DNA of 64,000 nucleotides from Muricea muricata (lineage: Eukaryota > Cnidaria > Anthozoa > Malacalcyonacea > Plexauridae), in NCBI GenBank assembly GCA_963855995.1, contig OY979716.1:56387907-56451906 (forward strand). Direction: 5' to 3'. The translations under genes and the position numbers were made by a program. This document shows positions 1 to 64,000 of the stretch, one piece after another. The notes under the pieces were generated by a model. It searched no databases, was not told where the DNA came from, and worked only from the letters and a program-made list of their open reading frames with translations. Each line of letters begins with the position of its first letter. Position 1 is the first letter of the stretch.

Positions 1-199
1 CAAAATGTTTTAAAATTCACAAGCAAGCTGTTGGAGAATTTGCTTTAAAATTTAAGTTAACCAAGGGTTAAGCTAACCAGCTTTTGAACAACTGCCCTAG
101 GGAACGTATTTTTAGGGCAATGTGAACTTTGTTTTCAAGGTTTAGGCTAATAGCTTATTAGCTGCAATAATAATAACTAATAACTGTGCTTGTTAACAG

Positions 200-2531
200 A
201 TGACTACAAAACTATTCGGTTGCATATGACTCGGTATTGTGCTACTGGTTCAACAGACTCCCCTGTCCATGGGAGAGGACAACGGACTGCCAAAAAGAAT
301 GGTAGATACATTGAGTCTGATGAAGAGTGGGAGGAGACAGAGGAGCTAGTTGCACAAGAAAAGGTATCTATTTTTTTTGCTGGTGGTATCATTATATATA
401 TCGTTATTGGAAAGTTGGTTAACTCAACTCAGGGTAACTTGAAATTCAAAGTAAATTTCCAGAAGCTTGTTTACAAGCTTAAAAATATTTGAGATCTTTT
501 GATGCAACTTGAAAGAGATGGGTTTCATCTGCAATAACTGTACCGATTCAAATCTTTACAAATATTCTGGTGCATTGAATATTACCTTAACTGCATGCCG
601 TAATAGATAGAAAATTGGATTCATTACTGATAATTAAATTAATGTCTTTAGGCTCGAAAACGACAAAAGAGGAATTTGCCAAAATTCTCAGGTAGCCCAT
701 CAAGAACTAACAAGCTTGAGGTTTTGAGGGCTAAATATAATTTACCCAAACAAAAGGTATGTATTGTTTTTACAAGTTGTGATAAGAAGAAAATAGAAAA
801 AATCACACGTTCGTTCATATTTTGCAACTAGTACAGAATAATTTGCAACTGGTACAACAGTAACTCACTGTTGCCACAACAAATTATGGTTAAGTGATGG
901 TAAACTTGATCACTAAGTACTTTTAATGCCATAATTCAATGTATATAATTTCAATAACACAGTGCATATGTCATTATGTCTTTTCAGGATAATAAAACAT
1001 GTCTCTCAGATGAAAACGACGGTGGAACTGTAAGTGTGGATAATTTTCAACCTAATTAACAACCAGAACAACGTCAATCAACCACCAAGTGGTAACCCAA
1101 CATTGAACGTTTTACACTTGCTAGAAAACAGGATTGCTACAAAAGAGTATGAAAAATCAGAAGTATAGACATTGTGAAAATGACACCAAAATGTCATTTA
1201 ATATAATTTCTGATATCAGTTACCCTATGAATATGAGACACTGCAAATTTTAAGTCCTATTTTATATTGTTCTCCATTACATGTTTATGATGTTACAATT
1301 CTTCATTTTAATTGAAGGAATCTGATGTTTCTGGAGATGAAGGAATTGAACAACTGAAAAGAAAAAACCATGATCTTCATCAACAGCTCAAAGAAAAAGA
1401 AAAGGAAGTCAAACAATTGCACCTTGTAATAAAAAATTTGAAAGGTACCAAAAATTATTATTTTGTACTTACTATATACCAGATAATAAAGTTAAATATC
1501 TTTTTTGAAGGGTATTCACTTAATGTTGTTTATGTCAGCCTTATATAGGAAATTCTATTGTTACCATACCTGTACTTATCTTGGAAAATTTTGGTTTTAG
1601 AAATGCCATCTCTGCCCGATCTTGTGGTGAAATTGCAAAAGGAAGTGGACAGACTTTCTAATAATTGTGGAACTCAAAACAATTTTATTCCAGCCCAAGA
1701 AAGTCGCCCTTCATCAAGCCAATCTTCACAAGGATCCTCTTCGCAAGGTTCATCTTCAAACTGCCCAACAGACTCTGATGTTGAGTCAGAGCAGCTGGTG
1801 AGTACTGAGTATATATCAAAGTTGGTTTTAATACAGTGTGACAATTTATAACTGTACTATACATTGAATAAAATATTGAAAACTGAGAAAAGTTGCAATT
1901 TTTCTGTTTCTGAAGGTTTTGATTTTTAAGTTAAAATTATTTTTCCCACAGTTCATATTTCCATAGAAAGGTCAAAGTACAATTCCGCCAATGATATTTG
2001 TATTCTTTTTCAGGTGTCTTTACGTCCAAGTATTTCAGTGACAAAGGGTCAACAAAAGGTTTTAAAAGGAAAAGGCAATTTGAAGGATTTTGTCTATTCA
2101 ATTATGGGTATGTTGTGGAGCCGAGAAGTTTTGTCGACCCACTCCATTACTGGAAAATCCTCCAATGCATTTAAAGAAAAGGATGCAAAGCCACAACTTG
2201 ACCAGGAAAAAGTTAAAGACATATGTGGTAAGCAGATTTCAATATTCTAAGAGCCATTTTATCTAGTTGTGGCTGAGAGTTGCCCTTACCTCTTGTTAAG
2301 CATACTACTATCCCAGCACTCATTATGTACTGGTTATTTTAAAAGAACTTGTTTGAGCAGTGGATATAAAACTATTGTTGTAATGTTCTTAATGTAGATT
2401 ATGCTTCAAGAAGATATGGCTGTCCTGAATCTGATGTCCGAAAAGTAATGATGAGCAGAATTGGTAACATTATAAAAGTTGAAAATGCTAAAAAGAAGTC
2501 GTGTGAAAAAAATAGTGACCTGAGCTGCTAG
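200..2531 (+). CDS. BEN-domain protein gene, 3' seven exons (5' end outside window)
   Basis: Seven exons with GT-AG borders and compatible phases read through without a stop: 200-363, 652-756, 988-1029, 1318-1444, 1601-1797, 2014-2227 and 2398-2531, ending in TAG. The 5' exons lie before the window. The protein begins acidic (ESDEEWEETEE), then has a basic stretch (ARKRQKR), a coiled coil of about 40 residues in exon 4, a Ser/Gln-rich linker in exon 5, and a C-terminal fold over the last two exons. That fold has the spacing of a BEN domain: a start like FVYSIMGMLWSREVL, then DQEKVKDIC, then YASRRYGCPESDVRKVMMSRIGNI. BEN domains bind DNA or chromatin proteins, often as repressors, so a nuclear role is inferred. 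The open frames contrast with the broken genes elsewhere. The BEN call is by eye; the gene structure is firmer than the family. Confidence 0.75.
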
Positions 2532-2666
2532 TCACAAAAAACTTTCAACAGTATATCATTTTTATATTAATTAGTATTTCAAATCTAAGTGACTCTCTGC
2601 ATGTGAATTGTTTTATAAAATAATCATGAATAACATCATATTAAGTTAATTTATCTCGTCTATAAT

Positions 2667-2811
2667 CATAGGCAGCCCAGGAACACGCTGTTTTGTTTCT
2701 TGTATCGATGTGATGTATACATTATTATAATTATTCTAATATGGTATTTATAATAATGTATACGTCGCATCGATAAAAAAAACAAAGCAGAGTGTTCCTG
2801 GGCTGCCTATG
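2667..2811. repeat. Fold-back repeat (MITE-like palindrome)
   Basis: Starts CATAGGCAGCCCAGGAACAC and ends with its near-perfect reverse complement; the arms continue through the ATCGAT and GTATAC segments to a short AT-rich centre. TATAAT lies on both sides (2661-2666 and 2813-2818, one extra base at right), a possible target duplication. No coding capacity. Confidence 0.65.
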
Positions 2812-2999
2812 ATATAATACAGAGTAATTATCACATGGCATATAAAAAAGTGAACTTTTTAAAATTGACATCACCTCATGGTTTTTAGTTGCATGTAGCT
2901 CTTACACTTGCTGCTTCTTTGCAAAACTTCAATTTAAGGGCAAGGGCCTTAATTAGTTATCTTGTAAGTTTCTATAGATTAAGTTATCAGTGTATAGTT

Positions 3000-3056
3000 G
3001 GTCATGGGATGATATATTTATATTTTTATTATATATATATATACATATATATTTCT
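3000..3056. repeat. AT microsatellite
   Basis: A run of alternating TA dinucleotides with interruptions (tatatatatatacatatatat). Nothing else is visible here. Confidence 0.6.
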
Positions 3057-3154
3057 GAAGTGATTTTTATCTCTTATGTATTCTCTTCAACCAAATTTAT
3101 TGCACAAGAATGAACAGCACATTTTGTGTGCTTGATATACTGGAACTCCATGTC

Positions 3155-3415
3155 CTTCAGAATATGTTATAGGATATTGTATAGGATCCTTTTGGGAATC
3201 TTCTATAGCATTTTGGGGATTGCCAATAGTATATTCTACAGAATCTTCTATAGAATCTCTATAAACTTCCAATGATGTTCTATAGAATATCTTATAGAAT
3301 ATAGAATAGGATATTCCATTGAATATTACATAGAATTAGTGCCAAAATCTTTTAGAATATTCTATAGGATATCCTATAGAATTTTTTAATAGAATATTCT
3401 ATAGAATATTTTTGT
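3155..3415. repeat. Degenerate TATAGAAT/ATTCTATA array
   Basis: About 260 bp in which the half-palindromes GAATATTCTATAG, TATAGAATATT and TATAGGATAT recur every 10-25 bases in both orientations. No fixed period, so not a clean satellite. Confidence 0.6.
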
Positions 3416-4590
3416 AAGGGCAGTGTTACCACTGTCAATAATCCTGATGATGTTCTTCACTGTCTGTGTCAGGGATAGGTTATTCTTCAGCAAATTCTTG
3501 TATTCTTCAACCTTCCAGGCACTAGCAAACAATGACTTTTCAGGAGCATTAGCAAGTTCTTGAATATCTTTGTATTCCTTTTGGGCATCGGTGTGACCTT
3601 TTGCAAAAAATTCCTTTTCCGTTAAAAAATTTGAAGTTTGTTTCTGAAGATCCTCTTTGATGTTATCAAGGGACGACCTATTATTCAAACCTATGCAATG
3701 GACAAATTTAAGGTATTCTGCATACTTTGAATACTTATCTTGCAACTTACCATCACACAAATCTACATTACCTGACATTCATTTCTTATGGATTCTCTGA
3801 GTTCCTGTTGGATGTCAGTACCATCAGCCTTTACCACCTGCCATTAGGATGTGTTTGGTGAAGAAATTCCAATGCAGATGCCTATTGAAAATATCAAAAT
3901 CAATTCAAATTATTATTAATAACATATAATATGATTGCATGTAAGGTCTAACATCAATATGCAAAACATTGCAGATACACTACCACATTTTAAGTATAGC
4001 ATAATAAAGAGTACAGCATGTTATAATACCTGAATTTCAGTTCTCTTAGTGAACTCGCTGTCTTGGCTCATTCTTCGGACTGACCGAGAAGATGGTCCTT
4101 AGCCTTAAAGGAAAACAGTGTTAATTTGAAGAAGTGAAGATGAGCTACCGGTATTTATAAACAACCAGGCCAAAGTGAATCATTTTATTTGTCCTTAATT
4201 TTCAGTAAATAATATTATATAATATTTGTAATAATCAATTAATAATTTAACATTGAAACACATTTCATTCACGTAACAAGACATTTTATACTGTACTTTA
4301 AGTGGATCTCCTTTGATGGTCCTGCCTGATTGCACAACATCACTAGCAGAACTGGTATCTTTCACAGTCTCCAACATTGGCTAGGAGTTTTCAGCATTCA
4401 CCAAGGGTATGTCGTCTCCTAATGTCTCATGCAATGCTTGGGCTTATGATATCAAGACTAAAACAAGATTCATTAGCATTAGCTGTAGCAGAAATGTTCT
4501 CACTTACCTCATAAGACCAATTTGGACCCAAGTGCATTGATGCCCACCGGTTACCAAAGAGCATGTACATTGATTGACACCATGACTTGC
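3386..4590 (-). pseudogene. Decayed multi-exon gene, unknown product
   Basis: Reading leftward, exon-like pieces with plausible splice sites follow each other. A piece near 4500-4590 contains WCQSMYMLFGNRWASMHLGPNW and ends at GTAAGT. One at 4195-4440 contains LHETLGDDIPLVNAEN, an in-frame TAG, then MLETVKDTSSASDVVQSG. A short one at 4040-4110 has an in-frame TGA. The last, 3386-3778, is an open 130-codon stretch starting MSGNVDLCDGK, hydrophilic and probably helical. No family is recognised. In-frame stops in at least two pieces argue against a working gene. It lies downstream of the Myb-like fragments at 4910-6411 and may have belonged to the same unit. Confidence 0.35.
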
Positions 4591-4600
4591 TAGCCTCGTT

Positions 4601-4730
4601 CCCAGGCGCTTTCTAATTTTCTAATTAGGAAAAGTGTATAGGATTGTATATATCGATTTAATATCGTGAATGCGCGCGGGAAACACGTGGGGAGAAAATA
4701 GGCGAGAAGGGAGCGAAAGCGCCTGGCAGA
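4601..4730 (+). repeat. CpG/purine-rich module, copy a
   Basis: GC-rich island in AT-rich DNA, bounded by CCCAGGCGCTTTC on the left and GAAAGCGCCTGGCAGA on the right. It is followed by AAAATG and then AAGATGGCGGAATGC, an ATG at 4744 opening a short acidic frame (MAECVEQPLPSLIETPL) that stops after 28 codons. Related modules lie at 4967, 19488, 26023 and 26786. A promoter or 5'-UTR role is inferred only from this position. Confidence 0.5.
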
Positions 4731-4909
4731 AAATGAATTCAAGATGGCGGAATGCGTGGAGCAGCCACTGCCAAGTTTAATAGAAACTCCCCTCGACGAT
4801 ATAAGCGAAGAAGAGCATCTTCGAGATTAGATTTCTTAAGGCTTTCGGTAATCTCTTCCATCTATCAAACACATGCATGGCCAACACACGCGACTGGAAA
4901 ACGAAATTC

Positions 4910-6411
4910 TCAATAAAATACTATCTTATCACTTTTTCGTTGAATCATACACTTTTTTCTGCATTTTCTGCCAGGCCCGACCGCGCGTTTCCGACTGTGT
5001 TTTCCACGCAATACCCACGCAACGGTAACGATTGGGCCTGGGGACGAGGCTGATGACTTGCAGTCATCTGGAGCTTGTAGATTGGAAACATTATCAGGTG
5101 CAAAAAACTTTAGATTATGAGCAATAAGACCAAAAGGCATTCTATCTAGTGGCATTCGAGGACCAGTGTTTCTTTGTCGCTGTTCCCCAAAGCAACAAGC
5201 AGCATGATAAATGAGGTTGTCTTTAGCATTAGCATGAAGTACAGCCATAGCCTTGGCAGCAAGAACTAAAAAATTGGAAAGTAGAAAATTACAATCCAAA
5301 TCTATTCCTTGGTTAATATAATTTACCATCCACTGTCGAAATAGGTGTTGAAGTAGTTGTTCTCATTGCCCAGAAGTTAACTTTGTAAAGCCAGATGAAA
5401 TAACATCAAGAATACAACCAGGAAGTTTGCTAATATCAGCATGATGTAAGGGAGAAAATCCAAGCAGTGGAGATCTTGAAGGTGCACCACACATAACATT
5501 AAAAGGACTAGATGGAACAGTTTGACCAACACATGTTGACTCCGTTTCACCAAAATAACAAATGATACACGCTTCTTCAGCAGCAGCAACTGTTGGGAAT
5601 TTTTCTTTAAAACACTGTCCCACCCTGCTTCTGCATGCAATACCTATATACAAAAATTATTAAGCATACATAATAAGTAAACATACTGTATGTGGCTAAA
5701 TAAAGAATAAACTTTGCTGTATGACAATGTCTACCATACTATAGAGTATAATATAGTATCTGTAATGCCACCATACAGTAATGCACTTTCTTATAGTAAG
5801 ATTTTTAGGTTCAATTTCCAGTTTGCTTCTTGTCACTATTATAGCAATTTACGGCATCAGCACATTTCCCCCAAAATTCATCATTCTTAAAAGTTGGTCT
5901 TATGCTGCCAGACGGAATGTTCATCACATGAATAAAAAAGGGCTATATACTCAGCCAATGCAGCCATTTCTTCATCTCTCCAAGCATCAACACATTCCTG
6001 CACATTTTAAATTTGTATAAACACATTTAAGGGCAATTTTAAAATGCAACAAATTATAGCCAACTCTAGAAATTGGTGTACCCCTTCAAAATAGTCCCTC
6101 TTCTGGAAACCAAGTATTATTTAAATGTCCATATCAATAACAACCAAATTAACATTGCACCTAATTTATACGAGTAATTAACAAATTCAAAAATTCAAAT
6201 TACATGTAATACATTTTACAGTCTGGGAAAGAATGATGCCACTCCTTACTTTCTGATCCTTTTCTATTCTAACATCATTCTCTTCCTCTGCATCTGGAAA
6301 CAACGATCTTTTCAAGAATTTTCCAGAAGTAGATCTTTGCTTTGGTTGTTTTTTTTTCCCAGGTGTTTGACCAGTTGGAGGATCATGGGCCCTTTTTGGA
6401 CCATCAGCCAT
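4910..6411 (-). pseudogene. Myb/SANT-like multi-exon pseudogene
   Basis: A start at 6411 opens a basic Pro/Lys-rich first exon (MADGPKRAHDPPTGQTPGKK, later KRSLFPDAEEENDVRIEKDQ) ending near 6251 at GTAAGG. After an acceptor at 5998 comes DAWRDEEMAALAEYIALF, a frameshift, then FWGKCADAVN: the tryptophan spacing suggests a Myb/SANT-like DNA-binding domain. Exon 3 (5646-5363) carries CRSRVGQCFKEKFPTVAAAEE and a Cys-rich stretch, meets an in-frame TGA at 5363, and the same frame continues into 5329-4910 with RMPLDRMPFGLIAHNLKFF. The last 50 residues run into CpG module b. Such proteins often accompany transposons, but no transposase was found here. Stop and frameshift make a working product unlikely. 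Confidence 0.45.
4967..5042 (-). repeat. CpG-rich module, copy b
   Basis: On the minus strand it runs from CCCAGGCCCAATC to CGGGCCTGGCAGAAAATGC, the same borders as copy a with GCCC replacing GCGC. Only about 75 bp. It overlaps the 3' end of the Myb-like pseudogene. Confidence 0.45.
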
Positions 6412-6419
6412 TTTAAACT

Positions 6420-7860
6420 ATAAGAACAACGACAAAAATTTAGCTCTAATGCGATTATGGGTTGGGTACTCTTACCTTGAAGCCGCTCTGCGCGTCAGCC
6501 GATGACAAAAAAACAACAGTGCAAGTCACAACCCAAAATAGAAATCTATATAAAACACGAAAAAAAACTTTCATATTCCTGTAAAACCAATTTAACATCT
6601 CGTGTAACAATTAACTATAAAATGACGCTTCTAACTTCAACTATTAGTCAACAAAATAATCTTTCTCAGCATAATGTCAGTCATAACATTAAAGCGCATG
6701 TTTAGCAATTGTCTGAACAAGTGTGGTCGATTCAAAGCGAAATATCTATATCACGGAGTGGGGACTTTTTGGGACTTTCCTAATGGAGTTTAAATTTACA
6801 CATTTGTCTTCAAATTAACATAAAAAATACAAAAATCGAACCACAGGAATTCGAGATTTTTTAGTTTGAAAATTGTAAACACCAACACAATTAAGTCGTC
6901 AAGTTGAAATGACCCTACAAACTTTCATCATAAAAATAATACAGGAATTAACGTTTACCTTACTAAATATTTCAGATATAGAAATTCCAATTACTCTTCT
7001 GTCAGAATCTTTGTATATAATACACCAAATTTAAATAAAATTATAAAAATTTGAGTATTTTAGTGCGCTATGCAAATTTTTGTTCTAAAAAGCTTTGCAA
7101 AACCAATGTCAAATTGACGCGATTTCATTGGTCGAGAAAGTCACATGATAGCTGTCCAACCTCCTCTGAATTGAGCCCTCAGTGTTAGAAAATGAACTTA
7201 TCAACATTTTCTGAAACGCGACTGTTGGCACACCTGTAACAAACTTACACAACTGCCTGTTTTTGTAGAGTACGATGATGAAATAGAAAATACACTACAC
7301 TTATCATCACCAATAGAAATATTTGAGCATGATCAATATTGGTCCACAGTCTGCAAAGTAAAAAAGATGTACAGTGAATATCCGAAAAACATATTGAAAA
7401 ATACCCATTTCATGTTTTGAAAAAAAAATTGAAAGCTGCAGCATAAGTCCAAAGAAACTCTCACTACTTCTTTTTTTGTTTTTTTTTGGGGGGGGGAAGG
7501 TTTAACAAAATTGTGGTTGCTGCAACCTATTTAAAATCAGAAATGGCAATTTTCACAGCAAAACAACCTATTGCCACCCCCTGTTGCAGAATAGCGACAA
7601 ACAGTAAAACATTTTGACATAATGGATTGAACATTTTCACCTATCACATCATTTTTTTTTCAAATTTACTCACACCCAATTATATAATCTACTAGGTAAC
7701 TGAACATAATATGGTACTTTAGTTTTACCCACTTGCACATGATTGGCCATATCGGACAAACCAAACAGACTAATTCTATGCATGTCTTTAAAGTATATTA
7801 TATTATAATATAGTTTTTTATTGTCGTTTTGCTAAAAATATAACTGTTGAATTGTAACAG
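6420..7860. other. Mostly non-coding AT-rich stretch
   Basis: No convincing gene. Visible items: GGGACTTTTT directly followed by GGGACTTTCC at 6761-6780 (the second is a consensus kappa-B decamer), an ATTGG box near 7125, a possible isolated exon at 7270-7420 (after TTTTTGTAG; EYDDEIENTLHLSS, open for about 50 codons), and a T/G homopolymer at 7470-7497. It lies 5' of the minus-strand gene starting at 6411, so it could hold that gene's old promoter. Confidence 0.4.
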
Positions 7861-8159
7861 ATTTTCCATTGATTATGCTTGTATGAAAGAACCCATGCTA
7901 ACTGTTCTCGATTGTTGTAGAGACCAATTGCACAATGCAATCCTACACAATACAAGCTTATATAAACACAAAACAGTTGAGACACCTAAACCCCTCCCCT
8001 CTTGAACAATGTGTAAATGCTTTGTTCTAAGTCTGGTACTGTTAGTTCGTAAACTTGATTTAATCAGTATTCTATTAACATACCATTCAGTATAGTAAGC
8101 CACACAAGACTTTGGTACTCTGTTTCAACAACTCCTGAACACTTGGGGTGCTTTATGAT

Positions 8160-9925
8160 CTACTGGCATACGGTCTTGCATGAATCTAGACTACAGTCTT
8201 TGGTAAAAACTAAGATTCCATTGCCATTTCCACCTAAATTGCTTCCAATACAGCATGTGTCCACCAAAAAAAAATGAATGCCAAGTACAAATGTATAAGG
8301 ACTGCATGTGTACAAACCAACAAATGTGCTTGACTCTTTATTAGCTGCTTTTTCACAAAGAGATTCAATAAGACTTTGGCATCCTCCATCTGAAAACACT
8401 TTCCTGCCCATCCACAAATTCCTCTGAAAGTTCATGTCAGAAATTTAAAAGATTCTTCGACTTTAAAATGTCATGAGCTTCTGATATATCATAGTTTAAT
8501 GTTACATCTCCAGACCCATGTAAAAGTAATGGGAGGTTAATTATCATGTCTTCACTAATCTGAAGAATTCTGTCCCAGTCAACAACTCTACAATTCACTG
8601 CCTCGCACAACATTTTATCGCAAATTCCAAGACCAAGAAAACTGCAACAGTTTGTTCCATCATTTGCTGGAACTGAGTGTGCCATTGATTTCTCTATACC
8701 AAGTGAGGCAAATTATTCATCTGAATTCTCAAGTGCAGTACTTAGACTTACTGCCAGGCTTTTCAATATCAACTGGTTCTCTGCTTCCTTCGCAAGTATG
8801 TTTATCAGTTGATCTGTAGTAGGTCTTTCATTGGGCATAAAATTGGAGCGAAGTTTAAATGCCACCTCTAGTTGCCACCACTGAGATACACATAAATTCT
8901 CATACTTGCTATCATGAGTTGGAGTGCAACGTTTCTTTAATATATCTTGAAAAACTTCCTTTGTGAATGGCACTCTTGTACTTTCAATTTCCTTGCTGTA
9001 AGGGCTTAACATGCATTTGGGTTTAACATGGCATACATCTGGTCATTCCAAACGACCAGATTTCACATTTCAGAAGATCAGCTTGCTTTGCATTCTTAAG
9101 AGTTTCCAAATAAAGTTCTGGTGCCATGAAAAGTGAGGTTCCACAAAAGGTTGACTCTGTCTGTGACTGTAGGAGTGTCTGGGTCTGAAACTGAAGACTT
9201 CTTCTCAGCCCAAAGTCAGCCAGTTTGCAAACAATGGGTTGCTCAGAAAAAGCTTTTTGCAGATCTTGGCCTTCTTTGGCAATGCAGTGCACATTACTCA
9301 CAAGAACATTACTAAGTTTCAGGTCCCTATGTGCAACATTTCTCTTGTGCAAAAAGTCAAGTTCAGTTGCAATATCTTTTGCACATAATGGAATTAATTG
9401 GGAGAAAAGTCGTATTCATTATCTACAAAGTGTATGAAATCTTCTAGTGTTGTTACTTCTTTATTTTCTCCAAAAGGATTAAAGTCAAATACTGAATACT
9501 CTATCATAATGGCAAAAGGCACGATCACAAAAGGCACTGAACTGGGATATATTTCTATGTCCTTTTAAATCATTAAGTATTTGACCCTCTTTGATAAATC
9601 TCCTTTTCCCATCTCCAGACTCACCCCTGAGTTTCTTTACAACTGTTTCTCTAGTACAAGCGTAATTTCCCAAGTAAACTGTACCAAATGCTCCACTGTC
9701 TAATTCTCTCTCAAGAGTAACATCATCCCAACAAAAACTAGGAAGTCCATATTCAGGTTTTACTCTTTTTTTGCTCTTTATTAAGAGGGAAGCTTGAAGT
9801 TCACCGCCATGGTTTATAAGCATGCTATTATTCCATAAATGGCACAAAATGCCACCAAAATACTTCCACTTTAAGAATAATTCCATTGAATTTCCTCTTC
9901 GCGAGAAAAAAATTCGCTTCGCCAC
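8160..9925 (-). pseudogene. Protein kinase gene with conserved C-terminal domain, broken
   Basis: Minus-strand pieces form one protein. The N-lobe (9925-9485) has the glycine loop LDSGAFGTVYLG and lysine pair VVKKL. The catalytic lobe (9352-9023) has HRDLKLSNVL, the DFG motif in KLADFGLRR, and MAPEL. The piece 9012-8713 ends the kinase fold (NERPTTDQLINIL). HRDLK points to a Ser/Thr or TKL-type kinase. After an in-frame TAA at 8713 the same frame continues into 8685-8437 (VPANDGTNCCSFLGLGICD) and, past a TGA and a frameshift, 8435-8160 (VLGIHFFLVDTCCIGSNLGG). That extra domain has conserved-looking Cys and His positions and may be peptidase-like, which is a guess. At least two stops and three frameshifts make this a pseudogene. 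A gypsy fragment abuts its 5' end. Confidence 0.6.
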
Positions 9926-9966
9926 TGAGAAGTTAGTTTTAATTACTCAATGCAAAAGCAAAAAAT

Positions 9967-12522
9967 GTGGAAGATAAGCTAAAGAAGGAACTTGATTGCA
10001 TGGAAAAAAATGACATCATTGACCAAGTAGATGAACCATCAGGCTGGGTTAACTCTATGGTTATAGTCGAGAAACATGACGGAAAATTGCGAGTATGCCT
10101 AGATCCACACGATGTAAACAAGGCAATAAAAACAGAACATTACCCAATGCAAAACGCTGAGTCGATTATGGCTGACATGGCTGGCGCCAAATATTTCTTA
10201 AAATTAGATGCGTCAAGTGGGTATTGGCAGATCAAAGTGGATGATGAAAGCTCAAAGCTTCTAGCATTCAATACCCCATTTGGACGATATAAATTCAAGT
10301 GACTTCCCTTTGGCATCTTAAGTGCCAGTGAAGTTTTCCAGAAGCAAATACCCCAGATTATTGAAGAAATTAATGGCTGTGCAAACGTGCAAGATGACAT
10401 AATCATATGGGGAAAAACAAAACATGAACATGGTCTTCGATTAGCAGAGACACTCGATAGGATTAATAACTCCAGACTAAAGCTGAACAAAGGGAAATGC
10501 GTCTTTGGGACCACAGAAATGACCTTTCTTCGTCTCATCTTCTCGGACAAAGGAGTAAAACCAGACCCACCAAAGATTAAAGCGATCACGGAAATGCCAA
10601 CACCGACCAACAAGACTGCGTTAAAACGTTTTCTTGGGATGGTAACATACCTTGGCAAGTTCATCCCAGATCTCTCATCGAAAACAACCCATCTACGACA
10701 ACTACTAGAGTCAACTGTTGAATGGCATTGGTCCGAGTATCGAGAAAAAGCTTTCGAAAGATTAAAGACTGAAATATCCTCAAGTCCAACCCTCAAATAC
10801 TGTGATTCACAGCTAGAAACCATGCTATCGGTTGATGGAGCAGTTCTACTACAAAAGCACGAAACATGGGCTCCAGTGGCATACGCCAGCAGATCTTTAA
10901 CGAAGATAGAACAAAAACTACACACAGATAGAGGAGGCATTAGCAATCGTATTTGGCACACAACGATTTCACGATTACGTATATGGCAAACACTTCACAG
11001 TGAAATCAGACCACAAACCCCTGCAACCGATTTTTACGAAGCCAGTAGCAAATGCACCTCCACGAATCCAGACATTCTGGCTCGAACTCCAGAAATATGA
11101 TATGACTAAAGTTTACACCTGGGAAAGATTTGGCAATAGCTGATGCCCTATCCAGAGCATTTCTACCTCATTTACCAGACGATGAAATCAACCTTGAAAG
11201 CCAAGTACACATGGTTCTCAACAACTTACCAATATCCGATGAGATGTTAAGAACATTTCAAACTGAGACAAGCAAAGACCAAGTGCTACAAAAATTGAAA
11301 GATACCATGCGTAATGGATGGCAAGATACTAAAGCAGGACTTCCACAAGACATAACATTCTTCCAGTGTTGCAATAAAATCAGCAAAGCTAATGGTATCC
11401 TGATGAAAGGTGAACAAGTAATAGTACCTTCCATGCTGAGAAAGGACATGAAGCGCAGAATACATGAAGGTCACCTCGGCATCAAAAAGTGCAAAACTAG
11501 AGCAAGGTAAACATTACTCTGGCCAGGAATGAACACTGAATTAACTGAAATGATTCAAAGGTGTAGCACATGCCAAGAACAACGAAATTACCAGCAGAAA
11601 GAACCACTGATACAACACACTCCACCCATGAAGCCTTGGGAGAAAGTTGGAACTGACTTATTTGAATTTCAAAAACACGACTACTTAGTAGTTGTGGACT
11701 ATTATTCCAACTACCCCAAAATATTCAAACTTGAAAACACCACCAATTGTCATGTCATTTGAAAGCTAAAATCCATATTCGCAAGACATGGCACACCAAA
11801 AAACATCATGTCAGACAATGGCCCACAGTTCAGCAGCAAGGAGTTTAAAGAATTCAAAAATAAATGGGAGTTTACCCATACTACATCAAGTCCAACGTAT
11901 CCAAAGTCAAACGGCATTAAACAACTTTTGAAGAAAGATGAAAAGAGTGGTGAAGACCCATACATTGCAATCAAAGCACATCGAGCATGCCCAGATCCAA
12001 ACACTGGTCTATCACCTGCCAAAAGACTATTTGGAAGGAAGATTCGAACAACATTACCTTCATTCCATGAATCCAGGTGACAGTTTCCAAATGATGACTA
12101 CAGTTCGCAGCGAAGATCGATGGGAATGAAACAAAAAACTTACCACGACAGATCAGCGAAAGAACATCCGCCAATTCAACAAGGATCAACAGTTTGACTG
12201 TATAAAGATAGCTCATGGCAAATCAAAGCAAGAATCATTGGACGAGAACAACATCCAAGATCCTATAAGATACAAACTGAAGAAGGAAAGATACTACGAC
12301 GGAACAGAAGAGATCTACTTCAAACCAAGGAACCATTTGTTGCAATCCAACCGGAAATCGAGTCACCGCAACAACCTACAGGCCCAACAAAGGAAGACAC
12401 TCGAACCACAATCCTCACAGATCAACCCCTACCCCTTCAACAACAGCCGGTCAAAACAACCAGACTACAGAGCACAGAACAAGATCATGACGTGTGATAA
12501 AACCCCCCTAACTACTACCATT
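9967..12522 (+). pseudogene. pol: Gypsy pol: reverse transcriptase, RNase H, integrase
   Basis: RT (9967-10302, continuing 10387-11100) has motif A in FLKLDASSGYWQI and motif C in VQDDIIIWG, with the thumb start NKGKCVFGTTEMTFL. RNase H follows (TMLSVDGAVLLQ and VAYASRSLTKIEQ) but breaks by frameshift near 10940-11100. Integrase begins with the zinc motif (RRIHEGHLGIKKC, then RCSTCQEQ), then the core with GTDLFEF and MSDNGPQFSS. The third acidic residue, usually in a SNG-x-E context, is not preserved: SNGIKQL is followed by an apparent deletion. The C-terminus (SSWQIKARIIG) is frame-shifted. In-frame stops at 10300 and 11759 confirm that it is inactive. Confidence 0.8.
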
Positions 12523-12710
12523 AGTTAAGTTAAGGTAGGGCGAGCAGACAAGGAAGACACGTAGTCTTCGTTTATAAACATCAAGTAGCTAGACAGCACA
12601 TATATATTATGTAATGTTTTGTTGAATATGAAAACACGAAGAAACTTTGTAAACTGCAAATTAGAGCATTGACACTTCAAGTGCTTATTGAACATCCACG
12701 AAGAGGGGGA

Positions 12711-12825
12711 TGTAATGATTGACATTTACAATTACCTAATCACAGAAACTACTTAGTGCATGACGAATGATGTAATATTCAGGTTCATACGAGTAGCCGA
12801 ATAAAGCAGATCAAAAACCATAACA
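12711..12825 (+). repeat. Candidate gypsy 3' LTR
   Basis: Starts TGTAATGATTGACATTTAC directly after the polypurine tract, contains an AATAAA signal in CCGAATAAAGCAG, and ends at TAACA. With the 5' LTR absent, the borders cannot be confirmed by comparison. Confidence 0.45.
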
Positions 12826-12829
12826 TTTT

Positions 12830-13660
12830 TAAAGGGCTTAGGTTTTTAAAGAGCAATGTATTTTGGCAACCTTACATGCACCAACTTACATCATTTAATG
12901 TTATAAAGGCCAATGTATTATGATGTAAAAACAAACGGTCTATGACAGGACCCGAGTCATTTAAAGGGAAACTTTCTTCGTGATTTAGTGGTTACAGCGT
13001 TTCACCGTGCTAGCGGGATTCTATTTGCTATACTTTTCGCAGACGTTAATTTAGTGACTACTGACACATTTAACACAGTGTCCTTTGTAACATTTCAGGT
13101 CACACATCAGTACAAATGTGTGAATGTTTGATGGGAAATCTTGATCTACTCGGATCAGCCAGGCGCGCATATTCACAAATTATCACCAAACAGTGAAGCA
13201 TAAAGAGCAGTCATCCTTCCCAGATGTCATCAAAGGTATGTGGTTCTGTCTGACAAACAAAATGCTCCAACCTGTTTGGGCAGAGCTGCAAGAGAATATC
13301 CATTGGACAATTCACCCTGCCAGCAAAAATTAGTTTCAAAGTATTGCTTGGATGTCATAAGGAACGGTAAACAAAAGGTAACAGAAAAGTTTGGAGCTAA
13401 ACTCTGCAAGAGTTTCCCATCATTTAGGCAAGCATCACTCGAAAGATTGGAGCAACCGTGTGGTGATGAAAGTTCCGAGAACGAATGAATTACATACTCT
13501 GCAATTGTTAAAGATTTATGAATTTTTTGGCCACTTGCAACATCAGCCTCTCAACCCGGGGCTTTGTAAAGTAAAAAACCAAGTAAGGAAGTAACAACCC
13601 TAACCCCGAATTTTCTATAAAACTATAATATTATTGTCAAAAAAGGCAAAATTTTAGATT
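12830..13660. other. Intergenic stretch with one unassigned short ORF
   Basis: Mostly unremarkable. An open frame at 13240-13488 (82 codons, VLSDKQNAPTCLGRAAREYP, ending DESSENE) looks like it could be an exon after AAAG/GT-type sequence, but has no recognised family and no supporting splice acceptor. I see nothing else. Confidence 0.3.
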
Positions 13661-13676
13661 TATTTTTAGGAAAAAT

Positions 13677-14149
13677 TAGTGATTAACTGATAGTGCAAAT
13701 ATCGGTTTTACCGATCGGTTTTTTCATCACTCGTACCTGATACCGATTTTTAATGACGCCATAATGCTATCAGTTGATAAAATCATGGTGACATCACATC
13801 ATTTTGATTTGAATTTTAGATTATGTTTTAGGCGATATTGCACACAAAAAAATTTTTTGAGTTCAGGTTAAATTAAAACTAGTATGTTAACGATGTCTAC
13901 TTTTAGTCTACTGCACGGGAAAAATAATTTCGCTTCACAATTTTTTGTTATCATTAGCTATTACTGATTTACTAACGAAATGCACAAGCATTTGTACGTG
14001 CATCCACGAGCAATGTATATAATTTATACAGCGTGAATTTTCTCAACCATCAGTTTCACACAATCGGTAAATATGTACAAAACTACTGATACCGACTGTC
14101 TACCGATATAGCAAATATCGACCCGATACCAATTATCGGTCAATCACTT
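13677..14149. mobile_element. hAT-type MITE with 8-bp target duplication
   Basis: Starts TAGTGATTAACTGATA and ends TATCGGTCAATCACTT, imperfect inverted ends. Flanked on both sides by GGAAAAAT (13669-13676 and 14150-14157), an exact 8-bp duplication typical of hAT elements. The inside is AT-rich with several ACCGAT/ATCGGT subterminal repeats and no coding frame. Confidence 0.85.
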
Positions 14150-14639
14150 GGAAAAATCACTTTTGTTATCACAAAGGTAATAAAAAACTACATATAACAC
14201 ATTATCATGGTTACTTTGCTTTTTCACATATTTGTTCAGTTATTTGAAACCACATTTTCTCCTTCGGACTTGTGCCCAGAAAATTAGCGCCATTTTCCCA
14301 TTTTACAGCAGGAATAGCTCAAAAACAGCTTGAAAAACCAGGGTAACCGTATTATGTCTTATATGTTCTTCTTGTAAGTTCTCCGATGATACAACTTATT
14401 TTTCAAATGAACAAACTTGAGAGTAATTTATAATTTATAATTTTACAATTTTTATAATTTTATTAAAAGATTCATCTTATGTGAGAAAACTATATTACAG
14501 TTAAAAAAGTTTATAGTCATAAATTGACTCTAAAATTACATAGAGTTTCCAAATACGATAGTAAGAGAAAGCATGCTGACATTATCACAATATATCATAA
14601 AATTTAGAATTATTTACAGCAACGAGGTATAAATTTGTT

Positions 14640-16740
14640 TTTATGTCATTCTGTACTGGAACATATTTGATACTCCCAAGGATTTCTTCGCAGTTCACAA
14701 GGGTTTCTTCTAGTTTCTAGTGTTGGTAGGAAGTCGCTGTCCAAACCTAATATGCGCAAGCTTCTCTGTACCTTTTCCACTTCATTTTGCAAGTATCGTG
14801 GCAGGCCACACCAAACTGGGCCAGCGTATTCTAAAATGGGTCTAATCTTTGACATGTATGGGATAAGGTAAATGAGATTTCATACATTGCCTGAGATGAG
14901 AGTCTTCTATTAGCTTTACGAGCAATTTGCTCAATATGTTCATTCCATTTCAAGTCGTCTTGACACCAAACACCGAGTAGTTTAAAAGTTTTTACTCTTT
15001 CAATAATATCATCCCCAATTTGGTTGGAGGTGATTCTTGAACGGAATCAGCGAAACATATCCACATATCTTTAGTTTTTTTTTATTTAATTCCATTTTGT
15101 TCGTTTCTGCCCACTTACAGACATAATCTATTGCTATTTGCATGGAGCTGGACTTGCCTTGTTCGACTAGTGCAATCTTCAGTGCAATTGTCAGCGTACT
15201 TGGTTGTATTTATATCCAGATCATTTATGTGTATATTAAAAAGTGCTGGTGAAAGTACAGACCCTTGTGGAACACCACAAGGACAATTGGCAATTGATGA
15301 TAAAGTTCCATTTAGATTTACCTGTTGAGTTCTGCTCGAGAGAAAACTACTTATCCATAGCCAAAAGGATTTATTTATTCTCATATACACAAGTTTTTTA
15401 AGTAAGATGTTATGGTTCACCAAATCGTAGGCCTTGCGGGGAAGTCTAGGAATACAGCGTGAACGCCTTTTCTGCCAGAGAGAGAATTCTCTGTGGCGTC
15501 ATACCATTTTTGAGTGATAGATATTAAGGCGGATACAGTGGACCTTCCCCGAGTAAACACATGCTGGTTATTTTTAACCTTAAGATCTTGGACCATTCAG
15601 TTGGACTTGAATTTTTTCTACGATTTTTTTTAATGACAGGCCATCTGCAGGAGAATAGATATCTGGTGGAAGTCATTTTCAATGTCGCATGGGTTTGTGA
15701 CCTTAGGTACCGGCATTATTTAAGCGTGTTTATATAAGGTGGGATAACAGCATTGACTAATACTACATATAATAATGCCATGTATCACAGGTGCGAGGTC
15801 TTCCGAGAAATGCTTAAGTATCCATGCCGGGATATCATCTACCCCAGTTGTTTTCCTTGGGTTTAAGTGATTTAGATGACTTTTGACTTGACCAATCGAA
15901 GGCTGTCGAGGCGGTGTATCCTTGAGCAAGTGATTAACTTCATCAACATCTACTTTATTTTCATTTCTCAGATTTGCACTGGGTTTGGTGAACACAGATT
16001 GCAATTTTTCAGCTGTTTCTTGGGTTTCTATTTTAAGGATACGCACCCTTGTGTTGGTGTCATTTGCTCCAATAAGAGCATTAATTGTCTTATACCACTT
16101 TGCAGGGTTGGACAATCATAGATCCTTTGCTTTAGAATTATAATACCTCGCTTTGGCTTGAGATATTAGCCCTCGAACAGTGTCACATAATTGACTGAAT
16201 AATTCTCAGACTAAGACTGTTATGGTTACTAGTAGTCAAGAGCCTAATTCGTTTGGATTTAGCGGGCATCTTCTGCATCACAGCAGGGGTTAGAAGTAGG
16301 CATTCGTGGTCTGAACAGCCGATTGGAGGGAGGTGGTTGGACTGGGTTAAACAAGTTATGCATATTAGTACAATATTGATCCAAGATATTATTACCTCTA
16401 GTTGGAGAGCCATTACATGTTTCTTTAAATCAAAACGATTGCACAGACGACTTAGGTTTAATTTTTTAAAGTACCCTACAATAACAATTCCACTTGATGG
16501 TCTATTGGTAAGGACGCTATTAAGGCAAGTTGTAAGATATTCCATCATATCATTATTGTTCTCAGTGGATTGACCTGCAGGATGATACACTACTCCAACA
16601 ATTCTTGAACTATGTGTTCTCAGGGGCTTCAGTAATAACCATAACACTTCTTTATTACTGACTTCAACAGTCACAAAGTGGATAACTGGTATACTAGAGT
16701 GTACATAGGCAGGCAACCCAAGAGTAAGAAAGCAAGTAAA
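14640..16740 (-). mobile_element. LINE retrotransposon (CR1/Jockey-like), broken
   Basis: Minus-strand order is endonuclease then reverse transcriptase. The 16716-16183 frame shows an APE-type endonuclease with IVIVGYFKKLN in place of the GDFN motif and the catalytic SDH in GCSDHECLLL. The 16115-15720 frame contains the linker KTTGVDDIPAWILKHF. The 15423-15115 frame has GVPQGSVLSPALFNIHINDL and a degenerate YAD(N) catalytic box in TTKYADNCTEDC. Further down are FKLLGVWCQDDLKWNEHI (about 14990-14930) and RPILEYAGPVWCGLP (14855-14646). Frames are broken several times and no ORF1 was seen. It abuts the RQC end of the minus-strand RecQ pseudogene. Confidence 0.75.
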
Positions 16741-16789
16741 ATTGCCTCTGCAAGTTATGCCCAGTTGTCACTTTCAATATGCCCAATAT

Positions 16790-19086
16790 TAATTTTTGTT
16801 CATTACAACGGCAACAGCAGTTGTATTTTTCCATTTTTCAAATTATCAGCTTTGCTTCCAAAGATAATGAATGGAGAAATGAGTCTTTCAGCTACTCCAT
16901 AGAGATTCTCCTTTAAAAAATTGTTGATGATGAGATGCTGCACAAATTTCATAACATCAGAGTCATTCTTAAATGAATTATGTCCAATGCCATAACTTGG
17001 AATAAGATGAAAACCTTTGCTCTCAACATAACATTTGGACTTTGACCCTTAGAATGTCAGAGCAAGCTGTATCACATTGATTTTGGCATTCACAACTTGC
17101 ATGTCTTTTACACATTGGCATATATTAATTGCTTCTTATTATACAAGTATAGAGATTTATTCATTGATATGGCTGTGCGTAATAATCGTTCCAAATTAGC
17201 AATAGCCAATCGGCATCAAGAACGATAAAATTTCATTCGGTTGAAAATCATCATTCACAGCCTTTGATTGGATGAACGATGTTTTTTTCACCAGTGAAAA
17301 TTTATCGTTCAGTGTTCTGATTGGCTGATTCGAACGTGCAACACCTGCTCGCAGGCCAGTGTAAACATAGAGTCTGATTTTACAAATATTTTTTCAACTC
17401 ACTGAAAAGAGAGATTTAAGACAATTTCATTGCTAAAACAACCACCTAAAATCATAAAGATGACATTCATGGCCTCATTAACATGAAATGAACCTGATGG
17501 TTTCATTTTCAGCAAGAAAACAAAGCAATAAATGGTAAGAAATTCCATTTTGATATTTTGCTTGTGTGTTTGTTTTTGTCAGTAAGATATATTCGTATCT
17601 CTCTATACACTTATCTTTATACTCATATAATAAACAAATTACTACATGGTTGGTGAGTGCGTACGATTTTTATTATTCACTCGTTGTGAAGGATCAATAA
17701 ACTCACTCGTTCGCTGCGCTCACTTGTTCGTTTACCAATCCTTCACAACTCGTGAATAAAAATTGTATGCACTCACCAACCATGAAGTAATCTCTATTTT
17801 TGTGAGATTTTGCTGTGCTGGAGGTACTTTCAAGCCGTTATCACAGTTTTTATCACAAACAACTTTGGATTTATCATCAAAGTAGTCCATTATTATTTTT
17901 CATCTGCATAAGGATGACATACAGTAGGACACCACTTGATTCAATCCATCTAACTGGGACTCTGCTTCTGCTTCACCACTTGATTTAAGAATTAATTGTA
18001 GAAGTTTATTTCTATCTTCACATCTAAACATCAAAATGCACTGAGACATCTCTCCATCACGCCCAGCTCTTCCTGCTTCTTGATAATAATACTCCAACGT
18101 TTTAGGTATGTTCAAGTGAATTACAAAATGTACATTATGTTTATCTACTCCCATTCCTAATGCACTAGTAGCACACATGATGTTTGCCTTTCCTGATAGC
18201 CAAGTTCGAGCATTTTCTGGTTTTTATTCAAAGAAATCAAGTTGACCATGGTAATACACCATTGGTAATCCTTTTGATTTAAATAAATAAGCCATTCCAG
18301 TAGTGTTCTTGGTGCTTGAGCAATACACAATTCCACAGGTTTGTTGAAAATTATCAATGACATACTTCACAACATCTTCTTTAGCATGAGGTCCACTTTT
18401 TTGGAGAACCTTGAAAAACAAGTCTTTCCTGTCACAACTGGATCAAAGGATTATGTGCCCTTGTAAACCGAATTTTTCACAATTCTTTGCTCTGTGGCCA
18501 TTTGCTGTCCCTGTATACACTACAACAGGTTTGCTGAATTGTTTGAGTGTTGATAGCTGGCCATACAAGGGTCTCATGTGCCTCATCAATAACAAATCTA
18601 AGTAATGTTCCATTTTTTCCATAGTTTTCTCTGCTAAAGCAGCTGGAGACAATGCATACTCAGCAGTGAGGTATAAAAACTTATATTGAGTTGAAATGCT
18701 GGTCAGTTCATGGAATACAATTTCTCTCTCACTGGGTGCCATAGTTGAATTGACACAACACACACTAATCCCAATCTTTTTTAATTTTGAAACTTGATCA
18801 TTTATCAGAGCCACTAAAGGAGTAATGATCACAGTTACTCCACTTACTTCCAAAAGTACATCGACTTCCCACCACCTGTAGGAATCACTACTAAGGCATC
18901 TTTATTTGCTGATATAACCTCAGCTGCATCTTGTTAAATTCCCCTGAAACTGTTATGACCAAACATGTTTCTCAGGATGTCCAGGTGTGTGTTGCCACTT
19001 TGCTGGTTTGGAACTGTTTCTTTTGGTTCACTTGCTTCTTGTGTTATGGTTTCAAGCACCAACACATCATCAATAGTTTTAGGTTC
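16790..19086 (-). pseudogene. RecQ-family DNA helicase pseudogene, copy 1
   Basis: An acceptor (TTTGTTTTAG) at 19087 opens an exon with HLDILRNMFGHNSF, an in-frame TAA at about 18936, then Walker A VIPTGGGKSM near 18880. Helicase domain 1 follows (VIITPLVALINDQVSKLKK, 18853-18443); the DEAH box is lost in a frameshift. Helicase C includes MCATSALGMGVDKHNVHFVI and an intact motif VI QEAGRAGRDGE (18178-17900). A zinc-binding segment (IIMDYFDDKSKVVCDKNCDN) lies at 17890-17810. A 638-bp MITE interrupts the gene at 17159-17796. An RQC-like winged-helix segment follows at 17060-16860 (SYGIGHNSFKNDSDVMKF, then FIIFGSKADNL). RecQ proteins unwind DNA during repair and recombination. Stops, frameshifts and the insertion show that this copy is dead. 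Confidence 0.75.
17159..17796. mobile_element. MITE family member (copy 1), inside RecQ pseudogene
   Basis: Bounded by TATAGAGATT at the left and AATCTCTAT at the right. The right third is a palindrome around CTCACTCGTTCGCTGCGCTCAC with long arms (GGTTGGTGAGTGCGTACG and its reverse complement). A second copy lies at 43111-43707 with the same ends and shared internal blocks (CACCTGYTCGCAGG, TTTCATTAACATGAA). No coding frame. It separates the zinc and RQC parts of the helicase pseudogene. Confidence 0.7.
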
Positions 19087-19487
19087 CTAAAACAAAAGAT
19101 GTACATAAATTAGATATTTTTTAGCAAATAAAGAATGTTATATTTTGTTGTAATTTGTGTTGCCTAAAAGCTTAAAGGGATATGGCAATGTATTACTTTT
19201 TTGGCATTTTGATAAGGACCTTTTAAGTAATTCCAATTTGTATTTTTTTTTCATAGCATGCCAGTAGTGTCTGAAATATTGACAGAGAAATGACACTTTC
19301 TGTCCACCATTTTGTTTTATATTTACTGTAGGTCCATGTTACACAACGCTCAAGATTTTTCATTATGTACCAACAATGAAATTTGACTTGCAACGCTCTA
19401 CTTATTGCCAAAACATCACATGGTTCATCTCATTTGCCATATGACTTTAATATTCCTCCATGATATAGCAAAATACACTGCCTCGAA

Positions 19488-19616
19488 CCCAGGCGTCTTG
19501 TTTTATGCATCGTTTACTGAAAAACGCAAGAAAAAATGCGAGCGCCAATGGGCAGCGCGGAAGAAAATTGCGACGCGCGAGTGAGGGCGGGAATGGGAAA
19601 GGAGACGCCTGGCAGA
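19488..19616 (+). repeat. CpG/purine-rich module, copy c
   Basis: Runs from CCCAGGCGTCTTG to GGAGACGCCTGGCAGA. The inside is rich in CpG and in GAAA/GGGAA purine runs. It is followed by TGACTTTTAAAGATGGCGGAC, an ATG at 19628. It lies between the two divergent RecQ-like copies, so a promoter role for one or both is possible but unproven. Confidence 0.5.
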
Positions 19617-19627
19617 TGACTTTTAAA

Positions 19628-20160
19628 GATGGCGGACAGTGTAATGGCGGAGATTTTACAAAACTACCATAAGCCAGTCCACTTTGCATATTTAGAAAAA
19701 AAAGTGCCTTGTCCAAAAATTTATGCAACGATAGCACAGCCTTCTATAAAAAAACAAGGACTTTGACATCATTTTTGCATTCAACATCCAGTTATTCAAT
19801 TTGTGCCGGAAAAGGTTGAACGACAATCTTCAGCATTGGTGAAAAAGTTCCATGGTAATGAAACAAGACAGTTAATCGAAACGATATTTGAGATACGATC
19901 TAAGCAGGTTCGTACATACATATTTATGCTCATTTGCATTTATGAATAATTTAATTTTTACGTCCAAGTGCAAAACGATTTTCAACAATAAAAATTTAGC
20001 CATTATTAAAATTTGAATTAGATTATAGATTGATAGTTTTTGATTATATTCGAAGGTATCGACGGATGAAAGGACATTTTCCGTGTATGTGGGTGAAGAT
20101 GAGTTGAAAATTGTGGCAAAACGACCGAAGCTGCCAAAACTTTTGGAATGTATTTGTTTC
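19628..20160 (+). pseudogene. Candidate first exons of a gene downstream of CpG module c
   Basis: The ATG at 19628 starts MADSVMAEILQNYHKPVHF, then LEKKVPCPKIYA, an in-frame stop near 19762, and again readable sequence (QFVPEKVERQSSALVKKF, ending EIRSKQ before GTTCGT at about 19909). A second exon-like block at 20056-20160 (after TTCGAAG) reads DERTFSVYVGEDELKIVAK. The pattern PVH...L.KVPCP also occurs at 26551-26772 on the other strand, so the family is repeated. Function unknown. These could be 5' exons of the RecQ-like copy at 21581, on the same strand, but the join is not demonstrated. Confidence 0.35.
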
Positions 20161-20339
20161 ATGCCGGTATCTTGTCCCATTATTCCAAAGGCAATAAACC
20201 TGTTACGGTAACGGTATCATCGCCTGACTTGCTGGTAAAGTTTAGCACCTGGTATAGCTCGAAACAATTTCCTGATTTGAATGGGAGTGGTACTGTCATT
20301 GTGTTGCAGCCATGCGTCATAAAGGTGACCTCATTAAAT

Positions 20340-21560
20340 ACCAGAAATAGCTGACGACAATCAATTTATCACCTTTGTTTACCCCTCGTTTATGTTAACC
20401 TTTAATATTTGTCTTTGTTAATTTTATAATAATATTAAAAAGCGTTATATTTAATTTTTGCTCTTCTTACAAGATTTACAAATATAACTAGAAATACATG
20501 CATGCAGCAACCCCTCGCCACTAACTAAGAGCATGCAGCTAAATGTTCGGAATTACATGAAGTACTACGGTAGGTTGTTGTCATAGCAACACGGCAATTG
20601 GTATTCTTTCTGTATATTTTTTTAAAATGACAAAATATTGAGTTTTTAATCCTTGTTTTATTGACAATTTTTTAAATGGCACAACATTTGTCATCGGTAT
20701 GTTATTACGCTTAATGTAAGCTTAAATTTGGTATAAAACACGACCTATTAATTACATTAATAATAAGAAGACAGTCTTGCATTTACAAAACATAAACTTA
20801 CTTTGGAATTTAAACAGTGAATAGACTGAATGAGTACAGCTACGCCAGCCTTTATAAAGCATTAAAACACAAGTATAAATACGCATTATCAACAAACTTG
20901 CCTTGTGTTTCACGCCATAGTCAATTGTTGGCGCTTCTCTGTATTTTCCCCAAATGAATGTCTCTTCAATCTTCTTTGGCAGTCTCCTTGAGCCTTTGTC
21001 GTCGTCTACGCTCGTTTCGCCCTGCTAAATGTTCTGCTTCCTCGTTCTCCTTTCGCTGCTTGCTTGACTCCATATTTGTTGACCTGATAAATGCTTTTTA
21101 TTTAATTTTTACAACAATAAATTGTTGTTAAAGTTCCCAAAACTTTTTCCAAAAATACAAAATATTATAGTGCAAAAAGCCAACTAAAGTTAAATATTTG
21201 CTGACAGTTGAATAACTTGAATTCGTGATCAATCAATCAACAATAAATTTTAAATCTGGCCAATGAGTGTTAGCCATTCATGATAGTCCGCCATATTGTT
21301 GAGATCAGTGAGGATGACGTCATGACATACCATTTTTACTACCTAACTACCACGAGCAATGACTTTTAACTTCGCTAATACGAAATTAGTAACCCTCGCT
21401 TCGGGCTTACGCCCGGAACGGCGCTTCGCACCGTTGGCTCAGGGACAATTTGAATATTGCCAAAATTTTATGTGGATAATAAATTGATTGTGCCAAGTGA
21501 ATATTTATTTTGATCATCAAGTGGAGTTCTGTGGTAATTTCTTGCATTGAAATTAAACTT
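20340..21560. other. Non-coding stretch with repeat pieces
   Basis: Holds a dispersed repeat (20487-20597), a short minus-strand basic frame starting at 21071 (MESSKQRKENEEAEHLAGRN, stopping after 35 codons), and near 21385-21432 a GC-rich block with two small hairpins (TTCGGGCTTACGCCCGGAA and CGGCGCTTCGCACCG) that looks like a transposon end. No complete gene. Confidence 0.45.
20487..20597 (+). repeat. Dispersed 110-bp repeat with X-box-like motif, copy 1
   Basis: About 90 percent identical to 27184-27295 in the same orientation. Both contain GCAACCCCTCGCCACTAAC and end with GTTGTCATAGCAAC, a near-palindrome resembling an RFX-binding X-box. Whether it is bound cannot be told from sequence. 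Confidence 0.7.
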
Positions 21561-21580
21561 CTTTCCTTTATTTTAATAGA

Positions 21581-23061
21581 ATCTGGGAAATATTATTGTT
21601 CCTCATAATATCACTCATGATAATCAAGTGCCACATTCTGAAGTAATGCAGCACTCAACAGATAATAGTGAAAGGGTATTCAGTGAAACAGGTGATGTAA
21701 GCTTGGATATTTTAAGGTCAGTATTTGGGCATAACCAGTTTAAAGGAAAGCAGGAAGAGGCTGTCAAAACTATACTGCAGAAGAAGGATTGCATGGTGCT
21801 GATGCCCACCGGTGGAGGCAAAACTGTTTGCTATGCTGTCCCTGGCATGGTTTTGACAGGTATTACCATTGTAGTGAGTCCCTTGATTGCACTTATACTT
21901 GACCAAGTTCAAAGGCTACACTCTATTGGAATAAATGCATGCTACTTAGCATCTGACGTGAGTGATGAACAGCGTTCAGGTATATGTCATGAACTCAGTG
22001 TAGACTGTCCATCTTACAAATTTCTTTTTACAACACCAGAAACTATTTTAACTGCAGAGGTGCAAAATTTATTACAGACAATGTCTTTCAATCAATTACA
22101 TTAGCACAATTTGTGATAGATGAAGCATACTGTATTGATCAATGGGGATTCAATTTCCGTCCAAGCTATTGTGGTCTTGGAACTTTAAAAGAACATAGTG
22201 TCCCTATTGTAGCTTTGACAGGGACAGCTACCAAGAAGACAGTGCATATCATTGTGAGCCAGTTGAAGATGGATAATCCTGTTATTATTGAACAATCTTT
22301 TCTCAGATCTTGTTTAAAGTACAGTGTTGTTACAAAGAAATCATCTGCCAGAAATGATATCACTGAATTAATCAAAGAAGAATTTTCTGAAATGTGTGGC
22401 ATTGTATATTGCTGTGAATGCAGAGACACCATTGACATGGCATATACTTTAAAATCCAAAGGAATTAATGCAACCTGTTTCCATGGTGCTCTTGATCCAT
22501 TTGAGAAGAAAGTAAACAGTTCTGCTTGGCTAGAAGGAAGAGCACTTGTCATTTGTGCCACATCAGCTTTTGGTATGGGCATAGATAAAAGTGATGTCCG
22601 TTTTGTTATGCACCTGACAATACCAAAGTCACCTGACAATACCAAAGTCACCTGAAGAATACTACCAGGAAGCTGGCAGGGCAGCGAGGGATGGAGCTCC
22701 TGCATCATGTATCATCTTTTTTAAATTTGAGGACAGAGTAAAAAACCTGAGAATGATATCCACCTTAGATGATAATGAACACAAGAACTTAGCGCATGAA
22801 AGCCTGAATGCTATGACCATGTATTCCATAAGCAGCAATTGCCGAACGCAACTTTTGTTGCAATACTTTGGTGAGAAAACTCAAGCATGTAACAACTGTG
22901 ATAATTGCAAGAATCCAGATCACCAAGAATCTACTGAAGCCTCAAATGATGCAAATAACATAGTTCAGTGTGTTGAAGATCAACAAAAAAGTGACACTCA
23001 AAGCATTAGCGTTGACTTTTCTTGGGTCAAAACGCAAAGAAATAACACAAAACAAATTTAA
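21581..23061 (+). pseudogene. RecQ-family DNA helicase pseudogene, copy 2
   Basis: After an acceptor (TTTTAATAG) the exon opens in frame with a leader ending in DVSLDILRSVFGHNQF. It has Walker A MPTGGGKTVCY, ITIVVSPLIALILDQVQ, a DEAH-box position reading DEAYCIDQWG (His to Tyr), GLGTLKEHSVPIVALTGTA, then helicase C with ICATSAFGMGIDKSDVRFVM and motif VI QEAGRAARDG (usual Gly changed to Ala). The zinc-binding end is present (LLLQYFGEKTQACNNCDNC), but no RQC domain follows. Lesions: a frameshift around 22103-22113 and a 19-bp tandem duplication (22611-22648) that shifts the frame. The upstream splice acceptor implies a DNA-level copy, not a processed retrocopy. It is divergent from copy 1. Confidence 0.75.
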
Positions 23062-23099
23062 TGAGTTATAGTATTTTGGTTGCGGAAAGAAGAAATTTT

Positions 23100-24640
23100 C
23101 ATTCCTAACAGCATCAGCTTTTGTAGAGTTCTTGATTACAAAAATATTTTAAAGGAAATTATTCCAAGTTGCAATGATGTTGCCAAAAATGCAACTATTT
23201 CAGTTGGAGATGGAGCTAATGCCCTTCTAAGTGGTGAGATTACAGTTACTAGATAGGCCAATGTGGATTGTGAAAAGTGATTGCAGGTGTATGTACCACA
23301 GAATACCAGTCTTATTTATTTTTGGTATACATCCAGAAACATACATATACTTTATTTTTGTGAATATATTTTAGTTTTGGTGCAAATTGACATATAAGAA
23401 AAAAATATGAATATTTTATTAAAAATTACTAAAAATAATCAAATCAAATTCCTTGTTTTCAATATTTTTTTTGCTAAATGCTCATAAAATCAGAAAACTT
23501 GAAAATAAGGTTGCAGAACAACACAAGGTATGTTCATCAACAGTTTTTCTAAGCGATATAGGAGCAACACAGAATAATCAAACTTGCTGTAAAAAAACTC
23601 GATCTTTCAAAATTATTGATAAACCTGGTATATTGTGGTACATATCATGGGTATTATGTGGTGATTTCAGTATATTAACCTTCCAGTAAATTGATTCAGT
23701 AATATCTGTACAGTAATACCACACAACATGATACACCAAATCCACATCCAACTTGATAAACTGTTCCTTATTTATTGCCACGCACTGGTATTCTGTGTTA
23801 CATCGGGATTTTATCTAAATATCAGGTTTAAAAAAATACTACAATCTGCTAAATCTAACTGCAACACCCACAGTAAGAAAAAATACAGTGAAAAACTACA
23901 TTTAAAAATTGACAAAAAATATTTGACAAAAAAGATGGAACACAGAAAATTATAAACATGTAATATACAATACAAATGTTGGTGAGAGATCAACCATGTC
24001 ATGAACACCTACAAATAAGCTTGTAAATATTGAGATGAGTTACAACCCAAGTGGAGAGTGAGGCTGAGCTTTAGTTCAGTAATATTACATCCTAACCATT
24101 AAAATAATAGGCGCCTATTAGGTAGCTATTATTTCTATGACCTAAAACATCAACGGAAAAAGTATTCGGAAAAAATCTTTGAAAAAAATAAGTTACATTC
24201 ATGTATATGTAATATTACATTTAGTAAAATGGCAAACCTCCCTCTCTACCCAGGATCTAGTATATATTGTAAATATTATAAAGTGTGTACATGTTCTTTC
24301 ATTACCTGAAAAGTTAAAATAGAATTCAATGTTTCGAGCGAAGGACCTTCGTCGAGAAGTTAGTAGGCACTAAACTACTTCCCGACCAAGGGTCTTTGCT
24401 TGAAACGTTGAATTCTGATTTATCGTTTTAGGTAAGAAAGCACCTGTATCTTAGTGTACATTTGACAGCAGTTCATGTACTTTATTACATTGTTTTCACA
24501 GCGGGGAGACCTTCTCCGTACGGTAGAGAAGTAGACGGTTTCACTGACGGCTCGTTCAATTATCTACCGACTCATAGTTTTACCGACTCATAGTTTTACC
24601 GACATACACACACACGCTATGCCCCTGAAGCTGGTTTTGC
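23100..24640. other. Intergenic AT-rich stretch
   Basis: No gene seen. A readable remnant just after the RecQ copy (23090-23255, ISVGDGANALLSGEITVT) may be part of its old 3' end. A fold-back sits at 24320-24415. At 24555-24603 the 16-bp unit ACCGACTCATAGTTTT is repeated in tandem. Confidence 0.4.
24320..24415. repeat. Fold-back repeat with GAATTCAA(C/T)GTTTC arms
   Basis: Starts AGAATTCAATGTTTCGAGCG and ends with the near reverse complement GCTTGAAACGTTGAATTCT. The middle (ACCTTCGTCGAGAAGTTAGTAG / CTACTTCCCGACCAAGGGT) also pairs, so the whole stretch can form one hairpin. Confidence 0.6.
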
Positions 24641-25893
24641 ATATTCTTAATCATTTTGGCTTCTTTTCTTCAATCTCAGTTCTGGATATAATTTGTACAT
24701 TTTACGCTCAAAGTTGTCTTGGACCTTCTTCACACCTTTCGTGTACACGTCGATCACAGATTTCTTTTCATGGCCATCCTTTTTTCCACTGACATCATAT
24801 TTGTTGATCAAGGTGTTGCCTTCTTGTGCAGAGAAAAAAGCTTTTTTTTCAAACAGAAATGCATCCCCTTTAATTGATCAGGCAGAGGGTGTTGTTCTTT
24901 ATGGTTTGTAGTTACATGAACATCGAACACAGACCTGTCTGTATAAGCTTTCCTCACTTGTCCAAGAATCTGCACATTGGCCATAAGCCCCCTGCACATT
25001 TTTACTGTTGTATGCCCTACATGCAAATAAAATATTTTTTAATACACTCCGAAAACTTTGTTTTAAATTGATATGACTGAGGATGTTGTGAAAAATGTAG
25101 GTTTTTGCTATAGAGTTTCATCAACCTTATTTTAACTTTTTCTGCATCAAAATGCTTATATTTTCCAATAATAAAACATTTTTAAATTTTTACATTACCA
25201 TCCAAGACAATTATCTATACACTACCGGTATGTGTTTTCATACTGCAATTAGAATTACTGAATATTTCACAGCAATTAGATATTTTTTAAAGCAACAATT
25301 TAAACACGAAACACATGAAAGAAATATTTTTCTCCTCTCAAGAGTCAAGACTTAAATGCCCAGTCACACAAATAGTGAAAATCATCGTTGTGTATCAACT
25401 GCAGTGCAGCTCAATAATTTCTGATATAAAAGGTTACCTCTCTCAATGAATATAGAAAAACTCAAGGTTAATTTATAGGTAAATTTATATTTTCAGTATT
25501 TTACCAGTTATTCGTTTCCTTGCTGGTAGACCAAAGGCCTTCGATTCTGGCGTCAATTCATGTTTCTTGCTGATTTCACTCGCATCAGAAAACGTATTAA
25601 TGTCGTCCAAAATATTTCATCTACATGTAGGTCGGGGTTTCACAGGAGTACTAGTGTATGTTGGCTCGCACTCTTCTATCATGGCAAATACAAAGGAAAA
25701 TATTTATTTCACAACGAATATTTTGTATCCATACAGTCTAATATACACATAAATATCTGATATTTTAATAATAAATATACATCTATTAACATCTGCTATG
25801 TGCAAAACTTACCCAACAAATTTAGTTCGTCGAACGACTTTTCAAGATCCTCTAGGTCAATTTTGTCTTTCTCGTCGCTATTCGACATACTCA
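24640..25893 (-). pseudogene. Small three-exon gene, unknown product, frame damaged
   Basis: Exon 1 (25893-25813) starts MSMSNSDEKDKIDLEDLEKS and ends in phase 1 at GTAAGT. Exon 2 (about 25635-25512) reads INTFSDASEISKKHELTPES and ends RKRITG at GTAAAA, again phase 1. Exon 3 (25020-24650) continues in phase with HTTVKMCRGLMANVQIL, then QHPLPDQLKGMHFCLKK, and after a frameshift in an A-run ends with KKSVIDVYTKGVKKVQ. The matching phase at the second intron supports a real former gene. Exon 2 also needs a 1-nt correction to connect to exon 1. No family recognised. CpG module d lies just upstream of the start. Confidence 0.4.
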
Positions 25894-26022
25894 TTTATCT
25901 CACTTATGGCTAATACATGCATAACAATCTAAAACTACGACAAAAATTGCAAAGGAAAATACAAATGCATCAATGAGGCAATGCCAAGATATCGCATAAA
26001 TTGACAAGAAGTCGACATGAAA

Positions 26023-26112
26023 TCTCGCAGGCGTCTTTCCTTTCTTCTTTCCCGTTTCCACCCTGCACCGCTCACCGCATTTTTCTCTTATCGTGCGCCG
26101 CTTTTTTTTTCC
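26023..26112 (-). repeat. CpG/purine-rich module, copy d
   Basis: On the minus strand a CpG- and purine-rich run ends in GAAAGACGCCTGCGAGA, about 130 bp upstream of the ATG at 25893. A stray border piece (AAAAGACGCCTGCGGAGG) occurs at 26207-26224. Less well matched than copies a, c and e. Confidence 0.4.
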
Positions 26113-26550
26113 TGCCGTATTTTTATTCGATATATTTATATTTACCACTTTCTGTATTAATTAACATATTTTTTGTGTAATAAAATCCGCTACTTTGTGT
26201 TTTACACAAAAGACGCCTGCGGAGGAGGCAGGCAAAATACACATGAATTGAGCAGCTTCTTGCTGATCAATAGCCAAACACTTTAAAGTTTGTCCTGAAG
26301 ATGACACGGTAACTTCTCGGTAATTTTTATCTTATAGATTGGAACATACACTTGAAAAGATGTACCGTATGTCATATAATTGCAAAATATCTGACACCTA
26401 TATGAATTGTATTGTTAGAGGAAAGTTAGTTTTCGTAGCGTAAACTTTGCTCTCTTACCATTACTTTACCTTCACTGCTTTTCGCTAATCAAATATTTGC
26501 TTGATGCATTCGATTGTTTCTTGTTCATGGTACAATTTGCTTAGACGAAG

Positions 26551-26772
26551 TCATTCATTTCTGGCTAAAGTTGTAAATTGTTCTTTGTGTTTTATCCGAA
26601 AGCGATAGTAAATTCCACTTTCCTCAAAAAAATTCTTTGTCCCACCACAATCATTATGAGGACATGGCACTTTACCCAAACAAATAGATTTATGGACAGG
26701 TTGGCCTGTTTTAATAAGAAAGTCCAGTATATCTCTACTTACATATGCACATGCACTATTGTTGTCTGCCAT
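26551..26772 (-). CDS. Short ORF downstream of CpG module e, possible first exon
   Basis: 73 codons starting ATGGCAGACAAC: DILDFLIKTGQPVHKS, then LGKVPCPHNDCGGTKNFF and IYYRFRIKHKEQF. Cys and His spacing (CPHNDCGG...H) could bind zinc, but this is a guess. It resembles the 19628 frame (PVH...L.KVPCP), so both come from one repeated family. It sits about 15 bp after module e. Likely the first coding exon of a decayed gene; its continuation was not found. Confidence 0.4.
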   Translation of the reverse strand: MADNNSACAYVSRDILDFLIKTGQPVHKSICLGKVPCPHNDCGGTKNFFEESGIYYRFRIKHKEQFTTLARNE

Positions 26773-26785
26773 GTTTTATTCATTT

Positions 26786-26845
26786 TCTGCCAGGCGCTTC
26801 CTTTTCCCCGTCCTCCCCAAGCACCCCTGCGCGCTCGCTCAATCT
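26786..26845 (-). repeat. CpG/purine-rich module, copy e
   Basis: On the minus strand: a CpG- and G-rich run ending GGAAGCGCCTGGCAGAAAATG and followed closely by ATGGCAGAC at 26772. The same order (module, AAAATG, ATGGC) is seen at copy a. Confidence 0.5.
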
Positions 26846-27183
26846 ACATGTGACCTGTATATAACTTACTGGATTAACTGATAATATTCTCATAACTAGA
26901 AAGTGCCTGGCTGTAAATTTACACTGTGTAAGAAGGCGCAAGTCTCAAAGACAGATATTCTATACCACAATTCCTCCCTTTTTCTTTAGCTATTATGTGC
27001 ATGCTGTTATTTTTTATTATTTCATGAATAGGTTACTTTTGTTCAAGGTGACGGGAAAGGGTTCCGGTAAGATGAACATTGTAGCGTGCACGAACAGGGC
27101 GTACAAACGTCAGGTTCTATGTACTTTGTAGTTAAAATATTGTTTTTTTTGTTTTGTTATGTGGATAAACGAACCATTAAAAA

Positions 27184-27295
27184 ACTAGAAATACATGCAT
27201 GCAGCAACCCCTCGCCACTAACTAAGAGCATGCAACTATATTTTCGGAATTACATGAAGTACTTTCATAGGTTGTTGTCATAGCAACACGGCAAT
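27184..27295 (+). repeat. Dispersed 110-bp repeat with X-box-like motif, copy 2
   Basis: Direct repeat of 20487-20597, sharing ACATGCATGCAGCAACCCC and the terminal GTTGTCATAGCAACACGGC. Differences are scattered substitutions. Confidence 0.7.
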
Positions 27296-27462
27296 AATAG
27301 TGTTAATCATATAATGGCTCAGGGATAATATTGTTAACGGTAAATAGTTAATAATCATGTTCATTCTTTTCGGGTAAAATTTCTGTGTTTTGGCTTATTT
27401 GCATTAAAAATTAGACAATTTAATGTTTCACTTAAATGGCACAAATCGTGTTTCGTTGTTTG

Positions 27463-27545
27463 AGTTAAGCCCTTTTTGGAAAAGGGCGTGGTCGGGCTTA
27501 ACTCGAGGGGCTTAATGAGGGGCTTAACTCGAAGGGCTTAACTTG
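27463..27545. repeat. Hairpin and short tandem GGGCTTAACTCGA repeat
   Basis: GAGTTAAGCCC is followed about 25 bp later by its inverse GGGCTTAACTC, which then repeats three times with variation. No coding content. Confidence 0.55.
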
Positions 27546-27559
27546 AAGATTCCCAAACC

Positions 27560-28690
27560 TCTACAGTAAAATCGTTTGGCTTGTTCAACATGTTTTGAGG
27601 TGGATTTGGATTTCAAACATTGGGATTTTGAGTGACTTTTACGAGTGTAGCCAAAATTACTCGCAGTTTGTCAGTCATAAGATCTACGGCTTCAAATTTA
27701 CAACCCTATCTTATATCAATTTGTTGGACTAAGTGGTTTATCTGACTTTTAGGAAATAGCTCTTCATGTATGGCTTCATAGACCATTCTATTTTTCGATA
27801 TGTGGAGAAATGAATATAAAGAATTGATTGTTTTTATAACATCAGTAGCAGATTGGAGTCATTTTGTAGATTGTTCACCAAACGATTAATGTGGTTTGCT
27901 GTGGATCATATATAAATCAACCAGTGGAAATGCTTAATAATTTAGCAACACCACCAAATTCTCCAGACATAATGCTGGCTCCATCAGCTCCCAATTATAG
28001 CTCCATCTGAAATTTGAATGATGGTCTTAACCATTTCCTTTGCAACCTTTGTGATCATTCTGACATCAAATGATTCCAAATGCCTGAGGTTATAAAGAAG
28101 TTTTGCTACCTAACAGCTCTGTTTTTGTGTGTCTTTGCTTTCATCTATAAGGGCTGAAAACATTCCAACATCTTTTATTTGGGAGCAAATGACCTTATGC
28201 ATGTTGTCTGCTATAATTTCAATGAAGCCATTTACACTTGTTTTACTCATGTAATCTGTACTCTTGGACTTGGTAAATTTACTGTACGATTCATGTCTAA
28301 CTGTAGTTTGATTAATGTTACCCACTTCCTCGGGTTCTTAGAGTCGTCACTTTCATCTCCTCGCATAGCAAGCTTGTTGGTTATAAATCACAGGACATAC
28401 TTGAAAAGATGTTTAAGATATTCTCTGTTTTCACATGCAATCATATCTCTGTCGGGACACTTTGCATGTCTTTCTCAGAACCCTCTTGAACTTTTTGCCA
28501 GGTCATCCAGTTAGGAGTAAAATTTTGACGGCAGTAACATAGTGCTGCTTCTTTCTCAACACTGTACTCCAACCAGGGAAATCTGCTATACCAAGAGCTA
28601 TTGAAACTGTTTTCCTTGTTTTGGGATTGATGCTCTTGTTTACTGGATATTTCAAAAGTTTTGGTTGACTAGGTCATTGTGAATCTGAAA
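27560..28690 (-). pseudogene. hAT-like transposase (DUF4371 / TTF-finger type), decayed
   Basis: Reading leftward: WYSRFPWLEYSVEKEAALCY, the start of a TTF-type zinc finger, at about 28610-28550; then a long broken stretch; then VNGFIEIIADNMHKVI and IKDVGMFSALIDESKDTQKQ (28325-28110), the first catalytic-core block in which DESKD matches the usual DE(T/S)xD acidic pair. Further left KLLYNLRHLESFDVRM and ISDGAII can be followed through stops. hAT enzymes move DNA transposons by cut-and-paste. Dense stops and frameshifts make this a remnant. Element ends not identified. Confidence 0.55.
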
Positions 28691-28917
28691 TTGTATTGAA
28701 TATTACACATAAATCATAATCATGTAAATGGCCAAAACCTAAAGACATTTCAGAAATCAAGAGTCAAGATGCTGCAGTTTGCTTAAAAGTACAATCAAAA
28801 AGCCAGAATACCTGTTAATAGTAAGAATAATGAAGACTTTGGTTGTGTTTTATGATTGTTATAAATAAAGATGCGTGGACATCGTGCATGTATGACGCAC
28901 TTCAGTAAGTAAGCACA

Positions 28918-29088
28918 TGGTTTATATGATTTATGTGGTTTATATATTTACATGGCAATATTAATGATTTTGTTGTTAGAGTTTTGAGTCAAGGCAAAAA
29001 TACATATTTTTGGAAGTTGTTGTCTTGAATTGATTTCAGTCAGTATAGAGTGAAGTTCATTAAATAAAAAGTATAGATCAATTTATCA
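28918..29088 (+). repeat. BEL/Pao 5' LTR
   Basis: 171 bp from TGGTTTATATG to ATTTATCA. Its last 46 bases match 33279-33324 with one difference, and GCACA precedes it. Very short for a Pao LTR, so an internal deletion is possible. Confidence 0.8.
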
Positions 29089-29188
29089 CATGGTCCTTTG
29101 GAGCCAGATATGCCGGCAGAAAACGATTTGAAAAGGAAATCAAGCGTTTGTAACAAAAGTTATTCAGACTGCAAATGACGCCATTAGC

Positions 29189-29893
29189 ATGTTTAGTGGA
29201 AATCAGAACGAGAAAGATATTTTAGAAGGCTATAAAGTCACACTGAGCGATAGGAAAGAACCAATAAGGAAGCTTGATGAGGATATTTTAAATGAAATTG
29301 AAGACGAAGAGCAGATTGAGCAAGATGTTTTTCAGGCTGGTGAAGTTGGTGAGTCGATTAACAGAATGATTGTTAAAATTGACAATGTTTTGAAGTTTTC
29401 TATCAGTGAGCAGAATAACGTGTCTACACCAGGAGGACTGGGGTCAAGTGCCTCTAGTGAAACCCAGCAAATGCACTCCCCAGCAACCAGAGCAAAATTG
29501 CCAAAACTATCCCCAAAGAAATTTTCTGGAAATCCAATTGATTGGCAGTCATTTTATGATAGTTATTCTGCAGCTTTTCATAATAATAACCCTTTATCTA
29601 AAGTAGATAAATTCAATTATCTAAAGACCCTACTTGAGGGCCCTGCAGCTTCAGCCATTGCAGGATTTTCATTAATTGAAGAAAATTATGAGACTGCACT
29701 TGAGCTTTTGAAGGACAGATATGCAAATCCACAAGTAATAGTTTCCAGTCATGTTGATGCCCTGTTAAAATTAGAGTCTGTTACCAACATTCATGAAATT
29801 TCCAAGATAAGAAAGCTGTATGACAGCATAGAAACACACATTCGTAGTCTGGCTAATTTGGAAGTACCGAGTGAATCATATGGCACGGGGTGA
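29189..29893 (+). pseudogene. gag: BEL/Pao Gag (DUF1759-like)
   Basis: 234 open codons. An acidic N-terminal half (DEDILNEIEDEEQIEQDV) precedes LPKLSPKKFSGNPIDWQSFY, the typical start of the Pao gag core, then KFNYLKTLLEGPAASAI and ALELLKDRYANPQVI. These are the conserved blocks of the DUF1759 particle protein. The frame stops at 29891 before any zinc knuckle, so the nucleocapsid part is missing or frame-shifted. It should form the cytoplasmic particle of the retrotransposon. Confidence 0.75.
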
Positions 29894-30273
29894 AACCCAA
29901 AGAAAATCCAATTAAACCCAATCAAGACCAACATCCATTCCCCCAGGGCAATCAAACACCTCCATCTGCTAATGTACATGTTTGTGTAAACAGCAATACC
30001 TCAGTGCTCTTGCAAACAGCAAGTGCTATGGGGTCGGCAACCCAAATAGTCGTCAGCAACCCAAATAGTCGTCAGCAACAGAAATTAAAATCAAGAATTC
30101 TCTTTGACTCCTGTAGTCAGAAATCATATATATCAAACCGACTAAGGAATGCATTGGGCCTCCAACCTGTTAGTAAGCAATCCTTGCTTGTTAAAACATT
30201 TGGAAATGACTCCCGTCCTGTGATTTGGTACAAGTTTCTATTACAGCTAGTGATGGCTTGGAGTTATATGTAA
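29890..30273 (+). pseudogene. BEL/Pao aspartic protease region
   Basis: Pro-rich linker followed by SRILFDSCSQKSYISNRL: the retropepsin D-S/T-G motif in its Pao form (DSGSQ) appears here as DSCSQ, so the catalytic glycine is lost. A 19-bp tandem duplication (30038-30075) lies just upstream. The domain is cut short by frameshifts near 30250; residual sequence continues to about 30520. Confidence 0.6.
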
Positions 30274-30686
30274 ACACTTTCAGTGTGCATATCATTTGTA
30301 GCCCAATTTGAAACCAAGCTGCAGAATTGGCAATGAAGAACTATCTACATCTGAGTGGGTTAGACTTAGCAGATGACAGCAGCTCTTCAAACAATGTGGA
30401 CATTGATATTTTAATAGGAGCAGACTTCTACAGGAACTATGTGTCCAATGAGTCCAGACGCGGAGAAGGGCCTGGACCCGTAGCCTTGCTAACTTGATTG
30501 GGATGGGTTTTATCTGGCCCAATTGAAAGTCATGTTAAAGAAACCAGTAGTACAGCCAATTTCGCTTCAACTCATGTTTTACGAGGTAATACCACCCCAG
30601 TTCAGGATGAGCTAACAAACGCAAACTAGCAGTTAAAGAAATTTTGGGACTTAGAGTCAATCGGCATTCGTGGTGATGAAAATTCT

Positions 30687-32393
30687 GTGTATGATAAGTT
30701 TGTAGAGGAAGTTAGATTTGATGGAGAGAGGTACGAAGACAAGCTATCCTTTAAAGAACATCATCCCACAATTCCTGATGACTACGCAGCCAGTGACAAG
30801 AGGCTAGGACGATTGATGCATCGACTCCAAGACCAACCAACTCTCCTAGCTGCTTATGGTAGCTTAATTCAAGAGCAAATCCAGAACAAAATTGTGCAGC
30901 CAGTTGACCCACAAACTATTCCCAAGCCTGGGAATGTACACTACTTACCCCACAGGGAAGTCGTACGGAACGATAAGAACACCACAAAGGATAGAGTGGT
31001 GTATGACGCATCAACAAAGTCAGCAGGACCTAGCCTAAATGATTATTTGTATGTGGGACCTCCTCTAACCCCCCTGATATTTGATATCCTACTGCGTTTT
31101 TGTGTCCACCCAGTTCCTATGACAGCCGATATAGAGATGGCATTTTTGAATATTGGCATTTTTGAATATTGCCATCTCTGAAGAACACCGTGACTTCCTT
31201 CGATTTTGTGGGTGAGCGATCCACATAGTAGTAACCCGGATATTGTACCATTGAGATTTGCAAGAGTGGTGTTTGCTGTTGCGTCGTGTCCATTCATTCT
31301 CAACGCCACCCTTTGTCATCACGTTAATCAGTACCTTCTGAGCAACCCAGAGTTCGTTTATGAGCTGTTGCGATCACTTTACATCGATGGCTATGCCTCT
31401 GGATGTGAGAGTATACCCAAGGCTTTAGATCTAGCAAGAAAGATCAAATCGAGGCTTTCGGTTGGAGGTTTTAACATGCAAAAATTCATTAGACAAATTC
31501 ATTAGAGCTTTAAATTCATTAGAGCTTCTGCAAACATTCAGAGATGATGCTGAATTTGCTGAAGAGTGTACCAGTCCTAAAAAAGAATCACCGCTGACTA
31601 TTGACGAAGAGGACTGTGGTTATACAAAGCCCGTTCTGGGTGATCAAAATGATGTTAACAACAAGGTCCTTGGTCAAACGTGGAATGTACAAGACGACAA
31701 ATTTGAAATGAACGTAGCTAAGATTATAGGTCATCAGGATCCAAGTATCTGTACGAATTGTGTTAAGCATCACAGCAAAGTTTTTCGACCCTCTGGGACT
31801 GATATCACCAGTTATTCTTCAGCTAAAGCTGTTGTTTTGAGAATTGTGCAAGAGTAACGTCGGATGGGATGAACAATTAAGCGAATAGTACTGTCGAGTG
31901 TGGAAAAATGATTTTCTCAAATCTGAAAGAAGCTGACGTGATTTCCATTCATTGCTGTTATTTTTAGAGTATACGGACGGGTGTGATTGAGTTGCATGCC
32001 TTTTCCGATGCAAGTGAGTTCGCGTACGGGGCGTGTGTTTATATCCTATATGAGCATGAAACAGGAGTCAGTTGCTATTTAGTCGCTTTGAAGACAAGAG
32101 TAGTGCCAATGACAAAACATTCCATACCGCATGTAGAGTTACTTGGCTGTTTAATCTTGGTAAGATTAGTCAAATGTAGTCAAAAAGCCTTGCAAGATGT
32201 CCTAGATATCCATGCTCACATCTTCTGGTCGGATTCAATGGTTGCACTTAGCTGGATCAGAAGTGTTGAAAAGGAGTACAAACAGTTCGTGGAAAACAGA
32301 GTTCAAGAAATTGGAAGATTGTCAAACCCAAAGGACTGGAAATACTGCCCAACAAAGAAAAACCCTGCAGATATTGCCTCGAGAGGAGAATAG
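30687..32393 (+). pseudogene. pol: BEL/Pao reverse transcriptase and RNase H, broken
   Basis: RT N-part (30687-31181): NTTKDRVVYDASTKSAGPS and ADIEMAFLNI, the motif A region. A 16-bp duplication at 31139-31170 breaks the frame. The catalytic box reads SLYIDGYASG (31368-31400), with the usual second Asp of YxDD replaced. The connection domain follows. RNase H (31983-32393) has HAFSDASEFAYGACVYI, IPHVELLGCLILVR, FWSDSMVALSWI and NPADIASRGE, which keeps the acidic positions. Stops and frameshifts at 31181, 31505 and 31857 split the gene. Confidence 0.75.
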
Positions 32394-32739
32394 GCATCGA
32401 AGCTAGCAGTGAATGACAAGTGGTGGCATGGTCCAACCTTTTTACTAAAGCCAAAGAACTTGTGACCCGAACAAGCGGCGTGTGCAGAAGAAAGTCAAAA
32501 CCCAAATTGGAGACCTTTATAAACCCTTCAAACTATAGTAGTTTGAATAAATTACTTCGTGTAACTGCCTACGTTCGAAGATTTGTTGTCGATAAGTTCA
32601 ATTTGAAAGGCACCAAAACGTTGAAGGGTCCTATCTGCAGAAGAAATAGATTTGGCCGAGAAATCCTGGATTAGGCAGGTGCAAGCTCCCTTGACAAGGC
32701 TGTCAAAATATGAAAAAATGAAGCGATCTTTATGCCTAT

Positions 32740-33303
32740 TTGTTAGACGATGACAAACTCGTTCGTTGCCATGGCCAAATCAAGAGGTCGAATCTACCTG
32801 ACGAAAAAAAGTTCCCTGTGTTGTTGCCCGACGATTATGATTTCACTAAACTCGATGATACATTTACAAGAGTCGGAGTTGATTACGCTGGTCCCTTATC
32901 CGTGAAGAACATCTATTCCAGCAATAAAACAATGTACAAGTCATATATTGTTATTTATGCGTGCGCTTCGAGTAGCACAGTTCATTTAGATCTTTCAGTT
33001 GATGCAACTAGTGAAACTTTCATTCGCAGTTTTCTAAGATTTATAAGTCGAAGAGGAATGCCAGGAACTATGGTTTCGGACAATGGAAAGACATTTGAGT
33101 CAAAAGAACTGAAGGAATTCTGTGCGTCGAAAGGAATCAAGTGGAAACATATTGTTGAACGTTCCCCTTGGTGGGGAGGGTTTTATGAACGTTTAGTTCG
33201 GTCAGTTAAACGATGTCTTAAGAAGGTTTTACGAACTGCCAGGTTGTCATACGAAGAGCTTCTTACGCTGCTGCTTAAGTATAGAGTGAAGTTCATTAAA
33301 TAA
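32740..33303 (+). pseudogene. BEL/Pao integrase, C-terminally truncated
   Basis: 187 codons with the DDE core: GVDYAGPLSVK (first Asp), MVSDNGKTFESKELKEF (second Asp) and RSPWWGGFYERLVRSVK (Glu), the Pao-specific PWWGGFxERL signature. The zinc-binding N-part (32660-32740) is degraded. After TARLSYEELLTLLL the frame runs straight into the last 46 bp of the LTR, so the C-terminal domain has been deleted. Confidence 0.75.
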
Positions 33304-33324
33304 AGAGTATAGATCAATTTATCA
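33279..33324 (+). repeat. Remnant of BEL/Pao 3' LTR
   Basis: Matches the final 46 bp of the 5' LTR (AGTATAGAGTGAAGTTCATT to ATTTATCA) with one substitution and is followed by the target duplication GCACA. Confidence 0.82.
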
Positions 33325-33329
33325 GCACA

Positions 33330-34677
33330 CTACTACAAGATGGTGTAACATCATTGCTGCAGTTGTCATGTTCAGAGTAAATAATCTGTGGCTTATCATT
33401 ACCTTTAAAAGTGTGAATGTGTGTGTTGGGTGCAACATTAACCAATTTAGTGCACATTGCTATGTCAGCTATGAACACTAATTTGCCATTTAAAAACTTG
33501 TTACTGACCAGCTCCGGTGATGCAATTGTCTTCTGACTGTTCCCAGTCTGAACAGTCTATTGACTGCAACATTTGTTTCTCAGCTCAGCTTCACCTTCAT
33601 TTTTCTCAGTTTCAGCTGCACATACAAAAAACAACCATGAACCATGTTCTATCACAATTATCTATATTTGCAGTAATTAACCATCACATAATCAACCATC
33701 ACACTTGCCTTCTGTGTCTGACTCTGATGCTGCATCTACAGGAAATTAGAGAACATTAATACTTATGAAATTTCGAGTTTGATTAAATTCTGGTCTAAAG
33801 TTGTAAATTCCTTTCTGAAATTACAAAAATATGTGTAACTCGCTTGTGCAATTCTCTTCCAATTCTGTCGTTTGCGTTGCTTTTTTCACTTAGGAAGCTC
33901 CAAGAGCACTCTTGTCCTCCAAGCTCCAAGTGTTTTCTTTTTTCTTATTTGTACATTGACCACATTATTTGCAATATTGGTTCATACAAGAACGTAAGCA
34001 CTAGACTGTAACCATTCACTAAGTGCTTGAGCATAACAGTTTACTAAGCGCTAGAGCATAACAGTTCACTAGGGCTACAGTGTACGATCAAACAAGATTG
34101 GAAAAAAGCATATTTATAACCCCAGCATGTAACAACAATATGAAATTGTGAATTGTTCCTTATTTAAGGGAGGTTTGCAATCTATAGGGGTGTGTGCAAA
34201 AGTTTCTAGGGGGTGCAGAAATTGTTAGGGGTGCACTCCCCCCAGACAGTCTGTTCTTGTTGCCCTACTTGTTGTGATTTTTCACCCATGATGCAACTTT
34301 AGAGAATGTCTTAATCCTCTTTTTATTATACTTTGTCTTTTGTTTCTCTCCAGGTCTTTTTGAAACTTTTATAATTCCAAAATTAGAATGTTTTAAACCT
34401 CACAACACATACAAATTAGTTTCTTTATCAAATTCTCAATATTAAGCAATATTATAGTTGAATAAGCCTGCTATCTATTTTGTCTATAGGTGGGGTAGGA
34501 GTTAGCAGACATGTTGAAAAATCATGCACTTTGTGAAGAAAGCACAAAATTTGGCTTAGTTTAGTTCTTGATGAGGAAAAAAAACTGGATTCAAATTCAA
34601 ATTATGGCTGTTAAGGGCCATTTTGCATGAAAGTGAGGAGAAAAGCAGAAGTTATGTATATAATGATACAATCATGG
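33330..34677. other. Non-coding AT-rich stretch
   Basis: No supported gene. A three-fold degenerate tandem repeat of about 26 bp (ACTAAGTGCTTGAGCATAAC-like) occupies 33995-34075. The rest shows only short chance frames. Confidence 0.4.
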
Positions 34678-34973
34678 AATAATTCTTTGGGACAGTCATG
34701 GAAATCTATGCGCATGATTGGATTAAAAATAAAAAATATGTGACTGAACTACAAACTATGATCGCGCATTGATTTAAATTTTACCCTTTTGCTCCCCCTT
34801 ACCACCACCGACAAATGTTGGTCCTGTACAGTGTTTTTTTGGCCAGATAACAATTTAGATAGTTATGTGTAGGGGAGGGGAGAAAATATAGTGATATTTT
34901 TAACATTAATTTCTACCTCTCATGTAGAACAACTATGTTCTAGTTTGTTCCAAACTAATTATTCGAAGATTGT
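34678..34973. mobile_element. MITE family A, copy 1 (uninterrupted)
   Basis: Ends in imperfect inverted repeats ACAATCATGGAATAATT and AATTATTCGAAGATTGT. It shares long blocks with 42265-42836 (GGGACAGTCATGGAAATCTA, ATGTTGGTCCTGTACAGTG, AGGGGAGGGGAGAAAATATA). This copy has continuous sequence at the site where copy 2 carries another insertion. Non-coding. Confidence 0.75.
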
Positions 34974-35087
34974 CTGAAAGTGCCGGAATATAAAATTTCA
35001 ACAGTAAACCGGAAATATAATTTTGAGCCATTTATTTGAATGTGAAGTTTATTAAGTGTTATTGTGCATATGTTTCGCAGTATTAAA

Positions 35088-36345
35088 ATGTCCGAAGTGA
35101 GAAATCGACAACAATCTACCATATACTTGATAACTTATAGCAGAGCTGATTTGTCGAAAGTGCCCACACGAGAAGCATTCGTAGATATTGTAGTAAAAGC
35201 TGTTAAACAGTTGGACGTGGCCAAAGTAGCGCATTGGGTAGTGTCACACTTTGGAAAGCATTATCACATGGCAATAAAACTTACACGACGAGCGCAATGG
35301 TGTAGAGTATGTGCCCGGCTGCAATCCGACAATGGCATTAAAGTCAATTTCAGTTCTAAGCATGGAACGTATTTATAGTGCGTATCAATATGTCACAAAA
35401 GAAGACGAATATTTTCAGGTTTGAGAAGGACATCCTGAGCTGACTAGGCCACCAGCGACAGAAGCAGCAACAATGGTGAAAAAGGGCTCGAAAAAGCGAG
35501 TAAAGACGGCTCAGCGTTAAGGGAGAAATATTAAAAGAGAGCGATGTACCACATTTGATGTTGTTGAGATAATCCGCAAACAAAAAATCAAAAGTAGATT
35601 AGAGCTAATAAATCTTGCTGTGAAGGAAAAGAACGAAGGCAAAACAGTTCTGGCAGAATTTATAGCAATTTATAGGGACAAAAGGTTGTTCAAGAGGCAC
35701 TTGACCTGGCATCAGAATTTGATGAAGCAGCAACAAAGCTGGCAAGAATGCAGAAAAGTTGGGTGGAGCTTTTGAGTGTGCAGTTGATTGCAATGAAAAA
35801 TGGCTTGAATGTGGGCTCGGTTTATTAGAGAGAAATGAAATCCCGTTATCAAGTTTTGGTAATGCTATTTACAAGGCTCTTAATCTCGGCCCTGGAAAAT
35901 ATCGAAATGTGTATGTATATGGGCCATCTAACTCAGGCAAATCGCTCATTTTAAAGCCTCTCCAGTCCATTTTCAATGCCTTCACTAACCCAGCTACAGG
36001 TACATTTGCTTGGTTAGGAGAGGAAGATGCCGAAGTGGTGTTGTTAAATGATTTTTGTTGGCATCCATCCATTATTGCTAGGGCCGACTTCCTGCAGTTG
36101 CTAGAAGGTGTCATAGTCTAAAAACGTCAGTAGCCAGGACATTGAATTTAAACAGGACACGCCTTTCTTCACAACAGCTGATGCTCCCATTGTGCTGGTG
36201 AAAGGAGGTTGTTGACTGGATCAATGCAATATGCAAATGATGGAAGTGAGATGGGTACTTTTTTCATTTCTGGAGGCAAATACCTGAAGAATCTCAAATT
36301 GAACTACCTGCTTGCTCGAAATGTTTGCCAAGTTAATAATTGACT
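35088..36345 (+). pseudogene. HUH Rep endonuclease plus SF3 helicase element, decayed
   Basis: Read from ATG at 35088 with frame corrections, the first part is a HUH-type replication initiator: IYLITYSRADLSKVPTR (motif 1 region), HYHMAIKLTRRAQW (the HYH metal-binding motif 2), then in a shifted frame YQYVTKED, whose Tyr and Lys fit motif 3 with one catalytic tyrosine. A Lys-rich linker follows. The second part (35759-36121) has Walker A GPSNSGKSLILKP, Walker B EVVLLNDFCW and a C-terminal block (VLVKGG, then CLLEMFAKLI) ending near 36343: a superfamily 3 helicase, as in parvovirus NS1 and other Rep proteins. Rep-SF3 proteins nick one strand and unwind DNA for rolling-circle-type copying. Two or more frameshifts and stops disable it. 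It could be a Rep-type transposon or an old viral insertion; no terminal repeats were found. Confidence 0.65.
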
Positions 36346-37068
36346 ACAGCCATATTGCCCAATAAGTCATTTGAAAATGTAAATATATATGTTTGATTTA
36401 GCCTGGTTCATTTTGGGTATATTCTCTCTCCACAACAGAATCAGAAAGCGGACGGTAGATAACATTTTTTCCAAAAAAAAACTTGCTTAAACATAAGGCG
36501 AGAAATATAAAGTATGTCATTTAATTTGTTAATATATATGGGAGTTATGTTCTGTTCAATTGAGCGTCGAGAGACGGACTCAATGCCGGTACTCCAACAA
36601 CAAACGGGAATAGCTCAGTTAATATATCTTAGATACTCCTGTTTCTCAGATATTTTAAAAATAAGTGCTACCACGCATCCATAACGGTTAGCTTTTATGG
36701 CTATAAAGGTTTTACTGTTAGTATACCAACGGTACTCCATGAAAGTACAATTATATAAACTGTGTAGACTAAATTAACAATTTTATTGCACCGTGGATGG
36801 AGTACCGATAGTAAATACAGACTTTTCATACAAGTATTGGCCTTGTTTTCAGAAATATAGCTTGGGCAAAACTTAGTAAACAATAAACTGAAAAAAAACC
36901 CTATTAATATTCAATTTATTTTGTGTAAAATAACTTACAAAAATGGAGTACCATATGTTATTATATTACTGTGAAACAACAAAGTTCAAAGGTCAGATAT
37001 TATATAATTTCATAACGTCATGTTGGTTATTTATGGGTAGAAGTAAAATTATCTCAGTAATACTGTTT
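36346..37068. other. Non-coding stretch with a GGTACTCCAT hairpin
   Basis: GGTACTCCAT (36731) and ATGGAGTACC (36799) can form a stem; related GGTACTCC or GGAGTACC copies occur at 36589 and 36944. No gene is supported. Confidence 0.4.
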
Positions 37069-38140
37069 CTAATATTTTGTTCTACAACCCTGTCTTTTTA
37101 TAACTGCATCGATTCGTTTTGGCAAGCTTTTGATCGTCAGATCGATAATTAACGTATCAATATCATCGCAGCAACGAAGCACACATGTTTTTAATTGCTC
37201 AAACGATTCCTTTTCTATGTGCAAATTTAAAGCTTTGTCTTTCAATCTTTTCTTAATTAGATGGAAAATATTCTCAATAGGATTAAGGTCTGGCGAACGA
37301 GCAGGTATGTAATGAAACTCTGCTTCTATATCACTCACACCACGAAGGGACATTTTACTTGTCTGGCACGGGTCATTGTCCATAATGAAACACCTTGCAT
37401 GGTTTACTTTCGGACCAGCTTTGGCAAAGGTAATGTTGAAACATTGTCGAATAAGAGAAGAGAAATAATCTCCAGACATTTTGTCATAGGACTTGGTCAT
37501 GATAATACCCTTTCGTGTGCAGTTGCAATGATGAGATGTAAATGCCTTCTACCAGCAAGTTCTTTGCTGCCTTTGGCTGTTAGCTGAAGCCCCTCACCCA
37601 GCCTTCGCCACACTATCGACTTTGTTTGACGAGCATCTTTCATTGGATTGAACTTGTGAATAAAGGATATGCCATCAAGGTAAAATGAAATGTGATCAAC
37701 ATAGAAATTTGGACATTCGCACAAAACATTTTTCATGTCACAGGCGTATCGAAACCTCATTTTCTTGTCTTCATCTGACAGCAATCCCTTCTTTTGAGCT
37801 TGAAGAAATTTGAATCTCAGGCCATTGAGATAATTTGTAAATGTCCTACAATGATCAAGTGTAGGATCTAAACCAGCTTCTGTAACAAGTGACATAACTG
37901 TTATGTGATGTCCGCTCTTCCGCATCATATATAACGTTCTCACTAACATACGTTTATCTCTCACGTTCAGCTTCGATTTTGGCCCTGCTTTCAGCGTGAT
38001 TCACAACATTGACGCATCGATTCAACACCACTTATTCTTCGATGTGAAATGTTGTACTTCTTGTAAATAGAATGCACAGAAGGCTTGGGCCATATCTGAC
38101 ATCACTGCAATTTTTCTTACACTGAATTTTCTTTCTCATC
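37069..38140 (-). pseudogene. Tc1/mariner transposase, frame-shifted
   Basis: The N-terminal helix-turn-helix part is degraded but visible at 38140-37970 (SIYKKYNISHRRISG). The 37964-37497 frame carries VRDKRMLVRTLYMMRKSG and the first catalytic Asp in FYLDGISFIHKFN. After a frameshift at about 37498 the 37500-37069 frame has the second Asp in CFIMDNDPCQTSK and the final acidic residue in RSPDLNPIENIFHLIKKRL. The C-terminal DD(34)E-type signature is intact. Enzyme of a cut-and-paste DNA transposon. Terminal repeats were not identified. The Harbinger element begins 70 bp to its right. Confidence 0.75.
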
Positions 38141-38335
38141 TCAAAAGAAGCGCATATGCTTTTGAAAAGATCCCAATTTCATTGCGATTTCAAAATTCTG
38201 CACTGTATATAAGGCCCAGTTCAGATGTTGAACTTTCCATGTGCCGAATTTAATTGCAATTTGAGTCAACACAAATAAAAATATTAGAACGTTTGGGGGA
38301 CGTACTCCGCATCTAGATTCAAGAAAACATTCAGG

Positions 38336-39343
38336 GTGTCACATAAACTTTTATCTACATTTTTAAACTGCATTAAAGGCCAACTAGAAAGGAAAACATT
38401 AGCCGAAGACCCAATTGCACCCCAGCTACAACTTGCTCTATGTTTGTATCAGTCGGGAAGAAGTGATTACTACAACATAATTGCCAAAATGGTGGGACTG
38501 GGTGTATCTACTATTTGTTCGGTTGTTCAAGAGGTATGTAGACCCCAGGTAGAGAACTTATGGACGGACATAATTTCTGCACTCCTGCCCAAATAAGAAG
38601 AATTCAGAATAAAGATTATAGATATGGAAGGAATGTGGCAGTTTCCTTGTTGCTGGTCTGCAATTGATGGCTGCCACATTCCGATAAAGTGCCCCCCAGG
38701 GGGGTCAAGAGGCATCAAAAGAGTGTCACAACTTTAAAAATTTCTATTCTGTGGTTTTGATGTCTTTAGTCGATTCACATTACAGATTTATTTGGGGCAG
38801 CTGTGGATTCCCAGGGAAGTCGCACATCTTTATAATATTTCAGTCAACTGATTTGTGGAATTCGATCTAAGAAGGCTGTATTCCTGAAATGGGAAAGGTT
38901 GTAGGAAAGCTAAATGTTCCTCCATTAGTTGTTGCAGATTCGGTGTTTTCTCTTCGAGGATGGCACATGAAACCATACCCTGACACAGTTTTAAGCCCTC
39001 AGCAGAAATATTTCAATTATAGATTGAGTAGAGCTTGTATGGTTACCGAGGGTGCATATGGACAGTTGAAGGGAAGATGGAGGGTTCTGCTTTGAAAAAA
39101 CGAGAGTGAAAGTGGCATGGTAAGGCTTGCTACACTAGCATGTATGATTTTGCACAACATTTGTATTGACCAAGGGGATTCACTATTAAGGAAACTTGAT
39201 CTTACCTTTGACCCAGATACCTTAGAAAAGGGAAATTGTGATGACATAAGAGAACTTCTGCAAATGACAAGTGGTAAGAATGTCAATGATACTGGAGCTT
39301 ATGGAAAACAAGTTAGAGATGAACTGTGCCAAAAACTGTGGTA
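38336..39343 (+). pseudogene. Harbinger DDE transposase (HARBI1-like), broken
   Basis: Four frame pieces. 38336-38596 holds the N-terminal helical part (IIAKMVGLGVSTICSVVQEV). After an in-frame TAA come CCWSAIDGCHIPIKCPPGG (first Asp) and, in another frame, FYSVVLMSLVDSHYRFIWGS. 38889-39095 has VVADSVFSLRGWHMKPYP (second Asp) and RACMVTEGAYGQLKGRWRVL (catalytic Glu). 39117-39344 ends with LACMILHNICIDQGD and a variable tail. All three catalytic positions survive, but at least one stop and two frameshifts interrupt. It normally works with a Myb-like partner, here on the opposite strand. Confidence 0.85.
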
Positions 39344-39344
39344 A

Positions 39345-40230
39345 GAAAAGGAAACTGGAGTGGTTGCTTAAATAATTAAACAAAACCAAAAGATGGTTGT
39401 TTTATTAACTAGCTACAAACTTTGTGTTGCTGTTAAAAAAATATGAAGGTTACCTTACAACAACACACACCTTCTAAAACAATGAAATTACTCATAGATA
39501 TTGAGTCATTTGCAAAATTTTTGTCTAAAGTTGACAAAAGCAACTGCTCATGTTAATACTGTGTATACCAATCTTCCTACTTTAATTCATTCAAAAGAAA
39601 ACATTTTAGCAGTTAGCAATCTTTTAATTAATAGCATTAGCAGTTGCCAATGTCAACAGATGAACTGCCTGAAAACTTTCCAAAAGGTTTTTTACCATCT
39701 GTAAATATAACTTCAACAAAAACTTATCGTACCCTTTGTTTATAATGTTGAACCCAACAAATCCTAGATGTTTCATGATTTATGTACCAAATTACAATTT
39801 GTTCCATAGTTGCCAACTCTCTATGCAGCTGGAGACTCCAGCGCAGCTTTGATTTGTCCGCATTGCTCCAGCATTACAATTTTCTCCAGCTTTTTTAAAG
39901 TATTCTCCAGCAATACCAATTTTGAGCTATTTCGACATGCATACAATGCATTCTATAAGTATTTGTAAACGAACAGTGCAATCGCATATATTTATATTCA
40001 TCATGATTTTTAATTGTGCACTGCAAAATACTTCATGTAAAGGAGTGTGGAAACAATACATCTTGCAACACTCACTGCCTCCTGAGTTCCTGTTCTATCC
40101 CTTTAAATACCAAACTGTTCCACACTGTATTGCCATAGATGGCCCAGAAATAGGTGGTTTTTAACCTTAATTGTATAAAATGTTCCTTTTGCGGCTATCA
40201 GAAATTCGCGGAATTTTTTTTCTCGTGCGA
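39345..40230. other. Intergenic spacer inside Harbinger element
   Basis: Separates the converging transposase and Myb-like genes. Contains several CTCCAGC repeats around 39825-39915 and no supported frame. Confidence 0.5.
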
Positions 40231-40233
40231 CAG

Positions 40234-41736
40234 TCAGTCAGTCTCGCACGACGTCCGTTTGAAGAACATTCTAATTAAGTGTGTTGCCTTGAATTTTTTG
40301 TATTTTCGCTTTTCTGAAATAGGCCGGGGGGGGGGGTATGATTCTGTTTCGATTGAAATGGAGTCTCCAGCAAAGAATTTCTTCAAAGTTGGCAAGTATG
40401 TGTTCCCATCATGATGAAATGATGTTGATTCTGAGTCAGTAGTTCTACTACGGACATGTGAATTTTGATAAGCTGTTGGTTGGTTTCGACTACCGATTGC
40501 AACATTCCAAGTTGGGTAATTTGTTGTGGATACTAAAGATCCCTGTTCAAATGGCATACCAGGAACGGGTTGAAATTGTGGTGGACTTTGAAATGGCATG
40601 TTACTTTGCCTAAAACCTTGCATAAGTCCAACTAATTTCAGTTTGTGTTCCTGCGACTTATCCATTTCTTCTCTCATGAAGGCAATAAGATCTTTAGATG
40701 GATCATTTTTCAGTGAGTCTTTTACAACATTCATTGCTTCAACTGCGGTTTCACTGAGTTTCTCAATTGGTTTGAGTTTTGGCTTCTTCTTGAATGGGAT
40801 AAAAAGATTGTCTTTGGTTTTATCATTAGCAGTGTCGTCAGTTGATTGCTGATCCAAAGATGAAGGCTCTAGTGCTAGCTCAGGTTTGCACAAATATCTA
40901 GATTTTACCAGATCAAATAATGCATTAAACCAATTTCCAAATCCACACTCTGTTTGGAACCTTTTTATTCCAGTTGCTGTTTTCAGTGTTAATGCTGCTT
41001 GTTTGCACTCACTGACACACTTCTTGAATTTGTTTCTTAGCTGTGCCACAGTGAAGTGAATAAATTCACCTCTTTTTGCAGCTCACTTTTTCAACACTGA
41101 AAGAATCTTTTCATATATTTCACCATTTTTCTGATTTTTGGTATTGGTGAACACCAATTTCTTATGATTACAGTTCTCATTGACAATTATATCAATAAAG
41201 TCATCAATTGTCTCAGAACTCCAATTTGATTTCCGACCAGGCTTCTTCTTTTCTTTCTGCTTCTTTTTCTTCGTTTTACTAAATGCATCTTCCTCTTCTT
41301 CATCTGATGGACTGTTATCAGCCAATTCTTTAAGTCTACAAGGGGTGTTCAGTTTTCACAGTGGAGTTTTTTTTGAATTAGTAAAATTACGAGTACATCA
41401 GTGATCAGCACATGTTGTTTGAAATGCGCTGAAAAAATTAATTGCGTCAAATGCTTTGAAAAGCTAATATCTTTTAATTTTCATTTCCATTTAGTGTTTC
41501 CTAGAACAGCTTTCGTCCATTGATTTTGTTTCACTTTGATGAAATTGATCTGAGTCTTTATCTAATATCCATAAAGAACAATCTTCGCAATAGCCTACAG
41601 ATTTCCCCGCTTTCCAGCCGAAGGTTTCTTCATCATATTCTGATTCTGAGCATCTTGTACAACAATACACTTTACACTTTATGCAAATATATTCTGTTTC
41701 GAAAGAGCACGATGAACATGTATTTTCCCCCGCCAT
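40234..41736 (-). pseudogene. Harbinger Myb/SANT-like accessory protein
   Basis: Exon 1 (41736-41491) starts MAGENTCSSCSFETEYICIK with CxxC pairs (CSSC, CIKC, CCTRC, CEDC), probably zinc-binding. The next exon follows an acceptor (TGTAG) near 41345: acidic and Lys-rich, then the Myb/SANT-like domain NWSSETIDDFIDIIVNEN, KLVFTNTKNQKNGEIYEKIL, an in-frame TGA at 41083, and in the same frame AQLRNKFKKCVSECKQAAL and GFGNWFNALFDLV. A low-complexity tail of about 180 residues follows, rich in Pro, Ser and Gln. In Harbinger elements this protein binds the transposon ends and helps the transposase enter the nucleus (family knowledge). Without the TGA it would be a full-length protein. Confidence 0.75.
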
Positions 41737-42264
41737 TTTGTAAACGGCATTGACAGTAAATGTTCGATATTTGTATGGATAATTGCCATTAATTGTGTCA
41801 ATTTGGGAAAATTATTTGCTAATTATATTAATTTATGCATTAGATTTGGCACATGAGAAGTTCGATGTTTGAATGAATGTCGAATTTTAGTCTTTTTGAC
41901 TGGCTCTGTCAAATAGAACGACTGTTGAGATTAATAAATTCTGCTGCAACTAATTGATTCATACGTCGAACTTTTCATGAAATAAATAAAAACATTAGAA
42001 TCGGCACATGAAAAGTCCGATGTTTGAACCATGCCTAAGATTGCTTTGTTGCATATACATCAATTAGACATTTATGACGTACTACTTTTAATACTAATAA
42101 CATTTCTTCATTGATTTTAATAAGAAAAAAAAATAACCCCAGAACCAATCTATACATTTTTTTAAAATAATTTATTAGTTAAATCATATCAAAGCAGATT
42201 TAAATCAGAATTCATATATATTTTGTATGAAATAAGCTGAAAAAAACATCTTTCCCAACCTCAG

Positions 42265-42836
42265 ACAATCATGGAATAATTCCTTGGGACAGTCATGGAA
42301 ATCTATGCGCGTGATTGGATTAAAAATAAAAAATATGTGACTGAACTACAAACTCTGATCGGGCATTGATTTAAGTTTTACCCTTTCCCTCCCCTTTACC
42401 CCCAACGATCAATGTTGGTCCTGTACAGTGTTTTTTGGCCTGAAAACAACATAGATACATTTGTGCGTTCCCCAGAGCCAACACTGGCAGGTGGGGGAAG
42501 GGGAGGGGAGAAAATATAGCAATATTTTTAATGTTAATTTCTACTTCTCATGTAGAACAACTATCACTGGACGAAAAAACGAATTTGCTTCAAATTTGCC
42601 TTGTGCAAATATGTTGCAAATATGAAATTTGCAAAGCTTTGCAGCCAGTGCAAAGGTGGCAATCGCCGAATTTGCACGTTCTTGTGCAAATTCGGCGATT
42701 GCCACCTTTGCACCGGTTGCAAAGCTTTGCAAATTTCATATTTGCAACATATTTGCACATGGCAAATTTGATGCAAATTCGTTTTTTCGTCCTGTGTATG
42801 TTCTAGTTTGTCCCAAACTAATTATTCCATGATTGT
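42265..42836. mobile_element. MITE family A, copy 2 (interrupted)
   Basis: Inverted ends ACAATCATGGAATAATTCC and AATTATTCCATGATTGT, better preserved than in copy 1 (34678-34973). MITE B is inserted inside it at 42565-42796. Removing MITE B and one TAT gives the arrangement of copy 1. Confidence 0.8.
42565..42796. mobile_element. MITE B, near-perfect 232-bp palindrome
   Basis: Starts CACTGGACGAAAAAACGAA and ends TTCGTTTTTTCGTCCTGTG. The two halves pair almost throughout around a short spacer (CACGTTCTTGTG). TAT flanks both sides (42562-42564 and 42797-42799), and the paralogous MITE A copy 1 shows a single TAT at that point, proving insertion with a 3-bp duplication. Confidence 0.88.
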
Positions 42837-43110
42837 AGTTTACTTGTAAATTAGCTAAAATAGCTTTTTCTGTTCCCAGCCAAGTAATTTATGTTTATTT
42901 TAGCCTATTTAGTTTTTAATGTGCGAAAATTAGTCCATTATTACAATTTAGCCAATGTTAATGGTCTGAATATGGTCCAAAAAACATATTTTTCATCAAT
43001 AAAAGACCATTCTCTTTCTTTAATCGATCCATAACATCATTTAACTGTACAAATTTGTAGACAAGGTATTAAAGGACTTACAATACAGTTTTGTACTTGA
43101 CCTTATGAGT

Positions 43111-43707
43111 ATAGAGATTTGCATCTAGTATTGGGCTGAAATAAAATTCGTATTTCACTGCATACTATATTTTTCACATGTGAAAAAAGTCGTATGAGCG
43201 TTTTGATTGGTGGTATGATATTTTTTCACATGTGAAAAAAGTTGTATGAGCGTTTTGATAGGCTGACATTTTCTTACCCAAAAAATTCAACACCTGTTCG
43301 CAGGCTAATGTATACATGGAGTCCGATTTTGTCCACTTACTGGGGAGAGAGATTTATGATATTTTGTCTGCAAAAAATCTCGAAAGATCATGAAGAAATA
43401 CATTTGTGGTTTCATTAACATGAAGTAAACCTCATGGTTGCATTTTCTGCATGAAAACAAACCGTTAAATGGTAAGAAACTTTGTTTTTATATTTCGCTT
43501 GTATTTTGTTGTCCGTCAGTATATCAAATATTTGGTATCTCCATACTCATCTTTACACTCATATAATAAACAATTTACTTCATGGTTGGTTCGTTTGTAC
43601 AATTTTTATTATTCACTTGTTCACTGCTCTCACTCGTTCGTTTAACGATCTTTCACAACTCGTGAATAAAAATCGTACGCACTCACCAACCATGAAGTAA
43701 TCTCTAT
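43111..43707. mobile_element. MITE family member (copy 2) with ATAGAGATT ends
   Basis: Same ends and internal order as 17159-17796, including the palindromic right part (CATGGTTGGT...CTCACCAACCATGAAG). A direct repeat of TTTTTTCACATGTGAAAAAAG (43171-43190 and 43224-43243) is specific to this copy. Confidence 0.7.
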
Positions 43708-43862
43708 ATCTACAATAGTGAGACGTTGCAACATGTTTTGTCCACCATTGGTGGCCATTTTGAATTTATAATCAGCAGAATTAGCCATCTAATATTTTTG
43801 AATGGACCGATTGCATTATGGGCAAAATTTTGAAAAAAGTTGAAATAGGAAAATTTGTTACC

Positions 43863-44132
43863 ACAGCATTGAAGAGCATCCTAAAATTAGTAAAATTGAA
43901 AAGTTTGGTTGCAAAACATTGTAAAATGTGGAAAATGTAAGTAAGCCTGTGAGGATTGCAAATTTTGTATATTTTTGTATTATTATTGATACCAACATCG
44001 AGAAAACGGTGTCAATTTTCAGTACGTAATGCAAAAGTATTGCAAACTTTGCAGGGCTATCTTTTTCACATTTTATAACATTTTGCGACCAAACTTTGAA
44101 ATTTTACTAATTTTAGGATGCTCTGCAATGCT
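43863..44132. repeat. Inverted repeat, 75-bp arms
   Basis: CAGCATTGAAGAGCATCCTA at left, with the near reverse complement TAGGATGCTCTGCAATGCTG at right. Arms extend through CCAAACTT/AAGTTTGG to CACATTTT. About 115 bp of AT-rich loop. It lies just outside the proposed start of the outer Polinton. Confidence 0.65.
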
Positions 44133-44149
44133 GAGGTTAAAAATTTTCT

Positions 44150-46684
44150 AGTAGTATATGTATGCCACTATAGCTCATTTTCAGGTTACTTCATGTAAGC
44201 CGAAATGAAATGGTTCCAAAAATCCAAGATGCCAAATTTTCCCCAAAATCCAACATGGCGCCAAAAAAAATTCCTTGAAACTGTTTCCAAGGAATTTTCA
44301 AGATGGCGGCCATAAAAAGAAATTGAGAAAAAATTTTTACGATTTTTGGGAAATCGTAAAAACAATGAAGTTTTGGAAAAAGTGTCACCGCCGCATCGTC
44401 GAGAAATTTAACGCCCCATACAATTATGTTTGTGATAGTGTTAAGGTATGCCAGTGTAATGTTCACATTGTGGGGAATGACAATGGTCCTAAAGTTGTCG
44501 TCCAACACAAGAAAAGATTTATGAAGCTTAAATTAAAAGAAATTGTGTTTTAAAAAATCAAAAAATTTTAAAACCGTTCCTAAGGCTTTAAAATAAAATG
44601 CCACCAAAGCGTGAAAATTGGGATCGCGAGGCGGATCGGATCGGGAGTTAAAACGTCGCAACAAGGCTGCGGCTGCAGAAACGAAGAAACGTGAACGTGC
44701 TGAGTACTTAAAATGGGACAAAGAAATAAGAAAAGAAAAAATACGTCGCGACAAGGCTGCAGCTGCAGAAACGAAGAAACGTGAACGCACCAAATTCTTG
44801 AAATGGGACAAAGAAATACAAGTAGAAGAGAAACGACGTGAAATACTTCGTGATTTAAATGAGGAAGAAGGGTGGAACCCTAAAAACAAAAAAAAAATGG
44901 GTCGCCCAAAACCGCCGTCGATTCCGCAGGAAATTTGAACGTAGGAAACCACCTGCGTTTAATGTCGTTAAAGCCTATTCGAATGCTAATGCAAAATTCA
45001 CGACGTATTTTGATACCTATAAAATTTAGGTATACGGTCGCGTTGATCCCGTTGCCGTATTTAAAAAAGCTTTAGATTTGACGTCGAAGACTGTAAATTA
45101 AAACCTGGTCATAAAATACGTATTATCGTATCACACCCTTCGTGGTCACATCTGTTTTCAACGAAACTCATTACGATCACGGACGACGAGCAGTTTTTTT
45201 ATATCCTTTTAAAGGCAGTTTTGGAGTATGTAGAATACAAAGAAGTCCCGTTAAACGAAGTTGTCGTCGAAGTACAGTCGACGAAAATTCCACGAGGTAA
45301 AGGTCGTTTAACAATTACAAAAGATAATAGGGTACAAAAACGGTGCATTATCACGATTAAAAATACCGATATGATATGTTTGTCGCGGGCAATTGTAACA
45401 GTGCGCGCCAATTTGAACAAAGGTAAGTATACAAAATCCCAGGTTAAAAACGGTTTTAATGATCCCCGAGCGTTTCAAAGGACCGAGGCTTTAAAACTTC
45501 ACGAGGATGCAGGTGTCCCCATAACTGGTTACGGGAACACGTTGGAAGACATGAACACGTTTGCAAAACATCTCGGCATTCAAATTAATATCGTCGATGC
45601 TGATTATTTCAATGAAATTACCTACACGGTAAATAACAATGCGAACGAGATTATATATTTACACAAAAACAAAAACCATTATGATGTTATAACCTCGATG
45701 CCTTCATTTTTAGCGAAAAAATATTATTGTCATACTTGCAAAAAAGGTTATACACGTCGCGACAAACACAAATGTCCAGGTAAGTGTTTATCGTGTTTTA
45801 AAACAGAACAACATACGGGTGATAAAATATTTTGTGGTAAGTGTAATTGTACATTTTTTGGACAAAAATGTTACGAAGAACAACTTCGGAATCGTTCGAA
45901 GGGTGGAAAACGTAGTGTCGTCTGCGAACTCGTCCAAAAATGTTTAAAATGTCACTGTACTGTCAGCGATCTAAAGAAACATGTGTGTGGGTACAGTACA
46001 TGTAATAACTGTAAATTATATTGTGATCCAAAAATGCACAGGTGTTACATGCTACCCGTTGAAACCAAAGGCGGTACGTGTACGCGTGAAACACCGTGCG
46101 CCGGTCCTAAAAAAGACTGGTGTTTGTGCTGCAAAACGCGTACTACCAAGTACATGTTTTACGATCTGGAAACACAACAGAATACGGGGATGCATGTTGT
46201 GAATTACGTAAACGCTCAAGATTTTGACGGGAACAAATATACGTTTGAAAATATAGAATGGTTCTGCGAATTTGTATTTGAACACGAAGGGTACACGTTC
46301 ATAGCACACAGTGCAAAAAGTTTTGATGCCCAGTTCATTTTGAAATATTGCATCGATAACGCGATAAAACCGTTTTGTATTTACAACGGGACGAAAATAA
46401 TGTATATGGCTATAAAAGAATTCAATATAAGATTCATTGACAGTATAAATTTTGTCAAGGGAGCATTAGCAACGTTACCAAAAACGTTCGGTTTTTCGGA
46501 ATTAAAGAAAGGGTACTTTCCACATTATTTCAACATGCCGGAAAACCAACAATATATCGGTCCTATACCCACAAAACACTATTACGATCCAGATCATATG
46601 AAACCCAATATTAGGTTGGTGTTTTTAAAATGGTACGATGAACGGGTTGAAGAAAACTACGTCTTTGACTTTAAAAAAGAACTG
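44150..46684 (+). mobile_element. Outer Polinton, left part (continues after 62442)
   Basis: Carries the 5' half of a Polinton DNA polymerase gene interrupted by the inner element at 46685. The proposed left end is AGTAGTATATGTATGCC at 44150, which resembles the inner element's AGTAGTATAG end and sits 450 bp before the polymerase start; the right end lies outside the window. A small basic frame (44275-44553) in this leader has no known family. The interruption is certain; the left end is a suggestion. Confidence 0.7.
44599..46684 (+). pseudogene. polB: Outer Polinton PolB, N-terminal half
   Basis: Start ATG at 44599, shifted after 17 codons into a frame (44618-44938) with two 30-residue charged repeats (AAAAETKKRERAEYLKWDKE and a near copy). 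Broken sequence with an in-frame TAG near 45028 leads to the long frame 45221-46684. There, a domain in the place of the OTU-like part of other Polinton polymerases is followed by zinc-finger-like Cys/His clusters (YYCHTCKKGYTRRDKHKC onward). The 3'-5' exonuclease starts with Exo I FYDLETQQN and Exo II IAHSAKSFDAQFILKYC. The frame ends at the inner Polinton just before Exo III, which lies at 62443. Protein-primed family B polymerases replicate the element. Inactive because of insertion, stops and frameshifts. Confidence 0.85.
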
Positions 46685-46748
46685 AGTAGTATAGTAGGTG
46701 ATTTTCACCTACCTTTCCATCATGTCGCAACACTGCTTGAAACCGGTT
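46685..46748 (+). repeat. Inner Polinton left terminal inverted repeat
   Basis: 23 bp match the right end exactly. After a short mismatched spacer, a 32-bp block (46717-46748, starting CCATCATGTCGCAACACTGC) also matches the right arm. This block is 32 bp from the terminus here but 273 bp from it on the right. Confidence 0.9.
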
Positions 46749-46889
46749 TTCTGAAGGTTATAAATATCGCGCGATATCTTTGCCATTAGTGTGACTTGGA
46801 CTCTGTGGTGCTTTATTCTTTACACCGTTGGCCAACTTGGAAATCTGTCGGGAAACCGTTTTGTACATTACCTAATTTCAAGTGGGAAA

Positions 46890-49800
46890 ATGGCTCAAGG
46901 GAATCAAGAGAATATCTGGTAAGTTTGTTTTTTTTTCCTTTTTCATTCAAGTATCATTCTCTGCCGTAACATATTTTTTTCAGAGTATTTTAGCAATGTT
47001 TCAATTGTTTATCAGGTTATTTAAAACTTGTATCTACTAAAAGCATGCTGCCCTATCAAACTTGTACCTAAATATTTCACAAGTGTAATTTGTCACGCGA
47101 GCTTTCAATTATAAAGTCACTTACCCAGTTGCCCTTTACAATAACCCTATATCGAAGGGGCATAGTTATGTGCAGGTTGACTAAAAAGCTGTACTGGAGG
47201 AAGCATAGTTGTTCGATGTAACGAAACGAGTATGTTAAATTCTCATCTGCTTGAAGGTTTTAAGATATGTAAATCAACAAAACTGCCAAAATCACTGAGG
47301 CGTTTGTAAATAAATTTTAAGACTGACCAAACTAATGCTTATAGAGTAATAACATTGTATTTTGGTACATATTACTGAGGCGTACGTGAATAAATTTTGA
47401 GACTGACCGAAATAATGTTTATAATATAGAGTAATAACATTGTATTTTGGTACATGTTACATTTCTTCATTAATTTAATGATGCAATTTTTCATCGATAT
47501 TCGTGTAAAGCTTTGACAATTAGTGACATTAAGTTGCATGGGTTGGATATGATATTGACTTTAACTAGCCATCTCGGTATTTGTTTATGTTATCTTTATT
47601 GTGAATCATTTTTTTAAAGTTTACTGGTGGAAAATTTTTCATGCGTAGTTAATTTCGATCGTTTGAGACTTCTAAGATGGTAAATTTCTTTACGATTATG
47701 TCTATTTGTAGTCTGCTTCTATTATATATCTCTGAGTTATGAACAGTTGCTTGCCTGTATTTAACTGAAGGCAATATAACTTATTGATTCAAGCTTATTG
47801 ATTGTGTTGCCCATACACTATATTCTTGTGATTTGATTATTTTACAAAGTTATATTGTATTGACATATGATATTTGAACCTAAAGTTTAGTTCTCTTGTG
47901 TAATGAGGATTCTAAACTGTTTGAAGGTATCAAAGTTTTAAAATATGTGACCTTGCAAAACTAATGGAATCGATCACTGAAGCGTGCGTGAATGAACTTA
48001 GAGACTGACCAAATCCAAATGTTTTATAAAGTATCAACACAAGTTTTTGCTACAGGTCCCTTGTCATCGTTAGTTTAGTGATACTATTTAATTGTAGGAA
48101 ATTTTTCATTGAATATTTTTAAACAATACTTTGATAATTATTGATAAACACTATTAAGTTGTGTGGGTGAAGTATAATATTGCATGCCTTCCATTACCAC
48201 GGTATTTGTTTGTTCATGTTGTCTTTATTATGAATCATGATTAAAAGTTTAGCTGGTGGAAAATTTTTTACGCGTAGTTAAATTTCTATAGTTTGGGACC
48301 TTTAAGATAGTAAATGTCTATAATTATGTGTGTTCATAGTCTGATGCCATATTATATGTCCCCGAATTATTGCTTGCGTATATATAACTGAAGGTAATAT
48401 TACTTATTGATTTTGTTGCCCGTGCACTGTATTCTCCGAATCATTGACTGTTCTATAAAATTATTGTGTATTGATATAGTATTTGAATCTAAAGTTTAGT
48501 TCTCGCTGTCTGTAGTTTTTACTGAATTTTTGTTATGCTTATTTTGTTTTATTAAGGAGAAATGAATTAAATGCTAAATTGAATGCGGAAGATGCCCAGC
48601 ACAAATATTACGAGGAACAAGTCAATGCTATAATTGCTGATTGGCCAGTGGAAGATCGCCAAAGATTTTTAAGGGATTGGAATGACGACAGTTTAGTAGA
48701 TGTTTTGAACGAAACGGGCTCAACTCCTATTAAGGATCATTCATGCAACGAGTGCGACAAAAAATTTTCTACTCCTTCGAATCTGAAACGTCATATTCGT
48801 CGCGTGGACAGCCTAGACATACCACACACTTGTGACACATGTCAAAGGTTTTGCAATGGTTGATATGTTGAAGCGGCATAGCCAGGTACATCAGAAGGAA
48901 AAGATTCATGATTGTTCGCAGTGTGGAAAAAGATTTGCCAGAAAGGACAGTCTGACCCGCCATCTCAAAACACATGCAAAGAGAAGAGAAGAACGTTCTT
49001 TCACCTGCAACCTGTGCGATGAGACCTTCCACAATATCTTTCCTTTTCAGGCACATCAACGAGATGTGCACCAAATTGGTTCTGGTGAAAAAAGAAAAGA
49101 ATCTTCAACGACGAACCCGCGAACAAAACGGGCTCGAGGCAACAACTCTTCTACTATAGAGCCTGGAGTAAACGAGGGAGCTTCCACATCGTCAATCTCT
49201 ACTGTACCTTTACAAGCTAAAAGTGCTTCTTCGTTTACTTCAGACCCTATTTTACCACCGCCCGATCTTCCCTCCTCAATCCACCAGGATCACTGGCGAG
49301 CAATCCGAACCCGTCAAAGCCGTGGCAATAAAATTCAACCGATGTCACCAATCTAGGACAATATTTAAAGTCTATTTTTGAAGATCAGACGACTGCATTT
49401 AAACTTAATTTATCCTTTGGTTTTATTTTACGGAACAACGAGACAGAACAGTTCCAATATCATCATTCTTTTATCAACAATAATCGTGTTTTTGACAGTC
49501 CATTTTTAATTCGAAATGCGCAAGATCTGGAGCAAGTTCGCACAGCCATCTCGAATTTGGATGTGTTGGAGTGGGCCCGCCAGCAACGTCCAAATTCGAA
49601 ATGGATTGCTGCCGAGATTACAAATGCAACTTTTTATGAGACCAAACTAGGTGGACATCCTATCAGTAAGAGTTCCAAACTTCCTTCCTATCTTTTGAAC
49701 AATCCTACTCTGATGTCCTTGGACTGCAATGAACATACCGGCCTGCCCTACAAGGACAATTCATGCTTTTTCCGTTGTCTGGCAGTTCATCGTGGTTGTC

Positions 49801-52800
49801 ACCCTCACAATTTAGAAAGGGATACTCAGCATTTTTATGAGCGGTATGCTGAAGTATCAAATCATGAATTTGAGGGTGTTAGTCTCGATGAGCTTCTAGA
49901 GTTAGAAAAGCTTTTTGAACTTGACATATTCGTTTACGAGTTGGTCAAGATCTATGATGACGAAACGGAAGAAAGATCAGTCGTTGTACAACTTGTGCAA
50001 CGTTCTCATCACTGATACGCCAACACGATGTACTTAAACTTATATGGTAATCATTTCAGTTATATTAAAGATATCTCATATTCAAAATCCTACTGCTGCT
50101 CCAAGTGCGATAAACTGTGGAAATCCGCCTACGCCTTAAATTGCCACGAACGTACATGCGAAGCTACTGTTAGACATATCTTTCCTGGAGGTGCGTACCA
50201 GGTTCCTCAAACAATATTTCACCTTTTAGGAGACGAAGGTATTAACATTCCCGAGGATTTAAAGTTCTATCCCTATCGTGCAACGTTTGACTTTGAGTGT
50301 TACTTTGAACGTCATTCTAAACATCCTAGAAACAGTAAAAAACTAACCTGGGAAGCTGAGCATATTCCTCTAAGTGTTTCTGTGTGTTCTAACGTTCCTG
50401 GCTATGGTCACCCTCGTTGTTTTGTTACAACTGGTGACACACCTGATCTCATAAAACGGTTTTTGGAGTATTTAGTGCAAATTAGTGAAGCAAGTTATTC
50501 ACTGTCATTGAAACAATTTTCTACTGTTTGATCAAGTTGATCGTTGCGTTGACAGTGATGAGAGTGATTCACAACCTGAAGAAACTGACGGTGTTTCAAA
50601 AAAGCGTCATCCTTTGGAAAAATTAAAAGAAAAATTAGACGAGTATCTTCACGAGCTTCCTGTACTTGGTTTTAATTCGGGCTCATACGATATTAATGTT
50701 GTTAAGAAGCATTTATTCCCTTATTTGGTGAATCACGAAGAAGTGAAATTTGTTATCAAGCGAAACAATAACCATTTGTGCCTGAAAACGGAACATTTGA
50801 AATTTCTGGACATTACCAATTACTTAGCTCCTGTATTTAGTTACGATGCGTTTATCAAAGCATACGAATGTGCTCAAACAAAAGGTTACTTCCCGTACAA
50901 ATGGGTCAACTCTATTGACAATTTAAATTATAATCAACTACCTCCTGAAGCTTTTTACTCGTCGCTCTCAGATTCTGAAATTACGAAGGAACAGTATCAG
51001 TTTTGCCAGCGTGTGTGGGATGAACATGGTATGACTTCTTTTTATGACTTCCTAGTTTGGTACAATAACCTTGATGTTGTACCATTCTTGGAAGCTATAG
51101 ATAAAATGAGTGCTTTTTGGAGAGAGAGAAATATTGACATTTTTAAAGACGGTGTCAGCGTGCCGGGGCTCACTATGAAATATTTATTTTCCAATGTGGA
51201 CTGCTACTTTACTCTGTTCAACGAAAAAGATAAAGATCTACACTATACTATGAAGGACAATAATGTTGGTGGACCTAGCATCATATTCAACCGCTATCAT
51301 GAAAAAGACAAAACGAAGATTCGTCGTGTCGAGATGGAATAGAAAGGAAAAGTTCCGAAAGACTGCAAGAAAGTGGTTGGGTACGATGCTAATGCTTTGT
51401 ATATTTGGGCCATCATGCAGCCAATGCCGACCGGCAATTATTCAAGATGGTTGGCTGATGATGGTTTTAAGATACAAAGTAGTGCTCGTATGGCAATCGA
51501 TTGGCTGGAATGGCAGGCCCATCAATGTGGTGTTCATATTCGTCACCAGTACAACAGCACAGAAAAACGAACTGGTTCTAGACGTCTCCCTGTTGATGGA
51601 TTTTGTTCAGAAATGCATACGGTGTTCCAGTTCCATGGTAAGTAGATGATGGTATCTTTTAAACATATGAGTGTGTCCCTCTAAAGGTGCCCAACATGAA
51701 AGAAATTATATGAAAAAAGATGATCTTTACATATTTGTTTCACTTTCTGTTTTTTTTTAGGCTGCTGGTGGCACAGTCATAATTGTCACCTAAATAAGGG
51801 CAAAGTTATCAATACTGTTCGTGACAAACCTATGACTGAACTTCTGGAAGAGACGAGAAGAAATAGCAATTACATCACATCACAAGGTTACAATTTGATT
51901 GAATATTGGGAATGAGAGTGGATAGAGATGCAGAAGAAGAATAATGACCTCCAGGAGTTTATTTCCACCACCCTACGACGACCATTAGACCAAGTAAAGA
52001 CAATGACTGAAGAGACCGTGCTAGCATCAGTTGTGGATGGAACACTGTTTGGTTGTGTTGAGTGCGACATCAGAGTTCCAGACCATCTTAAGGAATTATT
52101 TGGGAAGATGTGTCCAATTTTCAAGAACGTAGAAATATCTCGTGACGATATTGGAGAGTACATGAAGAGCTACGCAGAAGAGAACAAAATCATGAGTCAA
52201 CCGTGGCGCAGTCTTATTGGAAGCTATTTTGGGGAGAAAATCCTTCTGGCGACACCTCTCCTGAAATGGTACCTTGAGCACGGTCTGGAAGTTACCCATG
52301 TGTATCAAATGATTGAGTACACCCCTAATGCTTGTTTCCATCCATTCGGCGAAGCTGTCTCTGATGCACGCCGTGCTGGTGATATTGACCCAAACAAATC
52401 CATTATTGCCGATACTATGAAACTTGTTGGTAACTCGTCTTATGGTAAAACAATCACGAATAAAGAACGCCATCCTCAGGTAAAGTTTTGTACCGACGAC
52501 GAAGTTTCACAATTAATTAATTCTCCTTTCTTTCGCCAAATGGATGCCATTGACAAGGACAAATACGAAGTTCAAAGTAGCAAGAAGAATATTAAATTAG
52601 ATTTACCACTACAGGTTGGGTTTTTTGTCTATCAGTATGCCAAGTTACACATGCTGCAATTTTATTACGATTTCTTAGATAAATATTTATATAGAGTTGA
52701 TTTTGAGCTTTGTGAAATGGATACAGATAGTGCATATATAGCAATAAGTAATGAAAATTTGGAAAGTTTGGTAAAACCTGAAATGTTACAGAAATACACA

Positions 52801-53159
52801 ATTGATAAATGTAATTGGTTTCCGCGGACAGATACAATAAAAGAACACCAGGCCTATTTAAAGTAGAATGAGAGGGGGATGGTATCATTGGACTTTGCAG
52901 TAAGACTTATTATTGTTTTGGGGATAAGAAAGATAAATTTAGCTGTAAAGGACTTAGCAAAAAGAATAACGTAATTAACAAAGAAAAGTATTTAGATGTC
53001 ATTTTAAATAAACGCAGTGGAAGGGGTGTAAATAAGGGGTTTAGAATTTTGGACAATCAAATGTGTACATATGTCCAGGAGAAGGATGCACTGAGCTATT
53101 TTTATCCAAAGCGTAAAGTCTTGGAGGATGGTGTGACAACTATACCTTTAGATATTTAA
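46890..53159 (+). pseudogene. polB: Inner Polinton PolB, three exons, broken
   Basis: Inferred exons 46890-46918, 48557-51637 and 51761-53159; donors GTAAGT, acceptors AAG and TTTTTTTTAG, phases match. The N-part has C2H2 fingers (HSCNECDKKFSTPSNLKRH, DCSQCGKRFARKDSLTRH), a nuclear-type basic stretch, and an OTU-like part with DNSCFFRCL and GNHFSYI. Exonuclease motifs: ATFDFECYF, LGFNSGSYDINVVK, YNNLDVVPF. Polymerase motifs: A in GYDANALYIWA, the FHGCWW zinc-like segment formed across intron 2, B in KLVGNSSYGKT, C in MDTDSAYIA. Protein-primed replicase of the element. Lesions: frameshifts near 48850, 49345, 50518 and 52866; stops at 50013 (TGA), 51340 (TAG) and 51913 (TGA). Confidence 0.85.
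47255..48510 (+). repeat. Tandem duplication inside PolB intron 1
   Basis: Two diverged copies of a roughly 600-bp unit (about 47255-47918 and 47919-48510) share a long ordered set of blocks: TTTGAAGGT, ACTGAGGCGT / ACTGAAGCGT, GTATTTGTTTATGTT, CTGGTGGAAAATTTTT, AACTGAAGG, and ATTTGAACCTAAAGTTTAG. Within copy 1 an 83-bp piece is repeated again (about 47297-47461). It fills most of the intron; no coding frame. Confidence 0.65.
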
Positions 53160-53188
53160 ACTTGTATATAGTTATGTTACATTCTATA

Positions 53189-53332
53189 TTAGAATTGAAG
53201 CTGAACATTGAATACTAAACTTTAATTTTTTGCTCGAAGCTAAATGTAATCAAAGAAATCTTTGGAGCGCAAATCTTCACAATTGAATGAGTCCTTAATT
53301 CTTCAGTGACAATATTCAGCTTCAACTCTAAT
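53189..53332. repeat. Fold-back repeat between PolB and ATPase genes
   Basis: Left arm TTAGAATTGAAGCTGAACATTG, right arm its near reverse complement (CAATATTCAGCTTCAACTCTAA). About 100 bp of AT-rich loop; probably a small MITE. Confidence 0.6.
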
Positions 53333-53456
53333 TGTATATTATTCATTAACAATAAAATGTGTTTCAAATTTGTTGGATTGCGTGCGTAATTGGTTACAAA
53401 TACCCATGGGGATCACACATATTTCTCATTATGTGCATGCGTAGCTGGGGCGAACA

Positions 53457-54104
53457 ATGGATGTGAGGTTCAAAACGCCTGCAAATTTTTACGTTTGTGG
53501 TCAGTCTCAAAGCGGAAAAACAAGTTTAGTACGTTCTATGCTGAAAAATTTAGAAGAACTGTTCCACCCCATTCCCACCCAAGTGATTTACTGCTTTGTG
53601 GTCAACCTCAAAAGGAGTTTAATGAATTGATCAAAATTGTTCCAAACATCAAACTAGTTGAAGGTTTTCCTGATGATTTGTATGATATATATTGTAAATG
53701 GACATACTAACTCACTCGTAATTTTGGATGATTTGATGTGTCAATGCTCTAATGACCAATGTGTGTCTGATTTGTTCACCCGCGGCTCCCATCATCGAGG
53801 TCTAACAGTTATGTATCTTACTCAAAACCTTTTTTCCCCTGGAAAGCATTCACGCACTATTAGTTTGAATTCCCATTATATGATTGTTTTCAAAAATCCA
53901 CTAGATTCACTGGGAATTTCCACTTTGGCCCGTCAAATGTACCCGCACAATACAAGTTTCCTTTTACAATCTTTCCAAGATGCCACAAAGAAACCATATG
54001 GTTACCTGCTGTTAGATCTGCATCAACTTACACTTGAGAATATGCGATTAAGAACAAACATTTTACCTGGCGAGAAGCAAATTGTTTATGTTAAACGTAC
54101 TTAG
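53457..54104 (+). pseudogene. Inner Polinton packaging ATPase (FtsK/A32-like)
   Basis: ATG at 53457. Walker A is in FYVCGQSQSGKTSLVRSM, followed by TQVIYCF. The reading then moves to another frame between about 53600 and 53698 (QPQKEFNELIKIVPNIKLVE) and back, so two frameshifts compensate. Walker B lies in SLVILDDLMCQC, and the sensor-like segment GSHHRGLTVMYLTQNLF is the strongest Polinton ATPase signature. The end is near LPGEKQIVYVKRT. About 216 residues in total, normal for the family. It is thought to pump DNA into the capsid, as A32-type ATPases do in related large DNA viruses. Confidence 0.85.
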
Positions 54105-54139
54105 ACAACGGTTTCAGCTCAAGACGTTTTAATTGCAAC

Positions 54140-54862
54140 ATGTCTAAACACATGAAAGACAACCTTCCTTATCTACAAGTTTTAGGCCTGGTTTATACGG
54201 CGTGCTATGAGCGCACCGAACTAATTAGGTAAATAATGAGCACGCTCATAGCACGCCATATAAATCAAACTGGTTCGCTCCCTGAATTAGGCTCGCTCCT
54301 GACCGTGCAGCTTGCTCGTCAATGGCGTTCTGAACGCTAATAGCACGGCTAAGCACGTTTCTGATTTAAAGCTAGCGCTAGCAGCGAACCAAATTACACG
54401 CTAATTGCCTATAATTTATTATAATTTAAAACATATTTATACTAGCTCAACTAACAAATTTGGCTCCCTGACCGTCGTTACGTATAAATAAAAAATACAT
54501 GCAACAAGCGTGCTAGACCGTGCTACATAAATAATTAGTTCGGTGCGCTCATAGCACACTGTATAAACCAGGCCTTAGTTAAATCTAAACCAAAACTACG
54601 TAAATTACTAATTGAACATGGTCCAGTGCCTATGATCACATCTATTTGTGAATGTGCCTTAAATCTGCTGAAAGGTTTTATTCCACTTACACCGCGTCAA
54701 AAGCGTCGCTTAGCACGGTACAAGACACATCTTCGCAGATTGGCTAGTAAAAAAGTATCTCGAAAGAGAAAGAAACAGTTTCTTAACCAGAAAGGTGGTA
54801 ATCTCCTTACTGCTTTGTTGCCGCCTGTTCTAACCGTGCTTGGAAGTTTACTAACAAAATGA
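54140..54862 (+). pseudogene. Small basic core/pX-like protein, split by a MITE
   Basis: ATG at 54140 opens 15 codons, then a MITE with its TTA duplication (393 bp) interrupts. The frame resumes after 54577 and runs to the TGA at 54860. The C-terminal part has a Cys/Leu-rich helix (CALNLLKGFIPLTPRQKRRL), a very basic region (KKVSRKRKKQF) and a hydrophobic Gly-rich tail (LLTALLPPVLTVLGSLL). This layout (helix, basic patch, hydrophobic end) is common in Polinton and adintovirus genomes and has been compared with adenovirus core protein X. DNA condensation in the virion is inferred. The next gene's ATG overlaps its stop (ATGA). Confidence 0.75.
54185..54574. mobile_element. Harbinger-type MITE, 390 bp, TTA duplication
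   Basis: Inverted ends of about 42 bp: GGCCTGGTTTATACGGCGTG at left, and at right the reverse complement of GGCCTGGTTTATACAGTGTG. Flanked by TTA on both sides (54182-54184 and 54575-54577). It contains two further inverted GTGCTATGAGCG/GCTCATAGCAC blocks. Target and end sequences fit PIF/Harbinger. Confidence 0.88.
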
Positions 54863-55585
54863 AGCAAATGATTTTGGTACCAGAAGATATTTATGCAAGA
54901 TTTGAGCCAAAGCAAAACCTCGAGACTTCGCCAATCATGAAAAACATGATAAATACGGACACGGACATGACAGATATTCTTCAACGCACGGATGTTGATG
55001 ATACAGAAAAGCAAAAACTGTATTATGCCAATCTGGAAAAATACCTTAATCTCAGACAGCAGAAAGACAGTCAAACACCAACCGTTCAGATAGCACCTAG
55101 TACCACAAATAGAGAAGAACTTTCCCCCCCCAAACAATGCACAATTATCTGATGCAGTCGTTGTCGAGCATATACCCAAAACCATGCATCCCAGAGCTGC
55201 AGCTATTTTAAACCATTTGAAAGAAAGACCGGACGTTATCACATGGGACAAAACTGGAGAAGTGAAGCTAGAAGGTGAAAGCATTCCACAATCAAACATT
55301 TCGGATTTAATTTCAGATGCTCTAAGGGAAAGAAAAAATTTTAATCCTACAGGGTCAAAGGAATTTTTTCGCGTTTTATCCAAGATAAATATGCCTAAAG
55401 ATTTGGTCAGGAATGAAAAACGATGGAAAGAGACCCAGATGAACAGTAGTTTTTCTGAAGAAGGGAGTCTCTTAGGCAGTCCACGGGCTTCGCCCTCGTC
55501 GAAGTATTTTCAAACCCTTCTAAAGAGACATGATGAAAAAGCAAGCAAGCCAAAACAAACTCAGGAACGTTGGCTTAAATATTAA
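54859..55585 (+). pseudogene. Conserved Polinton hypothetical protein
   Basis: Starts MKQMILVPEDIYARFEPKQ, then DTDMTDILQRTDVDDTEKQK and a Gln-rich segment. A frameshift in a C-run (about 55126-55133) moves the reading into 55150-55585: MHPRAAAILNHLKERPDVI, SIPQSNISDLISDALRERK, EFFRVLSKINMPKDLVRN, ending in a Ser/Lys-rich tail. About 240 residues. I recognise it as a protein repeatedly found next to the pX-like gene in Polintons. No enzymatic motif; a virion or assembly role is only inferred from position. Its start overlaps the previous stop by 4 nt. Confidence 0.75.
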
Positions 55586-55670
55586 TCTTGTAATTGTTTA
55601 CTCAATAAATTGTTTTAAAAATATGTTCTTAGTGTTGTCTCATGCATGGGATTAGGGCAAATGAAAACAC

Positions 55671-55682
55671 ACACACACACTT
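55671..55682. repeat. Short CA microsatellite
   Basis: Six CA units in the gap between the converging plus- and minus-strand gene blocks of the inner Polinton. Confidence 0.6.
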
Positions 55683-55686
55683 CATT

Positions 55687-56215
55687 TTAACTACAATATT
55701 TATTGAACAACTTTTTACTAAACTGAATAAAATTTAAGTTAGGATGCTTTACACTAACTCTAAAGTGAGATTTGACAAAATGGGACACTTTTGCATCATT
55801 TAACATAGTATTATCATCAAACAACTGTACGATTTTGTTCATGCTATATCCACGTGCTCTATGGCTTAGAAAGAATATACAATATTGGCCGCATACGTCC
55901 GACCAATCGCTTTGCAATTTGCGGTCGTTGAAGTCCCACTCGCCACACTGTTTCTCTAAAAAGTCCGTGAAGGCGCCCCCGTAAAAATTCTGCAGGCTTG
56001 CCGTAGGAATCGAACCACGAACCCTTGCAAGGAGATGAGAGGTAGATTGAAACCCAGTGAAATCCAGGCTTCGTGCTCGGATCGGTGTTGGCGACAAATC
56101 CGCAAGGATACTTGTCAATCGTTTGAGGTAGTTTGTCACTAGGAAATACTCCACAAAACTTCTTGTTTGTTATAGGATCTTCCTCTAGTGCATGAGTGAT
56201 TTGTGCGGTGTTCAT
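55687..56215 (-). pseudogene. Adenovirus-type cysteine protease, one frameshift
   Basis: ATG at 56215 directly follows the capsid stop. First frame: the catalytic His in KPGFHWVSIYL and the acidic residue in GSWFDSYGKP. A frameshift near 55975-55985, inside TTTTTACGGGG, moves to the 56154-55687 frame with FLEKQCGEWDFNDRKLQSDW and the catalytic Cys in SDVCGQYCIFFLSHRARG, ending VKSHFRV and a Lys-rich tail. The His, Asp, Gln, Cys order fits the C5/Ulp1-like fold. In Polintons and adenoviruses it matures capsid proteins. All catalytic residues survive; only the frame is broken. Confidence 0.85.
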
Positions 56216-57529
56216 TTAGCCAGAGTAATCGTAAATAACGTTTCTCTCAGAATCGATATGAATGGTGTTTTCGAATTCACGGTAACACACGAGGCTCACA
56301 GCATCTGTTGGTGCAGTGGAGAACTTGATGTCGACTGCCAGATTTCCTCGTTGAACCACATTAAAATGGGGGGGGGACGATCTACACATATCAGGTGTAA
56401 GGTCGGCAACATACACTGCATAGCCACCAGCATATTCATCACCAGTGACGTCATTTCCCGCACCGGAAAACATGGTAAGGAATGCTTCGATATATCTAGG
56501 ATTTGCTGCCGTGTAGGAAAGCTGTAAGTGTGTGAAGGGTACTTCTTCTCCGTTGACGGCGATTCCGAGGAACAATGTGGTAAAAGTCTTAAAATTAAAC
56601 GGATTCTTCTTGTAATCACCATTAAGTGCTGCACTGTTGGCCATTACCATGGCAAATGTTTTCGGTACCAGACCGTTAAAGACATTATCTTTCCTCAAGG
56701 AAGGATTTCCAGCTGAAATTATAAACGTTTTGCATTCCACACGTCTAATGGGATAGATAGCCGGCCCTTTTTTCAGTGCTAATTCTTGAGCTATGGAGAT
56801 GCTTGGACTAACTTTAACTTTGCGTATCTTGAGATAAGCTTCGATCAGTTTCACTCTGTAATCGGCCTCGGAAGCCATCAAACAAAACTCGTTCACGTTT
56901 CGATTCAAAATGACTTTCAGATCGACATAACTCAATAGGAGACGTTCGCTTCTAAACACATCACAGAATATAGGACCAACCATTTCAATAGTTCCGCTTG
57001 CTTTACTAAACTGATATCTTGTTCTGAGACCTTGGTTAGTGTTCGCGTTGTCAGCAGCCAACGTAGGATCGGCTGTGTCCATCTTCCCTGCAGTATCTTT
57101 GTAAAAAAGAGCTGGAGCGAGTTGAGATTTTTTTGCAGCTGGACCATAATTGAGAAGGGTTTCTAGATAGGCACGGTATGAGTAAGTCCCGGTGGCCTGT
57201 GTCACTTGCTTTTCTTTTAAAAAAACGTCGACTTGTTTGAACAAACTGTGCAAGAAATTGTTCACGACTCCAACCTTTTTGTCAGCATCGAGATTTGCCC
57301 CGTCAGCTTTTGTTACTTTAGCTCGAACTACCAGAATTGTTTTTGACAGATCTACGTAATCCTCAGTGCCTGGAGACAGGAATGTGATCGGACCCCCGTC
57401 TGAAACACTGGAAACAGGTTGGTGGTCTATCCAGTGGCCCTTTTCCAAACTCACTTGTGTTGGAGGGACAGAAAATAAATCAAGCTCACTCTTGGTGCAT
57501 TCTTGCGATTTGGAATGTACGAAATTCAT
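56216..57529 (-). CDS. Major capsid protein (double jelly-roll), intact ORF
   Basis: 437 codons without interruption, from MNFVHSKSQECTKSELDLFS to YREFENTIHIDSERNVIYDYSG. The N-part QVSLEKGHWIDHQPVSSVSD and the blocks KTILVVRAKVTKADG, VVNNFLHSLFKQVDVFLK, YSYRAYLETLLNYG and IIKE-like beta strands match Polinton hexon-type capsid proteins. The C-terminal jelly roll includes KTFTTLFLGIAVNGEEVPF and YAVYVADLTPD. Usual family length, so it is complete. It would form the trimeric hexon of an icosahedral virion. ATG lies 2 nt after the pVI-like stop, and its own TAA touches the protease ATG. Confidence 0.9.
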   Translation of the reverse strand: MNFVHSKSQECTKSELDLFSVPPTQVSLEKGHWIDHQPVSSVSDGGPITFLSPGTEDYVDLSKTILVVRAKVTKADGANLDADKKVGVVNNFLHSLFKQVDVFLKEKQVTQATGTYSYRAYLETLLNYGPAAKKSQLAPALFYKDTAGKMDTADPTLAADNANTNQGLRTRYQFSKASGTIEMVGPIFCDVFRSERLLLSYVDLKVILNRNVNEFCLMASEADYRVKLIEAYLKIRKVKVSPSISIAQELALKKGPAIYPIRRVECKTFIISAGNPSLRKDNVFNGLVPKTFAMVMANSAALNGDYKKNPFNFKTFTTLFLGIAVNGEEVPFTHLQLSYTAANPRYIEAFLTMFSGAGNDVTGDEYAGGYAVYVADLTPDMCRSSPPHFNVVQRGNLAVDIKFSTAPTDAVSLVCYREFENTIHIDSERNVIYDYSG

Positions 57530-57531
57530 GT

Positions 57532-57987
57532 TTAACCAAATATGTCTTTGCTAACAAAAGTTGTTCTCCGCTTCTTGGTCTGCTTGCTTCTGGCAGTAGA
57601 CGATGTGAATGCTTTTCTCTTTTTAGCTGTTTTTTTTTGCTGCCTGTTTCGAACCACGTTTTCCACTTCCTGTTTGATTCATCAGCTTATTGACAGCTTT
57701 CCTTTTTGTAACATTTGCAGCCTCCAGGTACGTGCTTTTGCTGCTTCTTTAACATTTTTACCGGCTAAAACATCCCCCACAAAGTTCGCACCACTCTTCA
57801 AAGCAATATTTCCAAGAGCTTTTGCTCCACTTTTAACCATAGGCATGACGGCTCTAGCAACGCTACGAAACAGACCGCCCAGTCCATAGCCCATTTGACC
57901 ATGACCAATTTGCCATGGACTACCTCTGAGCACAGTCATACCGCGACCTTGCTGACCAAGATAATAACGTACGTATGGATTACTCAT
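57532..57987 (-). pseudogene. pVI-like minor virion protein, C-terminus frame-shifted
   Basis: ATG at 57987 begins MSNPYVRYYLGQQGRGMTVL, then RGSPWQIGHGQMGYGLGGLF and an Ala/Gly-rich amphipathic helix (VMPMVKSGAKALGNIALKSG). A frameshift near 57725 and another in the A-run at about 57637 carry the reading to a very basic tail (QTGSGKRGSKQAAKKN, KKRKAF) ending at TAA 57532-57534. In adenovirus, protein VI lyses membranes and links hexon to core; the Polinton version is placed there by layout and position. Two nucleotides separate it from both neighbours. Confidence 0.75.
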
Positions 57988-57989
57988 CT

Positions 57990-58739
57990 CTATGCGAAAT
58001 AACTGTGCTTTCTGAAATGTAGTGTTATCACCACCTTCCCACGTTCAAATGGCACGGGATCGCCTGTGTCGTTCCTTAAAAGAACTTCCACGGCCTCAAA
58101 GGATTTCGTTCGAATCGGCATGTACTGAATGTTGGTAAACGTTTTAGCAATAATGTCACCAAACTTTCCCTCGGCAGGAATACTTTTGAGTAACTGAGCG
58201 CTCGTGTCTCCGACGATGTGGGGTTGCACAATGTCGCAGTATACGTAGATGGTTGATACGGTTGTCAAGTCTGCCACGTAAGGGCTTTCTGTCGTTTTTT
58301 TTAACATAACGTCTTTTCCTCCAAAACCAAGTATGATCGGTAACGGTTTCATCACAGCAAACTGAAACCCGTTCTTTATTTGAACGGTCACTTTTCCTGT
58401 GAAAGCATTGTACGTCAACTTGATGTTATCGCTAACGTTTCTGGGTAACGCTTTATTCGCAGCTTTGATAAGCTTCTGCATGGACTGGTAGTAACCGTAA
58501 TCCATAATGGCTTGCTGAAACAAACCGGTTCGATCCGCGTAAAAGAGGTGCGTATCCACACGTTTTTGTAATGTGTACCAGGTGTTTGGATAGGAAATGG
58601 AGTACAAACTGACTTCCCAGACCCCCTCCAAATCAATACTTTGCGGCAATTTCACGCAATAATTTGTCGTCTTATTATTGGGAAACTCATTCAAGGATGC
58701 ATTACTAGGTAATGTGAGATAAAAATGTGTTTCACTCAT
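57990..58739 (-). CDS. Penton / minor capsid protein (single jelly-roll)
   Basis: I choose the ATG at 58739 (MSETHFYLTLPSNASLNEF), since the 13 codons upstream are hydrophobic and unlike the family. 249 codons follow without a stop. Blocks KTTNYCVKLPQSIDLEGVW, EVSLYSISYPNTWYTLQ, PLPIILGFGG, YVYCDIVQPHIVGDTSAQLL and VEVLLRNDTGDPVPFERGKV are the usual ones of Polinton minor capsid proteins; the last contains the GxPVPF-type strand near the end. It would occupy the fivefold vertices. TAG at 57990-57992 is followed after AG by the pVI-like ATG. Confidence 0.87.
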   Translation of the reverse strand: MSETHFYLTLPSNASLNEFPNNKTTNYCVKLPQSIDLEGVWEVSLYSISYPNTWYTLQKRVDTHLFYADRTGLFQQAIMDYGYYQSMQKLIKAANKALPRNVSDNIKLTYNAFTGKVTVQIKNGFQFAVMKPLPIILGFGGKDVMLKKTTESPYVADLTTVSTIYVYCDIVQPHIVGDTSAQLLKSIPAEGKFGDIIAKTFTNIQYMPIRTKSFEAVEVLLRNDTGDPVPFERGKVVITLHFRKHSYFA

Positions 58740-58787
58740 GACGACTATAATGCAACAAATAAAACGAAAACAGCCCAAACGTTGTTT

Positions 58788-59858
58788 TTAGAGTTTATTT
58801 ATTTCTGATGCAGACACCCATGAATTGAATTTGTCTGGGTAACTAGACCATTTTACAAGATATTGTGCATTTTTTCCCTTTCCCCGCTTTTTAAGGATTT
58901 TTTCAACTTCATACATGTCATCATTTTTGATAACCTTTTGAAGCTCCTTGTCATAAAATGTTCCTTTAAGCTCTTCGCCATCATAATCTCTGAGTTTATA
59001 TACTGCTGGATCTTGAGGTACTTTTTTGCTTATAGTGAATATTTCTTTTGAATAGTTCGGTAAGTATCTGTTTTCAAACTTTCGTTTAATTTTACTTATT
59101 CTAACCTTATCGCCGATCTTGAACTTATATTTTACAGGTTGTACATTATCTAAGACATTATGATATAAAGCATGAAACACCTTGTCTTCATTTTCCGAAT
59201 TGACAAGGGCGGGTGGTCTTCCTATGCTGCGGTGTTCACTGTGGTTATAAGAATAGACCAAGTCAGGCAGCATATCAAGGTATCTCAACGTTTTCTTTGC
59301 AGTAAAATAGCGCCACATCTTTGTCTTGAAGGTGCGAATTACTCTCGACAATGGAAGCCTTTGTTTCGTTAAACGTATTAAACAGCTCAATGCCTTCATT
59401 TTTTAACAGTGTTTGAAATGATTAGTTAAAAAACTCTTCCTTGATCCGTCATAATTTTGTGCGGCTTTCTACCAGAAGATAAAATCACTTTGAACGCTTC
59501 AACTAAGACAGGTCCAGTTTTTGACTTTATTGGAACTAACCATGCATACTTTGAAAATACATCAATACAGACAAGCAAGTATCGATAACCGTCATTGTAC
59601 TGTTTCAAAGACTGCATGTCTGCTAAATCCATTTGCCATTGTTCGTCTATACCACCCACAATAACACGATTTCTTTTAAAGTTTCGACGTGTAGGTATCT
59701 TGACCCATTAACCAGTCTGAAATTTTTTTTCGATTTAGTTTAAACGTTCCCTCTTGTTTCACATCACGATATAAGTTCTCAACTCCTCCAAAACTCCCAG
59801 GACACCTTGGATTATAATAAACACTTTTCAAATACTCATCAACTGTTGCTTGGGCCAT
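58788..59858 (-). pseudogene. Retrovirus-like integrase with chromodomain, broken
   Basis: Start MAQATVDEYLKSVYYNPRCP, then GVENLYRDVKQEG and WLMGQD. A frameshift at about 59690 leads into WQMDLADMQSLKQYNDGYRY (first Asp) and HKIMTDQGRVF (second Asp). The third residue is in NETKASIVE, but the frame changes immediately after this Glu (about 59340), giving KTKMWRYFTAKKTLRYLDML and YNHSEHRSIGRPPA. The C-terminus has an SH3-like segment (FKIGDKVRISKIKRKF) and a chromodomain (YEVEKILKKRGKG, YLVKWSSYPDKFNSWV). It inserts the element and creates the 6-bp duplication; the chromodomain may guide it to chromatin. All three acidic residues are readable. Confidence 0.87.
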
Positions 59859-59908
59859 GTCTTCTTTTTAAATGAAACAAAGAAAGCGTGTATCGGTGTT
59901 ATAAAATT

Positions 59909-60220
59909 TAGTTTTCTGATGCCTCTGTTAACTGATCGTCGGGTTCGGTTACTGCTGAAGTTGTAGTTTCTGGTGGATTTAACTGTTTGTCAATGACCAT
60001 GGTTTTTAATTGTCTTATTGTTGTATCCCATTTGCGAGTGACCTTCCAAATTTAAATCGTTACGGCCAAAACTTATACCAACTTTAAACATTTTCTGTCT
60101 GTTATGATTTTTGTCTCTTTTGATTTTATCACTCTTGCTATGACAAGTGCCCATGTTACCTCTTACAAGCAGACTGAATGAAATGAAGAAAAACAACAAA
60201 ACACTACTTTTTAAAATCAT
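59909..60220 (-). pseudogene. Small accessory protein, possible N-myristoylation signal
   Basis: 76 codons from 60220 begin with a hydrophobic stretch (LKSSVLLFFFISFSLLVRG). An internal ATG at 60154 gives MGTCHSKSDKIKRDK, which resembles a myristoylation plus palmitoylation start (MGxC with Ser and a basic patch). After KTIKN the frame is shifted into MVIDKQLNPPETTTSAVTEP, ending in an acidic tail at 59909. Either two short genes or one with a frameshift. Function unknown; membrane association is inferred only from the N-terminus. Confidence 0.4.
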
Positions 60221-60236
60221 TTATTTCTTTGGTACA

Positions 60237-60701
60237 TTACACTGTATAGTTATATTTTAATTTACACACACATAGAACATAGTCAATTAGATTGTTAATA
60301 AATGAAGTTCTTTCGGATTCAGAATATATCTGGAACCAAACGAAACATGACATATCAAACAGTGCTTCAAAGTAATCTCTGTAGATTGCTGATGGTTCTG
60401 GATACTTTAAAATCTTGCACGCCTCCATGACTGCTCGCCACATAACATCATGGTTCAAGAGTTCAAGAGCCCGTTCGGCATAACTAATCCACCGCTCTTC
60501 GTTGTCAAGCACCTTAAAGCATTCTCTGAACCTTGTCCATTGATTACCATCAGTTTGATCATGCTTGGCCAATGTTTCTTCTTCCAATTGTTGAATCTTA
60601 CTATAGACCATCTCCGTGAACACAAGATCGATGAGTTTTTCAACAGTCAAGGCATCAAAGTCAATTTCATCTACATACATTTGTTTAAACAGGTGTGCCA
60701 T
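60237..60701 (-). CDS. Accessory protein of unknown function, 154 aa
   Basis: An uninterrupted frame starting MAHLFKQMYVDEIDFDALTV. It is acidic and mostly helical (EKLIDLVFTEMVYSKIQQLE, then ERALELLNHDVMWRAVMEAC), with Trp and Phe in the last third (SCFVWFQIYSESERTSFINN). No motif I can name. The all-helical pattern with a conserved-looking central Trp would be worth a structural search, for instance against Bcl-2-like folds, which some related viruses carry, but nothing in the sequence establishes this. Probably its own transcription unit, as 200 bp separate it from the next gene. Confidence 0.55.
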   Translation of the reverse strand: MAHLFKQMYVDEIDFDALTVEKLIDLVFTEMVYSKIQQLEEETLAKHDQTDGNQWTRFRECFKVLDNEERWISYAERALELLNHDVMWRAVMEACKILKYPEPSAIYRDYFEALFDMSCFVWFQIYSESERTSFINNLIDYVLCVCKLKYNYTV

Positions 60702-60921
60702 AATTTTCTTTGGGTTTGTTAGACGAACTGTTCACAAGCACACTCACTAAATAGACTAATGTAACCATTGAGTTCTCGAATGTTTTAAGTAAAGTATAAG
60801 CTGGACAAACCTGTTTCAAATGTATGAGCATGAATAAACCTGTTTTTATATAATACGTCATATTAAATTAGCAACAAAGATATACATTGCAATGAAAAGC
60901 TTTATTCAAGAAAATATAATA

Positions 60922-61359
60922 TTACAATTGTTCAAGAGTCTCTTTTTTAAGCAACCGTCTCTCGTTTGCACAGAACACTGATCGCCAATCATAACAAGTA
61001 TACTTCAGTAACTCTAGTCCATTCACCCTTGGTTTGATATCACTTAAACTGTTCATAAAGTTCTCCATAACTCTTGCTTTAGATATTTTTGATAACGCAT
61101 CATCAAAGTGCATTGACAATCTTTCATCACTTTCCATCATAAGACAAGGATGCTGTCTTTGTGATGGATGATCAATGATACAGCCGTTGCAATTTTCGAC
61201 TACCAGTTGGTTAATGACTGAGGCAATTTCTTCTGCATAGCACTTTATCAGTCTCTCTTCAATTATTTTCTGACGGTGGCTTAAAAACCTTTCTTCATTA
61301 CCAATGTCAATAGGTAGAGTCAGGTTTGATAAACTTTTACGCGTAGACATTTTAAACAC
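60922..61359 (-). CDS. Conserved Polinton accessory protein with C-x2-C / DHPSQ motif
   Basis: 145 codons, open. The start is MFKMSTRKSL or the internal MSTRKSL. The centre has VVENCNGCIIDHPSQRQHPC, a Cys/His cluster followed by LMM, which I recognise as recurring in small Polinton-linked proteins from many invertebrates. Cys-Cys-His-His-Cys spacing suggests metal binding. The C-terminal half is helical and ends YTCYDWRSVFCANERRLLKK. Role unknown; its place with other minus-strand single genes suggests early or regulatory function (inference). Confidence 0.65.
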   Translation of the reverse strand: MFKMSTRKSLSNLTLPIDIGNEERFLSHRQKIIEERLIKCYAEEIASVINQLVVENCNGCIIDHPSQRQHPCLMMESDERLSMHFDDALSKISKARVMENFMNSLSDIKPRVNGLELLKYTCYDWRSVFCANERRLLKKETLEQL

Positions 61360-61447
61360 GACTTTTCAGTTCAACAGCTAAAGCAATACTGGCGTGGTTT
61401 GTACCAAATGTTTCTTAATAGTCTAGACATAATTAACATAACATGTT

Positions 61448-62047
61448 TTACAAGTTCTCTTCCTTTGTTTTAAGGGACAAGTATTCTTGGTGGGCTTCGC
61501 TGCGATTCTCATGACGGCTTGTAAAATTTTCGCCAGTCTCCTTAACCATATACCCGTACGAAGGAGGGTTGCTAAAATACACAGAGGAAAATGGTGCGAA
61601 CGGGTCTTCGTCTTCTTTTTTATCTCTCCACTCAAAATAGCCGCACGAGTCGTCTTTATCTTTCGAACAGGTATAAAATAAACGACCGTAGTTAGCGCCA
61701 TCTTTCTTGACCTTTCTCATTGAACATTGCACGCCATGGTAGCACTGTGGTCTAATAACATCACCCCATTGCCAAAACAAGCAGGGTTTTTCTTTATCCG
61801 AGCAAACGAAGAATGGTCGGCCAAAACTAGGTTTAAAAATGTCTTTCACAACTAGCATTTTAGTTAGCTTCTTGTGCTCGTGACATTTTGGCTGAGGAGT
61901 GTTTGAATTTCTCCACATAGCAATATCATTATGAAAGTAACTACAGTCATTCTGTGGACAGAAGAAATTACAACTAGGCTTCTGCCCGCAGTAAAAAATA
62001 CACCAATTGTAGGTTTGGAAGATGATGCAGGCTCTCCATGTAAGCAT
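61448..62047 (-). CDS. GRF-type zinc-finger protein
   Basis: 199 codons, open, first minus-strand gene after the right end. Three related Cys-rich units: KPSCNFFCPQNDCSYFHND, FGRPFFVCSDKEKPCLFWQW and GRLFYTCSKDKDDSCGYFEW. The latter two fit the GRF zinc finger (G-R-x-F-x-x-C ... C-x-F-x-W) known from APE2, TOP3A and NEIL3, where it binds single-stranded DNA. A plain C-rich link (CYHGVQCSMRKVKKDG) joins them. An accessory role in replication or repair of the element is inferred. The tail is acidic then charged (SRHENRSEAHQEY). Confidence 0.75.
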   Translation of the reverse strand: MLTWRACIIFQTYNWCIFYCGQKPSCNFFCPQNDCSYFHNDIAMWRNSNTPQPKCHEHKKLTKMLVVKDIFKPSFGRPFFVCSDKEKPCLFWQWGDVIRPQCYHGVQCSMRKVKKDGANYGRLFYTCSKDKDDSCGYFEWRDKKEDEDPFAPFSSVYFSNPPSYGYMVKETGENFTSRHENRSEAHQEYLSLKTKEENL

Positions 62048-62131
62048 TCCATTTTGAAGACGAAGAATGAGAAGCTCTACAAACCTTAAAGACTTTTATA
62101 ATCCCTAAGAAAACCTGTTTCAACTAGTTTC

Positions 62132-62436
62132 AACCGGTTTCAAGCAGTGTTGCGACATGATGGTGCAATCGTGAGGAAATTCGGTTGCACATGATCGAAA
62201 CATTCCAGAACCTTCTAGAACAAATTTACATAACAACAAAATACTCTATAAACCAATCGTAAATTAGTAAATACTCCTCGTTTTAAATATTCATATTGCA
62301 TGAATAATTATTACTTGACTACATGAATAATAATCAATTGATCTGCCACAGAAATACATGAATAATAATTAGATCTGCCACGATCCGCCACGATCCGCCA
62401 CAGAAAAGGGGGTTGAAAATCACCTACTATACTACT
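62132..62436 (-). repeat. Inner Polinton right terminal inverted repeat region
   Basis: The last 23 bp and the 32-bp block 62132-62163 match the left end in reverse complement. Between them lie 241 bp absent from the left arm, with ATGAATAATAATTA repeats and three CACGATCCGC units (62377-62403). Farther inside, GAAACTAGTTGAAACAGG-type repeats (about 62112-62131) add to the arm. Confidence 0.85.
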
Positions 62437-62442
62437 GAACTG

Positions 62443-64000
62443 CAATCGTATTGTCGTTCAGACGTCAATATTCTACGTCGTGGAATGATGATATTCCGTG
62501 ACTGTTTTCTTAAAATAGCGAATATCAAACCGTTTCAATACGTGACAATAGCATCGGTGTGTATGACTGTATATCGGTCGAAATACATGTCTGGAAATAC
62601 GATCGGAATTATTAAAGACGATCCAAAAATACGTTCAGTCAAACATCGTTGCAATGGTTACGATGGCAGTCCGAGATAGACAACGTATACATTCAACATG
62701 CAATGAACGGTGGTGAACATTTTTTATTCCGACCGTTGGGAGGGTCGACGGTTTCTGTGAACAAACGAACACAGTTTATGAATTCCAAGGATGCTTCTGG
62801 CACGGGTGTCCTAAATGTTATACTGCAGATAGGATTAATCCTGTACTTCAACGGGATATGACCGAACTAGAACGAACAACCGGACTCAAAAACCAACGTA
62901 TTCGTGATTTAGGGTATAATTTCGTCGAAGTATACGAATGTGGATTATCTAAAAACCCCGGCTTTAAAAAGTGGTATAAAAACAACACTATTGGTATTGT
63001 AACACTGTTAAATCCACGCGATGCATTTTTTGGAGGTCGAACGTGACAAAATTAACATACGAGTTTAAACCCGGAGAAAAAGGATGGTACGTCGACTTTG
63101 TGAGTTTGTACCCGACCGTAAATTTTTTCAAGAAGTACCCCCTTGAACATCCAACTAAAATTTGTAATCCAAAAACGTACGACCCGAAATGGTTCGGGTT
63201 CGTCCAATGTAAAATAGAAGCAGCACGAGGATTGTACCATCCTGTGCTTCCAGTACGATTAAAATACGGGCAATTGGACAAGCTATAATTCCCGTTATGT
63301 AGGACGTGTGCGATAAAGCAACAGCAAGAAAAATGTAATCATACCAACAACGACCGTGCGTTTACGGGGACGTGGTGTAGCAACGAAATTGCACTTGCCC
63401 TTAAAAAAGGGTATCGTATTCTTGAAATATACGAGGTGTGGCATTTCCATGAAACGACGGATACGTTGTTTCGAAACTACGTGCAAGAGTTTATGCGCAT
63501 TAAGATGGAATCGTGGGAACCCCCAAAAGAGGATTTAAACAAATTCAAGAAAGATGTTAAAGATAATCTCGGTATTGATCTCGGTGACATTAAATATAAT
63601 GCAGGCATGCGACAGATCGCAAAACTTTGTCTGAACTTGTTGTGGGGAAAATTCGGACAGAGAATTAACCAAACGCCGACGGAATACGTGACCAAACCAA
63701 AAGACTTTTACAAAATCTTATTGAATGAAACACACCAGGATATTAACGTCCAATTCTTAACAAAAGATATGGTCCAAATGAATTTTAATCTTAAAGCCCA
63801 GTTCGTCGACAATTACAATAACACGAACATTTTCGTGGCGGCATTTACAACATCGCACGCTCGTGAAATGTTGTACGAGGTGTTGGATAAACTCAGTGAC
63901 CAAGTGTTAGGGTACGATACAGATTCGTGCTGGTATGTCGATCGACCTGGTGGAAATACGACAGGGACGGGTGATAGTTTAGGTGAATTAACCGACGAAC
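62443..64000 (+). pseudogene. polB: Outer Polinton PolB, C-terminal half (runs off window)
   Basis: Resumes at Exo III (SYCRSDVNILRRGMMIF). Then SVCMTVYRSKYMSGNTIG, a frameshift near 62650, and LRWQSEIDNVYIQHAMNGGE. Another shift gives YEFQGCFWHGCPKCY, the typical Cys/His segment before the palm. Motif A is in YVDFVSLYPTVNFFKKYP. After an in-frame TAA at 63286 the same frame reads on to the window end: TWCSNEIALALKKGYRILEI, motif B LCLNLLWGKFGQR and motif C GYDTDSCWYV. Together with 44599-46684 it is one polymerase gene. The remaining genes of the outer element should follow beyond 64000. Confidence 0.87.

Follow-up and report, generated by a model that had tools for sequence, protein, structure and literature searches.

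A Polinton with an rve integrase and (AGT)2 ends appears to have entered, as a linear unit, the PolB gene of an older Polinton belonging to another lineage, duplicating the hexamer GAACTG at the target site; we put the probability of this reading at about 97%. The window, by which we mean the whole stretch of 64,000 nucleotides that was analyzed, is C1:56387907-56451906 of the 453-Mb, 74-contig genome of Muricea muricata, and one assembly was analyzed. The insert spans positions 46685 to 62436, which is the length of 15,752 bp given in the original prediction. Because the insert interrupts the outer PolB, the outer Polinton invaded first, and the proposed order of the two invasions follows directly from the nesting. 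The outer element and the junctions comprise the following features.

44150-46684, plus strand: left part of the outer Polinton with N-terminal PolB (ORF 45065-46684), beginning AGTAGTATATG; from genome alignment and PolB relatives
46679-46684, no strand: target site duplication, left copy, GAACTG
46685-46748, no strand: left end of the insert, a 32-bp terminal block and an adjoining second 32-bp inverted block, with about 241 bp fewer between the blocks than at the right end
62132-62436, no strand: right end of the insert, the longer form of the terminal region
62437-62442, no strand: target site duplication, right copy, GAACTG
62443-64000, plus strand: outer PolB resumed, from the presumed Exo III motif (YCRSDV) onward, with later frame changes and a stop at 63286-63288

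The outer PolB is one gene in two pieces

The outer PolB frame at 45065-46684 ends in KEL at the left junction and resumes in frame, as QSYCRSDV, at 62443, where we take YCRSDV to be the Exo III motif. On that assignment, the frames fit the prediction that PolB is broken just before Exo III at 46684 and continues at 62443. Formally, the left ORF runs on for 34 codons into the insert, to a stop that ends at 46789. A protein search with the left piece gave 369 relatives among 3959 candidates, several of them with DNA_pol_B_2 (PF03175). Both pieces were matched by 58 relatives among the 120 listed (one of which, P0121, is the window's own left piece), and the gap between the two matched pieces was 0 residues in 57 of the 58, the one outlier being at -704. 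Since nearly all two-piece relatives bridge the pieces with 0 residues, both pieces belong to one protein.

Alignment of the outer flanks with other copies of the outer family, a check suggested along with the original prediction, revealed uninterrupted sites. For the left flank, 40 of 82 candidate places in the genome were scored (the window's own included), and for the right flank, 40 of 68. The right flank lay 0 to 19 bp from the left flank on the same strand at 25 of the 40 scored left-flank places and 322 to 326 bp away at 2; 12 had no partner among the 40 scored right-flank places. In the window, the two flanks are 15,758 bp apart (15,752 plus 6). Junctions were read in the plus-strand members of 28 paralogous loci. 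In two of these (L022 and L034), the site is uninterrupted and reads exactly GAACTGCAATCG, with one copy of the hexamer; the remaining readable paralogues have variants of it. These empty sites are pre-insertion paralogues rather than the pre-insertion allele of this locus.

The right boundary was also located with a 500-base query across the junction, in which the last outside base is query base 100. Matches at 14 outer-family places ended at base 100 (8 places), 101 (1 place), 88 (4 places), or 111 (1 place). Of the 26 other non-self rows, 22 began no earlier than base 101 (3 of them exactly there), and the other 4 began at bases 91 to 99.

Ends and target duplication of the insert

The hexamer GAACTG was found at both junctions, as had been claimed, and an inverted-repeat comparison recovered the claimed termini, in which the outermost 23 bases are exact inverted copies that begin AGTAGTATAGTAGG. 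These termini read AGTAGT...ACTACT and fit the (AGT)2//(ACT)2 form of Polinton/Maverick ends. A second exact inverted block of 32 bp lies at 46717-46748 and 62132-62163. The terminal inverted repeats align over the two 32-bp blocks and a short further stretch, with the left end about 241 bp short. The left end more probably lost this sequence than the right end gained it, because the ends of two other elements continue like the right end and a relative at C1:34710277 spans the region ungapped. Target duplication, inverted ends, in-frame flanks, and uninterrupted paralogues thus agree on the central claim of the prediction, one Polinton nested in the PolB of another.

The 14 bases AGTAGTATAGTAGG were then used as an end motif. 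With up to 2 mismatches allowed, the window contains two matches, both exact (shuffle mean, 0.23; 3 of 100 shuffles reach 2). Genome-wide, the exact motif occurs at 66 places, and reversed controls gave 0 and 2. Neighboring motifs less than 50 kb apart form 20 convergent pairs, 0 divergent pairs, and 0 same-strand pairs, with 26 places left unpaired. The convergent pairs span 2.1 to 38.4 kb, and 9 of the 20, the window's included, fall within 13.9 to 15.8 kb. A flanking 6-bp duplication is exact in 15 of the 20 pairs (again including the window's), has one mismatch in 4, and has four mismatches in 1; when ends were paired wrongly as a control, hexamers agreed in 2 of 380 pairings. Two sets of two pairs are not independent insertions, since their flanking bases are common.

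Several of these pairs merit separate mention. The pairs at C2:44939093 and C2:49837362 (in opposite orientation) and those at C1:78181539 and C1:78596169 have the same flanking bases and are likely segmental duplications that carry the element. The flanks of C2:54784167-54791268 are inverted copies of each other, not a direct duplication. Two long pairs, C1:52903271-52941713 (38.4 kb) and C1:53612092-53634635 (22.5 kb), have perfect 6-bp duplications and may hold other insertions. The 38.4-kb pair was considered as a second Polinton within a Polinton, and none was seen with 13 query proteins in 20 of its 38 kb; the examined 20 kb has integrase and minor-capsid matches near one side, followed by other sequence.

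An assembly that had wrongly joined two Polinton copies would also give one element inside another. Assemblers can confuse Polinton copies, of which this genome has many, and the evidence here is the assembled sequence itself. Such a join, however, would not yield a perfect 6-bp duplication, 23-bp inverted ends, and in-frame flanks, much less place the duplication and the ends exactly where paralogues have a single hexamer; the same duplication rule holds at 14 of 19 other same-end pairs. In addition, the left 600 bp of the insert had no reported genome match besides the 32-bp block at its own right end, although the lack of a match is not proof of rarity. A misjoin is therefore very unlikely, and we reject it on the target duplication, the frames, and the paralogues. 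A further alternative to integration, ectopic recombination of two Polintons, would have a starting point in the AGTAGT that begins both elements, but it leaves no target duplication of 6 bp, little sequence is shared by the inner and outer pieces that were compared, and the flanks are one interrupted ORF. We consider it less probable still than a misjoin.

Polintons are expected to integrate from a linear copy by means of an rve integrase, with a staggered cut and a duplication made during repair. Under the integration reading, an rve integrase of the element's own type would have cut the outer PolB at a staggered 6-bp site (we infer both the enzyme and the timing), a replicated linear copy with (AGT)2 ends would have been inserted, and host repair would then have filled the staggered cut to leave the 6-bp duplication. 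The insertion would have separated the part of the outer PolB with what we take to be Exo I and Exo II from the presumed Exo III and the polymerase domain, and this event, more than earlier decay, may have ended PolB expression from this outer copy. The ends, the duplication, the frames, the empty paralogous sites, and the distinct lineages (see below) are the observed parts of this explanation. Both elements now carry broken replication genes.

Gene content and decay of the insert

Between its ends, the insert contains the following features; "the cousin" is a related copy at C1:8309001-8319000 (L112), which is collinear with the insert over 7.5 kb.

48516-49356, plus strand: C2H2 zinc-finger ORFs (Pfam zf-C2H2)
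49332-53159, plus strand: PolB region, broken, with in-frame stops at 50013-50015, 51340-51342, and 51643-51645 and frame changes near 50.5 and 52.87 kb
53390-54104, plus strand: putative packaging ATPase in two overlapping frames; no Pfam match
54184-54574, no strand: 391-bp stretch with 44-bp inverted ends (arms 54184-54227 and 54532-54575)
55687-56215, minus strand: putative adenain-like protease in two frames; no Pfam match; part strongly divergent from the cousin
56216-57529, minus strand: major capsid protein, 437 amino acids, open frame
57990-58778, minus strand: putative minor capsid protein, open frame; no Pfam match; 92% DNA identity to the cousin
58788-59707, minus strand: rve integrase with C-terminal chromodomain (Pfam), frameshifted between two frames
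61448-62095, minus strand: GRF zinc-finger ORF (Pfam Zn_ribbon_GRF; E value, 7.5e-19)

Three of these assignments are presumptive: we take 53390-54104 to be an A32-like packaging ATPase from its motifs and position, 55687-56215 to be an adenain-like protease from a motif, and 57990-58778 to be the minor capsid protein from its position and the usual Polinton gene order. The integrase was matched by rve (E value, 1.4e-8) and Chromo (E value, 1.7e-11). Its two pieces were both matched by 91 relatives among the 120 listed, and in 80 of these the pieces are separated by 27 residues; the window has 77 nucleotides there, which is why the frame is lost. The PolB of the insert may be broken by its stops and frame changes, introns being an alternative. 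DNA_pol_B_2 matched 1 of the 5 PolB pieces tested (50512-51339; E value, 1.1e-4), at 21.6 bits, which is below the curated cut-off of 25.8. Another piece has DNA relatives (71 to 74% identity) inside other same-end pairs of the genome.

The insert had been described as a complete Polinton with the full gene set. Its architecture bears out this description, and the gene complement appears to be present, in part as putative assignments; the genes are not all intact, given the broken PolB frames, the frameshifted integrase, and a left terminal repeat that is about 241 bp short. Because the insert is not coding-intact, "complete" applies to its architecture only.

The left noncoding part of the insert contains repeat families at 47291-48504, spaced by about 600 to 630 bp, that represent a diverged internal duplication. 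An Rfam search of the whole window gave 0 matches at the gathering score. The unmatched left 600 bp and a best capsid identity of 80% had suggested that the insert is the sole member of its lineage in this genome; this possibility was dropped, as its integrase DNA is 91 to 93% identical in 32 of 39 other scored copies (93% in 26 of them).

The outer Polinton and its relationship to the insert

The left end of the outer element is the AGTAGT at 44150, from which (44148 to 44150 onward) six other places in the genome align; the search scored 40 of 1361 candidates. A weaker match (78%), at C1:107922180, extends across the boundary. The 99 bases before 44150 belong to another, high-copy repeat. 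Adjoining the outer left end, 43849-44148 is an inverted-repeat element whose right end is part of a high-copy repeat (many places at about 90% identity), with TAG on both sides.

Beyond the window, the outer Polinton extends for about 12.6 kb, with an rve integrase, a Pox_A32-type ATPase, and an ORF pair that we presume from its position to be capsid-like, as it had no Pfam match above the cut-off. Pfam matches within the outer element reach E values of 5.8e-13 for DNA_pol_B_2, 2.5e-8 for rve, and 5.6e-5 for Pox_A32. PolB, an rve integrase, and an A32-like ATPase in one element of 15 to 20 kb is the pattern that the outer Polinton fits. Without the insert, it measures about 16.7 kb from its left end to a 69-bp inverted terminal-repeat match, and a sibling copy that has inverted ends is 17.08 kb long. 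No right terminus of the outer element was recognized beyond the 69-bp match, and complete inverted ends with a target duplication were not found for it. An ORF in its right part (L066 1849-2352, minus strand) matches PF10927 (DUF2738; E value, 5.8e-9).

Over 94 aligned columns, the integrases of the two elements are 29% identical. BLAST gave no significant similarity for the one pair of inner and outer PolB pieces compared (78 and 276 amino acids), nor for the one pair of capsid pieces. By these sequence comparisons, the insert and the outer element are of different Polinton lineages.

Comparison with known elements

In a survey of Polinton/Maverick elements, vertebrate Mavericks have (AGT)2//(ACT)2 ends and perfect 6-bp duplications, and intact ones are 12.7 to 24.6 kb long with terminal repeats of 46 to 1447 bp (PMC8097293). 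The same survey describes Polintons as mostly degraded, with PolB broken by stops and frameshifts, and reports distinct groups within one genome, for example, that of Nematostella (PMC8097293). The elements analyzed here are alike in their ends, 6-bp duplications, size range, decay, broken PolB, and co-resident groups; they differ from those of the survey in the nesting of one element within the PolB of another, in the shortened left terminal repeat, and in the nearest relatives, which are not the same for integrase and capsid (PMC8097293). Retrotransposons nested in polinton-like viruses and virophages of protists are similar in that a virus-like element is interrupted by a mobile one, in some cases within a coding gene, but there the intruder is a retrotransposon, while here it is a Polinton of a different lineage (PMC12220804; see also PMC8547959).

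A literature search of titles and the beginnings of abstracts turned up no description of one Polinton nested in another, which does not show that none is in print. Nested mobile elements are ordinary, and so is an event of this kind; the capsid mosaicism described below, although drawn from few copies, is the better lead. The nest dates the two elements cleanly relative to each other, the outer one being the earlier, and defines the sequence before insertion that population tests could look for. Within this genome, it serves as a confirmed Polinton example of the end motif, the 6-bp duplication, and the boundary.

The capsid protein of the insert

The major capsid protein has 2646 relatives among 8000 scored candidates, and the organism names among the 120 relatives listed are those of octocorals only (Dendronephthya, Xenia, and Paramuricea). 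A PDB sequence search gave 0 matches. The predicted model has low confidence (pLDDT, 55.7). With this model, Foldseek against the PDB returned the mavirus major capsid protein at the top, followed by iridovirus and PBCV-1 capsid proteins (E values from 1.6e-11 downward). As the TM-scores are just 0.2 to 0.3, the result backs the fold class and not its details; at that level, the model supports a double-jelly-roll major capsid protein. The top BFVD match was R9XLG5 of Cotesia sesamiae Mombasa bracovirus (31% identity). Bracoviruses contain Maverick-derived sequence, and they are comparable in having a Polinton capsid homologue inside another virus-derived element, with which the R9XLG5 match is consistent. 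No free viral relatives were confirmed in IMG/VR, where the queries were the capsid protein, an alignment of 28 capsid sequences, and the outer PolB piece.

Apparent mosaic relationships of the capsid gene

Three copies were compared closely with the insert in one long comparison and two short ones, the long one being with the cousin, for which identity was scored in 100-base bins. Across the integrase/minor-capsid part (58.2 to 59.9 kb), the bins are 91 to 98% identical, and overall identity in these two genes is 92 to 93%. Across the capsid gene (56.3 to 57.7 kb), the bins are 66 to 88% identical. Synonymous divergence differs accordingly, with dS values of 0.17 and 0.29 in the two parts of the integrase, 0.25 in the minor capsid gene, and 1.64 in the capsid gene, where dN is 0.11. 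The excess of synonymous differences in the capsid gene over the integrase and minor capsid genes gave a Fisher P value of 2e-33 (counts rounded to whole numbers). The nearest relatives also change with the gene. The cousin (C1:8.31 Mb) is 93% identical in the integrase and 76% identical in the capsid gene, and the closest capsid genes, those of copies on C4 and C11 (80%; dN, 0.08; dS, 0.97 and 1.06), go with integrases that are 72 to 73% identical. The integrase/minor-capsid segment of the insert is close to a multi-copy local family, and the capsid gene is not.

Faster evolution of the capsid gene, with no recombination, was weighed as an explanation. Capsid genes can face diversifying pressure, amino acid identity to the cousin does drop in the capsid protein (80.5%, versus 89 to 91% in the integrase and minor capsid protein), and the comparison rests on three other copies. 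The excess is synonymous, however, and dN is low, so that selection on the protein does not explain the divergence, nor would faster evolution make the nearest relatives switch from C1:8.31 Mb for the integrase to C4 and C11 for the capsid. We regard this explanation as improbable. The simplest account would be exchange between lineages, in which the insert, an ancestor of the insert, or the cousin is a recombinant of two Polinton lineages. More tentatively, and at somewhat less than even odds, Polintons in this genome may act like co-infecting viruses: the capsid-protease block would come from another lineage, cassettes would be recombined between co-replicating elements, and nesting would be a by-product of crowding. 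If the capsid mosaic is general, animal Polintons would exchange capsid genes and keep integration genes, which bears on whether they are by nature transposons or viruses.

Other dips against the cousin, to 66 to 79% identity per bin, lie at 53.7 to 53.9, 55.1, 55.9 to 56.1, 57.7, 59.9, and 60.3 to 60.6 kb. These dips, together with dS values in the protease piece (1.24) and the GRF gene (0.63) that also depart from that of the integrase, suggest that more than one tract may have been exchanged.

The 391-bp stretch at 54184-54574 is absent from the cousin. No longer target duplication was seen around it, and the two matching parts of the cousin overlap by 2 bases at this point; the stretch is possibly a third level of nesting.
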